Shown here one piece after another: positions 1 through 46,175 of a DNA stretch of 46,175 nt. The position numbers and the translations under genes are program-made. The notes under the pieces are model-generated. The model saw nothing but the letters and a program-made list of their open reading frames with translations. It was not told the DNA's origin and made no database searches. Origin of the DNA: a virus; the IMG/VR virus record IMGVR_UViG_3300034374_000610, positions 1-46,175 of that record; one strand, given 5' to 3'. Positions within the stretch are counted from its first letter, which is position 1. The number at the start of each line of letters is the position of its first letter.

Positions 1-3000
1 TAAATCAACACTATCTCCTGAAGTTGTTCCAAGAGTAAAATTACTTGAATTATCTCCAATGTGTAAAGTTGCATCAGGCGATACATTTCCTATACCGACT
101 CTTTGATTTGAATTAATTGTCATAGCCAATGAAGAACCACTTGCACTTGCATTACTTGCACTTCCACCAGTATAAAACCTAAAATAACCACTTGCACTTC
201 TAAACCTTGTACTCCCACTAGTGTCTGCACAAACAATATCTGCATTAGCATCTGAACTTTCAATAAACACTATTTCATTTGTAGAATCTTTGATGTGTAG
301 CTTTTTACTTGGTGAGCCAGTTCCAATACCGACATTAGCTGTAGCACCATCTATTCTTAAAGCATCTGTTTGAGTATCTGTTGAAGATGGTCTTACTAAA
401 AATTGTATATCGCCATCTGAATTATTTTGAATTATTTTAAATGTAGAAGTGTTATCTGCTTGAATTGCACTATAAGAAGTTAAATATCCATATAATGCTA
501 ATTGTCTATTACCATTACTACTATATAGTTGTACACCAGTATTGGCATCATCGGTTGATTTCCACCTTAAATTACCACCCACCACTTCAAACTTAGCACT
601 TGGTGATGCAGTTCCTATACCTACTCTATCTGCACTACCATCTACAAATAATAGGTTAGTATCAGTATCTCCTTCTACTCTGAAATCTTTACTTTCCCCT
701 ACTTCATTAACTACTACTTCATTTGCACCTATTCTAAATCTTTCTGTCCCTGCTATTCCAAATCGCATAGGTCTTGCAGTTCCTACATTGTAAATCAATA
801 TATCAGTACTTCTTGCTGCAATCTCAAAAATATTATCACTTCTATCTAATCTTATAGCAGGATTTACTCCTGAACCTTGTATTTCTATTCCTCTTGTTCC
901 CCAACTAAATGCAGGCGATGCAACTCCTATACCGACATTACCTTGATTAAAATAACTATCTCCTTCACTTCTTAATGCAGTTTGTAAAGTTGTATTTCTA
1001 TCATATAAAAATATATCTGCATCATCGTTAGTTAGAGATACTTGCAATCTTGTTGAATTACTTGCATTCTTAATTCCAAATGGTGTTGTAGAACCTGACT
1101 TTACTTCTAAGGTATTGCTTGGTGTGTTAGTTCCTATCCCGACATATCCAGTTGTATGAGCAATAGCTAATCTTACTGCATTACCTTGACTAACATCTTC
1201 TATACCCCAGTAAGATGCTGGAATATTTGAAGCTGATGAACTTGCACCACCTACACCTGCATTCCAATTATAGCTACCACCTCTTGAATAGTAAATACTT
1301 GCACCATAACTTGCATTTCCATCAAGTTTAATAGCTTCTCCATTAGTAGTTGTAAATCCTATTTGTAAAGGTCTTGAAGGTGAGTTATTTCCTATACCGA
1401 CATTACCTGATGAGTCTATTCTCATTAATTCAGAATCTGCACTATTAGCCCATCTAAATTCTGCTTGTCCTGGTGATGCTTGTTTTGCTCTAAATAGCAT
1501 ACCCCAATTACTATCAGAATAAATACTACCTGCTGCATAAGTTCCACCACCATCAATAATTAAAGCATCTGTTCTTGATGTTCCTACTACATCTAACAAA
1601 TATCCAGGTGATGAAGTTCCTATACCGACTCTATTGTTTGCAGAATCTGCAAATAAAGTAAAGTTGGTATCATTGACTACTAAGTTAGCATCTATTGTGG
1701 TAGCATTAGGTACATATCCACCTTTAAATCTTTGATTGTTAGATAGTTCATGTTGCATAGCACCAAGCATAGTACATTCATCTTGTTCACCACCTTCTTG
1801 GCATACTAAATAAAATGGTGCTGTACCTACAAATCTAAATGGACCTGCAGTTGATATATTTGTTGCACCAGTATCATTACCATTTTTGAAATACAATGGT
1901 GTATGCTTGGTAGCAGAACTTGCATCATGTGTATATAGTACATTACCACTTGCATCTAAAACGTTTACAAAAGTATCCTGAAAGCAGACTAGCCTATAAT
2001 TAGATAAATTTGTATCCCCGTAAATATAGTAATCAGAACAGAACTCAATAGGCATAGCAAATTCTGCATCACTACCTGAACCATCAGCTACACCATTAGC
2101 AAACAATCCATATTTACCACTGGTATCTTTTAAGTAGTAAGCATTACTATATGAAGTTTCTGATATGCTTGTGCTATCTTCTGCTAATCCAGTTGTTACA
2201 CCACCTCTTTGTTCTCTTGAAAATGTACTTGCTATAACTTCCATAGCTAAAGGTGTAAATAATAAATGGTCAGCAGAGCCAGCATCAAAAGTAGCACAGA
2301 CTTTTCCATCTGCTTCAATTACATAATATTGAGTTCCACTTACACTATCTGATTCAGTAAAAGTTATAATACCACCCTGACTAATTGTGCCTGTTGTTAA
2401 AGCTGTGGCTGATAAGTCTACATTAGCACTTGTACTTCTATAAATAGAATATGATACACTGCTATAAGGTGCATAAATATGAATAGTTATTGGATACCCT
2501 CTTGTAGTAGCAGTACCTAATAATCTTCCACTAAATCTTGTATTCATGCACATGCTTCTAATTGTGCCTGATTGGTGTACAATAACTGCTCTATCTGCTG
2601 ATATAACACTTCCTAAGCTTAAATCTGCTGAACTAATAGTTGCTTGTCCAAAGGCACTATCAATCTTGCCTTTATAAACACCATCTACATAAACATTGGT
2701 ATTATCAAAATATGAAGTCACAACATGATTAGCACCACTCTCCATTACAATCCAGTCACTTTCAGCAAAGTGTCCTTTGTGTTGCATATAATCTCTTGTA
2801 TCTAAATATTGATGTGTTTTTAATGTACCACCAAATGCTAAATTTTGATTCTGTTCAGTCTCGCCTATAAACACTTCTTTATCATCAGTTAGGACCATTG
2901 TGCCTGTGTTGGCAGTATTAAATTTTATGTCACCACTTGTATTGGTTTCAATAGTGATATTTTCTGCTGAACCATTTTCTAATTTTATACCTGCACTACT

Positions 3001-6000
3001 ATCCCAATAAATAGAACCATTAGTATTAAATCTTAATCTATTACCACTTCCTAAAATTCTTATATCGCCACCACTTGTAGTTAATAAACTTGTAGGTAAT
3101 TCAGTTCCTATCCCAACATTTCCACTATTTAAAATAGTCATTTTTGTTGAACCACTTGCTCTTACCATTAAAGTATTAGTTGCAGTAGAATCTATTACAG
3201 ATGCAGTACCATTTGCCTGAAGTTTCATTATATGATTTGAATTATCAATTCTTAATTCAGGAACTGCTGTATGTGCTTCATAAATGTGTAAGTTTGCTAA
3301 AGGTGATGACATCCCTATTCCGACATTACCTTGTTCATCAATTCTCATTCTTTCAGTAGGACTTGCAGAGTCTGCATTTGTTAAGAATGCTAATCCATGT
3401 CCTGAACCAAAAGATGATTCTGTCATAGCTTTTATAGATGCACCAACAGCAGGATAATTACCTGAAGTATCTTCTGAATAAAATTCTATTGTACCTATTG
3501 CTGTATCAATAACCCCTGATGATGAATCAGTTAATCTTAATACTGGTGTTGTGTCTTTAATTTCTAACTTAGTTGAAGGTGATGTTGCACCTATTCCAAC
3601 CCTATGATTATCTCCAGTTATATTTAAAACATATTCTTTAACACCAAGACTATCTTCAGTAGCAAATTGCAATTTACCACCATGAGATAAACTCTCTATA
3701 AAAAAACTACCAGTTACATTTGATATAAAACTATTAGAGCTATCGTGTCGCAGTCTTAAATCAAGACCCTCACCAATGTATAAAATTTGATTGTCATTAG
3801 GAAGTTTAACTGCTCCTACATTACTTGCATCTATTGAAAGAGCAGTAAGTGTAGAACCACCATCGTTTACTTTAATAAATATATCTGCATCAGATGATTC
3901 ATTTGCTATTGTAAATGTATCATTTCCTGAACTACCAAAACCAACATAAGCTTTTCTACCTACACTTATACCATCAGGAAAATACTCTATATATGCATGG
4001 TCTGTACCAACTAATTGAAATAAACCAGCATTCCCAGTTACCCTTGAACCTCCAGTAACATTTAATGTGCTTCCATCAAAAGTAAGATTAGATTCTCCAG
4101 TTAATGTACCATTTGCATTTAAAGTAACAACACCATCAGTAGTTCCACTTGCACTTGGTATATTTAAAGCAGATTGTATTTCTGATACTGGTGCTAAAGC
4201 TGTTCCTTCATCTGCATTATATACTAATAGATTATCTCCACTTTCTAATGTGTCAACTAATGCACCCATATTTGATAAATCTATTTTAAATTGTAAGTCA
4301 TAAGGGTCGCCCGAACTACCTGCACCTAAAGAACTTGCCCAATCAATATCTAATCCACCATTGGTCAATGCTTGGAATTTTACATACTTGCCTTGTGATA
4401 TTGTTACATTAGTTGTATCGCCATCTTGTATTACAAATGTTGTTAGCTGATTAGTGTCTGTATAGTTTCCTGCATGAATATTGATAGCACCTTGGTCTGT
4501 AGTCCAGTCTATGTGTTCATTCTCTACATAATTGCCTAAGCTGTCGTGGTCTATAGCACTTAAATTTAAATTTATTTGTCTTGCTGTTGCCCCTGTATAG
4601 TTAGAACCTGAAGCAAAAGCCATTCCTGTTCCAACTGTTAAAGCATTTAGATTGCTACCTAATGCTACTCCACTAATTGTATTTGAAGCTAATTTACTTG
4701 TTGCAATAGCAGCATCAGAAGCTATACTTCCATTTACAATAACACCTGAACCTATTGTAGTATTTGGTATAACAACACCTGCTGTTCCATCAAAATTTAC
4801 AGCCCCTGAAGAAACTTCTCCTGACATTGTAATACTTCTCGCAGTTGCTAAGGCAGTTGCTGTTCCTGCATTGCCAGTAATACTTCCTGTAATAGTGCTT
4901 GAAAAGGTTTTAGCACCACTAAATGTTTGAGTGCCTGATAAATGTGCTGTATCTGCATCAAGATATGCACTTGCAATAGCAGTTCCTTGCCATACTCCAG
5001 TCCCTATTGTTCCAAGAGTTGTTATTGAATCATCGCCAGTATATGTTCCACCTGCAACTGATGCTAATGTAGAATTATATGCTTGAACATCACTACCAAT
5101 AGCTACACCTAAATTTGTTCTTGCTGTTGATGCACTTGCCAAGTCTGATAGATTGCTTGATTTTAATAAGTTAAGACTTGCACTACCAGTTACATCTCCA
5201 GTTACGTCTCCAGTTACGTCTCCGTATAATCTTCCTGCTTGTATATCTGCATTTGAAACAAAAGATACTGTACTTGAAGAGCCTGTAGATGATGTTGTAG
5301 CAAATCGTATTCTGTCGCTACCTTCATCCCATCCAAAAAATATATTTGCAGAACTACCTCTATTAACAATAACACCTGAATCATTAGTGTCAGAAGGAGT
5401 TCCACTGCTTCCATAAGCTAATTCTATTAATCTATCTTCTACTACTAGATTTTGAGTGTCTATTGTAGTAGTATCACCTTGTACTGTCAAATCTCCACTA
5501 ATAGTTAAATCTTGTGAAATGGTTATATTGCCTGAACTATTTATATACAATCTATTTTGACCTGCAGTAATTAAAGAAATTTCATCATTACCATAAGTAG
5601 AGTTATTACCGAATACAATAGCAGCAGGTGCAGTTCCTGTCTCAGTTTCATTAACAATTCCAGATAACATCATATAACCATTAAAAGCTATTTTAGGGTC
5701 ACCTGTTAAGAATGACGAAGTATCTGTACTGCCTAGATTAATTCTAGTTGCAGTAGTAGTACCTGTTAAAGTAGGTGCAGTTAAAGTTTTATTGGTAAGA
5801 GTCTGTGTGCCTGTAAGAGTTACTACTGTAGAATCTATAGCTATATCATTTGCATTAGCAGTAATACCTGTACCACCAACTACATTTAAAGTTATCTCTC
5901 CAGCAAACCCACCACCAGTAAGACCATCGCCTGCTATAATTTCACGTATAACTCCAGTTTCTACTTCGTCTGTGGATAACTTAGGTATTGCTTCAACAAA

Positions 6001-6159
6001 CTCAGATTGGTATACTACACCATTTCTTTTTTCTTGTTTTATTAGCTTTCCGTCTTCAAGAAAAGATATTGTTTCTCCTTCTCTAACACTACTTATAGAT
6101 GGTCTTTGTCTAAAGAAAGAGTCAATATAATTGACTTTATGTTCACCAGATTTTGGCAT
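1..6159 (-). CDS. Giant tail fibre protein (3' end outside window)
   Basis: An uninterrupted minus-strand frame of 2053 codons starts at ATG 6159 and runs off the window at base 1; I checked the frame at several points and saw no break. The start overlaps the stop of the tail-hub gene as TAATG. It is a trimeric-fibre type protein for host recognition. Residues 1-80 are a probable virion-attachment domain. Next come Thr/Gly-rich segments (LTGTQTLTNKTL, a tandem DVTG run near 5195-5225) and about eleven copies of the fibre repeat N/R-VGIGxxSP spread along the protein. Residues about 1090-1480 lack the repeat, contain cysteines, and look like an inserted globular domain. The C-terminus, where an intramolecular chaperone is common in such fibres, is not visible. 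Family assignment rests on repeat style; adhesin specificity cannot be read. Confidence 0.85.
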   Translation of the reverse strand, partial: MPKSGEHKVNYIDSFFRQRPSISSVREGETISFLEDGKLIKQEKRNGVVYQSEFVEAIPKLSTDEVETGVIREIIAGDGLTGGGFAGEITLNVVGGTGITANANDIAIDSTVVTLTGTQTLTNKTLTAPTLTGTTTATRINLGSTDTSSFLTGDPKIAFNGYMMLSGIVNETETGTAPAAIVFGNNSTYGNDEISLITAGQNRLYINSSGNITISQDLTISGDLTVQGDTTTIDTQNLVVEDRLIELAYGSSGTPSDTNDSGVIVNRGSSANIFFGWDEGSDRIRFATTSSTGSSSTVSFVSNADIQAGRLYGDVTGDVTGDVTGSASLNLLKSSNLSDLASASTARTNLGVAIGSDVQAYNSTLASVAGGTYTGDDSITTLGTIGTGVWQGTAIASAYLDADTAHLSGTQTFSGAKTFSSTITGSITGNAGTATALATARSITMSGEVSSGAVNFDGTAGVVIPNTTIGSGVIVNGSIASDAAIATSKLASNTISGVALGSNLNALTVGTGMAFASGSNYTGATARQINLNLSAIDHDSLGNYVENEHIDWTTDQGAINIHAGNYTDTNQLTTFVIQDGDTTNVTISQGKYVKFQALTNGGLDIDWASSLGAGSSGDPYDLQFKIDLSNMGALVDTLESGDNLLVYNADEGTALAPVSEIQSALNIPSASGTTDGVVTLNANGTLTGESNLTFDGSTLNVTGGSRVTGNAGLFQLVGTDHAYIEYFPDGISVGRKAYVGFGSSGNDTFTIANESSDADIFIKVNDGGSTLTALSIDASNVGAVKLPNDNQILYIGEGLDLRLRHDSSNSFISNVTGSFFIESLSHGGKLQFATEDSLGVKEYVLNITGDNHRVGIGATSPSTKLEIKDTTPVLRLTDSSSGVIDTAIGTIEFYSEDTSGNYPAVGASIKAMTESSFGSGHGLAFLTNADSASPTERMRIDEQGNVGIGMSSPLANLHIYEAHTAVPELRIDNSNHIMKLQANGTASVIDSTATNTLMVRASGSTKMTILNSGNVGIGTELPTSLLTTSGGDIRILGSGNRLRFNTNGSIYWDSSAGIKLENGSAENITIETNTSGDIKFNTANTGTMVLTDDKEVFIGETEQNQNLAFGGTLKTHQYLDTRDYMQHKGHFAESDWIVMESGANHVVTSYFDNTNVYVDGVYKGKIDSAFGQATISSADLSLGSVISADRAVIVHQSGTIRSMCMNTRFSGRLLGTATTRGYPITIHIYAPYSSVSYSIYRSTSANVDLSATALTTGTISQGGIITFTESDSVSGTQYYVIEADGKVCATFDAGSADHLLFTPLAMEVIASTFSREQRGGVTTGLAEDSTSISETSYSNAYYLKDTSGKYGLFANGVADGSGSDAEFAMPIEFCSDYYIYGDTNLSNYRLVCFQDTFVNVLDASGNVLYTHDASSATKHTPLYFKNGNDTGATNISTAGPFRFVGTAPFYLVCQEGGEQDECTMLGAMQHELSNNQRFKGGYVPNATTIDANLVVNDTNFTLFADSANNRVGIGTSSPGYLLDVVGTSRTDALIIDGGGTYAAGSIYSDSNWGMLFRAKQASPGQAEFRWANSADSELMRIDSSGNVGIGNNSPSRPLQIGFTTTNGEAIKLDGNASYGASIYYSRGGSYNWNAGVGGASSSASNIPASYWGIEDVSQGNAVRLAIAHTTGYVGIGTNTPSNTLEVKSGSTTPFGIKNASNSTRLQVSLTNDDADIFLYDRNTTLQTALRSEGDSYFNQGNVGIGVASPAFSWGTRGIEIQGSGVNPAIRLDRSDNIFEIAARSTDILIYNVGTARPMRFGIAGTERFRIGANEVVVNEVGESKDFRVEGDTDTNLLFVDGSADRVGIGTASPSAKFEVVGGNLRWKSTDDANTGVQLYSSNGNRQLALYGYLTSYSAIQADNTSTFKIIQNNSDGDIQFLVRPSSTDTQTDALRIDGATANVGIGTGSPSKKLHIKDSTNEIVFIESSDANADIVCADTSGSTRFRSASGYFRFYTGGSASNASASGSSLAMTINSNQRVGIGNVSPDATLHIGDNSSNFTLGTTSGDSVDL

Positions 6160-8303
6160 TATGAAGCTCTCTTATATTTTGCTCTGTATTCTATTGTAAT
6201 ATCACTTATCTCTATTTTACCGTCGCTAGTAAATTCTAATGCTATAGACTCACAATCTTCATTTATTGTAAACGCATTTACTTCGTATTGAGAGTTATTT
6301 ATAGTGCGAGTAGTAGGTGTTGGAGTATCTGAAAAACTCGTATCTCCATCTTTTGAATACTTCATAGTTAACACCGTACCAGCTGTTGCATCCCTAGCTG
6401 TTACATAAACTTTATATATCTTTTTGATTTTTCCAGGTGCATTAAAGTCTATATCTTTTGTTTGTAATGTTAAATTCTTTCCACCTATGTCTAACAAGCT
6501 ATATTTTTTGACTGTAATATTTTCAGCTGTACCAGTTCCTGAATCTTCTTCAAACTCATATGCATATATACCGTCAGGCAAATGAACGAAATTAGATTGT
6601 GCTGGTGAATCTGCTACGCTTCTAGTTACTATACTCCAAGCTTGTTTAGCAAAGTCATAAACATATATTTTATTGTCACCGTTTTCTAATAAATCTACAG
6701 CTACATATAGTTGTTTGTATTTTTGGTCAAATGCCAAAGACATATTAGATGTAAAATCAGTAGACCAGGTGTCATCTGATATATTTTCTGTTAATTCTTT
6801 TGGTATAGATGTTCCATCAAATATAAATACTCCTTCTTCATTAGCCCAACAAAGACCAAAAGGTGTTTTACATAATGCCTCTTTTTTAGTGCATCCATGT
6901 CCATCATATTCTGCTTCTAAATACCAACCAGCATCTGATGAAGAAGATACATTTATAACATAAATTTTAGATTGTTTAAAAGCAATAATTCTGTTCCCTA
7001 AAGATTCTACTGCAACAAAAGAGTCTCCGTCATTAATACCTATATCAAGAAAGTATGAATCAGGAAAAGTATTAAATCTGTTTACTGGAGTATAATAAAT
7101 TCTATCATCGAAAGTTTTATCTTCTTTACAAACATTGCAAATCCAAACCCTTCTTTGTGCAACACAAGCGCTTTTATATCCATCTACATCAATACTTTCT
7201 TCTGTGTGAGAATATCCATTAATACTATCATAAGTATCCAATGCTGGAGATTCTATAACTAAAGATGTTACTTCTTTAGTGCCAGAAGTTCTATATACTC
7301 CTGAGCCACCCCAAGAACTGTAATCATCAAATAAATTTTTTCTCACACCTCTTTCATAATCCACATCTAAGAACAAACTCCATCTTTCATTCTTGTCTTT
7401 TCTTCTAGTGTATATTCTAAATCCTTTTTCCTTTTCTCTAAATGAGTTAGCTACATTTATCTGTACTCCAACTCCTGTAAAGAAGTGACCAGTAGATAAA
7501 CTTGCAGCGCTAGGTGCAGTACTCCATACGTGAGGTAAGCTTTCATCTTCAGACAGGTCAACATAAGTGTAAGACCATTCATAGTCTCCTGCTTCAAACC
7601 CACCGCCTCCAGAGCTAGATTCTATTTGATAAATCATTTCAAATTCACCAGCTACATTTAAAGAAACTGAGTTAGTTCCAAAAGAACTAGCAGATTGTAT
7701 GTTTGCCTTAGAATCAGCTGTAGTTGCCACTGCTGCTCCTAAAACCCACTCAAAAGTACCAGTGCTGTCTCCAAATCTATTTGTACTAACAAACCTTAAT
7801 CCCGTTCTTGACAAAAATGCTATATCAGTTGTTTTACCTAAATGACTTTCATCTGCAACATATAAAGTTCCGTCTATATAATAAAATACTGGTTCTAAGA
7901 TGCCATCTATTTGATTGTTTTCTGTTCTAGAAAAATCACCAGTAGTGCCAAAAGCTCTTGACAAATATCTTATTTTAGCTCCTCCTTCTGTTTCATGAAG
8001 AGTTATAACTTCTTTTGGAGAACTTTGAAAATCTCCAATTCTGTAAGTTCCATCTCCAGGACTAGGGTTTGCTGTAATATCATATTGAGTATTGAAAGAA
8101 AAAGCAGTATTAGTGAAGTTTCTAATTTCTTCATTTGCAATACTACCTTTAGACGTAGGAGCAACTGATGTATAAACTACGCCAGAGTTTAACAATACAG
8201 CATTACTAGCTGATTGAACTTGATTGAACGCAATATCCCTAGGAGAGGACTTGGTATTAAGTCCTCCGCTAAAGTCATTTAATGTTAGCATTTGTTTAGG
8301 CAC
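6159..8303 (-). CDS. Tail hub / stabilisation-like structural protein
   Basis: A 714-residue protein beginning with GTG at 8303. The GTG has a good Shine-Dalgarno sequence (GGAGG, 8311-8315, seven bases upstream) that lies inside the preceding micro-ORF. The N-terminus carries NDFSGGLNTKSSPRDI, typical of phage tail proteins that open with a short binding arm. The middle has many short beta-strand repeats, including GLCWANEEGVFIFDG, a signature I associate with propeller-like tail-hub proteins related to P22 gp10 (Phage_stabilise). It lies directly before the tail fibre, so it probably forms the distal tail platform that carries the fibre. Role by context and motif style; exact family unconfirmed. 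Confidence 0.65.
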   Translation of the reverse strand: MPKQMLTLNDFSGGLNTKSSPRDIAFNQVQSASNAVLLNSGVVYTSVAPTSKGSIANEEIRNFTNTAFSFNTQYDITANPSPGDGTYRIGDFQSSPKEVITLHETEGGAKIRYLSRAFGTTGDFSRTENNQIDGILEPVFYYIDGTLYVADESHLGKTTDIAFLSRTGLRFVSTNRFGDSTGTFEWVLGAAVATTADSKANIQSASSFGTNSVSLNVAGEFEMIYQIESSSGGGGFEAGDYEWSYTYVDLSEDESLPHVWSTAPSAASLSTGHFFTGVGVQINVANSFREKEKGFRIYTRRKDKNERWSLFLDVDYERGVRKNLFDDYSSWGGSGVYRTSGTKEVTSLVIESPALDTYDSINGYSHTEESIDVDGYKSACVAQRRVWICNVCKEDKTFDDRIYYTPVNRFNTFPDSYFLDIGINDGDSFVAVESLGNRIIAFKQSKIYVINVSSSSDAGWYLEAEYDGHGCTKKEALCKTPFGLCWANEEGVFIFDGTSIPKELTENISDDTWSTDFTSNMSLAFDQKYKQLYVAVDLLENGDNKIYVYDFAKQAWSIVTRSVADSPAQSNFVHLPDGIYAYEFEEDSGTGTAENITVKKYSLLDIGGKNLTLQTKDIDFNAPGKIKKIYKVYVTARDATAGTVLTMKYSKDGDTSFSDTPTPTTRTINNSQYEVNAFTINEDCESIALEFTSDGKIEISDITIEYRAKYKRAS

Positions 8304-8336
8304 TTAACAGCCTCCACATCCACATTCGCAGTTCAT
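8304..8336 (-). CDS. Cys-rich 10-residue micro-ORF
   Basis: ATG at 8336 encodes MNCECGCGGC and stops at TAA 8306-8304, immediately followed by the GTG start of the tail-hub gene. It has its own strong Shine-Dalgarno sequence (AAGGAG about six bases upstream), and its Gly-Gly codons GGA GGC supply the GGAGG of the next gene. Four cysteines in ten residues could bind metal, or the ORF may act only as a translational-coupling leader. No function can be assigned from sequence. Confidence 0.45.
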   Translation of the reverse strand: MNCECGCGGC

Positions 8337-8347
8337 ATCTTTTCTCC

Positions 8348-8506
8348 TTATTTTTTATCTAATGCTTTTTTTACTTCTGCCCATAGTTTGTCATCTAGTT
8401 TGTTAGATGATTTAGCTACAAGCCAATCTCCTAGGTGCATAATGATAGCTTTGATAAGCTTCTCTGTACCTAAACTTGTAAGAACTTTACCTAATATTGG
8501 TCCCAT
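8348..8506 (-). CDS. Small protein, 52 residues, unknown
   Basis: ATG at 8506 is preceded by a clear AGGAGG-type site. The product begins MGPILGKVLTSLGTEKLIKA, mixes hydrophobic and basic residues in a helix-like pattern and ends in a Lys-rich tail. It lies between the basic protein gene and the micro-ORF, all on one strand with minimal spacing. It could be an amphipathic membrane-active peptide or a small virion protein. Existence is well supported by the ribosome site and gap filling; function is not. Confidence 0.6.
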   Translation of the reverse strand: MGPILGKVLTSLGTEKLIKAIIMHLGDWLVAKSSNKLDDKLWAEVKKALDKK

Positions 8507-8521
8507 GATTCCTCCTATTAA

Positions 8522-8824
8522 TTAGCATTTCCATCTTCTACGTGCTTGTCTTATTCTAGAATTAGGATTATTCCTAGTTTTAGCAGAACTTCTTTTTAGT
8601 TGTCCTAATGACCTTGCACAATAAGATTTTCTTCTTTTAGCTGCTTTACTTCCTTTTTTAACTTTACCAGTAACAGCAGTCTTTAGTTTACTACCAGGGT
8701 TTGCTTTTCTGTAAGCAGCAACTCCCTTTTTTGTCATTCCAGCACCTTTTTTAGTAGGTCTGTAATTAGCATTCTTGCCTTTTGTAGTTCTTCTTATAGA
8801 CTTAGTTTTTCTTTTTGCTGGCAT
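8522..8824 (-). CDS. Small highly basic virion-type protein (DUF6321-like)
   Basis: A 100-residue protein extremely rich in Lys and Arg. It contains GAGMTKKGVAAYRKANPGSK and a later KAAKRRKSYCARS segment, a pattern I recognise from a widespread phage family of unknown function (DUF6321, from memory). Such proteins could bind DNA or nucleic acid inside the capsid. Its start overlaps the stop of the upstream thioredoxin-like gene by the TAATG pattern. Nucleic-acid binding is inferred from charge only. Confidence 0.7.
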   Translation of the reverse strand: MPAKRKTKSIRRTTKGKNANYRPTKKGAGMTKKGVAAYRKANPGSKLKTAVTGKVKKGSKAAKRRKSYCARSLGQLKRSSAKTRNNPNSRIRQARRRWKC

Positions 8825-9207
8825 TATTGACCTATTTCTTTTCTAAGACTATTTAAAATTTCATCTTCTCTAAATTTCATAGACAAATCAGCTTCAAATC
8901 GTTTTACTTCTACTCCATATTCAAAGACAATTACAGTAGGAACAACTTTAATATCCCATTCTTTTTGAATAACTGCACCTATTTCTTTATTAGAAATGTC
9001 TACATATCCAGTATAACATTTTTCTATTTTTTCTAATGGTACTTTGTTTTGCCAGTTCCAAGAAGCGTTGACTTCTATGATTGCACAAAACTCATTTTTC
9101 ATTAATTGAATTTCTTGAAAAGTATCTAAATTAGTTGACTGTGAGTGCAACCAAGATGATAAAGAGCAAAAAGTTAATACCAAGTATGATAAAAATCTGT
9201 TGTTCAT
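8824..9207 (-). CDS. Secreted thioredoxin-fold protein lacking CxxC
   Basis: A 127-residue protein with an N-terminal hydrophobic signal-like segment (about residues 4-22, ending SSWLHSQS). The rest fits a thioredoxin fold: a beta strand ending in EVNASWNWQNKVPLE, then YVDISNKE, then VVPTVIVFEYGVEVKRF, which holds the cis-proline motif VPT. Where a redox thioredoxin has WCxxC, this protein has W-N-W-Q-N, so disulfide chemistry is unlikely. It may act as a chaperone or binding domain at the cell envelope. Neighbours are a membrane coiled-coil protein and a basic virion protein. Fold call is by motif. Confidence 0.6.
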   Translation of the reverse strand: MNNRFLSYLVLTFCSLSSWLHSQSTNLDTFQEIQLMKNEFCAIIEVNASWNWQNKVPLEKIEKCYTGYVDISNKEIGAVIQKEWDIKVVPTVIVFEYGVEVKRFEADLSMKFREDEILNSLRKEIGQ

Positions 9208-9219
9208 CTGTAAACCTCA

Positions 9220-9516
9220 TTACTTATTATTCATATTTAGTAGAGTTTCATTAATACTTCTTGTGTCTTCTTTAATGTCGTCCACCTTGTCTTCTAATTT
9301 CTCTACTTTTTCTTCAGTATTTAGAATAGAATTACGAATCATTTGGTCTTTTAAGTCGTATTCTGTTCTGCTAATTGGTGGTTCTGGTAATTTTTTAGCT
9401 TCTTCAATTTCTGCTTGTAAATTAAACCATAACCCAACAACCATAAATATTGTAACTGCTATACTGATAAGCGTTTCAATACTAAGTGTGAATTTGCTGT
9501 CTTTGCCTAGTTCCAT
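9220..9516 (-). CDS. Membrane-anchored coiled-coil protein, holin/spanin-like position
   Basis: 98 residues: a short charged N-terminus, one transmembrane helix (about residues 12-32, LISIAVTIFMVVGLWF), then a long charged coiled coil with heptad pattern (VEKLEDKVDDIKEDTRSINETL). Type and size fit a small phage membrane protein of the holin or i-spanin class. It neighbours the signal-peptide protein at 8824-9207, but no endolysin is adjacent, so a lysis role is only a suggestion. Confidence 0.6.
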   Translation of the reverse strand: MELGKDSKFTLSIETLISIAVTIFMVVGLWFNLQAEIEEAKKLPEPPISRTEYDLKDQMIRNSILNTEEKVEKLEDKVDDIKEDTRSINETLLNMNNK

Positions 9517-9526
9517 TATTGCCCCT

Positions 9527-9976
9527 TTATCTCATGTCCACCGGAGCTATCGCTCTAGTGCCACCCACTTTATCATTTTTCTTCATACCGTATCTGCGTA
9601 CAGCTTCTTTATAATTAGCCATACATTGTTGTGCGGACGCCATTTTAATCTGAGCAAGACCTGGGTCTTTTGCTCTAGCTGCTGCGTCCATCAAAGCTTT
9701 TGATTTAACATAATCTATTAATGCTGGTTGTAATACATTATCAATATCTATTGTACCAGTAATACTTGTTAGTTTATCTGGCTCTGCATAATAAGATATA
9801 ATAAGACCATCGGTAATAGTATTGCCAGAACCCAATTGTACTGCTTTTAAATTACCTTTACCTGTCTCTGTAGTACTAGCATCTCCTTCTGTAGTAGCAA
9901 TAGCTAGCCTATCACCTTCTATCCACCATACAAAAGTATCGCTAGGGTCTTTATACGTACTGCTTACCGCTGCCAT
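9527..9976 (-). CDS. Virion structural protein, 149 residues
   Basis: I start this gene at ATG 9976, giving MAAVSSTYKDPSDTF. It has GGAGG just upstream and overlaps the previous stop as TAATG; a longer frame would need a TTG codon. The protein has beta-rich segments (DTFVWWIEGDRLAIATTE) and a helical C-terminus. It sits in the neck/tail cluster and is probably a virion component. Family not recognised. Confidence 0.6.
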   Translation of the reverse strand: MAAVSSTYKDPSDTFVWWIEGDRLAIATTEGDASTTETGKGNLKAVQLGSGNTITDGLIISYYAEPDKLTSITGTIDIDNVLQPALIDYVKSKALMDAAARAKDPGLAQIKMASAQQCMANYKEAVRRYGMKKNDKVGGTRAIAPVDMR

Positions 9977-10317
9977 TATACCTCCGTCCAACTAGTATTA
10001 GATGATGTACTTGATTCGTTGTAGAATTGTTTGATTTCTCCATTTGACAACCTAGGAATCTTAATATATTCTCCATCTGAGTTTAATATTGTACATCTAA
10101 ATAACTTGTTTACTGTTATTGCTTCATCGTCATCTAATGCATACCACAATTGATTATGCTTTAAATCTGTTTTCGCATTCTCTATTTGATTGGTATATCT
10201 ACCCATGTCAATTAATGCTTCGTTGATTAAGTTTAGTACATAGTTCTCTGATATACCAGGAACTGCTTGCAGTACTCTACTATAAATTTCTTTTGCTGTA
10301 AATTCTATTGCCGCCAT
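9976..10317 (-). CDS. Head-tail adaptor-like protein
   Basis: 113 residues. The N-terminal half is helical with LNLINEALIDMGRYTNQIE, similar in style to adaptor/connector proteins that pack under the portal (P22 gp4 / T7 gp11 type). The C-terminal half is beta-rich (DEAITVNKLFRCTILNSDGEYI). It is coupled to both neighbours by TAATG overlaps. Assignment to the neck rests on this style and gene order after the capsid genes. Confidence 0.5.
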   Translation of the reverse strand: MAAIEFTAKEIYSRVLQAVPGISENYVLNLINEALIDMGRYTNQIENAKTDLKHNQLWYALDDDEAITVNKLFRCTILNSDGEYIKIPRLSNGEIKQFYNESSTSSNTSWTEV

Positions 10318-10811
10318 TACGCGTTCTGTCCTGCTACCATAACATTAACTGTTGCTTCATTAGTACCGTTGGTGTAATCCCCTGCATGTATCTTCACATC
10401 AGCAATAGCTTCTGCCATTTCCATTGGTATAACTATTGACTGCCCTGCGTCTAAAACTGCAAAAATTTCACCGCTCACTGTTACCGATATAGTTCCAGGA
10501 GAACCAAGAGCACTTACATACTCTACTGCTACCACATCTACATTTACTGGTAATGCTCCACCTGATACAGCAGAAGCCTCTGTCCAACCTGAATCGTCTA
10601 GACCATCTGCAGTAGTAGCACTAACAACAACATTACTCCAATATGCCACTGCGTCATCATCATAAGCAGAGTTCATAGTATATGAGCCGCCCCAACTTCT
10701 AGAAGCAGCATTTCCGTCCAAGCTTTTATGTGAGTAACTAATACCTTCTACAGTAATATCGTTGTCTTGGACGATTTCAACAGATGTTTTTACTCTTATT
10801 TCGTTTGCCAT
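10317..10811 (-). CDS. Beta-rich virion protein, 164 residues
   Basis: A protein with low charge and many beta-branched residues, including VEGISYSHKSLDG near the N-terminus and VKIHAGDYTNGTNEAT near the C-terminus. The IHAG-D/N-YT motif recurs in the tail fibre (codons near 4470-4495). Likely a minor capsid, neck or tail protein from its place between the neck proteins. Not assignable to a family by eye. Confidence 0.6.
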   Translation of the reverse strand: MANEIRVKTSVEIVQDNDITVEGISYSHKSLDGNAASRSWGGSYTMNSAYDDDAVAYWSNVVVSATTADGLDDSGWTEASAVSGGALPVNVDVVAVEYVSALGSPGTISVTVSGEIFAVLDAGQSIVIPMEMAEAIADVKIHAGDYTNGTNEATVNVMVAGQNA

Positions 10812-10824
10812 TATCTACCTTCCT

Positions 10825-13800
10825 TTATTTAGTATTGTTCATTGTTTCAATTTTTAATTTATCTATCCCTATCAATTGTAATGCTTCTGTAAATTGAGCA
10901 TTAACCATTTGATATTGACTTACATACCATTCATACTCTCTGCTATCAACAGCCAATCTTAGGTTTATTTCAGTTCCATATCCTTGAACTATACCTATCT
11001 TAGACTGTAGTTCTGTTGCATATCCTTGAGCAGCTGCTATATAAGAGCCAGCAACTGTTCCTTGAGCGTTCACCTGTGCTAATCTTGCATTTACTTCTGT
11101 AGCATACGTATTTACTTCACTTGCTCTAGACTGCGCTTCTGCTAAATAGGCATTACCTGCATTTATTCTAGCTTGAGCTTCCTGATAATAACTTTGTTGT
11201 ATTGCAATGGCAGATTGATATTCAGCTATATTTTGTTGTAAATTCTGAGAGTATTCTTGTATCTCTTTATTCATATTTTGTTGATACAATGCAATCTCTT
11301 GATTGAATTTAGACAATATATCATCATTGTTAGCAATAGCTGCCTGCAAATCTTGTGCTTTGTTTTGCAAAGATAAAGCTTGGTCCTGTGCTTTATTAGC
11401 TATATCTACTTGTGTAGCTTGCCTAGCTTCTAACTGTGCATCTGCAGCATCTAATTGTGCTTGCGTTAATTCTTTTTGTAGGTCAGACTGATGTTTCTGT
11501 ATCTCTGCTTGTACATTTGCCTGATATCTTACATTTTCTTTATTAAACTCATTCAATTCGTTCTGAATATCTAAACTATATTTTTGTAACTCTGTATCTC
11601 TACTCTTAGAAAAGATAGAAAAGTTTTTCTCATAATTAGTTCTGTATAAGGTAACTTCCTTGTTAACATTTTGTTCATATAGTCTTAACTCAGAAACAAA
11701 CTTTGAAACCAAGTCATCATTATTTTGAATTGTTGCTTGCATAGTTTGAACTGCATTCTGTAGTGCTAAGGCTTGGTCTTGAGCTTTGTTAAATTTATCT
11801 ACGTCTGTAGTTTGAGCGGCCTCTTGTTGAGCGTCTCTAGCATCAAGTTGTGCTTGAGTTATTGCCTTTTGAAGGTCTGAGTTATGTTTTTGTAGCTCTG
11901 CCTGTATATCAGCCTGATACCTAACATTGTCTTTGTTAAACTCGTTCAACTCATTTTGTATGTCTGTAGAATATTGTTGAAGCTCATTTCTAGTTCTAGT
12001 TTGAAATATTCCTATTTCTTTGTTTGTGTTCGCTTGATACTGCTGAACTTCTTTAGATATGTTCTGTGCGTACAAGTTTAAATCTTGATTGAACTTAGCT
12101 ATAAGGTCATCGTTGTCAGATATAGTTGCTTCCATAGTTTTAATTGCATTTTGTATTGCAAGAACTTGGTCTTGTGCTTTGTTTGCTATAGCAACATCTG
12201 TTTGTTGTTTTGCATTTTGTTGAGCTTTTGCTAAATCTAATCTAGCTTGCTCTAAAACTTTTTGTTGGTCTGCTTGAAATTTTGTAACAGCTTCTTGGAA
12301 CTCTGTTTGATATACAACGCTCTCTTTGTTAAATTCGTTTAGTTCGTTTTGCATATCTGCTGTATATTTAGCCAGCTCGTTAGAAGTTTGTATTCTAAAT
12401 AAATTAATTTCTTTTTGAGAATTTTCTCTGTATTGTTGAACTTCTTTGTTTACACTAGCTGCATATTTTTGAATATCGTTAGAATATTCTTGTATTTTCT
12501 GAGCTTCAGAAGCAGAAGTTAATTCTGCATCTTTTATTGCTTCTTGAAGTTCTGCTCTGTACTCTTCCACATCTCTGTTAAATGAAGCTATTTCTTTTTG
12601 TATGTTAGCTTGATATTGGTCTACCTCATTATTTAATCTTCCAAGCTGTAATTGTGCTAATTCTACATCTTCATCTGTTTCTAAGAAAGTTTCAAATTGT
12701 GCTGTGTCCACAGATAATGTAGGAGCTGTAAATATAGGTGCTCCCTGACTAAAACTTACTGAAGGAGTGCTAACAGTTATAGCACTAGGTTCGCTTGCGC
12801 TTATACTTAAATCAGATATACTTGACAAAGAAAGCGAAATTGTAGGCTTAGTATATGTTGGAGCACTTCCTGAAACATCAATTTCAGTAGGAACTGTTCC
12901 AAAACTAACTGTAGGAACATCGCTCGCTAAAGCATCTACATTTGTTGCATTAGAATAACTTACAGATGTTAAATTTGGAGAACTAGGTGCGCTTGCAGAA
13001 ATACTTAAATCTCCTACTGCTATAGAACTTAATGCTATAGTAGGTTTTGTATATGTAGGAATATTGTTAGTTAAATCAGATTTATCTACACTTCCTACCG
13101 TTATAGCACCAATTGATGATGATTGAGCGTCTGCATTAATTGCATCAGTATACTGCACAGTTCCTAAAGAAGGAACGCTTGGAGCTGAAGAAGATATGCT
13201 GAAATCAGCTATACTAACATCCGATAAGCTAAGAACAGGTTTTGTATAACTAGGCACATCTCCAGATATATCTGCTTTAGCAACAGTAGCAACAGTTATA
13301 GCTCCTATTGCAGTAGAGCTAGCATCAGCATTTGTAGCTTCTGTGTAAGATACAGTATTTATGCTTACAGTAGGTGCACTTACTCCTGATAAATCTAAAT
13401 CTGATATTGATAAAGCACTAACTGCCGCACTTCTAGCTGCTGATATTGGAGAAGTTGCAGTTCCTGTTACTTCTACTGCTACCTCATCATATTCATCGTT
13501 AGCTAACCCTATTGCAGTATTAATTTTATCTGCTGCTGTTTTCATAGCAGTTAAAGCTGTATCTACATTTGCATCTACATTAGTTACCATTTCTCCAATT
13601 TCTGTAACAGCTGCATCTACTTGCGTGTTAATTAAATCAGCTATTGCTTGAGTTTCATCCATTTCAGTATTTATAGCAGTTAAAGCAGTAGTTATATCTG
13701 CATTACCATGTTTAGCGTTCATCAATCTCATTAACGCATTTCTTGAAGCATATAACACTACAGCATTTGTAGCCTCTTTTGGAAAGTTATCTATAGTCGT

Positions 13801-14226
13801 ATCTGTAGCTGCTATGGTAAAATCTTCATTAATTTTTACTAATTTACTATCGTCTGAAGATGCACTTGCTGGCAATGTATAAACTCTTTTGTTTTCCAAA
13901 TAATATACTGGGTCAGAACTTGTAGCAAATTCCATATATGCTCCACTAACATCTGCGGCTCTACCTGCTTGACTAGCGTGTATTTCTCTACAAGGCATTA
14001 AATAATCGTTATTATTTTCATCTTTTCTTAATACATGTAATATCTTACTATCTTCTACGCCTTGATAATTTGTAAATTCTTGTATTTCAGACATTCTATC
14101 TAGTTTAGACATTGGTAAAACATCAATGATTTCTCTAGCACCAGCAGTAAGCCAGTCTACTATAGCAACATCATCAGTGCTACCAAAGCCTGTCAAATCA
14201 TCTATTCTTGTTTTAAAATCAGCCAT
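10825..14226 (-). CDS. Elongated two-repeat virion protein, 1133 residues
   Basis: Residues 1-170 form a globular, adaptor-like domain (DWLTAGAREIIDVLPMS). Residues about 270-500 hold four tandem repeats of about 67 residues with the core SIxDLSISxSAPS and YTKPxxSLS. From about 520 to 1060 the protein is coiled coil rich in Gln, Asn and Ala; within it three long repeats of about 130 residues start near residues 682, 813 and 943 with NKAQDQ, followed by NNDD and YxQNxNKE. It looks like a rod or whisker bound at the neck or tail; an ejected protein is an alternative. The start ATG overlaps the upstream stop as TAATG. Confidence 0.7.
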   Translation of the reverse strand: MADFKTRIDDLTGFGSTDDVAIVDWLTAGAREIIDVLPMSKLDRMSEIQEFTNYQGVEDSKILHVLRKDENNNDYLMPCREIHASQAGRAADVSGAYMEFATSSDPVYYLENKRVYTLPASASSDDSKLVKINEDFTIAATDTTIDNFPKEATNAVVLYASRNALMRLMNAKHGNADITTALTAINTEMDETQAIADLINTQVDAAVTEIGEMVTNVDANVDTALTAMKTAADKINTAIGLANDEYDEVAVEVTGTATSPISAARSAAVSALSISDLDLSGVSAPTVSINTVSYTEATNADASSTAIGAITVATVAKADISGDVPSYTKPVLSLSDVSIADFSISSSAPSVPSLGTVQYTDAINADAQSSSIGAITVGSVDKSDLTNNIPTYTKPTIALSSIAVGDLSISASAPSSPNLTSVSYSNATNVDALASDVPTVSFGTVPTEIDVSGSAPTYTKPTISLSLSSISDLSISASEPSAITVSTPSVSFSQGAPIFTAPTLSVDTAQFETFLETDEDVELAQLQLGRLNNEVDQYQANIQKEIASFNRDVEEYRAELQEAIKDAELTSASEAQKIQEYSNDIQKYAASVNKEVQQYRENSQKEINLFRIQTSNELAKYTADMQNELNEFNKESVVYQTEFQEAVTKFQADQQKVLEQARLDLAKAQQNAKQQTDVAIANKAQDQVLAIQNAIKTMEATISDNDDLIAKFNQDLNLYAQNISKEVQQYQANTNKEIGIFQTRTRNELQQYSTDIQNELNEFNKDNVRYQADIQAELQKHNSDLQKAITQAQLDARDAQQEAAQTTDVDKFNKAQDQALALQNAVQTMQATIQNNDDLVSKFVSELRLYEQNVNKEVTLYRTNYEKNFSIFSKSRDTELQKYSLDIQNELNEFNKENVRYQANVQAEIQKHQSDLQKELTQAQLDAADAQLEARQATQVDIANKAQDQALSLQNKAQDLQAAIANNDDILSKFNQEIALYQQNMNKEIQEYSQNLQQNIAEYQSAIAIQQSYYQEAQARINAGNAYLAEAQSRASEVNTYATEVNARLAQVNAQGTVAGSYIAAAQGYATELQSKIGIVQGYGTEINLRLAVDSREYEWYVSQYQMVNAQFTEALQLIGIDKLKIETMNNTK

Positions 14227-14369
14227 TATCCTTGTCCTCTACTTCTTTTTATATAATGCTTACTACTTAATTTATTACCATACTTAGTATTATTGCTTTG
14301 ACCTTGTCTTGTCTTTTTTTTACCATTAGTATGTCTAACTTGTTGAGTTCCAAAACCTCTTCTTTGCAT
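14226..14369 (-). CDS. Tiny basic protein, 47 residues
   Basis: ATG at 14369 overlaps the stop of the 32-residue gene as TAATG, and its own stop overlaps the start of the 1133-residue gene. The product starts MQRRGFGTQQVRHTNGKKK and is rich in Arg, Lys, Gln and Asn, predicted disordered. Overlapping stops and starts on both sides make it a credible gene. Possibly a nucleic-acid-binding virion protein; function unknown. Confidence 0.6.
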   Translation of the reverse strand: MQRRGFGTQQVRHTNGKKKTRQGQSNNTKYGNKLSSKHYIKRSRGQG

Positions 14370-14467
14370 TATCCTCTTCTCGCCTTTCTACTTCTTTTAG
14401 CATAAGCTTTTGCTTTTTTCTTCCCAGCTTTTGTATATGAAAACTTCTTTTTTCCTACCATTGGCAT
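14369..14467 (-). CDS. Tiny Lys/Arg-rich protein, 32 residues
   Basis: ATG at 14467 overlaps the preceding stop as TAATG. The product begins MPMVGKKKFSYTKAGKKKAK and is about 45% Lys/Arg. It resembles the C-terminal halves of small phage basic proteins (KKKFSYTKAGKKKA-type) and may bind DNA. Support comes from tight coupling on both sides and the absence of stops. Confidence 0.55.
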   Translation of the reverse strand: MPMVGKKKFSYTKAGKKKAKAYAKRSRKARRG

Positions 14468-14721
14468 TACATTACCCTTATACCTTTCCCACTTGGTGTG
14501 GGCTTTGCATTCTTTTTACTTTCTTGCATTTTTTTAATACCATCGTCCATAGACATATGGTTTATATCAATCAAGTCTTTTCTAATTGCTGTTGCCATAG
14601 GGTTTCCCTCTCTGATAACAAAATTAGTATTCCATTTACTAGGAGCTGCTCTGAGCCCACATGAAGGACAATTAAAGTATCCTTCTGGATTAGGCTCACT
14701 ACAATGTTGACAGTTAGCCAT
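14467..14721 (-). CDS. Zinc-ribbon protein, 84 residues
   Basis: The N-terminus has two CxxC knuckles, CQHC at residues 4-7 and CPSC at about 18-21, a short zinc ribbon. The C-terminal half is helical and basic. Such small zinc-ribbon proteins are common next to phage capsid genes; the role is unknown. Start and stop both overlap neighbouring genes as TAATG. Confidence 0.65.
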   Translation of the reverse strand: MANCQHCSEPNPEGYFNCPSCGLRAAPSKWNTNFVIREGNPMATAIRKDLIDINHMSMDDGIKKMQESKKNAKPTPSGKGIRVM

Positions 14722-14918
14722 TATCCTTTGTGAACTATAATATATGCAATTCTACCTCTGTCAAGCTCTACAGCTTGTATATCTATAATTGCTCCAGTAG
14801 AATCATCTAGTGTTTCAATATAGTCTGTAATTTCTTTAGCTAAAGAACCAGACACAGAATCTGCATCAGGGCTTAAATTCCCAATAATAATTTTAGTTAC
14901 TACGTTATAATCTGCCAT
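14721..14918 (-). CDS. Small protein, 65 residues, unknown
   Basis: MADYNVVTKIIIGNLSPDAD begins an alternating beta-alpha-beta pattern ending IAYIIVHKG. A Shine-Dalgarno sequence (AGGAG) precedes ATG 14918. It is the first gene after the hairpin behind the capsid/decoration pair. No family recognised. Confidence 0.6.
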   Translation of the reverse strand: MADYNVVTKIIIGNLSPDADSVSGSLAKEITDYIETLDDSTGAIIDIQAVELDRGRIAYIIVHKG

Positions 14919-14954
14919 TTTATCTCCTATTATTTAAAATTTTTTATAGGTTTC

Positions 14955-14975
14955 GGAGTGGGACCTGCCCACTCC
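14955..14975 (-). terminator. Hairpin after decoration and capsid genes
   Basis: A perfect 8-bp inverted repeat (GGAGTGGG / CCCACTCC) with a 5-base loop lies between the 146-residue and 65-residue genes. On the minus strand it is followed by CCTATAAAAAATTTT, without an immediate U-run. It may be a partial terminator or an RNA stabiliser that raises capsid expression over downstream genes. Confidence 0.55.
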
Positions 14976-14994
14976 ATAGTACCTAATAACTATA

Positions 14995-15435
14995 TTATGA
15001 TGTGGTTACCGCTCCATCTACAGCTGTCATACCGTTGACATACCATTTTGTACCATCGCATACGATGTCAAGATGGTCACCTTCATCAGCAGTTGTTCCA
15101 AAAATTACATTTGAAACTCCTGTTGCGCCAGCTGAACCTGGTGCATCGTCTGATGTGTCAACTTCTCCTTCGACAACTTTACCAAAAATAATTGCTGAGC
15201 CAGCTGCGATAGTGACTGCTGCATTTGGTGAGTCTTCGAAGATAAGTTTGTACTGAGTACCAACTTCTAAAGTTGTAGGAAGTGTAATGGAATATGCACT
15301 ACCAGCATTAGCAACAACAAAAATCTTGCCGCTATCAGAAACTGCATCTAAAGTCTTAGCTGCAGAAATCTTTTCTACTGGTAATAAATATCCACCATTA
15401 CCACTATTTTTTTCTAGTATACTACCTCTTGCCAT
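14995..15435 (-). CDS. Probable capsid decoration protein
   Basis: 146 residues, small-residue rich and beta-rich (AYSITLPTTLEVGTQYKLIF, then VTIAAGSAIIFG), ending GTKWYVNGMTAVDG. This sequence style, a beta barrel with IVCDGTKWYV near its end, and its position directly after the major capsid gene suggest a head decoration protein. It is followed by a strong hairpin. Confident as a virion protein, less so for the exact role. Confidence 0.6.
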   Translation of the reverse strand: MARGSILEKNSGNGGYLLPVEKISAAKTLDAVSDSGKIFVVANAGSAYSITLPTTLEVGTQYKLIFEDSPNAAVTIAAGSAIIFGKVVEGEVDTSDDAPGSAGATGVSNVIFGTTADEGDHLDIVCDGTKWYVNGMTAVDGAVTTS

Positions 15436-15436
15436 T

Positions 15437-16807
15437 TTATAATCCCTCCACGTTATATAGAGCGTGACATTCTGGAAGTGTAACTTCTAGACCAGCTTCA
15501 GTAAGAATCATGTCTTTTCTCAAATCTTCATCCGCATTTTGTACGTTTGTCATAATTTGAGTGTCACGATTAATACCGTTTCCAACTAATGGTCTGTATG
15601 CCAATTTAGACATATCAGCCATAAGCATGAAGCCGCTAGCAATTCCTCTAAATAGAGGTTCTTTCACTAAGTACATAGAACCGTGTACAGTGTTAATTTC
15701 CATTAGATTGTGTCCAAAGGAACCTTGTACGTTGTTCATATTTACTCTGAATGGAGATGAAGATTGACCTACAGAAGCATCAATGAAAGCACCGTCGCCC
15801 ATTTTGTTGAAGAATGTAATTACTGGCAATGAAGCTAGTACAAGTCTTTCACTTGAACCGCCTCTTGCTGGGTCAAAAATAACCTCTAAGTCAGCAAGTA
15901 ATCTATCATAGGTTAATTCAGCCTGAGTTACACTTCTGTAATAAGGCGCACCTGATGAATATGAAAATGCTGAGTTGTCAGTTACTGGAGCAACATTTTT
16001 TACAATGTGTCCAACAAGACCTTCAGTATATTGTACTCCGTTAACACGAGCTTTTTGACCGAAAAGCATAGCTCTTTCGATGTCTACTTTGTGTTCACGT
16101 AATTTTTGAGCCCAAATTCTTTCGAACTCATTTGAATAGCCACGGTATCTTGTAGCTATTGCTGTGTTTGTTAATTCACAAGCTGTTTTAAAGATTTGAG
16201 TATAACCAAAATCATCTTCTAGTGTATCTGAGAAAGTATCAGGTGAACCTGTTCCTTCTTCAAAAGAAGTACCTACAATTTGTGCTTCATCACCGCTTGA
16301 TAAAACATTGTAGCCACTAATGCTAGAATTTGATAGTTCAACAATTCTACCTGAGAAGGTAGAGTTTGCTGATTGAACGTTTGGTGCAGACTCAACTCTA
16401 ACTAATGCTTGTCCATAACCGTTTGCGTCATCCACAGTTTTTACAGCTATTACCATTCCTTTGGTAATAAACCCTGGTGCAGCACCAGCGCCGTCATCTA
16501 CAGTAAAATCATAAAGATTTCCTGCAGTTACGCCACTGCCGCCGTTTACGTCGGCTGCTAAGCTAAAGTTACGTGCTGTGTAGTTTGTGACAGTTCTATT
16601 TTCAAGATATCTGAAAATATTATCGTCAGTAGCTACTTTAGCAACTTGACTTAGATAGACGAAAAAAGGTGACTCCTCTGGCATAAGTTCTGCAACTCTA
16701 TCAGAGAAATCATACAGCTTTCTTTGGTCTGGAGCCTGTCCGTATCCAGCGCTTGTTGAAGCTGCTGTAATTTGTGATGACTTTAGTTGTCCTTTGTTAA
16801 AAGCCAT
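15437..16807 (-). CDS. Major capsid protein (SU10-like, HK97 fold)
   Basis: 456 residues, one gene after the scaffold. Features fitting the SU10/DUF5309-type capsid family are an N-terminal YDFSDRVAELMPEESPFFVYL segment, a central helical EFERIWAQKLREHKVDIERA segment followed by TEGLVGHI, and a C-terminal region with ANVQNADEDLRKDMILTEAG-type sequence. The start has AGGAG upstream. Gene order terminase, portal, scaffold, capsid is canonical. It should form the icosahedral shell. Confidence 0.85.
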   Translation of the reverse strand: MAFNKGQLKSSQITAASTSAGYGQAPDQRKLYDFSDRVAELMPEESPFFVYLSQVAKVATDDNIFRYLENRTVTNYTARNFSLAADVNGGSGVTAGNLYDFTVDDGAGAAPGFITKGMVIAVKTVDDANGYGQALVRVESAPNVQSANSTFSGRIVELSNSSISGYNVLSSGDEAQIVGTSFEEGTGSPDTFSDTLEDDFGYTQIFKTACELTNTAIATRYRGYSNEFERIWAQKLREHKVDIERAMLFGQKARVNGVQYTEGLVGHIVKNVAPVTDNSAFSYSSGAPYYRSVTQAELTYDRLLADLEVIFDPARGGSSERLVLASLPVITFFNKMGDGAFIDASVGQSSSPFRVNMNNVQGSFGHNLMEINTVHGSMYLVKEPLFRGIASGFMLMADMSKLAYRPLVGNGINRDTQIMTNVQNADEDLRKDMILTEAGLEVTLPECHALYNVEGL

Positions 16808-16815
16808 TTTAACTC

Positions 16816-17586
16816 CTAGTTAGTTTTAGCTATCTTACCTATTCTTCCAGCGCTCATAACTCTATCCCATACTTGGTCTGCTTCAGATTTTTGTGGTTGT
16901 TGACCACCTTGAAGTACACCAGCTGGTTTAGGAATTGATTTTGTTTTTCTGACTGTTTCCAAGTTTTCACTTTGTTGTACACTCTTGCCCTCATTTTCTT
17001 TCCACACTTTAATAAGTGTTTCAATAGGAAGGTTGGCTTTTGGTGTTGTAGCAAATTGTAAAAACTTTTCTGCGTCATCTGCACCTAAATTGTGCTTACT
17101 TACCAATTCTGTTTTTAGGTTATTCATCGCCATCTGACCTTGTAGTTTAGCTAGTTCGTTATCTACTGTTTCATGTACAAGCTTTTTCTCTTGACTTACT
17201 CTAAATTTGTAAGACTCAGATTCTGGCTTGTAGTAGGCGTCCCAAGGGTCAAAGTTATCTGGGGTTGTACTTCCCTCCATACCTTTGTCCTCAACTGATT
17301 CTCCAGAAAGACTTTTCTCAATGACGTTGACTAATTCTGGTTTTTCAGATAAGACTTGTCTTAACTGCATCAAATCACTACTGTCTTGTTTTAAGTTTTC
17401 GTGCTCTGCAACCTTTTTGTCATACATTGATTGAAACTTTTTAGCTTCTGTTTCCCAGTCTATAGATTCAGATGCTTCCACACCTTCTTCTAAGGTCTCC
17501 TCTTGAAATGAAACTTCTTGTTCCACTGTAGATTCAACAATTGGGTCTTGCTGTTCAACCTGTTGTTGTTCTTGTTCTTGTGCCAT
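16816..17586 (-). CDS. Capsid scaffolding protein
   Basis: 256 residues, acidic with a Gln/Glu-rich N-terminus (MAQEQEQQQVEQQ) and a long helical middle (KFQSMYDKKVAEHENLKQDS), ending in a basic tail. Composition, length and location between portal and capsid fit a scaffold that guides shell assembly and is then lost. No protease domain is visible. Confidence 0.8.
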   Translation of the reverse strand: MAQEQEQQQVEQQDPIVESTVEQEVSFQEETLEEGVEASESIDWETEAKKFQSMYDKKVAEHENLKQDSSDLMQLRQVLSEKPELVNVIEKSLSGESVEDKGMEGSTTPDNFDPWDAYYKPESESYKFRVSQEKKLVHETVDNELAKLQGQMAMNNLKTELVSKHNLGADDAEKFLQFATTPKANLPIETLIKVWKENEGKSVQQSENLETVRKTKSIPKPAGVLQGGQQPQKSEADQVWDRVMSAGRIGKIAKTN

Positions 17587-17615
17587 ATTTTTTTTCTCCT
17601 AACCCTGATTTAGTC

Positions 17616-19619
17616 CTAAGACTCTGAACCAGGCTCGTTATTTTTTTCTTCCTCCATAGAAGATTGCATTTGGTCAATAATGTTTCCTAGTTGCATTACC
17701 TTTTCTTTTTCTTTAACTTTAGCGGAAGAAGTAATCTCACTTAAATTAGATTTAAACTTCTCAACTTCTGTTCGTTTTCTAGCAGAAACCTGCTCACGTT
17801 CAGATGTTTGTAAGTCACCGCTTAGTTTCTTCACTTGATTTTCAAGCTGTGTAATATACTGTTGCATTTGTGCCATACGCCCTTTTCTCTGAAGGACACC
17901 TTCTTTGTCAAAGATTTCAGTTTTCTTTAAAACCTCGACATCATCTACCAGTCCAAGTTTATACGCATCAAGATACATATTGTATTCGGATACCTTGTTG
18001 CTAGGCAAAGTTGAACCTGATATAATACGAATGTCATGTTGACCAAGTTGAATATCATTCTGTATGGTTAACAATTCATTTCGTTTATCATCGTACATTC
18101 TCATGTTTACTGAAAATTCAGTAATATCATTATTTGGTTGTACAATTCTAAATGTTTTTGCAAATTTGTAATGGTCTTTAGCTAAGTTGTAAACAACTTG
18201 ACCAACCATAGCTAAACTTGCTTCAATATCTCTTAACTTTGATTTACCTCTTGATTCTCCCATTTCTGATAAAAGCATTGTACCTCTAACAGACTCAGGA
18301 GCGCTATCTTTAAATCCTTGTAATAGCTCAGGTATACCAAAGTTTAAATCTATATATTTTTCTACCCTATCAATTAAATAATAAAACTCACTAGTTAAGG
18401 GAGCTGGTTGTGGGTAATGTGGCTCACCAAATTCTGGATTATATTCAATAACCGCATTTGGATTAGCCCAATCTTTTTCTAACTGACTAACACTATCAAC
18501 ACTACCCTCTGGAATTAAAAGTTTTAATCCAGCAGCAGATTGAGCGTGTGACAAGGTTAGAGAAAATAACTTATTTAAAAGTCTTTGTGAATCTTTAACC
18601 TTGTTCACATCTGATTTTGGATAGGGAGTATTAGTCCAAATGTTTGTAAATGGAACAATTGGATATATATCAGTGTTTAGAATACGCTCATAAAGTAAAG
18701 TATCTCCAATGCTACTGCATTGAGCAATTCTTGTTTGCATAATTTCTTCTATTTCTATAGCACCTCTTTGTACAGCTGCTATTGTTTCTTCGTCTTCTAT
18801 AATAATATTATAGGTATCAGGGTCTATAATTTTTTCACTTCCATCTATAGTATTAAATATTCGATAGAAAGGAACTTTTATCTTGTAAAATCTATCAAGT
18901 ATTTGATATTTTTGATTTACATTATAATCTAAGTCTTTTGCTTCAGCAGGAGTTAAAACATTATTACTGTTTTTTAAATTAGATGTTGGATAATCTTCTC
19001 CATACAAAGAATTTACTCCAACTTCTATATCATCAATAAACTCTTCCATTTGAGGATATAGGTCTAAAACTTGCTGCCTGGTTAAAAAGGTAGACAATAT
19101 AATTCCTGATGCATCATTAAAAAATCTATCTCTTGATGCTGGGTCTACATATACTCTAAAAGGGTCTACGTGCGTATACTTAACTTCACCTCTTCCATAA
19201 TCTGCTTCAGGGTCAACGTATACATACATATATCCCAGTCCAGTAACAGCATAATCGTGAACAACTTGCTTAAAAGTACTATCTCCATTTGAGATATCCC
19301 AAACATATTCAAGTATTGTTCTCCAAACATTAGCTAGTTTGTTATCTGAGTCTTCTCTTGCAATAACAGAAAATCTTGCAGGTCTTGCTGTAAGCAATGA
19401 TTTTAATTTATCAACAGCAGCATATACTCTATCAATAACAAAGTCAGCTTGCCCTACCGATTGTAGTGCATCTGATTCTTCATTACTATAATGATTTCCT
19501 AGAGTAAAATCTACTGCATTTCTTGCTTCAGCGTCCCATTGTTCTCTTGCGTCTCTCCAACGCCTAAACAATTCTTTTGAAATCTGAGGCTTTGATTTGT
19601 TTTCGTCGTAATTAGCCAT
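17616..19619 (-). CDS. Portal protein
   Basis: 667 residues located between the large terminase and scaffold. The N-terminal half contains RRWRDAREQWDAEARNAVDF and DKLKSLLTARPARFSV, typical of podovirus-type portals; the middle includes VDPFRVYVDPASRD; the C-terminal region is a long coiled coil (QMQQYITQLENQVKKLSGDLQ). It forms the dodecameric DNA channel at one vertex. ATG 19619 has GGGAG upstream. A promoter lies just before it at 19646-19675. Confidence 0.85.
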   Translation of the reverse strand: MANYDENKSKPQISKELFRRWRDAREQWDAEARNAVDFTLGNHYSNEESDALQSVGQADFVIDRVYAAVDKLKSLLTARPARFSVIAREDSDNKLANVWRTILEYVWDISNGDSTFKQVVHDYAVTGLGYMYVYVDPEADYGRGEVKYTHVDPFRVYVDPASRDRFFNDASGIILSTFLTRQQVLDLYPQMEEFIDDIEVGVNSLYGEDYPTSNLKNSNNVLTPAEAKDLDYNVNQKYQILDRFYKIKVPFYRIFNTIDGSEKIIDPDTYNIIIEDEETIAAVQRGAIEIEEIMQTRIAQCSSIGDTLLYERILNTDIYPIVPFTNIWTNTPYPKSDVNKVKDSQRLLNKLFSLTLSHAQSAAGLKLLIPEGSVDSVSQLEKDWANPNAVIEYNPEFGEPHYPQPAPLTSEFYYLIDRVEKYIDLNFGIPELLQGFKDSAPESVRGTMLLSEMGESRGKSKLRDIEASLAMVGQVVYNLAKDHYKFAKTFRIVQPNNDITEFSVNMRMYDDKRNELLTIQNDIQLGQHDIRIISGSTLPSNKVSEYNMYLDAYKLGLVDDVEVLKKTEIFDKEGVLQRKGRMAQMQQYITQLENQVKKLSGDLQTSEREQVSARKRTEVEKFKSNLSEITSSAKVKEKEKVMQLGNIIDQMQSSMEEEKNNEPGSES

Positions 19620-19645
19620 AAACTCCCAATTCAGTTTTTAGTCTA

Positions 19646-19675
19646 AAAATAACTAATTTTATCTCTTAAAGTCAA
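19646..19675 (-). promoter_or_regulatory. Internal late promoter before portal gene
   Basis: On the minus strand: TTGACT (19675-19670), 18-base spacer, TATTTT (19651-19646). The spacer shares AAGAGA-(A/T)-AAAATTA with the promoter at 45761-45790, suggesting a related pair. It lies in the 63-base gap between terminase and portal genes and would drive head genes. Confidence 0.55.
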
Positions 19676-19682
19676 GTAAAAT

Positions 19683-21257
19683 TTATATTTTTTGTCCAGT
19701 AACCCAATTTATGACTCTTTTAGCCTTACTTTCTTCTATTGTAGTTATTCTGTCTTCTAGTTTATCTGCGTCGATTGCAGAGCTTTTTGGAGGTTTTGCT
19801 GTAGTGACGGCATACCAAAGTCCGTCTAGAAGGTCATCGTTCCTGCCTTTTGGAAATTCAAACATCTCATCTATTAAGTTTGCATGTTCTTTTTTAATGA
19901 ACATTTTTCTTCGATTAACAATAGGACAAAGCAATGCTTCTAGCCTATCTTCTTTTTTGATACCAGCAGGAGGTCTAACGCCTTGAGATAATCCAGGAGC
20001 TAGTTTTCTATCCTTGCCAGCAAGTTGATTTACATAATCTTTTACCAGTCCTTGAGCACCAACCTTTTCTACGTTGACTCTTCTAACTGGATGATACTCT
20101 TTTGCCATATCTACAATTTTTTTTGGCATATCATATAAAGGTGAATGTTCTCTATAATAATCTACAACATATATGTTTCTATCGCTATCAATAGCAATAA
20201 CCATAATTACCTGATAGTCGCTTCTAGCATTTGCTTCATAAGCTAGGTCAACTCCTAGGTATACATTTACAGGTATTGCAGTCTCATCAACCATCATATA
20301 GTTAAATCCGTTTCTTTCAACAAGATTACCTTGGTAATAATTTAATCTATCTATATGAAATTTAGCACTTTCTAAGTCCCTAGCTTCGTTCAAATACTCT
20401 TGAGCAAACTTATGTACTAATCCCATTTCAGTAAACCTTCTTCTAATATCCATTAGCTTTTGCTTGGTAAAGTAGCTAGGCCATAAAGGAGTGTCTTCTA
20501 CTATAGCTTTTTTATATAACACGTTCCAAGCAGACTTTCTATTCTCTTTTTCTGCTTGCAAGTATCCATCGTATACTCCTTGTAAAAAAGAATCGTAATG
20601 TACTATTGTTCCAATAAGCCATATAGAACCTTCGTTTTCTTTAGAGTTTTCTAAAGCAGGCTCTACTGTTGACATTACCCATTCTTTAATCTCTCTTCTT
20701 CTTTCTGGTGTTTTTGTATTTAACTCAGATTCAAAGTCATCAAGAATAATATTTGTATATCTTAGTCCTAATTGAGAACGACCACGTAAACGTTGAGATG
20801 TACCTTTTGCTATAATTCTATCTCCTCTAGCAGTAGTAAACTCTTTTTCTGTCCACTTACTTCCTTTTAAATCTCCAAAGTAATATTGTAAAGCAGGATT
20901 TATATCTATGTGATTTTGTATGTATTTAATATGGTCAATAGCCTGAGATTGTTCTTCTGATACCCAAGCAATGAATTGTTTTTTTTCTGGTGGAGAAAAA
21001 TATAATTGATGTAATAAAGCTGTTTTGGCTAATGTTGATTTAGCATGACCTCTAGGTAATATTATACAAACACGCTTATCTTCTCCTAAAAGTATTTCAC
21101 TTAGCTCATATTGATAAGGCGCTGGAGTTGACTTCATAAAATCTTCTGGTAAGAACATTTGACCAAAAGTGACAATATCCCTTCTTGCCAACTCCAATGC
21201 TTTTTCCTTTTGAGATAGGTCGGGTGGAATTATGTTAAAATTTTGAGGCTTCTTCAT
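19683..21257 (-). CDS. Terminase large subunit
   Basis: 524 residues from ATG 21257 (a TTG twelve bases upstream is in frame but lacks support). The ATPase half has a Walker A-like PRGHAKST at about 68-75 and Walker B NIILDDFESE at about 170-178. The nuclease half has YLGVDLAYEANARSD (first Asp near 337) and RNDDLLDGLWYA near the end, the acidic residues of an RNase H-like fold. It cuts and pumps DNA into the prohead through the portal. Its start lies 23 bases inside the preceding cyclotransferase-like gene, so the two are likely translated together. Confidence 0.92.
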   Translation of the reverse strand: MKKPQNFNIIPPDLSQKEKALELARRDIVTFGQMFLPEDFMKSTPAPYQYELSEILLGEDKRVCIILPRGHAKSTLAKTALLHQLYFSPPEKKQFIAWVSEEQSQAIDHIKYIQNHIDINPALQYYFGDLKGSKWTEKEFTTARGDRIIAKGTSQRLRGRSQLGLRYTNIILDDFESELNTKTPERRREIKEWVMSTVEPALENSKENEGSIWLIGTIVHYDSFLQGVYDGYLQAEKENRKSAWNVLYKKAIVEDTPLWPSYFTKQKLMDIRRRFTEMGLVHKFAQEYLNEARDLESAKFHIDRLNYYQGNLVERNGFNYMMVDETAIPVNVYLGVDLAYEANARSDYQVIMVIAIDSDRNIYVVDYYREHSPLYDMPKKIVDMAKEYHPVRRVNVEKVGAQGLVKDYVNQLAGKDRKLAPGLSQGVRPPAGIKKEDRLEALLCPIVNRRKMFIKKEHANLIDEMFEFPKGRNDDLLDGLWYAVTTAKPPKSSAIDADKLEDRITTIEESKAKRVINWVTGQKI

Positions 21258-21642
21258 ACTCTTTTTCAATAACTCTATCCATCATAACTAGTGTTTTAGG
21301 TGAAAGCCAGTCTCCATCTGGTATTTCTGTAAACATACTAGAACTTTGCCATAGCAAAGGTCCAGCTACATATATCCAACATTTTTCTTTTTCTTTTGTA
21401 TCATCGAGAATTATGTTTGCTGTTGTTCTAATGTATAAACCATCTTTAGTAGATTCATACATGTCATACATAGATAACTCTTCATCTGTTACTTCTAAAA
21501 GCTCTACGACAGCACCTTTTCCTTTTTTATTTTTGATTAAAGCTGGAAAAGACCTTGTACCAGGGAATACAAGACTAAAACCTTCTACTCTTCCAGTTTC
21601 CTCAAATCCTCTTCTTAGCGTTCCGTAAACTGCTAATCTCAT
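21235..21642 (-). CDS. Gamma-glutamylcyclotransferase-like (AIG2/GGCT) protein
   Basis: 135 residues with the family's N-terminal substrate-binding YGTLRRG at 6-12 and a glutamate in MYDMYES (E63) where the catalytic Glu lies, followed by GLYIRTT. Family members cyclise a gamma-glutamyl amine, releasing 5-oxoproline and the amine. The gene is wedged between the small-terminase/zinc-ribbon genes and the large terminase, overlapping both (ATGA upstream, 23 bases downstream). Link to the amidotransferase/amidoligase pair at 27561-30363 is inferred from known co-occurrence of these families. Confidence 0.8.
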   Translation of the reverse strand: MRLAVYGTLRRGFEETGRVEGFSLVFPGTRSFPALIKNKKGKGAVVELLEVTDEELSMYDMYESTKDGLYIRTTANIILDDTKEKEKCWIYVAGPLLWQSSSMFTEIPDGDWLSPKTLVMMDRVIEKEYEEASKF

Positions 21643-21866
21643 GAATGACCTACCTCTCTAGGTATACCTACATCTGTAATACCGAAAGATGTGTTGTATA
21701 CTGTTAAACAATTAAAACATTTGACGTGAGTAGTGTCTCTTTTCTCCTTGCTATACAAGAATACTCCAGTTTTACTCAAACGGTAATAACATATGTGACA
21801 ACGTTTATTTTTCGTTATCTTTTTTAACTTCCGCCAATTTCTTGTGTTGGGACCCTTGAATTGCAT
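21639..21866 (-). CDS. Zinc-ribbon protein, 75 residues
   Basis: Two CxxC pairs (CHIC near 23-26 and CFNC near 50-53) in a basic protein, typical of a DNA- or protein-binding zinc ribbon. The start ATG 21866 has AGGAG upstream but lies inside the small-terminase frame, an overlap of 62 bases. The stop overlaps the next start as ATGA. It may help terminase or act on DNA; function unknown. Confidence 0.6.
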   Translation of the reverse strand: MQFKGPNTRNWRKLKKITKNKRCHICYYRLSKTGVFLYSKEKRDTTHVKCFNCLTVYNTSFGITDVGIPREVGHS

Positions 21867-22566
21867 TTAGTTGCTCCTGTGTAAAACCTTGAAACAATGT
21901 TAAAGACTCTGTAGTCTTTTCTGTATCCATCATTCCAGATATTTTCATTAATGTTGTTATAGCTGTAATCTTATCTCTATCTGAAGAACCACCTTTGTCT
22001 ATGATGTTTCTCATTTCTTCCAACAAGTAGTTTGGAGTAATCTCAGCTTCATTCAAGTATTTATCTATTTCTTCTCTAATCAAGTTTTTCACCCTATCGG
22101 TTTTTAACAACAGCTTTGCTTGAGATTTAGCATAATTTTCATTCTTACTAGGAAATGCTTTCATATATGCTTCAACTACATCATCTCCTTTTGCTACATA
22201 CTTCCCAAACAAAAACTCTTTATCTGTTGCGTTTTTTCTATTTTTCTTTCTAACAGACGGAGATTCACCATCTGTAGAGAACGTATGCATGTTGGTTTTC
22301 ATGTCGCCTTCCATTCTTACTCTTGGGCTGCAGACAAAAGAACCTATGATTGTTCTAATAAATGTAGTTTCTTTTTTTCTGTCGTGTTTTTTTAAAACAC
22401 CAAGATGCAATACTTGACATACTTGACCATCGTCGGTTAAAACCCAATTACCTTTGTTTGAGTGACGCCAATCTGTTACCAAAGACACACTTTCGTGATA
22501 CTCTCGAAACTCGTTGACGTCATCATATAAGTAATGAGTAACACCCTTTACAATACGTTCTCTCAT
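21805..22566 (-). CDS. Terminase small subunit with N-terminal extension
   Basis: 253 residues. The C-terminal part (about 110-253) has the helical pattern of small terminases: a helix-turn-helix-like region (GDDVVEAYMKAFPSKNENYA), then NYLLEEMRNIIDKG and a late oligomerising region. The first 105 residues form a separate beta-rich domain with WVLTDDGQVCQVLHLG and TFIRTIIGSFVC. Position before the large terminase supports the call. It recognises phage DNA for packaging; the role of the front domain is unknown. Confidence 0.7.
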   Translation of the reverse strand: MRERIVKGVTHYLYDDVNEFREYHESVSLVTDWRHSNKGNWVLTDDGQVCQVLHLGVLKKHDRKKETTFIRTIIGSFVCSPRVRMEGDMKTNMHTFSTDGESPSVRKKNRKNATDKEFLFGKYVAKGDDVVEAYMKAFPSKNENYAKSQAKLLLKTDRVKNLIREEIDKYLNEAEITPNYLLEEMRNIIDKGGSSDRDKITAITTLMKISGMMDTEKTTESLTLFQGFTQEQLNAIQGSQHKKLAEVKKDNEK

Positions 22567-22573
22567 AATTTAA

Positions 22574-22807
22574 CTATTTTTCCTCGTTATCGTCAACGTC
22601 TTTTTCAAGTTCGTCAATAACAAAGCGAATGTAGTTATTAGCAAGGAATCTTATTTCATTTGCTTGTCGGTCTATTTGCATTAATTGACCAGCAAGTTCA
22701 TTAGCTCTAGAATATTGAGCTTTTGCTTCATCTGACAAATCAGACATCACAAACTCAATTTCCTTACCTTCATTCATTATTACTAGCTTTTCTTCTTTTT
22801 TAGACAT
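22574..22807 (-). CDS. Small helical protein, 77 residues
   Basis: Acidic, helical, with SDEAKAQYSRANELAGQLMQ and a C-terminal VIDELEKDVDDNEEK. Good AGGAG upstream. It lies between the exonuclease and the small terminase. No domain recognised. Confidence 0.6.
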   Translation of the reverse strand: MSKKEEKLVIMNEGKEIEFVMSDLSDEAKAQYSRANELAGQLMQIDRQANEIRFLANNYIRFVIDELEKDVDDNEEK

Positions 22808-22819
22808 GTTTCCTCCTAA

Positions 22820-23548
22820 TTATAATGGTCTTACCATTGGTGGTGCATATTCTTCTAATTTACGATGCAATCTTTCTAAGATGACAACATCTGCTACATT
22901 ATGGTCGTAAACGTATTTCATTGCTTTTTCATCGCCCCATCTAGCTTTTTGCCACATTTCTGGTTTTACTCTGGTTTTACCAGCAATACCAAAAAACTCT
23001 GTAGCTGCCATTAATGAAGAACGATGCAGTTTTAATTTAGATTTTACTACATAATATAGGTCTTTGTGTGACTTTTGTCTGTACAAAGGAAAGAATGTTT
23101 TATGATGCAATGCACGTGTTCTGATAAAAGGAATATCAAAACGAGTACCGTAATATGTAAATATTACATCATATTTATTCATTTCTTCTACTAAAAGCTC
23201 TACAATGCGAGCATCTTGCTTTTCAGACATTAGCTCTTCTCTTGTAATTTTAGCTCCAGCAACATTCTTATCACCTCTACCTTTAATACACCAGGACAAC
23301 ATAACATCGATATTAGCACTAAATCCAGTAGATTCTATGTCTAGGTATCCGATAGTCATTTCATGTCCAGTTGTATATCTGGTAGGTTTTCTTAATCCTA
23401 AGGATTCTATTTTACGAGTTACTGCTTTATATGTTCTATTATATCCAGCAATACGTATTTCTTGATAGAGAACAAATGCAGACTTAGCAGTACGTTCATA
23501 CTGGTCTAATATTCTGATTTCGTCTTCTGTCCATTTTACTCCAGGCAT
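22820..23548 (-). CDS. DNA-binding domain fused to DEDD-type exonuclease (RNase H-like)
   Basis: 242 residues. Residues 1-55 look like a SANT/HTH DNA-binding domain (KWTEDEIRILDQYERTAKS). Residues 62-235 match YprB-like RNase_H_2 exonucleases: D70/E72 in YLDIEST, D138 in TRFDIP, and D220 in HNVADV. These acidic residues bind metals and cut nucleic acid 3'-5'. It could process DNA ends in recombination or degrade host DNA. It starts directly at the stop of the next gene upstream. Confidence 0.75.
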   Translation of the reverse strand: MPGVKWTEDEIRILDQYERTAKSAFVLYQEIRIAGYNRTYKAVTRKIESLGLRKPTRYTTGHEMTIGYLDIESTGFSANIDVMLSWCIKGRGDKNVAGAKITREELMSEKQDARIVELLVEEMNKYDVIFTYYGTRFDIPFIRTRALHHKTFFPLYRQKSHKDLYYVVKSKLKLHRSSLMAATEFFGIAGKTRVKPEMWQKARWGDEKAMKYVYDHNVADVVILERLHRKLEEYAPPMVRPL

Positions 23549-23745
23549 TATTTACTCTCTTTCTTTTCTAGGTCGTTAATTTGATTCCAAATGTTCTCCA
23601 ATACAAATCCTCCGCAGTCATTTAAAAAATAATTCTCATCAACTCCGCCAAGACCAAGGTTTTCTAAAGCAATGCTAATGTATTCTATTTGCTTAGGAGA
23701 CAGTGTTACAGGATATTCTCTTAGTTTATATTCGTAATCACTCAT
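23548..23745 (-). CDS. Small protein, 65 residues
   Basis: Acidic protein starting MSDYEYKLREYPVTLSPKQ with a helical end. It overlaps the exonuclease start and lies 1 base from the next gene. Function unknown. Confidence 0.55.
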   Translation of the reverse strand: MSDYEYKLREYPVTLSPKQIEYISIALENLGLGGVDENYFLNDCGGFVLENIWNQINDLEKKESK

Positions 23746-23746
23746 A

Positions 23747-24106
23747 TTATTTACCCCATTTGTTTTGTTTGACTATCATTGCCATTACTGCATATACTGC
23801 AATATCTAGAAAAGCATCGTCTATTGGCTCATTCTTTGCTTTCATATCGTGATTGGTTGACAGGTTGATTAGTCTGTTTATCTTATCATTTAGCCTTACA
23901 ATTATACCAAATAAGGCTGTATTGACTTCTTTTTCGTTTTTTAACGTGGTACCCATAGCAATATTGCCAGGACCGTAATCAAACTGTTTTTTACAAAATG
24001 TTAAGTACATTTCATTTAAAAGAGTCTGAAATTCTTTTTCTGTGGTAGGGTAGTTATCTTTTATATATGATACTACGTCTTCTACTGTACTAGTTTTCTG
24101 GTTCAT
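23747..24106 (-). CDS. DUF1599 / Nmad1-like nucleotide-modification-associated protein
   Basis: 119 residues, all-helical. FCKKQFDYGPGNIAM and RLNDKINRLINL followed by DAFLDIAVYAVMAMIV match what I recall of the DUF1599 (Nmad1) family, which is found in phages and has been proposed to act on modified nucleotides. Acidic/His residues in the helices could bind nucleotide phosphates. The proposal is family-based; activity is not established. Confidence 0.6.
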   Translation of the reverse strand: MNQKTSTVEDVVSYIKDNYPTTEKEFQTLLNEMYLTFCKKQFDYGPGNIAMGTTLKNEKEVNTALFGIIVRLNDKINRLINLSTNHDMKAKNEPIDDAFLDIAVYAVMAMIVKQNKWGK

Positions 24107-24275
24107 TTGGAAAATCCTCCGTATCTTTTACGTCTTCTAATTCTCGTATTAATTTTTCCCAATTAAGGTTTTGACGTATCTTTTCTAATTCATCTAGCTC
24201 TTGTTGTAATCGCTGCACTAATGCAGTATTACCTTGTTCTTTTGCTTTTAAGACTGCTTTTTTGAGGTCTTCCAT
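24090..24275 (-). CDS. Small coiled-coil protein, 61 residues
   Basis: Continuous charged helix (KKAVLKAKEQGNTALVQRLQ) with heptad pattern. It overlaps both neighbours (17 and 28 bases). Unknown function. Confidence 0.55.
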   Translation of the reverse strand: MEDLKKAVLKAKEQGNTALVQRLQQELDELEKIRQNLNWEKLIRELEDVKDTEDFPNEPEN

Positions 24276-24568
24276 AGATACTCTCCTACTCCTAGTTGAA
24301 ATAATCCGTTTGATATAGCGTCAATTAAGCCTTCTTTGTGTTCTAGTCCATAATTATAGAATATAGCGTGTAATACCTCATGTATCAACGTTTCTTGCTT
24401 TCTTGATTCGTGGATTTCTTGATTAATAAGTATGATATTGTCTTTTACCATATGTCTTCCATATAGTTCTTTACTTTTATCTTCATGTGTAAGTGGTAAT
24501 TCCACTATCTTGTAATGGTGACCTCCAATAGTCAATTCCATTGCTTTTTTCTGTTCTTTTTTACTCAT
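24248..24568 (-). CDS. Zinc metallopeptidase-like protein (HExxH)
   Basis: 106 residues with HEVLHAIFYN (H63, E64, H67), a zincin motif like that of ImmA/IrrE-type peptidases. This is the first gene of the leftward arm. ATG 24568 has GGGAG upstream, and the promoter at 24599-24628 sits before it. ImmA proteins cleave phage repressors; here, near the control region, it might act on a regulator or a host antitoxin. Target unknown. Confidence 0.65.
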   Translation of the reverse strand: MSKKEQKKAMELTIGGHHYKIVELPLTHEDKSKELYGRHMVKDNIILINQEIHESRKQETLIHEVLHAIFYNYGLEHKEGLIDAISNGLFQLGVGEYLWKTSKKQS

Positions 24569-24598
24569 AATACTCCCGTTATTATTAATTGTGTATGC

Positions 24599-24628
24599 AA
24601 ATTAGATAAATATTCCTACACAAGTCAA
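24599..24628 (-). promoter_or_regulatory. Leftward promoter for packaging/late arm
   Basis: TTGACT at 24628-24623, then an 18-base spacer and TAATTT at 24604-24599; an overlapping reading is a 16-base spacer and TCTAAT (24606-24601), one mismatch from consensus. Start site expected near 24592-24594, followed by the GGGAG of the metallopeptidase gene. Confidence 0.6.
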
Positions 24629-24787
24629 ATAAAAAAGGTAATTTAGTTAAAAAAAATCGCACGACGTCTCAATGTTCTAGTTTCTAATGCTCTAAACATC
24701 GCTACAAATAAAAAAATATAAAAAAACCTTGACCCAAGGAAGCAAAACAGAGTAACTTTAACAGTCCGAAGGACGAAAAAAAACACT

Positions 24788-24855
24788 AATGCTCGTTGCT
24801 CTTGAATAACATAGAATATTAAATCTATTTCCTAAATAATACTCGGTGCTCTAGA
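24788..24855 (+). repeat. 18-bp direct repeat pair, 50 bp apart
   Basis: AATGCTCGTTGCTCTTGA at 24788-24805 and AATACTCGGTGCTCTAGA at 24838-24855, 15 of 18 identical, with starts exactly 50 bp apart. A shorter relative, ATGCTC, is at 24687-24692. Spacing on nearly the same helix face suggests protein binding, possibly iteron-like. Confidence 0.5.
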
Positions 24856-25065
24856 GAGGGTCCAATCGAAAAATTTTTTCCAAAATTATTCTAGTCGTCG
24901 AATTTTGCCAACTCACCAGTTTTACCCCGAAATTTCTAACTTTGTTCAAAAAATCGCATTATTTTGTGTGTGGCTTTTGTTTCCATAAAGAGGCCGGGTC
25001 TTTTACTATATTGAAAATTGCAAATTTGGTTGAAAATTTGGATTTTGGTTATATGTGTTAAAAAT

Positions 25066-25088
25066 TATAATTAGACCGACCAGTCGGT
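25066..25088 (+). promoter_or_regulatory. TATAAT element with operator-like dyad at start site
   Basis: Perfect -10 TATAAT at 25066-25071 (poor -35). The dyad ACCGAC-CA-GTCGGT at 25075-25088 covers the expected start site near 25078, as for a repressor-blocked promoter. The half-sites recur at 26273-26290. Confidence 0.45.
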
Positions 25089-25174
25089 TTGTGCGTACTG
25101 TGCGCACTTATATATATTTTTTTTAATTATTTTGTAAATAATGCTTGCATCTTTTATTTATTATGCATAAACTA

Positions 25175-25183
25175 TGGTATGAT
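25175..25183 (+). promoter_or_regulatory. Extended -10 promoter for first rightward gene
   Basis: TGG-TATGAT, an extended -10 element with no clear -35. The longer string TATGGTATGA recurs at 26411-26420 before the next early transcript, so it may be a phage early promoter class. Start expected near 25190, then leader AACCGAAAGGAAACACA and ATG 25212. Confidence 0.5.
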
Positions 25184-25211
25184 ATTTAATAACAAACCGA
25201 AAGGAAACACA

Positions 25212-25448
25212 ATGACTAAAAAAGACTATGAAGCAATAGCAAACTGCTTCCACCCGTTCACTGAAAAAGCGGACGGCATTAGGATGATTGGTTCAGCTAC
25301 GGCTTTTGCATCTATGTTAATCTTATATTTTGAGGATGATAACCCAAGATTTGATAGAACAAAGTTCTTGAAATGGGCGGGCTTCAACCTTGAACAATGT
25401 GAGGATATCAGTGAAATGATAGACTGGAAAGATGAAGATAGAGAGTAA
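25212..25448 (+). CDS. Small early protein, 78 residues
   Basis: I choose ATG 25212 with GAAAGGAAA upstream over a longer frame that would start before the promoter. The end part NPRFDRTKFLKWAGFN matches a small conserved protein family (DNPRFDRxRFxxA) often found in phages and plasmids of proteobacteria. Function unknown. First gene of the rightward arm. Confidence 0.7.
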   Translation: MTKKDYEAIANCFHPFTEKADGIRMIGSATAFASMLILYFEDDNPRFDRTKFLKWAGFNLEQCEDISEMIDWKDEDRE

Positions 25449-25455
25449 TAACAAC

Positions 25456-25475
25456 GGCGGGGCTTCGGCCCCGTC
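25456..25475 (+). other. Very stable UUCG hairpin between two early genes
   Basis: CGGGGC-TTCG-GCCCCG plus two flanking pairs (one G-U), right after the stop of the 78-residue gene. No U-run follows, so it is probably an RNA stabiliser or processing site instead of a terminator. Confidence 0.6.
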
Positions 25476-25496
25476 ACAACCGAAAGGAAAAATAAA

Positions 25497-25652
25497 ATGG
25501 GAGTATTAATAATGTATGCAGTGTTTATGACTTTTTGGGCACTTGGTATGACAATAGAATATACAAAGGCCACGAGTTATAGAGAAGGCTACGAAGATGG
25601 ATACAAATGTAATTGTTCATCTGAGGATTGTCCAGATTCTTACAAATCATAA
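25497..25652 (+). CDS. Small membrane protein, 51 residues
   Basis: ATG 25497 follows GAAAGGAAAAATAAA. The product begins with a hydrophobic helix (GVLIMYAVFMTFWALGM), then a soluble tail with three Cys (CNCSSEDC). Probably a single-pass inner-membrane peptide; function unknown. It ends eight bases before a terminator. Confidence 0.6.
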   Translation: MGVLIMYAVFMTFWALGMTIEYTKATSYREGYEDGYKCNCSSEDCPDSYKS

Positions 25653-25660
25653 ACAAAGAT

Positions 25661-25695
25661 GCCCTGGGTGTAAAAACCTGGGGCTTTCTTTTTTT
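25661..25695 (+). terminator. Rho-independent terminator of first early unit
   Basis: Hairpin GCCCTGGGT / ACCTGGGGC (9 pairs including wobbles, loop GTAAAA) followed by TTTCTTTTTTT. Canonical form; ends the 25212-25652 unit. Confidence 0.8.
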
Positions 25696-25718
25696 GGTAT
25701 ATATAAAAAAAACAACAG

Positions 25719-25830
25719 CTCTAGAGCTAGACTATCGTTCCTCAGTCTAGCTCTAACCCCCGACGATTCCATAGATTTTAGGGGCTAGATTCCTAGCCCC
25801 TAGAGATACCCCCGCCGACTAAAGCGGGGG
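25719..25830. repeat. Cluster of three perfect hairpins with GCTAGACT repeat
   Basis: Three inverted repeats in a row: 11 bp at 25723-25733/25744-25754 (AGAGCTAGACT), 9 bp at 25780-25788/25793-25801 (AGGGGCTAG) and 7 bp at 25809-25815/25824-25830 (CCCCCGC). The first shares the 16-mer CTCTAGAGCTAGACTA with 26311-26326. They lie between convergent genes and may terminate the leftward transcript or bind a protein. Confidence 0.6.
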
Positions 25831-25838
25831 CGAGGTGA

Positions 25839-26201
25839 TTATATTTCTACTGATTCTATCTTAATAGATAGTCTTGGATAACAATCAACGTCTTGTTTTT
25901 CGCCGTCAATTGTTTTCTTTTTGGAATATACAAAGTTGCCTTTGTACTTGCGTATTAATTCATTCCCTTCGGCAACGTTTAACACGTCTTTATTATTGAT
26001 AATATCGACAAGACGATTCATATCTTTTTGAACCGCTTTATCATCTTGAGATGCCAAAACCTTCGACGCATTCTCAAGTATACGTCCTTCGTTTGAAGAT
26101 GCTTCAAGAACTTCGATTCCCATCGATTTTAGTTGTTCTTGTGTTAAACCACTTTTGGCTAGTAGTTTAGCGAAAGCATCTGTTTTTAACTTGTTAGTCA
26201 T
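25839..26201 (-). CDS. Lone leftward early gene, possible regulator, 120 residues
   Basis: The only minus-strand gene inside the rightward arm. The N-terminal half is helical (FAKLLAKSGLTQEQLKSMGI), the C-terminal half has beta strands (YPRLSIKIESVEI). No known fold recognised. It is bracketed by the hairpin cluster downstream and by the dyad at 26273-26290 upstream, a layout typical of an autoregulated switch gene. The regulator role is inference. Confidence 0.55.
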   Translation of the reverse strand: MTNKLKTDAFAKLLAKSGLTQEQLKSMGIEVLEASSNEGRILENASKVLASQDDKAVQKDMNRLVDIINNKDVLNVAEGNELIRKYKGNFVYSKKKTIDGEKQDVDCYPRLSIKIESVEI

Positions 26202-26251
26202 ACTGATAAAATATGTCTAAATATCGGGAATTCCTAGAAATATTTTGTCTT

Positions 26252-26290
26252 TTTATAACTTTTTTTTTCTTGACCGACTGATTGGTCGGT
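26252..26290 (-). promoter_or_regulatory. Dyad ACCGAC-N6-GTCGGT upstream of lone leftward gene
   Basis: Dyad at 26273-26278/26285-26290; a minus-strand TATAAA lies at 26257-26252 so the dyad covers its -35 region. The half-sites match the dyad at 25075-25088, with a four-base longer spacer (TGATTG versus CA). The half-site resembles TetR-family operators in general style. Confidence 0.4.
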
Positions 26291-26310
26291 ACCACCTAGC
26301 TAGACTCTAA

Positions 26311-26341
26311 CTCTAGAGCTAGACTAATTCTAGTCTAGCTC
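26311..26341. repeat. Second copy of GCTAGACT hairpin
   Basis: GAGCTAGACTA (26316-26326), loop ATTC, TAGTCTAGCTC (26331-26341): 11 perfect pairs. It shares a 16-mer with the hairpin at 25719-25734. GCTAGACT recurs at 26299-26306 and GCTAGACTA at 26960-26968 just before the 26983 gene. Confidence 0.6.
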
Positions 26342-26410
26342 AGTTCCCCCGACAAAATAGTATATGCTGGACAATTCAGTTCTAGTTATTGTCGCTAAAA
26401 TTTCGTAGAT

Positions 26411-26471
26411 TATGGTATGAAAGTATATCCGACGACAACTAACCCAGCGACGATTTCGGTCGCAACGTCGG
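26411..26471 (+). promoter_or_regulatory. Extended -10 promoter and structured 5' leader
   Basis: TATGGTATGAA (extended -10 at 26413-26421) predicts a start near 26428. The leader then folds from its first bases: CCGACG (26429-26434) pairs with CGTCGG (26466-26471), enclosing a GCGAC/GTCGC hairpin (26447-26451/26459-26463). The outer stem ends directly before GAGAAAGGAAA, the ribosome site of the next gene. Confidence 0.5.
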
Positions 26472-26486
26472 GAGAAAGGAAATAAT

Positions 26487-26903
26487 ATGAAAACTATAAA
26501 ACAGACAATTAGTGAACCTTGTCCTTGTTGCAAACAACGTTGGACTAGAGAGGTTGACGTGCCTGCACCAGTAGACGGAATGACATTCTATGTCGTTATG
26601 GATTCTAAAAGTAAAGTAGACTTGACAATAGAGTACCACGACGTAATAGATAGTAGTCTTAATGGAGACACAGACGTAGTAACAGACTTGACATTCAATA
26701 ATGCAATAGTCTTTATCTCTGTGTTCGCACAACAACAACTAAAAGACAATACATATCTACGTGTCGAGTCCAATATTATGGACACTTATGAGATAAGTGA
26801 CAGACGTATTACACTTGACGCAAACAATATACAAGACGCATTAAAGACACTACGCAAAGCATATCGTCAAGCACGTAGAGCTTGGACGCCAAGTAGGTTG
26901 TAG
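26487..26903 (+). CDS. Early protein with CPCC motif, 138 residues
   Basis: ATG 26487 follows AGAAAGGAAATAAT. The N-terminus has EPCPCCKQRW, a half zinc knuckle, then a beta-rich middle and a helical, strongly basic C-terminus (LKTLRKAYRQARRAW). Could bind nucleic acid. No family recognised. Confidence 0.6.
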   Translation: MKTIKQTISEPCPCCKQRWTREVDVPAPVDGMTFYVVMDSKSKVDLTIEYHDVIDSSLNGDTDVVTDLTFNNAIVFISVFAQQQLKDNTYLRVESNIMDTYEISDRRITLDANNIQDALKTLRKAYRQARRAWTPSRL

Positions 26904-26982
26904 ACGATAGTATGATGATAGACGATTATAGATTTCAGACAATTTCTTATATATATAAAGCTAGACTAGAAAAGGAGCTAAA

Positions 26983-27204
26983 ATGATAGAAGACAAAATA
27001 AAAACGCATAGACGCAATTTGCAAATGATATCAGGTATTGATAGACAATTAAAAGAATTGCAGTCGGCGATTTTCAATTTCTATTCAGAAAATGAAGTCG
27101 TACAAGATAAGAAAAACAAAGTAGTTCAAGACATTGCAAAACTACGTCAAGACTTAGAAGACGTCAGACGTGAGAACTACGAGATTACAAAGGCAATCAT
27201 CTAA
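26983..27204 (+). CDS. Coiled-coil early protein, 73 residues
   Basis: Almost wholly helical and charged (DIAKLRQDLEDVRRENYEIT). AAGGAG precedes the ATG. It ends immediately before the next start. Function unknown. Confidence 0.55.
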   Translation: MIEDKIKTHRRNLQMISGIDRQLKELQSAIFNFYSENEVVQDKKNKVVQDIAKLRQDLEDVRRENYEITKAII

Positions 27205-27420
27205 ATGATATACCTTAAACCAGATAAGAAAGGGCGTCCACGTGAGCTAACAAGACAAGAACAAGAACGTCTTGCTTACAAGCGACGCCTATGGTTTGTT
27301 AAAAGAAAATATGATAATTTTATTGGTATGGATAAAATACCTTATAAGTATAGTCGCAATCAAGCAAAGCGACTATCAACTAGAGAAAGATTTTGGCTTA
27401 CAATAGTAGGCACACAATGA
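27205..27420 (+). CDS. Basic early protein, 71 residues
   Basis: Rich in Arg/Lys (RPRELTRQEQERLAYKRRLW). ATG directly follows the previous stop; the stop overlaps the next small ORF as ATGA. Possibly DNA- or RNA-binding; unknown. Confidence 0.55.
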   Translation: MIYLKPDKKGRPRELTRQEQERLAYKRRLWFVKRKYDNFIGMDKIPYKYSRNQAKRLSTRERFWLTIVGTQ

Positions 27421-27557
27421 TTATAGCGACGAGTCATACTCAATATGGACAAATAGTCGGTTTGTCTGGGTGTTATTCCTTTCGCACCGATATGTATTCG
27501 TCGCAAACTTCGCCTATACAGGATATAGGGATTTTAAACAAAAACAAAGGAGATTAG
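27417..27557 (+). CDS. Possible small early protein, 46 residues
   Basis: ATG 27417 overlaps the previous stop as ATGA. The frame MIIATSHTQYGQIVGLSGCY stays open to TAG 27555-27557, three bases before the amidotransferase ATG. It fills an otherwise empty 140-base gap, and its last codons contain the AAAGGAG site of the next gene. No similarity recognised; it may be a chance frame. Confidence 0.4.
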   Translation: MIIATSHTQYGQIVGLSGCYSFRTDMYSSQTSPIQDIGILNKNKGD

Positions 27558-27560
27558 ACT

Positions 27561-28613
27561 ATGTGTGGTATATATGGTATAGCAAAGTCACCGACGCCCT
27601 ACACTAAGAGACAACATAAACTTGTCAAAAAGGTGTTGCGTGAAATAGCAATAGATAGTGAGACTAGAGGGTCTCATTCGTCTGGTATTGCTAAGGTCGG
27701 GACTAGCACTAGAGTATATAAATCACTATTGCCGTCTGGCAAATTCGTAGACTCCAAAGAATATAATAATGCAGTCAAGTCATTAATTGACGAGTCATAT
27801 ATATTGCTTGGACATACACGATTTGCGACAGAAGGAGCAATAGTCAAATCGAACGCACATCCATTTAGAGTCGGCGACGTCGTCGGAGCTCACAATGGTT
27901 GCGTTTACAATATTAAAGAGATGCAAAGTAAACTAGACAAGCAATGTCCAGTAGACTCACAGCTTATCTTTAAGTCAATAGATAGCAACGATAACATACA
28001 AGATGCAGTCAAAGATTTTGACAGCGACTTTGCGTTATCCTTCGTTAAGAAAAATCCAATGGTATTGTATTTGTGTAGAGAGACGAATCGTCCTTTACAC
28101 GTCGCATACATTCCTGAACTTAAAACGTTGTTCTATGCAAGCGAATCGTCATTTATTGACGATGCTTTAGCAATGCATAATATAAAAGCAGACGTTTATA
28201 GTCTTAACAAAAATACATTATATGCTTTTGATACGTCGAAGTTTGACGATATCAAAACTAATGTAGAAAAGACATTGTTCAAGTATGAGTCAAGAACATA
28301 TCAATGGAATATTAATCGTTATCCGACAAGCACTTATGGAACGTACAAGTCTAGCTTAGACTATGAACAAGAAGTAGAGCTTGGATATGATGATGACAAT
28401 GGAAGCGATTGGTCAAAATCTTGGCTTAGTGACGAAGTAGTGGAGTTAGCCAATATCTTTCAAACAAGTCCTCAGTCTTGGTTTTTTGACGAGTCTGACG
28501 ATACTTGGTATTACGTCTGTCCTAATACTGAAAACGTATATAGTGAAGAACAGATGTGGGAAGACAAGTATGGACTAGATTCTTTCGAAAGAGTAGAGGT
28601 CTACGATGAATAG
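27561..28613 (+). CDS. Class II glutamine amidotransferase (Ntn-type)
   Basis: 350 residues. Met-Cys2-Gly-Ile-Tyr-Gly places the catalytic Cys right after the start, as in Ntn glutaminases. Substrate-binding motifs follow in order: RGSHSSGIAKVG, GHTRFATEG (84-92), NAHPF (98-102), GAHNG (109-113) and VDSQLIFKSID. These hydrolyse glutamine and pass on ammonia. The glutaminase domain covers about 1-240; the acidic C-terminal 110 residues have no synthetase domain. The next gene, a probable amidoligase, overlaps by eight bases, so the amide acceptor reaction is probably carried out by that partner. Confidence 0.85.
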   Translation: MCGIYGIAKSPTPYTKRQHKLVKKVLREIAIDSETRGSHSSGIAKVGTSTRVYKSLLPSGKFVDSKEYNNAVKSLIDESYILLGHTRFATEGAIVKSNAHPFRVGDVVGAHNGCVYNIKEMQSKLDKQCPVDSQLIFKSIDSNDNIQDAVKDFDSDFALSFVKKNPMVLYLCRETNRPLHVAYIPELKTLFYASESSFIDDALAMHNIKADVYSLNKNTLYAFDTSKFDDIKTNVEKTLFKYESRTYQWNINRYPTSTYGTYKSSLDYEQEVELGYDDDNGSDWSKSWLSDEVVELANIFQTSPQSWFFDESDDTWYYVCPNTENVYSEEQMWEDKYGLDSFERVEVYDE

Positions 28614-30363
28614 TAACGACGGATTAAGCAAAGAAGTACAAGAAGCACTAGACAATGAAATGTATTGTTGTGTAGATTGTAACGTCGAATCTGATTCCGA
28701 AGCAGACTTTCAGTCTAATGACACATCAGAGCTTGTATGTCACGATTGTTATCAAGAAAACTACACAGAATGTTATGAGTGTAATGAGACGATACATAAC
28801 GAATATGCGTACGAGTTCAATGGCGACTACAGATGTCAGACCTGTCACGACGATGTTTGTATGGAATGTCCAGAATGTGCAAATGAATGTCACAGGGACG
28901 ATATGGTATGGTCAGACAGATATGGAGACTACTTATGTGATTATTGTCTTGATGAAATTGAAGAAAATAGCTATCCCGAATGGGAAGTCTATTCAAATTC
29001 ATATGTCAAAACAAGAACTACATTCGTAAATCCTGAAGCAGACTATTATCGTAACGACACATTCTATATGATAGAGTCAAAAAGATACGTTGGACTAGAA
29101 CTTGAAACCAACTTCAGATACGACGAAAGTTATGGAGACGTTAGTGACGACTTAAACTTTCATCTAGGAATGACAAGAAACACAGATAATCAAGACGATT
29201 ATTATCGTTTAGGTAGAAGTGCTGTTGTGTCTGATGGTAGTGTTACAAATTCAACACATAGATATGGAGCAGAACTTGTAATGCGTCCACGTCGTGGAGA
29301 TAAGGTAATTGAAGATGCAGACTATATGTGTAAACGTCTAGAACAAGAATGGAATGCATATGCTTCCTTCAAGACTGGACTTCACTTGCATATAGATGTT
29401 CAAGATTACGACTGGATACATTGTTGTGTCTTAACACTATTTACTAAACTAATGGAGCCACATATTTATACGTGGTTACCTAAGTCTAGATACTATGGTA
29501 GTGGACATCAACGTTGGTCTAGACCTGTTACACAACCAGTCGCCGATTTTAAATATATCAGTAGTAGAGACGAATTTATAGATTTCTTCTACGACAATGG
29601 TGGTTATACAAACGATAAGTATAACGACAAAAGATATGTTGGACTGAATTGGCATAGCCACTTTCAAGGCAATCAAGGTCTGGAAATACGTTATCATTCA
29701 GGTACGTTGCAAAAAGAGAAAATCAAACATTGGACTAAGTTTTGGACTAAAGTCGTGGACAAGTCTTTTGAGATAACTGAACAAATGACGAAGTTAGAAC
29801 ATGACTACGATTTTGGTTCATCGTCGATGTATCAGTCTTTGACAATGCGTCCGTCGATAATGACAAAACTTGCAAAGTTGTCAACTAGGTACAATAGTTC
29901 ATTTTCACTTTGCGACGAAGGTCAGTTTACTGAAGTGTATGATTATAGGAAAAACTCTGAGTTATTACGACGATATCTCGGTTTACCTAAAAAAGATAGA
30001 CCTTATCTATTACAGCCTATGCTTTACTATCTAAGAAATAGGATGAATAGGTCTGTAATGTCGATAGAGAATATCTTTGACGTCTTTGAAATAGACAAAG
30101 AAACTCAGGATTTTTACAAAGGTAGAACTGAGCAACTTAGATTGTCTATGGAAGAACACGTTGCGACACAATTCTACAATGACGTATTTGCTAATGTAGA
30201 TACGATTGTAGAGTTTGACAAAAACACTTGTAGATTTGAATATAAAGACATATTCAAAGATACATTCTTGTTAGTCAATGACGACAGACGAGATGACTTT
30301 ACAAGTGATTATAGTGCAAAACAACAAGTAGACTATGATTTATTACGTGACTATATGTTGTAA
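28606..30363 (+). CDS. Triple zinc-ribbon amidoligase (COOH-NH2 ligase family)
   Basis: 585 residues. The first 115 hold three tandem Cys4 zinc knuckles, each CxxC-x(17-19)-CxxC: C22/C25/C45/C48, C56/C59/C77/C80 and C88/C91/C111/C114. The catalytic part resembles Amidoligase_2 (glutamine-synthetase-like fold): YVGLELETN with E165/E167, AVVSDGSV near 207, GAELVM near 223, TGLHLHIDVQ near 256-266 and LEIRYHSGT near 360-368. These enzymes join a carboxylate and an amine using ATP. The zinc part may pick the target. It overlaps the amidotransferase gene and ends at a terminator. Substrate unknown. Confidence 0.8.
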   Translation: MNSNDGLSKEVQEALDNEMYCCVDCNVESDSEADFQSNDTSELVCHDCYQENYTECYECNETIHNEYAYEFNGDYRCQTCHDDVCMECPECANECHRDDMVWSDRYGDYLCDYCLDEIEENSYPEWEVYSNSYVKTRTTFVNPEADYYRNDTFYMIESKRYVGLELETNFRYDESYGDVSDDLNFHLGMTRNTDNQDDYYRLGRSAVVSDGSVTNSTHRYGAELVMRPRRGDKVIEDADYMCKRLEQEWNAYASFKTGLHLHIDVQDYDWIHCCVLTLFTKLMEPHIYTWLPKSRYYGSGHQRWSRPVTQPVADFKYISSRDEFIDFFYDNGGYTNDKYNDKRYVGLNWHSHFQGNQGLEIRYHSGTLQKEKIKHWTKFWTKVVDKSFEITEQMTKLEHDYDFGSSSMYQSLTMRPSIMTKLAKLSTRYNSSFSLCDEGQFTEVYDYRKNSELLRRYLGLPKKDRPYLLQPMLYYLRNRMNRSVMSIENIFDVFEIDKETQDFYKGRTEQLRLSMEEHVATQFYNDVFANVDTIVEFDKNTCRFEYKDIFKDTFLLVNDDRRDDFTSDYSAKQQVDYDLLRDYML

Positions 30364-30377
30364 AGACAATCAAGATG

Positions 30378-30417
30378 GCGTCCGACAATTTTATGTCGGG
30401 CGTCGCTTGGTTTTTTT
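30378..30417 (+). terminator. Terminator after amidoligase gene
   Basis: GCGTCCGACA (30378-30387) pairs with TGTCGGGCGT (30394-30403), including wobbles, followed after a few bases by TTTTTTT (30411-30417). Ends the 26487-30363 transcript. Confidence 0.65.
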
Positions 30418-30520
30418 GATTTTACTTATGAAATTTTTACAAAAGCTCGACAAAAAGCTCGATAGCAGACAACAAAGTTCTTGGAATTGTAAATTATTAT
30501 TTATAACTTGTGGAGTAAAA

Positions 30521-30619
30521 ATGTATATGAACAAAATTGCAGGTAGTCTTAGAGGTTATTATAGAAATACTCTTGGTCTGGCGACGCTACCTGCAATACA
30601 ACAATGGGAAATAAAATGA
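30521..30619 (+). CDS. Tiny early protein, 32 residues
   Basis: ATG 30521 has GTGGAG five bases upstream, better than longer starts in the frame. Product MYMNKIAGSLRGYYRNTLGL and on. Its stop overlaps the next ATG as ATGA. The 157 bases before it hold the terminator and a repeated AAGCTCGA (two copies 13 bp apart near 30444-30465). Function unknown. Confidence 0.5.
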   Translation: MYMNKIAGSLRGYYRNTLGLATLPAIQQWEIK

Positions 30620-30828
30620 ATGATACTATAAGTAAAAAAAGCGACCCTGCTTTTATCAAAATATATGTTCCGATTGCTCACGACGAAGAGACTGAGCTAG
30701 ACGTATGGGATGTAGACTTTGCTTACAACGAGTTTGCTAATGCTATCAAAGAGTTTGAGAACGACAATGATATGCGTTATGACGAATGGAATAGCAAGCA
30801 AAGAGACTATATGAATGACCAAAGATGA
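30616..30828 (+). CDS. Acidic early protein, 70 residues
   Basis: ATG 30616 is coupled to the previous stop (ATGA); a start four codons earlier is possible. Very acidic, with DVWDVDFAYNEFANAIKEFE. Function unknown. Confidence 0.55.
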   Translation: MNDTISKKSDPAFIKIYVPIAHDEETELDVWDVDFAYNEFANAIKEFENDNDMRYDEWNSKQRDYMNDQR

Positions 30829-31145
30829 GCTATCTTGGATTTATATCATCTGAAAAGGGCGAGTCGTCTAAAGGTTTATGGGAACCAACGGTTGTTTGTA
30901 ATTGTGGTAATAGACACGAAGGCGACGAGCCAAAGATTTATGTTAAAGAATGTGAACAATGCGAGGAAACAATGATTGAAAACGAAGAAGGTATTATGGA
31001 AATGATAGATAGAGACGATAAAGTTTGGATGTCTACTTGTTGTGGCGGTAGTGCTATAACAGAATTAGTAGAAGACGGAGACATTGGTGTAGCTATATGT
31101 AGCGAATGCCGAGACTGGACAGACTTTGAATTGGAGGAAGAATGA
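30825..31145 (+). CDS. Acidic zinc-binding protein, 106 residues
   Basis: Cys pairs at CNCG, CEQC, STCCGG and CSEC suggest two zinc sites. The remaining sequence is acidic, so it probably binds proteins more than DNA. Coupled by ATGA at both ends. No family recognised. Confidence 0.6.
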   Translation: MSYLGFISSEKGESSKGLWEPTVVCNCGNRHEGDEPKIYVKECEQCEETMIENEEGIMEMIDRDDKVWMSTCCGGSAITELVEDGDIGVAICSECRDWTDFELEEE

Positions 31146-31309
31146 GTAAAAAAGTAATAGACAAAGCGTGGTCTATAAAACACGAAGGTCCTTTGAATAG
31201 AAATAATATTATATTCAATGAGAAGATGAGACGATTAGTTAGAGACTTGGAAGAAGTTAATAATAGTCTAGGAATTTACACACTTAAAAAGGAGAATAGA
31301 AATGAGTAA
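31142..31309 (+). CDS. Small helical protein, 55 residues
   Basis: ATG 31142 overlaps the previous stop (ATGA). MSKKVIDKAWSIKHEGPLNR and on, helical end; the stop lies inside the next gene's start. Its last codons contain the AAAAAGGAG of the next gene. Function unknown. Confidence 0.55.
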   Translation: MSKKVIDKAWSIKHEGPLNRNNIIFNEKMRRLVRDLEEVNNSLGIYTLKKENRNE

Positions 31310-31535
31310 AGGTTACGAGCAGTTTAAAAGAGTAGATAAAGAATTAGACGCACTACTTCTTTATCTTGAGAAATTAGAAGAAGACTATGCAAGAGCAGAA
31401 AACGAATTAAATAATCAAATTGGTTTTACTGCAAGATATAAAAATGGTTTTGAAATACTTCACGAGTATTTTGATAGCTTAAGTGATGATGTAAAGCAAG
31501 ATGTAGATAAAGAACTTAGGAAACTTAACTTATAA
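31302..31535 (+). CDS. Coiled-coil protein, 77 residues
   Basis: Charged helices with heptads (ELDALLLYLEKLEEDYARAE). AAGGAG upstream. Last gene before a promoter for the replication cassette. Function unknown. Confidence 0.55.
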   Translation: MSKGYEQFKRVDKELDALLLYLEKLEEDYARAENELNNQIGFTARYKNGFEILHEYFDSLSDDVKQDVDKELRKLNL

Positions 31536-31551
31536 AGTTTTAAAGTTTTAT

Positions 31552-31581
31552 TTGACTCAAGTAAAACTATTTAACTACATT
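31552..31581 (+). promoter_or_regulatory. Promoter for regulator/recombination cassette
   Basis: TTGACT (31552-31557), 18-base spacer, TACATT (31576-31581). The expected start, about seven bases after the -10, coincides with ATG 31588, so the first mRNA may be leaderless. Confidence 0.5.
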
Positions 31582-31587
31582 GTGTGT

Positions 31588-31779
31588 ATGATAAATACAA
31601 AAAATAGATATCAAACTTCTTTCGTTGTGGACAAGAAACTTTGGATAAAGTTTAAGTCCAAGACGTTAAAAGAAGGTGTGTCAATTAAAGATAAACTACA
31701 TGGTTTGATGACAGACTATGTTAATAACAAGGAGACAAATAATGCCCGCAGTTGGTTTCGTTTACCCAAATGGAGATAA
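31588..31779 (+). CDS. Ribbon-helix-helix-like DNA-binding protein, 63 residues
   Basis: From ATG 31588 the product has RYQTSFVVDKKLWIKFKSKT, a beta strand then helix, followed by a second helix (SIKDKLHGLMTDYVNN), the layout of ribbon-helix-helix repressors (CopG/ParG style). No Shine-Dalgarno is seen. It precedes and overlaps the nuclease gene, so it could regulate this cassette. Confidence 0.6.
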   Translation: MINTKNRYQTSFVVDKKLWIKFKSKTLKEGVSIKDKLHGLMTDYVNNKETNNARSWFRLPKWR

Positions 31780-32623
31780 AGTAACGTTTGATGACGTGAA
31801 AAAGGGCAATGTCGATATTGTTAAAATGGGTATGTCATTACCTACTTTAATTGAAATGTCGAAAGAAAGAGACCCTAATAGAAAGCCGTCTACAACTGAG
31901 TTGCTTAACGGAGCTTGTGAATCTTATCTTAAAAGGACTAAAGAATATTACATAGACCCTCAAGATAGAGCATTTTCTCTAGCAGGAACAATGCATCACG
32001 CTCAATTAGAACAACACGAAGACGACAGACATTTATTAGAAGAAAAGCTAGAAGAGTTTGACATAACTGGTATAGCCGACTTGTATGACAAGGAGACTAA
32101 AACACTGTTAGACTATAAGAATACTGGCTCTTATAAATGTGCTCAACTATTAGGGATGACATACAAACTAATTCCAGACCCGTCTGGAGCTAGATACAAG
32201 ATGAGCGGTAAATGGGGAAAAAAAGGTTCTCCTAAGATGATTAAACAATGGTATCGTGATGAAGGTCTAGCAGACTATGGAGATTGGGGCTGGCAGGTAA
32301 ATTGGTATAGATATCTTTTAAATAAATCTGGATATGACGTAGAAAATATGTATATTCAGGTTACTTTAAGAGACGGAGGTCTAGCAGTATCTAGAGATAG
32401 AGGTCTAGACAAACATATTTACCTGATTGAAATACCTAAGTATGACGATGAAGTGTTAGAGAATAAGTTTCTTTCTGCTAGAGATGAGCTTGTACAAGCT
32501 CTAGAAACAGGAAACTTACCTCAACAATGTAGTAAAGAACAAACCTGGGACGGTAGAAAATGTCAGTCATTTTGTGATGTTAGACATCTATGTCCTTACA
32601 ACAATGGGAGTATAAATGGGTAA
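31742..32623 (+). CDS. Cas4/RecB-like PD-(D/E)xK exonuclease with Fe-S cysteines
   Basis: 293 residues from ATG 31742 (AAGGAG upstream). Nuclease motifs in order: MHHAQLEQ (His), ITGIADLYD (Asp) and LLDYKNTG (Asp, Lys). Four cysteines, one near residue 48 (NGACESYL) and three near the C-terminus (KCQSFCDVRHLC), fit the Fe-S cluster of Cas4/AddB-type enzymes. It is likely the 5'-3' resecting exonuclease that feeds the adjacent Rad52-like annealing protein. Confidence 0.75.
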   Translation: MPAVGFVYPNGDKVTFDDVKKGNVDIVKMGMSLPTLIEMSKERDPNRKPSTTELLNGACESYLKRTKEYYIDPQDRAFSLAGTMHHAQLEQHEDDRHLLEEKLEEFDITGIADLYDKETKTLLDYKNTGSYKCAQLLGMTYKLIPDPSGARYKMSGKWGKKGSPKMIKQWYRDEGLADYGDWGWQVNWYRYLLNKSGYDVENMYIQVTLRDGGLAVSRDRGLDKHIYLIEIPKYDDEVLENKFLSARDELVQALETGNLPQQCSKEQTWDGRKCQSFCDVRHLCPYNNGSING

Positions 32624-33236
32624 AATGTCTGAACTAGATATGTATCAATCTGATATAGAAGCATTGAATGAATCACCAATGCAGAGCGATATGCTAGTAT
32701 CTAAACACCAAATGGTTTCAGAAGAACCTACTCCAAGCGACGTAGTTAAAAGTAGAAATGGTTTTGACTATGTAGACGAAGGATATATGCGTTGGAGACT
32801 AAACCAACATTATCCTATCTGGTCTTGGGAAGTAATCAAGTATGAAACTCTTGGAGACAAAGCTATTGTAGTTCACGGACGTCTTAAAGTTATGGACGAA
32901 GGTGTGCCTCGTAGTTTTGACTCAGTTGCAGCACATAGAATAGCAGTATCTAGAAATGGCTCAGGGTATGTAGACTTAGGTAATGACCTAAAAGCTGCTA
33001 ACTCAGATGCGTTCAAGGTTGCAGTAAATAGACTATGTAATGTAGCAGACGATGTCTATCGTAAGCAATATGTAGATAAGAGTCTTGGAGAAGTCCAATA
33101 CAATAATCTGATGGATGTAATTGCAGAGATGGATAAAAAAGAAGCAGACCAAGTGTATAAAGCACTTAAGTCTGGTAAGATAAATCAAGACAATTACGAT
33201 AAAGTAATGTCTAAATTAATTGGGAGTAAAAAATGA
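32616..33236 (+). CDS. Rad52-like single-strand annealing protein
   Basis: 206 residues. The core HYPIWSWEVIKYETLGDKAI, then HGRLKVMDEG, then GNDLKAANSDAFKVAVNRLC matches Rad52/22-type phage recombinases that anneal complementary single strands. GGGAG is five bases upstream. The C-terminal end is helical and may bind SSB. Sandwiched between an exonuclease and SSB, the classic phage recombination trio. Confidence 0.8.
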   Translation: MGKMSELDMYQSDIEALNESPMQSDMLVSKHQMVSEEPTPSDVVKSRNGFDYVDEGYMRWRLNQHYPIWSWEVIKYETLGDKAIVVHGRLKVMDEGVPRSFDSVAAHRIAVSRNGSGYVDLGNDLKAANSDAFKVAVNRLCNVADDVYRKQYVDKSLGEVQYNNLMDVIAEMDKKEADQVYKALKSGKINQDNYDKVMSKLIGSKK

Positions 33237-33793
33237 GTAATGTTACAGATGTATTAAATGACATAGATAACAATGTTGCTTATTACAACCCTTCTGACGA
33301 TACAAGTGGTAAAAAATATGCCACTATCGAAGAGGGAACGTATGAGGCTACAGTCAGTAAATTGACAATTAAGAAAGATATCGTTGTTAGAAATCAATAT
33401 ATTAGCGACATCTTTGAAGCTACCTATAGGTTAGATGACAAAAGATATCCTGACTTAAAAGGTAGGGAAGTAAAGTCTAAAGGATACTTTAGATTTAAAG
33501 CTCCTGACAAAACAAAATACCCTAAGCTTGAAGACAATCAAGGAAACAATAAAGGGTATATGATATTCGCAGAAGCTTGTGGATTTGAGATGAAGAAAGA
33601 TGACCAAGGTAGATATTTATTACCTATGGTTATGGAGTCTGATATCTCAGGAAACCCTGTGACTATCAAGATTGTTCACGACAAGTGGACTGACCAGTCA
33701 GGAGAAGAAAGAGTAACTCCAACAGCTGTCAATGTTTTTAAATCAAATAGAACAGTAGACAAGCCAGTAACAGAAGACGAATTGCCGTTCTAA
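33233..33793 (+). CDS. Single-stranded DNA-binding protein
   Basis: 186 residues with a beta-rich OB-fold-like core (EGTYEATVSKLTIKKDIVV ... GREVKSKGYFRFKA) and an acidic tail ending in DELPF, equivalent to the DDDIPF tip of bacterial SSB that recruits partners. ATGA coupling to the annealing gene. Protects ssDNA during replication and recombination. Confidence 0.75.
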   Translation: MSNVTDVLNDIDNNVAYYNPSDDTSGKKYATIEEGTYEATVSKLTIKKDIVVRNQYISDIFEATYRLDDKRYPDLKGREVKSKGYFRFKAPDKTKYPKLEDNQGNNKGYMIFAEACGFEMKKDDQGRYLLPMVMESDISGNPVTIKIVHDKWTDQSGEERVTPTAVNVFKSNRTVDKPVTEDELPF

Positions 33794-34020
33794 TGAAGTA
33801 CTCTTTCATACTTACAAAAGAAGAAGCCAAGTCAATAATAGAAGTTCTTGAGTCTAGTCGTCATGAAGACGAAGTAGAGATAAGAGCTTTGGCTAGGCAA
33901 GCCTTTGAGTCTCAATATAAAGACCAGTATAAAGAAGATGCTCCTGTTGTAGAAGACAAAGATGTCTTAAATCAATCTAGAGCAGCTCTTGGTCCAAACT
34001 ATTGTGATACTTGCGACTAA
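33793..34020 (+). CDS. Small protein, 75 residues
   Basis: Helical, acidic middle, ending YCDTCD. Start overlaps the SSB stop (TAATG). May be an accessory of the replication cassette; unknown. Confidence 0.55.
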   Translation: MKYSFILTKEEAKSIIEVLESSRHEDEVEIRALARQAFESQYKDQYKEDAPVVEDKDVLNQSRAALGPNYCDTCD

Positions 34021-34274
34021 TGGACATTAGTAAATGGAATGCCATTATGAAGTCTTTCCAAGACCTTATGGGATACCAACCAGGTATAACCGAGGTCTTG
34101 GTGACTAAAAGACTTAGTGCAGTAGGATTCAAAGATATTGAAAAAATAAGTGGGCGAGAAGAGAAATACCTCGTCCACATCTTAAGAAAAAGATATAGGG
34201 AGATATTAGATGACATTGAAAGAAACAAAGATAAGAGAAAAGATAGAAAAGACGGGAGTAACGTCAACGAATGA
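34020..34274 (+). CDS. Helical basic protein, 84 residues
   Basis: ATG 34020 overlaps the previous stop as TAATG (an upstream TTG is less likely). VLVTKRLSAVGFKDIEKISG looks like a helix-turn-helix region; the C-terminus is strongly basic. Could bind DNA, unconfirmed. Confidence 0.55.
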   Translation: MDISKWNAIMKSFQDLMGYQPGITEVLVTKRLSAVGFKDIEKISGREEKYLVHILRKRYREILDDIERNKDKRKDRKDGSNVNE

Positions 34275-34443
34275 ATGTTTTGTAAGGTATAGAGCATTTC
34301 CTTCTTTTACCAAAAAGGTAGTATTAAAGATGATTGAAGAAGGTTATAACATAAGTATTGTCAACGACCACATAGATTTGTCGTTTTTTTGGCTCGACTG
34401 CTCAAAAAACATAGTTTTTCCACAAAAAAGAGTGTTAAATTAA
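34210..34443 (+). CDS. Possible protein, 77 residues, overlapping previous gene
   Basis: ATG 34210 with GGGAG eleven bases upstream; overlaps the previous gene by 65 bases in another frame. Basic N-terminus, then FVRYRAFPSFTKKVVLKMIE. A later internal start is possible. Unknown function. Confidence 0.45.
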   Translation: MTLKETKIREKIEKTGVTSTNECFVRYRAFPSFTKKVVLKMIEEGYNISIVNDHIDLSFFWLDCSKNIVFPQKRVLN

Positions 34444-34487
34444 AATAAAGCACGAGATTGCCCTTCTATGGACGTTACGCATACTAG

Positions 34488-34518
34488 TCGACACTTATGT
34501 CGAAAATGTAATTATAAT
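34488..34518 (+). promoter_or_regulatory. TATAAT promoter with TCGACA/TGTCGA dyad
   Basis: Perfect TATAAT at 34513-34518. A dyad TCGACA (34488-34493), CTTA, TGTCGA (34498-34503) lies in the -35/spacer region; TCGACA itself is a poor -35 at 19 bases. It sits in a 107-base gap before a TTG-started nuclease gene. Confidence 0.45.
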
Positions 34519-34550
34519 CGCTTAGAGGGGCATCCTCGAAAGGAAAATTT

Positions 34551-34952
34551 TTGAAAAGACCAATTTTATACGAGAAAAGGTTTAAACAACCAGTAATATT
34601 TGATGGATTGCAAGATGGGCTTGTTTCGCCTACTGATATCGACTTTTGTTTTGAAGTCGGCAATAAATTTCTATTAATAGGAGACTGTAAAAAAGACGAC
34701 GCTCCGTTTCCATTAGGGCAAAGACTAGTAATAGAAAGAATTGTCGACACCTGGAGAGCGACCAGGAAAATATCATTAGGAGTTATTGCCACACATAGCA
34801 CAAGCCCTGAGCAATCAATTATGTTAGCTAACACTGTCGTTACAAAAATATACTACGATGGAGAATGGAAAGATACATTTATGGTATTTGACGAGTTCGT
34901 TAGAAGAACAGCAGAAAGATTTGATATAGATAAACTAAAACATTTGAGTTGA
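34551..34952 (+). CDS. PD-(D/E)xK nuclease-like protein (TTG start)
   Basis: 133 residues from TTG 34551, with AAAGGA nine bases upstream; no ATG fits. SPTDIDFCFEVGNKFLLIGDCK (Asp29/Asp31, Asp45 and Lys47) is a restriction-endonuclease-fold active site, followed by LGQRLVIERIVDTW. The family is found in phages but has no fixed role; DNA end or branch cutting is likely. Confidence 0.6.
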   Translation: MKRPILYEKRFKQPVIFDGLQDGLVSPTDIDFCFEVGNKFLLIGDCKKDDAPFPLGQRLVIERIVDTWRATRKISLGVIATHSTSPEQSIMLANTVVTKIYYDGEWKDTFMVFDEFVRRTAERFDIDKLKHLS

Positions 34953-34983
34953 CCAAAGAAAGAATAAATGAGTATATTGAAAT

Positions 34984-35322
34984 ATGGCAAGTAAATCAAA
35001 AGCAAAAGGTAATCGCTTCGAGAAAGAATGCGTAGACATCGCAGAGCAACACGGCTTCAATGCAAAAAGAGCTTGGGGTAGCGACGGAAGAAGTCTAGGC
35101 GAATCTCCAGAAGTGGATTTAATTATAGATTATTTATTGGACCAAGAAACTTCTAGAAAAATGAAGGTTCAGTGTAAAGTAAGAAAGTCTATTGCTAGCT
35201 ATCTATTGCCACCAGACGATTGCGATATTACCCTTATCAAACAAGATAGAGGAGAAATATACGCTACTATTCGATATAAAGACTTATTGGAATTAATCCA
35301 ATTAGCTTTTCAACTCAATTAA
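34984..35322 (+). CDS. Holliday-junction-resolvase-like nuclease
   Basis: 112 residues. KGNRFEKECVDIAEQHGFNA, then ESPEVDLIID, then MKVQCKVRKS give the Glu, Asp and Gln-x-Lys pattern of Hjc-type PD-(D/E)xK resolvases. It would resolve branched DNA before packaging. The preceding frame is a trivial 8-codon ORF; ribosome site weak. Confidence 0.7.
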   Translation: MASKSKAKGNRFEKECVDIAEQHGFNAKRAWGSDGRSLGESPEVDLIIDYLLDQETSRKMKVQCKVRKSIASYLLPPDDCDITLIKQDRGEIYATIRYKDLLELIQLAFQLN

Positions 35323-35346
35323 TTAATACAAAATAGGGAGAGCATT

Positions 35347-35709
35347 ATGAGAAGTGTCTTTAATTATAAGACTAAGGAAGAGTTCGCCTCAGAAAAAGCT
35401 GAGTTCGAATCTTATTTATATTATTTAAAACAAACAGACCCTGAGAACTATGAAGAATGGTTTGACGAAGAGGTATATAAACTTTTTACCGAAGGTAGAA
35501 TGAATCCAAGATTCTTGTCAGAAAGAGTTAAGCCTAGCAATGAAAAGGTTTCTATGGTAAGAGTACCTACTAGATGTCCAATATGTAAAAAAGCTTGGGC
35601 TATAGAAATGCAAGACAATAATAAATTTGAGCCTGGATATCTAGACCAGTCTGTATATAAAACAATACCTATGGTGAAAGGAGTGTGTCACAAATGCAAG
35701 AATCAGTAG
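35347..35709 (+). CDS. Zinc-ribbon protein before helicase
   Basis: 120 residues; acidic helical N-terminal part and a zinc ribbon formed by CPICKKAW and CHKCKNQ at the very end. GGGAG upstream. It overlaps the helicase start by 16 bases. Possibly a primosome or helicase-loading accessory; inference from context. Confidence 0.6.
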   Translation: MRSVFNYKTKEEFASEKAEFESYLYYLKQTDPENYEEWFDEEVYKLFTEGRMNPRFLSERVKPSNEKVSMVRVPTRCPICKKAWAIEMQDNNKFEPGYLDQSVYKTIPMVKGVCHKCKNQ

Positions 35710-37010
35710 GTGGCATATTTAGCGACGATGCAGAAAGAGCCGTATTAGGTTCTATTATTCTCAAAGATGAATGCTTTGATGTTGTAAAAGAATACATTGT
35801 AGAAAGCGACGCATTTTATGTAGAGAAAAATAAAAAGATTTGGGAGGCGATGACAGAGCTTAAATCAGAAAACATTCCAATAGATATTGTAAATATATCT
35901 AGTAAGATAAAAGGTATTACATACTATTTAAGCGGACTATCTGAAATACCTAGTACTGCTAATGTAGAGTCGTATGCTAAGCAAGTTAATTCTGATTGGC
36001 TAAGAAGAAAGCTGGTATCACAATCACACGAGATTGCTAAGAAAGCTTACGACAATAATAATGATATTAGTAGTTTACTTGTAAATGTTCACGATACGAC
36101 AAGCTCTTTATTAAACTTAGAGCCTGGTCAAAAATTTGATTTAGATACATTATTGTCTATGACAAAAGATTCTTTATTCTCCAAAAGAAACCTAACCACC
36201 ACTGGTTTTACACCGATAGACAATATTATATCGGGTATGACTAGAGGAGAAATAACCATTTTTGCTGGGCGACCTGGGAATGCTAAAACCACGACAGTTG
36301 CCAATATAGCTAGAAATCTTGTGTTGTCTGGCAAAAAGGTTGTTATGTTTAATAGAGAAATGCCTAATACTGAGATGATGAAAAAGTTTATTGCTATGGA
36401 ATCAGAAGGTATTACATATCATATGTTAAGACATAGTGCAGTCACTAGTAAATCAGAGATTGAAAAAAGTTTAAATATTATTAAAGAAAAGTATACTGAC
36501 AAACTATTTATGTTTGACAACATAAGAAATTTAGAGGGAACTTTTCGTGAAATTAGACGTATAAAACCTGACGTCGTTATTGACGACCATATAGGTTTGA
36601 TTGAATACCCTAGTAATGATATGAGAGATTTAAGATTGAAAATAGGTGATACATCAAGACGATATAAATGGTTATGTAAATCAGAACAACTTTCAGTTAT
36701 TCTTGTTTCACAACTTAATCGTAATATAGAGTATAGGACAGAAAGAATTCCTAAACTTAGTGACCTTGCCGAGTCTGGTAATCTAGAACAGGATGCAGAG
36801 ATTGTAGCATTTACACATTATCCTTGGACTGTAAACTTTGAGAATGCAAAGCACGGAAAGTATGGACTAGATATAGTTGTAGCTAAAAATAGGTATGGGT
36901 CAACTGGGAAAGCAACGGTTGGGTTCTCACCAGATTGTTGTACGTTGTATGATACTGTGGAAGAAGCAGAAGCAAGTGTCGCAAAAGAAATGCCAGGCGT
37001 TCCATTCTAA
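35694..37010 (+). CDS. Replicative DNA helicase, DnaB family
   Basis: 438 residues from ATG 35694 (AAAGGAG ten bases upstream; a GTG nine bases earlier would overlap the ribosome site). The N-terminal domain starts DDAERAVLGSIILKDE. The RecA-like domain has Walker A GRPGNAKTT (192-200), Walker B DVVIDDHIGL, sensor VILVSQLNR, DLAESGNLEQDAEIV and Arg finger VVAKNRYG. It unwinds DNA as a hexamer. No phage polymerase or primase is present, so it must recruit host replisome parts. Confidence 0.88.
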   Translation: MQESVGGIFSDDAERAVLGSIILKDECFDVVKEYIVESDAFYVEKNKKIWEAMTELKSENIPIDIVNISSKIKGITYYLSGLSEIPSTANVESYAKQVNSDWLRRKLVSQSHEIAKKAYDNNNDISSLLVNVHDTTSSLLNLEPGQKFDLDTLLSMTKDSLFSKRNLTTTGFTPIDNIISGMTRGEITIFAGRPGNAKTTTVANIARNLVLSGKKVVMFNREMPNTEMMKKFIAMESEGITYHMLRHSAVTSKSEIEKSLNIIKEKYTDKLFMFDNIRNLEGTFREIRRIKPDVVIDDHIGLIEYPSNDMRDLRLKIGDTSRRYKWLCKSEQLSVILVSQLNRNIEYRTERIPKLSDLAESGNLEQDAEIVAFTHYPWTVNFENAKHGKYGLDIVVAKNRYGSTGKATVGFSPDCCTLYDTVEEAEASVAKEMPGVPF

Positions 37011-37421
37011 TTATTTTTTTATCTTGCTATAATAAAAGTCAAAAACTTTTTTAGCTAAAGGGTATCTTACATCTGATTGAGCAAGTCCTTGTTCCATAAG
37101 TCTGACATTGTTAAAAAAGAATCCTTGATTTTTATCAAACTCGTCTAGTATCTCTCTGCTAAATCCAGATTTTTTCCAATCTGCTTTTTTTGCACCAATT
37201 TTGTTAGCTAAAGAAGGAATCAATTTAGTAAGAGGTTTTCTTCCCAGTGTTCCTGCTAATCCTAATCCAGGAACAGCTGTAGAGATGACGTCTCCTAATA
37301 AAGACGAACTCAACTTACCTGACTCTTCATCCACAGCGTACGATTCAAGGCTTCTTAAAATACCCTGCATCATATCTGACAATGTGCCTTGTTTATTTTT
37401 TGTCTCTACGTTTTGATTCAT
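37011..37421 (-). CDS. Possible internal virion protein, 136 residues
   Basis: Last gene of the leftward late block; its stop abuts the helicase stop on the other strand with no base between. Contains a small hydrophobic stretch (LLGDVISTAVPGLGLAGTL) and a basic rest. Likely one of the ejected virion proteins by context. Confidence 0.55.
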   Translation of the reverse strand: MNQNVETKNKQGTLSDMMQGILRSLESYAVDEESGKLSSSLLGDVISTAVPGLGLAGTLGRKPLTKLIPSLANKIGAKKADWKKSGFSREILDEFDKNQGFFFNNVRLMEQGLAQSDVRYPLAKKVFDFYYSKIKK

Positions 37422-38062
37422 TTACCAGCTTTCCTAAGTAAATCTATTAATGTTTCATAGCCCATCTGATTGTAGAAGTAACTCTCTGAACTTCTAGCTC
37501 CAGATTCTCTAGCTTGTCTATCAATAGCTTTCATAATATTTCTAACTACGTTTTGCTCTGGAGTTCTGCTAGAAATAGGACCTTGATTTAAATTAGGAAG
37601 AGACTCCATAGGTTCAACTGAACCACCTTTAGAAGTCAAATTTCTGTTTCTAATAAAAAACTGTCCTTGAGTTGGAAGGTCTTGAGCAGGTAGCTTTGTA
37701 GCTTGCTTTGAATCTTCTAATAGTTTTAGAACTTGTTGTCCAGGTGTTGTTTGTCCTACAAATTCAGAAGGTTGACTTCTTCTTTGAAGACCAGCAAGAA
37801 CGTCTCCCATTTCTGGTTTACCTTTACCAATTAATTCTTTTAATATATCTAATATGTTTTTACCACCTCTTGCAACTGCTTTACCTGCAGACTTTATACC
37901 ACCGCCTGGTTCTACTGCTCCCATAATTAATTGCATCATTTCTGGTGTCATAGAACTTCCTCTTTGGGAAGCTCCGAATGTAGACTCTAATGCTTCATCT
38001 GCTGTCTTGCTTTTGTCTCCAAAAAAGTCTAAGTAATCTTGTATTGTTAATTTATCTGCCAT
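37418..38062 (-). CDS. Possible internal virion protein, 214 residues
   Basis: Gly/Lys-rich middle (GGGIKSAGKAVARGGKNIL), helical ends (SYFYNQMGYETLIDLLRKAGK). It overlaps the next gene by ATGA. Shares the small-residue and basic style of podovirus ejection proteins. Family not recognised. Confidence 0.55.
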   Translation of the reverse strand: MADKLTIQDYLDFFGDKSKTADEALESTFGASQRGSSMTPEMMQLIMGAVEPGGGIKSAGKAVARGGKNILDILKELIGKGKPEMGDVLAGLQRRSQPSEFVGQTTPGQQVLKLLEDSKQATKLPAQDLPTQGQFFIRNRNLTSKGGSVEPMESLPNLNQGPISSRTPEQNVVRNIMKAIDRQARESGARSSESYFYNQMGYETLIDLLRKAGK

Positions 38063-38063
38063 T

Positions 38064-41000
38064 TTAATCCTCTAAGTATTGTGTGAAATCTATATTTTTC
38101 ACTGGTTCTTCATAATAATCTTGGTTTTTGTAAATCTCTTTTTCAAATTTTTGCATTAGACCTTTCTTATAGAAAGGATTTCTTGGGCTTTGCTCCATAG
38201 GGTCAATTTTTAAATCTGGAAACTGTGTTACAAAATAACTTTTATTCCAATCTGAAGCAAGTTTAGTTGCTTTGTCTGCCAGGTCTTGATAAGTAGCCTC
38301 ATTTATACTGCCATCAGGTCCTGTACCAGTAAACATTAACTTTGTTATGTCTTGAGCTACATATTTTCTTCTACCCTCTGCATCATCTCTGTTTAGTTTA
38401 TATGGAGGCGTACCTTCTTTTCCAGGAGGTCCTCCCAATCCTTTAGGAAGTTGTCCTTCATAAGCATATCTTTTTAATATGGAATTCGTAATAGGACCAA
38501 ATATTGGACCAGCTTTTATCATAGACTCTCTTACCTGAATATTTAAATCTTTTTCATTAACGTAAAATTGAGTAACTGCATAATCTACAGTCTTCATTAT
38601 TCTCATAGCGTCGTCTAGTAGAACTGGTTTTGCTAAGAATTTTAAATTATTTATAGGCTCAAAATCTCTTACAATAACATCATAAGACCCTACAACTCCA
38701 CTTTGGAAAATACCTTGAACAATAGCATCTCCATCTGTTTCTATCCATTTTTCTTTTTCTTCTTGACCATAAAATTGTCTGTCTCCAGAAATATATTTCT
38801 TAAAATCTTGTATAGCTTTAAATGCTATTTGTCCACCAAAAGAACCAGAAGCAGCTAAGTACAAAGGCATACCTATATTTCCATTTGCCATTTCAAATTT
38901 TATCATATCTAAAGCATATTTTGCTTGACCTATAGGGAATCTTTTAAATAAAACTGCTGGCTTATGATAGCTATCAGCAAATATTAAAGCATCTTTATCG
39001 AACTGTCTACCTATCTGAGAACCTGTAGCATACTGTTCCATAGCTTGTAAAATTTTTGTTCTCATTCTTGCTTGACCTTTGTCTGCAGGATTATATGTTC
39101 TATCTAGAATAGCATCTTTATATTTCATAGCTTCGTCTATATCTATGTTAAAAACTTTCTTCATCTTGTTTCTAGCATATGCTTGTCTATTAACTAGCGG
39201 AATTGTTAGTAAACTTTCAACATTTCTTGCAAGTCCCATTTTACCATCATACATCTTTACTAGATTTCTAATATAGTCTTCAGCCATAGCTCCAGACAGC
39301 ATTTTATTAAACTGATTGACCATCATAAATGGTTTTGCAGCTAGGTCAAAAAGACCTGTTATAACTTGCCTTGGCTTAACTTCTCCTTTTACAAGTTTAA
39401 CAAAAGCAGTTGTAGGGTCATCAAATTTAAGTAAGTTTGCTTGTCCTATTTCCAAAGCTCTACTACCTCCTAAAAGCTCGTCGATAACAGAAAGACCAGT
39501 TATTCCAGATTTACCAAGCATATCTCTTGCTTGAGGGTTAAAGAACATATTGTGAGTACCTCTTACTAAAGAGCCTGGTCCAAACTGAGGTAATGAAGAT
39601 ATAAACACCTGTGTGGCATTAGGTATTGTTGCCGTACCAATAGATATCTTACTAAACATTTCAAAGTTTGAAGCCCAATTCATTACTCCAGCAAATTCTC
39701 CTCTTCTATTCATTGCGTCTTCACCAGTAAAAGATTCTTTTAAAAGCCTTACAGCGTCTTTTTCTTTTACAACAAATCTAGGTAGTTTTCCTCTTACATC
39801 ACTACCAAATCTAGCACTATTAGCTCCCATTCTTCCTAGAAGTGCACCAAAGCCTCTAAGCTCTGCTTCTTCTGGTATTCTATCAATTAATTTATTTAAA
39901 AATGCAGCGTCTGGTGTAAATGTTTTTGATAACTCAATTCTTTTTGTAGCCCCGTTTATGTAATCTGGGAACAAAGTCATAAGATTTGTATCTAACATAT
40001 TCTTTTTACTTGCTACAACTTCTCGTAAAATGTCTAGGTTGGTTACAGTAGAACCTACAATTCTTCTTGATTTTTCCAAAGGAGCATAAATCTTAAATCC
40101 ATCTGTATATATTGTAGAGTTCATAGCAGCCCATACATCATAGTTAGGAACATCAGATAATACTTCTGGACTGTCATTTTGTAATTTCTTTTTTGTTAAA
40201 TTAAATAAATCTCCAAATGATTTTTTATTATCATCAGCAGACTTTACAAGCTTTGTAACAAAATCTTCAATAGTTTTATTTAAGGCTTCTTTACCCTTGT
40301 CATCCAAGTTTCTCAAAGCTACTTCAGGGTCTAAAGATATTTCTCCAACTATTTGTTGAACCTTTTGATTTAAATTTAACATATCTGTATATATCGTATC
40401 TCTTATTTGTTTCTTAATAACAAAAGGCATATACCATTCTTTTCTTCCAGCTACCTTTATCTTTGCTTTAAGAGCATCATCATAGACTTCATCCATAATA
40501 GTTTTAATACCTTCAATAGCATTAATTCTTCTTTTTAAAAATGCAACTTCTTTCTTTGTTATTTGCCCAGATTTTTCAAGCTTAGTTGCCTGAGATTTCA
40601 TAGCTCTTATAGCTCTAGGTTTAGCATCTAATCTAATATACTCATCAAAACCTGAAGATATTGTTGTTCCATTACTTAACTTAATTTTTTCTCCAGTTAT
40701 CCATTTTTCTAGCATTTCATTTCTAAAAGGATTATATCCTGTTGCAAATCTTGGTAAACCTTTTCTAACACTTAATACAGCTTCGTCCATACCAAAAGCT
40801 CTTTGTAGATTGACAAGTCTTTCTGTGGATTGTTGAATTACTCTTCTATCTGTTTTTGATATTAGTTTTATAGCAGTTCTAGCAGCAGGAGATTGAACAT
40901 CTTTTCCTATGCTACCTACTAAAGATTTTGCATAGTTAAGTATGTTAGATTCGTTTGCAATTCCTGAAAGATTATCTAAGTCTGCCCCATAGTTGGTTTT

Positions 41001-42824
41001 TATATGCTCTTCAAAGTTTTTAATATACTGAATATCTCCTATTTGCTCAGTTACTAGTCTCATCTCAACATCTGTCATATCTTTAATTCTTGGAGGCTGT
41101 TTTAAATTGTTCCATTTTTTGATATCATATTCATCTGCTACCTGCTCTAACGCTCTAATGTAATCTCCCTTTTCCAAACCATTCAAGCCTCTGTTTGCAT
41201 CTGTTCTAAATTGTCTAAGTTTTCTTCTTCTTTCGTAAGTTAGACCAAAATACTTTCTATTTTTTTCTTTAAATTTTTTAGCTAAGCTTGGTTGTGATGT
41301 GTAAAATTTTAAGAATAAATCTGAATTTACAGGGTCAAGAGCATAGTTTGTTCCTCCAACTTCTACTTCAAATTGTATTCCATCGTCCACATATTTTATG
41401 CTTTTTCTATTTATCTTAGCATCTAAGCTAGCTGGTATTGCTTCAACATCTGCCTGTTCAATTACTTTTCTTCCTTTTCTATTAACTTTTTCTATAGGCT
41501 TTCCAAATATATCTACATTAGCATATGGACCGCTAGCCATTCCAGCTGGTAATTGTTTTTTGTTTATATCTCTAATAGTTAAAGCAACCTGCTCTGTAAT
41601 CATAGGGTCGCCTTTTCTACCAGTCAACCTAATTAAAGGCTCTTGAACTCTTTTATATACATCAGATGACCTTCTTATAAGTCCTTGCAATTCTACAGCT
41701 TCTGGTATAGCTTCGCTTATCTCATCAAAATTTAAACCTCTTAATTCTTGTCCAGGTATTTCTCCAAATACTCCCTTTTCTTTTAACCCTATAGATTTAC
41801 CTTCTCTATAAGCTTTTCTAGCGCTATTGAATGCTGCTCTTGGTAAGCCTGCTGCAGCTACAATACCAGTAGCTAGTACAAAACTTTTCATAGTGTCACC
41901 TTCTTGAGATTCTGATATTTCTCTTCCGTAAAGCAAAGGACTTGCACCTATAACAGATAATATCTCGGCCCCTATACCTAGCTCTAAACCTCTTGCTTTC
42001 TCTAGAGGTTTAAGTTCTCTTTCAAGGCTTTTGGTAAATTTTAGTTTTTTAGGTTTAACATATCTAACAGCACCATATGCTTGACCTCCAATAGCAGCCA
42101 CTCCGAAACCTCTTAAATAGTCCACTGGGTCTGATTGGTCTAACATATCTTTTAGTACAGTATAATATCTTTCATCTTTATCTTTTATATTTTGATATTT
42201 AGATATGTCAAAATCAGATTCTATAATCGCATCTCTTACTTCTATAGCTCCACTATATAAACCTTCTTGTGCTGCAAAAGCACCACCTTCTACAAAAGTA
42301 ATTCTTGATACATCATCTACAAGCTCTTTTTTTAATTTATTGCTTACTAAACCTTTTTTAACCATTTGGTTTGCAGCAAACTCCATGGCTTTTCTACCTC
42401 CAGCTATTTGAGCTCCTTTACCAACAACACCTCCTGCTAAAAGACTACCTACATTTGTTGGTGTAGGAACTAAAAAAGAACCCATTTGAATAAAGATGTC
42501 TCTAGCTAAACTTGAATCAATAGCATCTCTATTTGGAACTGAATACATTTTTCTACCAGTAGCAATTTCTGTAGCAATACCTTCAATGCTATTGTTGTAC
42601 ATTTCTTTTACAGCAGTAGGTAAATATTTTTCCATAAAAGAACCTATGATATCAGATTTAGGTTGTGAGTTTGGTTCGTCTAAAGGTTTGAAGGTATCGA
42701 TTTCTGTATCTACAATACCAGCTGAAAAGTCTAATGATAAAGTATCTGGAATATCAAGGCTTACTTCTTTTGGAAGATTTAACCCTGCACTAAAATCTAT
42801 TGATTTTTCTTGTGGGTCTGGCAT
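38064..42824 (-). CDS. Large internal virion / ejection-type protein, 1586 residues
   Basis: A long, mostly helical protein with several short hydrophobic segments (GSLLAGGVVGKGAQIAGG near 125-145, SVIGASPLLYG near 295, LATGIVAAAGLP near 315-330) that could insert in membranes. Length, composition and place in a run of helical proteins with a lytic transglycosylase fit podovirus internal core proteins that leave the capsid during DNA entry. No enzyme motif recognised. A tape-measure protein is less likely without tail-tube genes. AGGAG lies six bases before the ATG. Confidence 0.65.
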   Translation of the reverse strand: MPDPQEKSIDFSAGLNLPKEVSLDIPDTLSLDFSAGIVDTEIDTFKPLDEPNSQPKSDIIGSFMEKYLPTAVKEMYNNSIEGIATEIATGRKMYSVPNRDAIDSSLARDIFIQMGSFLVPTPTNVGSLLAGGVVGKGAQIAGGRKAMEFAANQMVKKGLVSNKLKKELVDDVSRITFVEGGAFAAQEGLYSGAIEVRDAIIESDFDISKYQNIKDKDERYYTVLKDMLDQSDPVDYLRGFGVAAIGGQAYGAVRYVKPKKLKFTKSLERELKPLEKARGLELGIGAEILSVIGASPLLYGREISESQEGDTMKSFVLATGIVAAAGLPRAAFNSARKAYREGKSIGLKEKGVFGEIPGQELRGLNFDEISEAIPEAVELQGLIRRSSDVYKRVQEPLIRLTGRKGDPMITEQVALTIRDINKKQLPAGMASGPYANVDIFGKPIEKVNRKGRKVIEQADVEAIPASLDAKINRKSIKYVDDGIQFEVEVGGTNYALDPVNSDLFLKFYTSQPSLAKKFKEKNRKYFGLTYERRRKLRQFRTDANRGLNGLEKGDYIRALEQVADEYDIKKWNNLKQPPRIKDMTDVEMRLVTEQIGDIQYIKNFEEHIKTNYGADLDNLSGIANESNILNYAKSLVGSIGKDVQSPAARTAIKLISKTDRRVIQQSTERLVNLQRAFGMDEAVLSVRKGLPRFATGYNPFRNEMLEKWITGEKIKLSNGTTISSGFDEYIRLDAKPRAIRAMKSQATKLEKSGQITKKEVAFLKRRINAIEGIKTIMDEVYDDALKAKIKVAGRKEWYMPFVIKKQIRDTIYTDMLNLNQKVQQIVGEISLDPEVALRNLDDKGKEALNKTIEDFVTKLVKSADDNKKSFGDLFNLTKKKLQNDSPEVLSDVPNYDVWAAMNSTIYTDGFKIYAPLEKSRRIVGSTVTNLDILREVVASKKNMLDTNLMTLFPDYINGATKRIELSKTFTPDAAFLNKLIDRIPEEAELRGFGALLGRMGANSARFGSDVRGKLPRFVVKEKDAVRLLKESFTGEDAMNRRGEFAGVMNWASNFEMFSKISIGTATIPNATQVFISSLPQFGPGSLVRGTHNMFFNPQARDMLGKSGITGLSVIDELLGGSRALEIGQANLLKFDDPTTAFVKLVKGEVKPRQVITGLFDLAAKPFMMVNQFNKMLSGAMAEDYIRNLVKMYDGKMGLARNVESLLTIPLVNRQAYARNKMKKVFNIDIDEAMKYKDAILDRTYNPADKGQARMRTKILQAMEQYATGSQIGRQFDKDALIFADSYHKPAVLFKRFPIGQAKYALDMIKFEMANGNIGMPLYLAASGSFGGQIAFKAIQDFKKYISGDRQFYGQEEKEKWIETDGDAIVQGIFQSGVVGSYDVIVRDFEPINNLKFLAKPVLLDDAMRIMKTVDYAVTQFYVNEKDLNIQVRESMIKAGPIFGPITNSILKRYAYEGQLPKGLGGPPGKEGTPPYKLNRDDAEGRRKYVAQDITKLMFTGTGPDGSINEATYQDLADKATKLASDWNKSYFVTQFPDLKIDPMEQSPRNPFYKKGLMQKFEKEIYKNQDYYEEPVKNIDFTQYLED

Positions 42825-43949
42825 CTATTCTCCTAGTAAGTTATATCTAACAGAATTATCTTTTCTCATTTTTTCGTAAGTATTAAACCAGGTAGGTCCA
42901 AGAGCTTTTGTTAGTTCGTCTCTAAAATATTTGTTATATTCTTCTTTTTCTAATGCTACTTTTAGTTCGTCTCTTGACATTTTAGCTAGCTCTGGCTTTG
43001 CTTCAATGATTAATCCAGAAACATTATTAAATATTTCTTCTTTTCTAAAATCTCCATATGGCAATAATTCAAAGAAGTTTGGTTGACCAGGTTCTCTTAA
43101 AATAACTTCAGATTTTATTTGTCTTAAAGTTTGTGCTGCGTTTTGAGAAGATAGGTTTTTAAAATCTTTTACTATTTTTCTTCTAAACTCTTCATCTTCA
43201 AGACTACCAAGTCCATAATTTTTTGAAGATTGAGTATAAAATGCTTGCAGGTTTTCATTGGTAGGCATATTAATTCTTTCAAAATAATCTACAGTATCAT
43301 ATAGACTGCTCATTCCACTCTTCAATGTTCCAGCAGTTACTCCAGCTTTTACATCATCTGTAAAACCTAGGTCATCATCAAAGCCCATATCTTTTGCAAT
43401 ATTCAAGTAATTGTCAATCTCTTTGTATCCAGCTAGACCATCTTTCATTCTCTTTCTTGACCTTGCTAATACATTTAATTTTTCTGCCTTAGTTGCATTA
43501 GGGTCTGACCATACAGCCATATCTGCTCCAACATCTTTTTTAGATTGAATACCATTGTCAATTAATTTTTGTATATCTTCTTCGCTTCTAAAAAAAGTTC
43601 TATTATCTTCTGTTAGCATAGAATTATATCTCATTGAATATATAGAAGTTTGACCTTCATCTCTTTTACCTAACATTAATTCTGCTTCCCTATACTTACC
43701 TTCTTCTATTAATTTCAAGATAGGTTTTTGATACTCGTCTCCGAATCTTTTTTCATTATCTGATATTTCTTTTTTAGCATCTTCTATAGCCTGTACTTGG
43801 TCTCTTTGATTGTAGTAATTAATAAGCTGTTCTTGCCTTTTTGTTTTTGCTTGCTCTACTCCAATTCTTTCTAAAGTTTTCATAGCAGTATCTATTGCCT
43901 GAGAACCTAAAGATGTTCTTACTGTTGGGTTTAAAACTTTTCTAGCCAT
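42825..43949 (-). CDS. Helical virion protein, 374 residues
   Basis: Charged helices (INYYNQRDQVQAIEDAKKEI) with Lys/Glu repeats and no hydrophobic core segments. It stops adjacent to the 1586-residue gene and overlaps the next gene by eight bases. Probably another internal virion protein. Confidence 0.6.
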   Translation of the reverse strand: MARKVLNPTVRTSLGSQAIDTAMKTLERIGVEQAKTKRQEQLINYYNQRDQVQAIEDAKKEISDNEKRFGDEYQKPILKLIEEGKYREAELMLGKRDEGQTSIYSMRYNSMLTEDNRTFFRSEEDIQKLIDNGIQSKKDVGADMAVWSDPNATKAEKLNVLARSRKRMKDGLAGYKEIDNYLNIAKDMGFDDDLGFTDDVKAGVTAGTLKSGMSSLYDTVDYFERINMPTNENLQAFYTQSSKNYGLGSLEDEEFRRKIVKDFKNLSSQNAAQTLRQIKSEVILREPGQPNFFELLPYGDFRKEEIFNNVSGLIIEAKPELAKMSRDELKVALEKEEYNKYFRDELTKALGPTWFNTYEKMRKDNSVRYNLLGE

Positions 43950-44637
43950 TCATATAATCCTGTCTTAATTGTAAAAATCTCTCTTGCATTTCTGAATAAG
44001 GTTTACCAATTAAAGAAAGAAGACCAGCCATAAAATTACTTTTTTCAACAAGGTTTAGTCCACCCATTTGATTTAAAAATGCTTGTACATCTGCTTGAGT
44101 AGCTATTCTGGATTCTGCTCCTCCAGTAGGGTCAGCTTGAAGTAATTGTAAATATCTTGATGTTCCACCTTCTAGAAAAGATGAAAATAAACCTTCCAAC
44201 TGAGCAGCTTTAGCGCCTAATTGTTCTTGAGTAGAAGTTCTTCTTTGTTCTGTTTGTCCTACTAACCTACCATAAGATTCTTGAGCTCCTCTTCTTGCAA
44301 CATCCATCAACCTACCTGTTGCTCCTCCAACCAAACCAGAAGGTCTTCCCATTTCTTGTATTTTTTGTAACTCAGAACTTAAACCAGTTTGCATTCCTCT
44401 TCTTTCAAAACCAAACTGCTCTTCTATTCCACCCATTAAAGATTGTTCTAAACCTTTTAAAGCTTCTGCACTTTCCTGATAACTACCTATATCAAAAGGA
44501 GTAAAAGCAAATCCGTATGCTCCTTCTTGTCCATATTGAGTTCCAAATCTAGCTCCTGGGTCTGTCAATGCTGACATATCAAGACCTTGTTCTGCTAATA
44601 ATTCTTCTAAAGTTTTTATTTGTATTCCGTCTGACAT
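43942..44637 (-). CDS. Virion protein, 231 residues
   Basis: Gln/Gly-rich, helical with RPSGLVGGATGRLMDVARRG. ATG 44637 is coupled to the previous stop. Style fits small internal core proteins of podoviruses. Unassigned. Confidence 0.55.
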   Translation of the reverse strand: MSDGIQIKTLEELLAEQGLDMSALTDPGARFGTQYGQEGAYGFAFTPFDIGSYQESAEALKGLEQSLMGGIEEQFGFERRGMQTGLSSELQKIQEMGRPSGLVGGATGRLMDVARRGAQESYGRLVGQTEQRRTSTQEQLGAKAAQLEGLFSSFLEGGTSRYLQLLQADPTGGAESRIATQADVQAFLNQMGGLNLVEKSNFMAGLLSLIGKPYSEMQERFLQLRQDYMNG

Positions 44638-45209
44638 TACATATCTCCATATGTTGAAATTAATTTATCAGGGTCTGTATACCCAAAATCTTGAGTTAAA
44701 GTTGAGGCTAATAAGCTATCATCTCCTTTAAATAAGTCTTGCAACTGTGTTGCTGAATAATAGCCCGTCGCTGTATCTATAAAATCTGCAAGCAAAGAAC
44801 CTTCTAGTGCGCTTGAAACATTTTTTCTTGTTCCTTCAACTGAAGATATTAAGTCTTTTTGTCTTTGTTTTCCAAAAAGAATGTTATAAAAGCCAGGAGC
44901 TGCTTTTTCTAGATTGAGCCTAAATTCAGGCTTATCTCTTGTTCCTCTTAATATTCCTCCTACCACTGCACCAGCAATAGGATTTAAAAAAGATATAGCT
45001 GTTTGGGCAGCGCTAGCTTCTTGTCCTTTTCTTTGATATTCTTCAAATTCTCTACCTGTTTTATCTGATGATTCTTGATATGCTCTAAGAGCATCTGCTA
45101 GAACGTCTTCTGATTCTTTTATCTTTGTTCCCAATATTCCTTCTGACTCTTTTTGTCCAAGTCTTTGTTGAGAATATGCGCTTGCTAATAATTGTGAAAA
45201 TGTTGCCAT
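44637..45209 (-). CDS. Virion protein with membrane-type segment, 190 residues
   Basis: Charged N-terminal helix, then AISFLNPIAGAVVGGILRG (about residues 70-90), a Gly-rich hydrophobic segment that could enter a membrane, then a soluble end. Coupled to both neighbours. Possible ejection protein. Confidence 0.55.
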   Translation of the reverse strand: MATFSQLLASAYSQQRLGQKESEGILGTKIKESEDVLADALRAYQESSDKTGREFEEYQRKGQEASAAQTAISFLNPIAGAVVGGILRGTRDKPEFRLNLEKAAPGFYNILFGKQRQKDLISSVEGTRKNVSSALEGSLLADFIDTATGYYSATQLQDLFKGDDSLLASTLTQDFGYTDPDKLISTYGDM

Positions 45210-45697
45210 TATAATTTACCTTCCGTTAATTCTAAAAAATGTTCTACACTACCAGCACCTTCTTCTGTGTTGTAGTGTTTCTTCCAATACTTTGCTAATT
45301 CTTCTTTCCCTTCTTTAATCGGCTCTGGTACTCTCCAGTACTTAATTCTACAATGTAAAATACCAGCAGCAATATTAGTACGAAGAATCCAGTCCCAATC
45401 ATCAGGATTAGCATCAATGAAATAATAAGGGTCAATCCCAAGAATATCAGCAGATGCCTGAAGCAAGTCAGGACGAGATGATATAAAGTTTTTACAATTG
45501 TCCACGGCTGTGCTGGGCTCCACTTGCCAAAAGCTTCTTGCAGGACCTTTACCAATTTGTTCGATATATTGGTACTTGCTTTCCACAAGACCTGTAGCAT
45601 ATACGATATCCAATGCTTCTTGTTTTGCATACTTGTCTCCCATCTGGACACAAACATCTTTAATTAAACTCTTAATTTGTTTGTTATTTACGCCCAT
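45209..45697 (-). CDS. Lytic transglycosylase-like (SLT) protein
   Basis: 162 residues from ATG 45697 with AGGAG six bases upstream. ATGLVESKYQYIEQIGKGPARSFWQVEPSTAVD resembles the soluble lytic transglycosylase fold, with the Glu of VESKY as the likely catalytic acid. It probably opens peptidoglycan at infection, or is an endolysin. The frame continues upstream to GTG 45754, adding a hydrophobic segment (IQAILIVFLLTLTG) that would act as a signal peptide or anchor; the promoter start site falls at that GTG. Confidence 0.65.
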   Translation of the reverse strand: MGVNNKQIKSLIKDVCVQMGDKYAKQEALDIVYATGLVESKYQYIEQIGKGPARSFWQVEPSTAVDNCKNFISSRPDLLQASADILGIDPYYFIDANPDDWDWILRTNIAAGILHCRIKYWRVPEPIKEGKEELAKYWKKHYNTEEGAGSVEHFLELTEGKL

Positions 45698-45760
45698 TGT
45701 TTCTCCTGTTAAAGTAAGTAAAAATACTATGAGTATAGCTTGTATGTACCTCACCGCTAT

Positions 45761-45790
45761 AAAATAGTAATTTTTTCTCTTCTATGTCAA
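45761..45790 (-). promoter_or_regulatory. Leftward promoter before transglycosylase gene
   Basis: TTGACA (45790-45785), 18 bases, TATTTT (45766-45761). Spacer nearly matches the promoter at 19646-19675 (AAGAGA-A-AAAATTA). Expected start near 45754. Confidence 0.6.
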
Positions 45791-45820
45791 GTGTTTTCTC
45801 TCTATAAATCATATAAAGTT

Positions 45821-46078
45821 TTATATATACCCACCATCTGCTGTATTGCTCATTTCAAATGGTGGGTCTTCTAATCCTAAATATTCTCCTAACCCTGCGT
45901 CAAATTGAAATGCTGGACCACCTGCTGCACTAAAAGTGTGGTCTATACCATTAAAGTTTCCACCATTACATAAACTTGCTAAACTCAAATTAGTTGATTG
46001 ATTACAAGATGTAGCCACTTTAATACTTGAAATACTAATATTTCCTTGTGCTATTGTTGGTACTCTGGTTGTTGCCAT
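45821..46078 (-). CDS. Small virion-type protein, 85 residues
   Basis: Ser/Gly/Asn-rich (VPTIAQGNISISSIKVATSC), ending GLEDPPFEMSNTADGGYI. The start overlaps the previous stop (TAATG). Similar low-charge proteins occur near phage fibre genes. Unassigned. Confidence 0.5.
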   Translation of the reverse strand: MATTRVPTIAQGNISISSIKVATSCNQSTNLSLASLCNGGNFNGIDHTFSAAGGPAFQFDAGLGEYLGLEDPPFEMSNTADGGYI

Positions 46079-46175
46079 TATTCAGCGTCTCTTATTGCTA
46101 TATAGTCTGCTAATTCTGCTTCACACTCAGTAAGTTGTGCTTGTAAATTAGCTTTATGTGCTTCACATTGTGATA
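46078..46175 (-). CDS. C-terminal end of a coiled-coil protein (partial)
   Basis: The last 31 codons of a minus-strand gene entering from the right edge: CEAHKANLQAQLTECEAELA then DYIAIRDAE and a stop. The Leu/Glu pattern is a coiled coil. If the contig is circular this lies downstream of the tail fibre but in a different frame from it, so it is either a separate gene or the fibre end offset by a small gap at the join. Confidence 0.5.
   Translation of the reverse strand, partial: SQCEAHKANLQAQLTECEAELADYIAIRDAE

Follow-up and report, generated by a model that had tools for sequence, protein, structure and literature searches.

Phage amidoligase cassettes of the phiEco32/LUZ24/PA11/RIO-1 type combine an Amidoligase_2 ligase with a class II glutaminase and often a gamma-glutamyl cyclotransferase, close to replication genes; the founding work on them is said to be that of Iyer et al. 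2009. Their sequence-based prediction dates back years, and we found no demonstration of a substrate in the literature. PA11 and MW202615, which we inspected, carry a glutaminase, a COOH-NH2 ligase, an amidoligase and an ATP-grasp enzyme, with a cyclotransferase in MW202615.

The window analyzed here (the whole stretch of DNA, positions 1-46,175 of IMG/VR virus record IMGVR_UViG_3300034374_000610; at 46 kb it may be incomplete) belongs to a virus of bacteria and likewise holds an Amidoligase_2 ligase, a class II glutaminase and a cyclotransferase. An earlier note on this DNA had said that such pairs were predicted in phages, and cassettes of this general kind have indeed been described. We read the window set as a reduced, re-tooled variant of the known cassette, not as the same cassette, because matches to the PF14395 ligase and to ATP-grasp enzymes are absent from its lineage. 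A PF14395-type second COOH-NH2 ligase gave no match in the window or in 11 lineage contigs (40-57 kb, possibly incomplete), nor did the ATP-grasp families R2K_3, R2K_2 and RimK, for which the cassette controls matched, mostly below cutoff. Furthermore, the three fingers and the long C-terminal extension of the window ligase are absent from the sampled phiEco32-type cassette ligases, and the window cyclotransferase, unlike that of the cassette, sits apart, on the late strand.

Closer in architecture are mycobacteriophage Marvin (gp105/gp106), gut contig MT839723 and MW202733, where a ligase with N-terminal CxxC fingers lies directly beside a class II glutaminase. Their sequences are very distant from the window, their gene order is opposite, and no cyclotransferase was seen in their loci. 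Marvin gp105 has the weakest membership, with fewer CxxC motifs than the window ligase and a whole-record score below the Amidoligase_2 profile.

Glutamine-dependent amidation of carboxylates, as proposed here for the window pair, is also carried out by the LtsA/AsnB-type DAP amidotransferases and by MurT/GatD. LtsA is a single chain that includes a domain of the asparagine-synthase type, and in MurT/GatD a Mur ligase partners a class I glutaminase; unlike the window pair, neither has a glutamine-synthetase-fold ligase. LtsA does use a class II glutaminase (PMC7920481). Glutamine synthetase and YbdK, of the gamma-glutamylcysteine ligase family, share with the window ligase the catalytic fold and the layout of acidic, His and Arg motifs, but they are only about 10-12% identical to it, have no fingers and are not paired with a glutaminase.

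Architecture of the locus and its three enzymes

The predicted features of the set are as follows.

27561..28613 (+): stand-alone class II (Ntn) glutaminase, 350 aa (GATase_6, PHROG 4736, invariant catalytic residues)
28606..30363 (+): zinc-finger amidoligase, 585 aa (Amidoligase_2, AlphaFold model, Foldseek)
28669..28749 (+): finger 1, residues 22-48 (C22 C25 C45 C48), Cys conserved in 35 ligases
28771..28845 (+): finger 2, residues 56-80 (C56 C59 C77 C80), Cys conserved in 35 ligases; CxxC-hairpin-CxxC-helix in the model
28867..28947 (+): finger 3, residues 88-114 (C88 C91 C111 C114), Cys conserved in 35 ligases
29077..29757 (+): catalytic amidoligase core, residues 158-384 (GxExE, DxS, E, HxHxD, N, ExR; Pfam match 160-383, invariant residues)
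29758..30360 (+): C-terminal extension, residues 385-585, mostly helical in the model
21235..21642 (-): gamma-glutamyl cyclotransferase (GGACT family), 135 aa, flanked by the large-terminase and small-terminase genes (PF06094, PHROG 2520)

The two plus-strand ORFs lie exactly, to the base, where the earlier note had placed them, and overlap by 8 nt (28606-28613), with the ligase ATG at 28606 and the glutaminase stop TAG at 28611-28613. A clear Shine-Dalgarno sequence, AAAGGAG, precedes the glutaminase ATG. Beyond the pair, the plus-strand block continues with exonuclease, RusA resolvase and DnaB genes, while the terminase/portal/capsid block occupies the minus strand; the GC skew flips its sign at about 25 kb and once more near 37-38 kb. 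Early expression of the pair can fairly be inferred from the strand block that it shares with the replication genes.

Just 3' of the pair, 30825-31145(+) encodes a 106-aa Cys-rich protein with several CxxC motifs, which is kept in relatives and has no family match. The late strand also carries very large ORFs at 1-6159(-), 6159-8303(-), 10825-14226(-) and 38064-42824(-). When scanned, the latter three showed no convincing match to any family; the first, at the left end of the window, is open (2053 aa). Terminase and portal, searched for host assignment, gave remote and scattered matches only. PADLOC, with its models of anti-phage defence, returned no family for the glutaminase, the ligase or the cyclotransferase, and a defence-system reading was rejected on this ground.

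The glutaminase matches GATase_6 (E 2.2e-13, 50.8 bits versus a cutoff of 27) and PHROG 4736 (E 1.8e-39). Its Ntn domain covers approximately residues 1-240 (27561-28280) and is followed by an acidic C-terminal tail with an average net charge of about -19. Met1-Cys2-Gly3 is invariant in the relatives, with Cys2 as the N-terminal nucleophile. C2, the glutamine-site arginine R87 (GHTRFATEG), the oxyanion pair N112-G113 (HNG) and the substrate aspartate D132 are all invariant across nine glutaminases, so that the Ntn catalytic site, whose lack would have spoken against the reading of the earlier note, is intact. Purifying selection is strong on the Ntn core (dN/dS ~0.08-0.16) and weaker on the tail (0.21-0.49). 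An identity as GlmS, PurF or AsnB was rejected, since only the N-terminal parts of those models match, all far below their cutoffs. The protein is thus predicted to be a stand-alone glutaminase and, having no synthase domain of its own, would need a partner.

The adjoining ligase matches Amidoligase_2 (PF12224) over residues 160-383 (E 3e-16, 60.5 bits versus a cutoff of 22). E165, E167, D210, E223, H260, H262, N348, E360 and R362 are invariant across 35 ligases, and the core is under purifying selection (dN/dS 0.15-0.24). A 9-sequence alignment yielded a model of too low quality (pLDDT 49); the usable AlphaFold model, from a 35-sequence alignment, reached pLDDT 82 and pTM 0.73, with core stretches 338-342 and 352-356 modelled poorly. 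Among solved structures, Foldseek searches with this model placed glutamine synthetase (E 8.2e-4) and YbdK at the top, at probabilities of 0.98-1.00, although the whole-chain TM-score to glutamine synthetase was low (about 0.26) even at probability 1.00. Among viral models, phage amidoligases ranked first, with E-values down to 1.7e-15. Profile and structure searches thus agree with the amidoligase fold suggested earlier: the protein is assigned to Amidoligase_2 of the COOH-NH2 ligase superfamily, its catalytic part adopts a glutamine-synthetase/GCS fold in the model, and ATP-dependent amide formation is predicted. No named phage showed similarity over the whole ligase, the catalytic part alone matching at about 22-30%, and two scans of bacterial and archaeal genomes, resting on short exact peptides, found no relatives in 84,980 species.

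Residues ~391-450 of the ligase (29776-29955) are hypervariable. In the relative L004 (about 9171-9350) this segment has been swapped for the allele of the L005-L007 clade: it is 80-87% identical to that clade and 49-59% to the window, while its flanks are 83-100% identical to the window. The swap hints at a diversifying recognition surface.

The N-terminus of the ligase contains 12 cysteines arranged as six CxxC pairs (22/25, 45/48, 56/59, 77/80, 88/91, 111/114), giving three fingers of two CxxC knuckles each, and every one of these cysteines is at least 90% conserved among the 35 ligases. The sole clear finger loss in the lineage is found in L136 (8872-10908), where the finger 2 cysteines are gone and CxxC motifs remain only at 44, 68 and 112. 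In the model, each finger runs CxxC, beta-hairpin, CxxC, helix, with helices 46-52, 78-84 and 112-120 sitting on the second CxxC. Because of these helices the fingers look treble-clef/LIM-like rather than like all-beta zinc ribbons, so that of the three Cys4 zinc ribbons described earlier the three four-cysteine fingers stand and the ribbon type looks less apt. The window ligase falls short of the LIM domain cutoff (PF00412), which relative L140 reaches (23.7 bits versus 22.9), and PDB matches to the LIM proteins PINCH and CRP2 are weak (E 0.2-0.8). We found no literature linking a LIM domain to an amidoligase, and in a jumbo-phage review that also mentions zinc ribbons the word "amidoligase" occurs in a reference title only.

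The finger domain is strongly acidic. It consists of 28% Asp+Glu and carries a net charge of -22 to -29 over ~99 residues in 36/36 relatives, Zn-thiolates not counted; the catalytic core, by contrast, is near-neutral. Since the fingers are so acidic, their partner is probably a protein and not a nucleic acid, which, together with the LIM-like model, narrows the recognition of a macromolecule that had been suggested for them.

The third gene, 21235-21642(-), had been overlooked in the earlier two-gene description. Its product matches PF06094 (E 2.1e-15, 57.8 bits versus a cutoff of 22.8) and PHROG 2520, and the catalytic-type E63 and the VYGTLR motif are conserved in 32 relatives, as are Y70 and R72. 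The gene is present in 43/43 distinct relatives with enough flanking sequence and in 12/12 lineage records searched whole, and on this evidence we count it as the third member of the set. Most of the distant contigs with finger-bearing ligases are without it, which makes its association with the pair a lineage-specific one.

Pairing of finger-bearing ligases with class II glutaminases

Scans of viral contigs yielded about 50 distinct ligases of the window lineage, to which a further scan with a mixed alignment added no contigs. In 47 of the 48 distinct relatives with upstream sequence, a glutaminase is directly adjacent to the ligase (120-nt limit), mostly overlapping it. The one exception, L016, shows a 131-nt overlap when the longest ORF is used and is thus adjacent too, an artefact of the ORF start. 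Within one lineage, such adjacency could be mere synteny.

Distant phages speak to this point. A class II glutaminase adjoins the finger-bearing ligases of L139-L145, at 24-28% identity, and also the more remote ones of L146, gut contig L151, the groundwater podovirus MW202733 and Marvin. In these loci the ligase precedes the glutaminase, opposite to the window, which argues that adjacency is not just inherited synteny. The pairing recognized earlier therefore extends well beyond the window genome, and what is new here is that finger-bearing amidoligases recur in distant phages, both on environmental and gut contigs and in Marvin, always beside a class II glutaminase in our sample.

The finger-less amidoligases of named phages (n=10, with CxxC motifs in 0/10) behave differently. 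Five share a stretch with a class II glutaminase (L011, L013, L079, L082 and L084), whereas for the other five no class II glutaminase was found anywhere in the phage genome, indicating that the ligase fold does not require one. The contrast between finger-bearing and finger-less enzymes is suggestive, in a small sample picked by similarity matches.

Several loci show further arrangements. L143 (6754-11486) encodes two amidoligases, one fingered and one finger-less, each directly preceding a class II glutaminase of its own, so that the module is duplicated in tandem. On the L139 contig (G012), 18277-18633(-) holds another class II glutaminase domain, a stronger one, in a 515-aa frame away from the pair. 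In Marvin, gp105 (L148 3971-5332) belongs to a family named "glutamine amidotransferase domain protein" in some phage records, yet it resembles a finger-bearing ligase, of which it is a weak member; gp106 (L148 5412-6311) begins Met-Cys and resembles a glutaminase. The two annotations may be swapped in phage records.

Proposed reaction and candidate targets

We propose, with a probability of roughly 0.6, that the overlapping genes encode a two-subunit glutamine-dependent amidoligase. In subunit 1 (27561-28613), Cys2 would hydrolyse glutamine and release ammonia. In subunit 2 (28606-30363), with its glutamine-synthetase/GCS fold, ATP would activate a carboxylate, which would then be joined to that ammonia. 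We infer that the subunits form a complex through which ammonia is transferred, possibly by a channel, and that the three acidic LIM-like fingers act as a protein-docking platform for the glutaminase or the substrate. The cyclotransferase may handle gamma-glutamyl amides made or met along the way, and the likeliest substrates would be carboxylates, either of a cell-envelope peptide or of a protein.

This proposal draws on what can be read from the sequences and the model: the family and fold assignments, catalytic residues intact in all three enzymes, acidic fingers in every relative compared, a pair conserved in the lineage and recurring in reversed order in distant phages, and the third gene. 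Against it, the ligase could take an amine other than ammonia, which we consider less likely. In addition, half of the ten sampled finger-less phage amidoligases have no genomic class II glutaminase, whole-chain TM-scores to glutamine synthetase are low, and the cyclotransferase is absent from most of the distant finger-ligase contigs. The four readings of the target considered below refine the two-subunit explanation and do not exclude it; envelope peptide and protein lead, followed by a small molecule, with nucleic acid last.

Our first choice, held tentatively, is the envelope. Here the pair would amidate or cap peptidoglycan precursors at D-Glu or DAP carboxylates, or link peptides to them, and the altered wall would exclude competing phages or lysins. 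For related phage cassettes, a change in peptidoglycan and the exclusion of other phages have been proposed, citing Iyer and colleagues (PMC5498523, PMC10580990, PMC11318856). LtsA provides a precedent for a class II amidotransferase acting on DAP: in Corynebacterium it amidates the DAP of lipid intermediates, and cells that lose it become sensitive to lysozyme (PMC7920481). Conservation over phages of different hosts is also what a general target would predict. However, we found no experimental support in the phage literature, the window lineage lacks the ATP-grasp enzyme and the second ligase known from the published cassette, and acidic LIM-like fingers are not what one would expect for the binding of lipid II or of wall peptides.

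A protein target is possible, if somewhat doubtful, and ranks second. The fingers would serve to dock a basic protein, from host or phage, whose carboxylates the enzyme would then amidate or join to an amine or peptide. LIM domains are protein-binding modules, and the fingers are conserved, treble-clef/LIM-like and strongly acidic; the fast-varying ligase segment 391-450, recombined in L004, behaves as a recognition surface might. On the other hand, the fingers may do no more than hold the glutaminase, no candidate target has emerged, and we found no precedent for phage protein amidation in the literature. In a bolder and rather improbable version, the finger-amidoligase and its constant glutaminase form a distinct phage protein-modifying system, in which the acidic LIM-like array docks a basic protein common to very different hosts and its carboxylates are amidated. 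We know of no phage with carboxylate amidation as a post-translational modification.

Less probable than either leading target is a small molecule, with the set making or breaking gamma-glutamyl amides or other metabolites of nitrogen or glutathione-like metabolism as an auxiliary metabolic function. The cyclotransferase and the closeness of the ligase fold to gamma-glutamylcysteine ligases such as YbdK are consistent with such a role, and an auxiliary-metabolism reading has been offered for the similar gene set of Phage-ZRK32 (PMC10945688). Nevertheless, three conserved acidic fingers have no evident use in a small-molecule ligase, and distant finger-ligases are mostly without the cyclotransferase.

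Nucleic-acid binding is common among zinc ribbons, and phages are known to hypermodify their DNA, but fingers that bind DNA or RNA while the pair hypermodifies a base or tRNA are very improbable given the finger charge, and no nucleotide-hypermodification gene was recognized among the scanned window ORFs.

The two-subunit amidoligase remains our preferred reading, and the pair probably adds nitrogen to a molecule in the infected cell. The comparison isolates the smallest conserved unit, two genes encoding a glutaminase and a finger-bearing ligase, which recurs in unrelated phages including the cultured Marvin. Its acidic fingers can serve as bait for the partner, which makes the question of the substrate directly testable.
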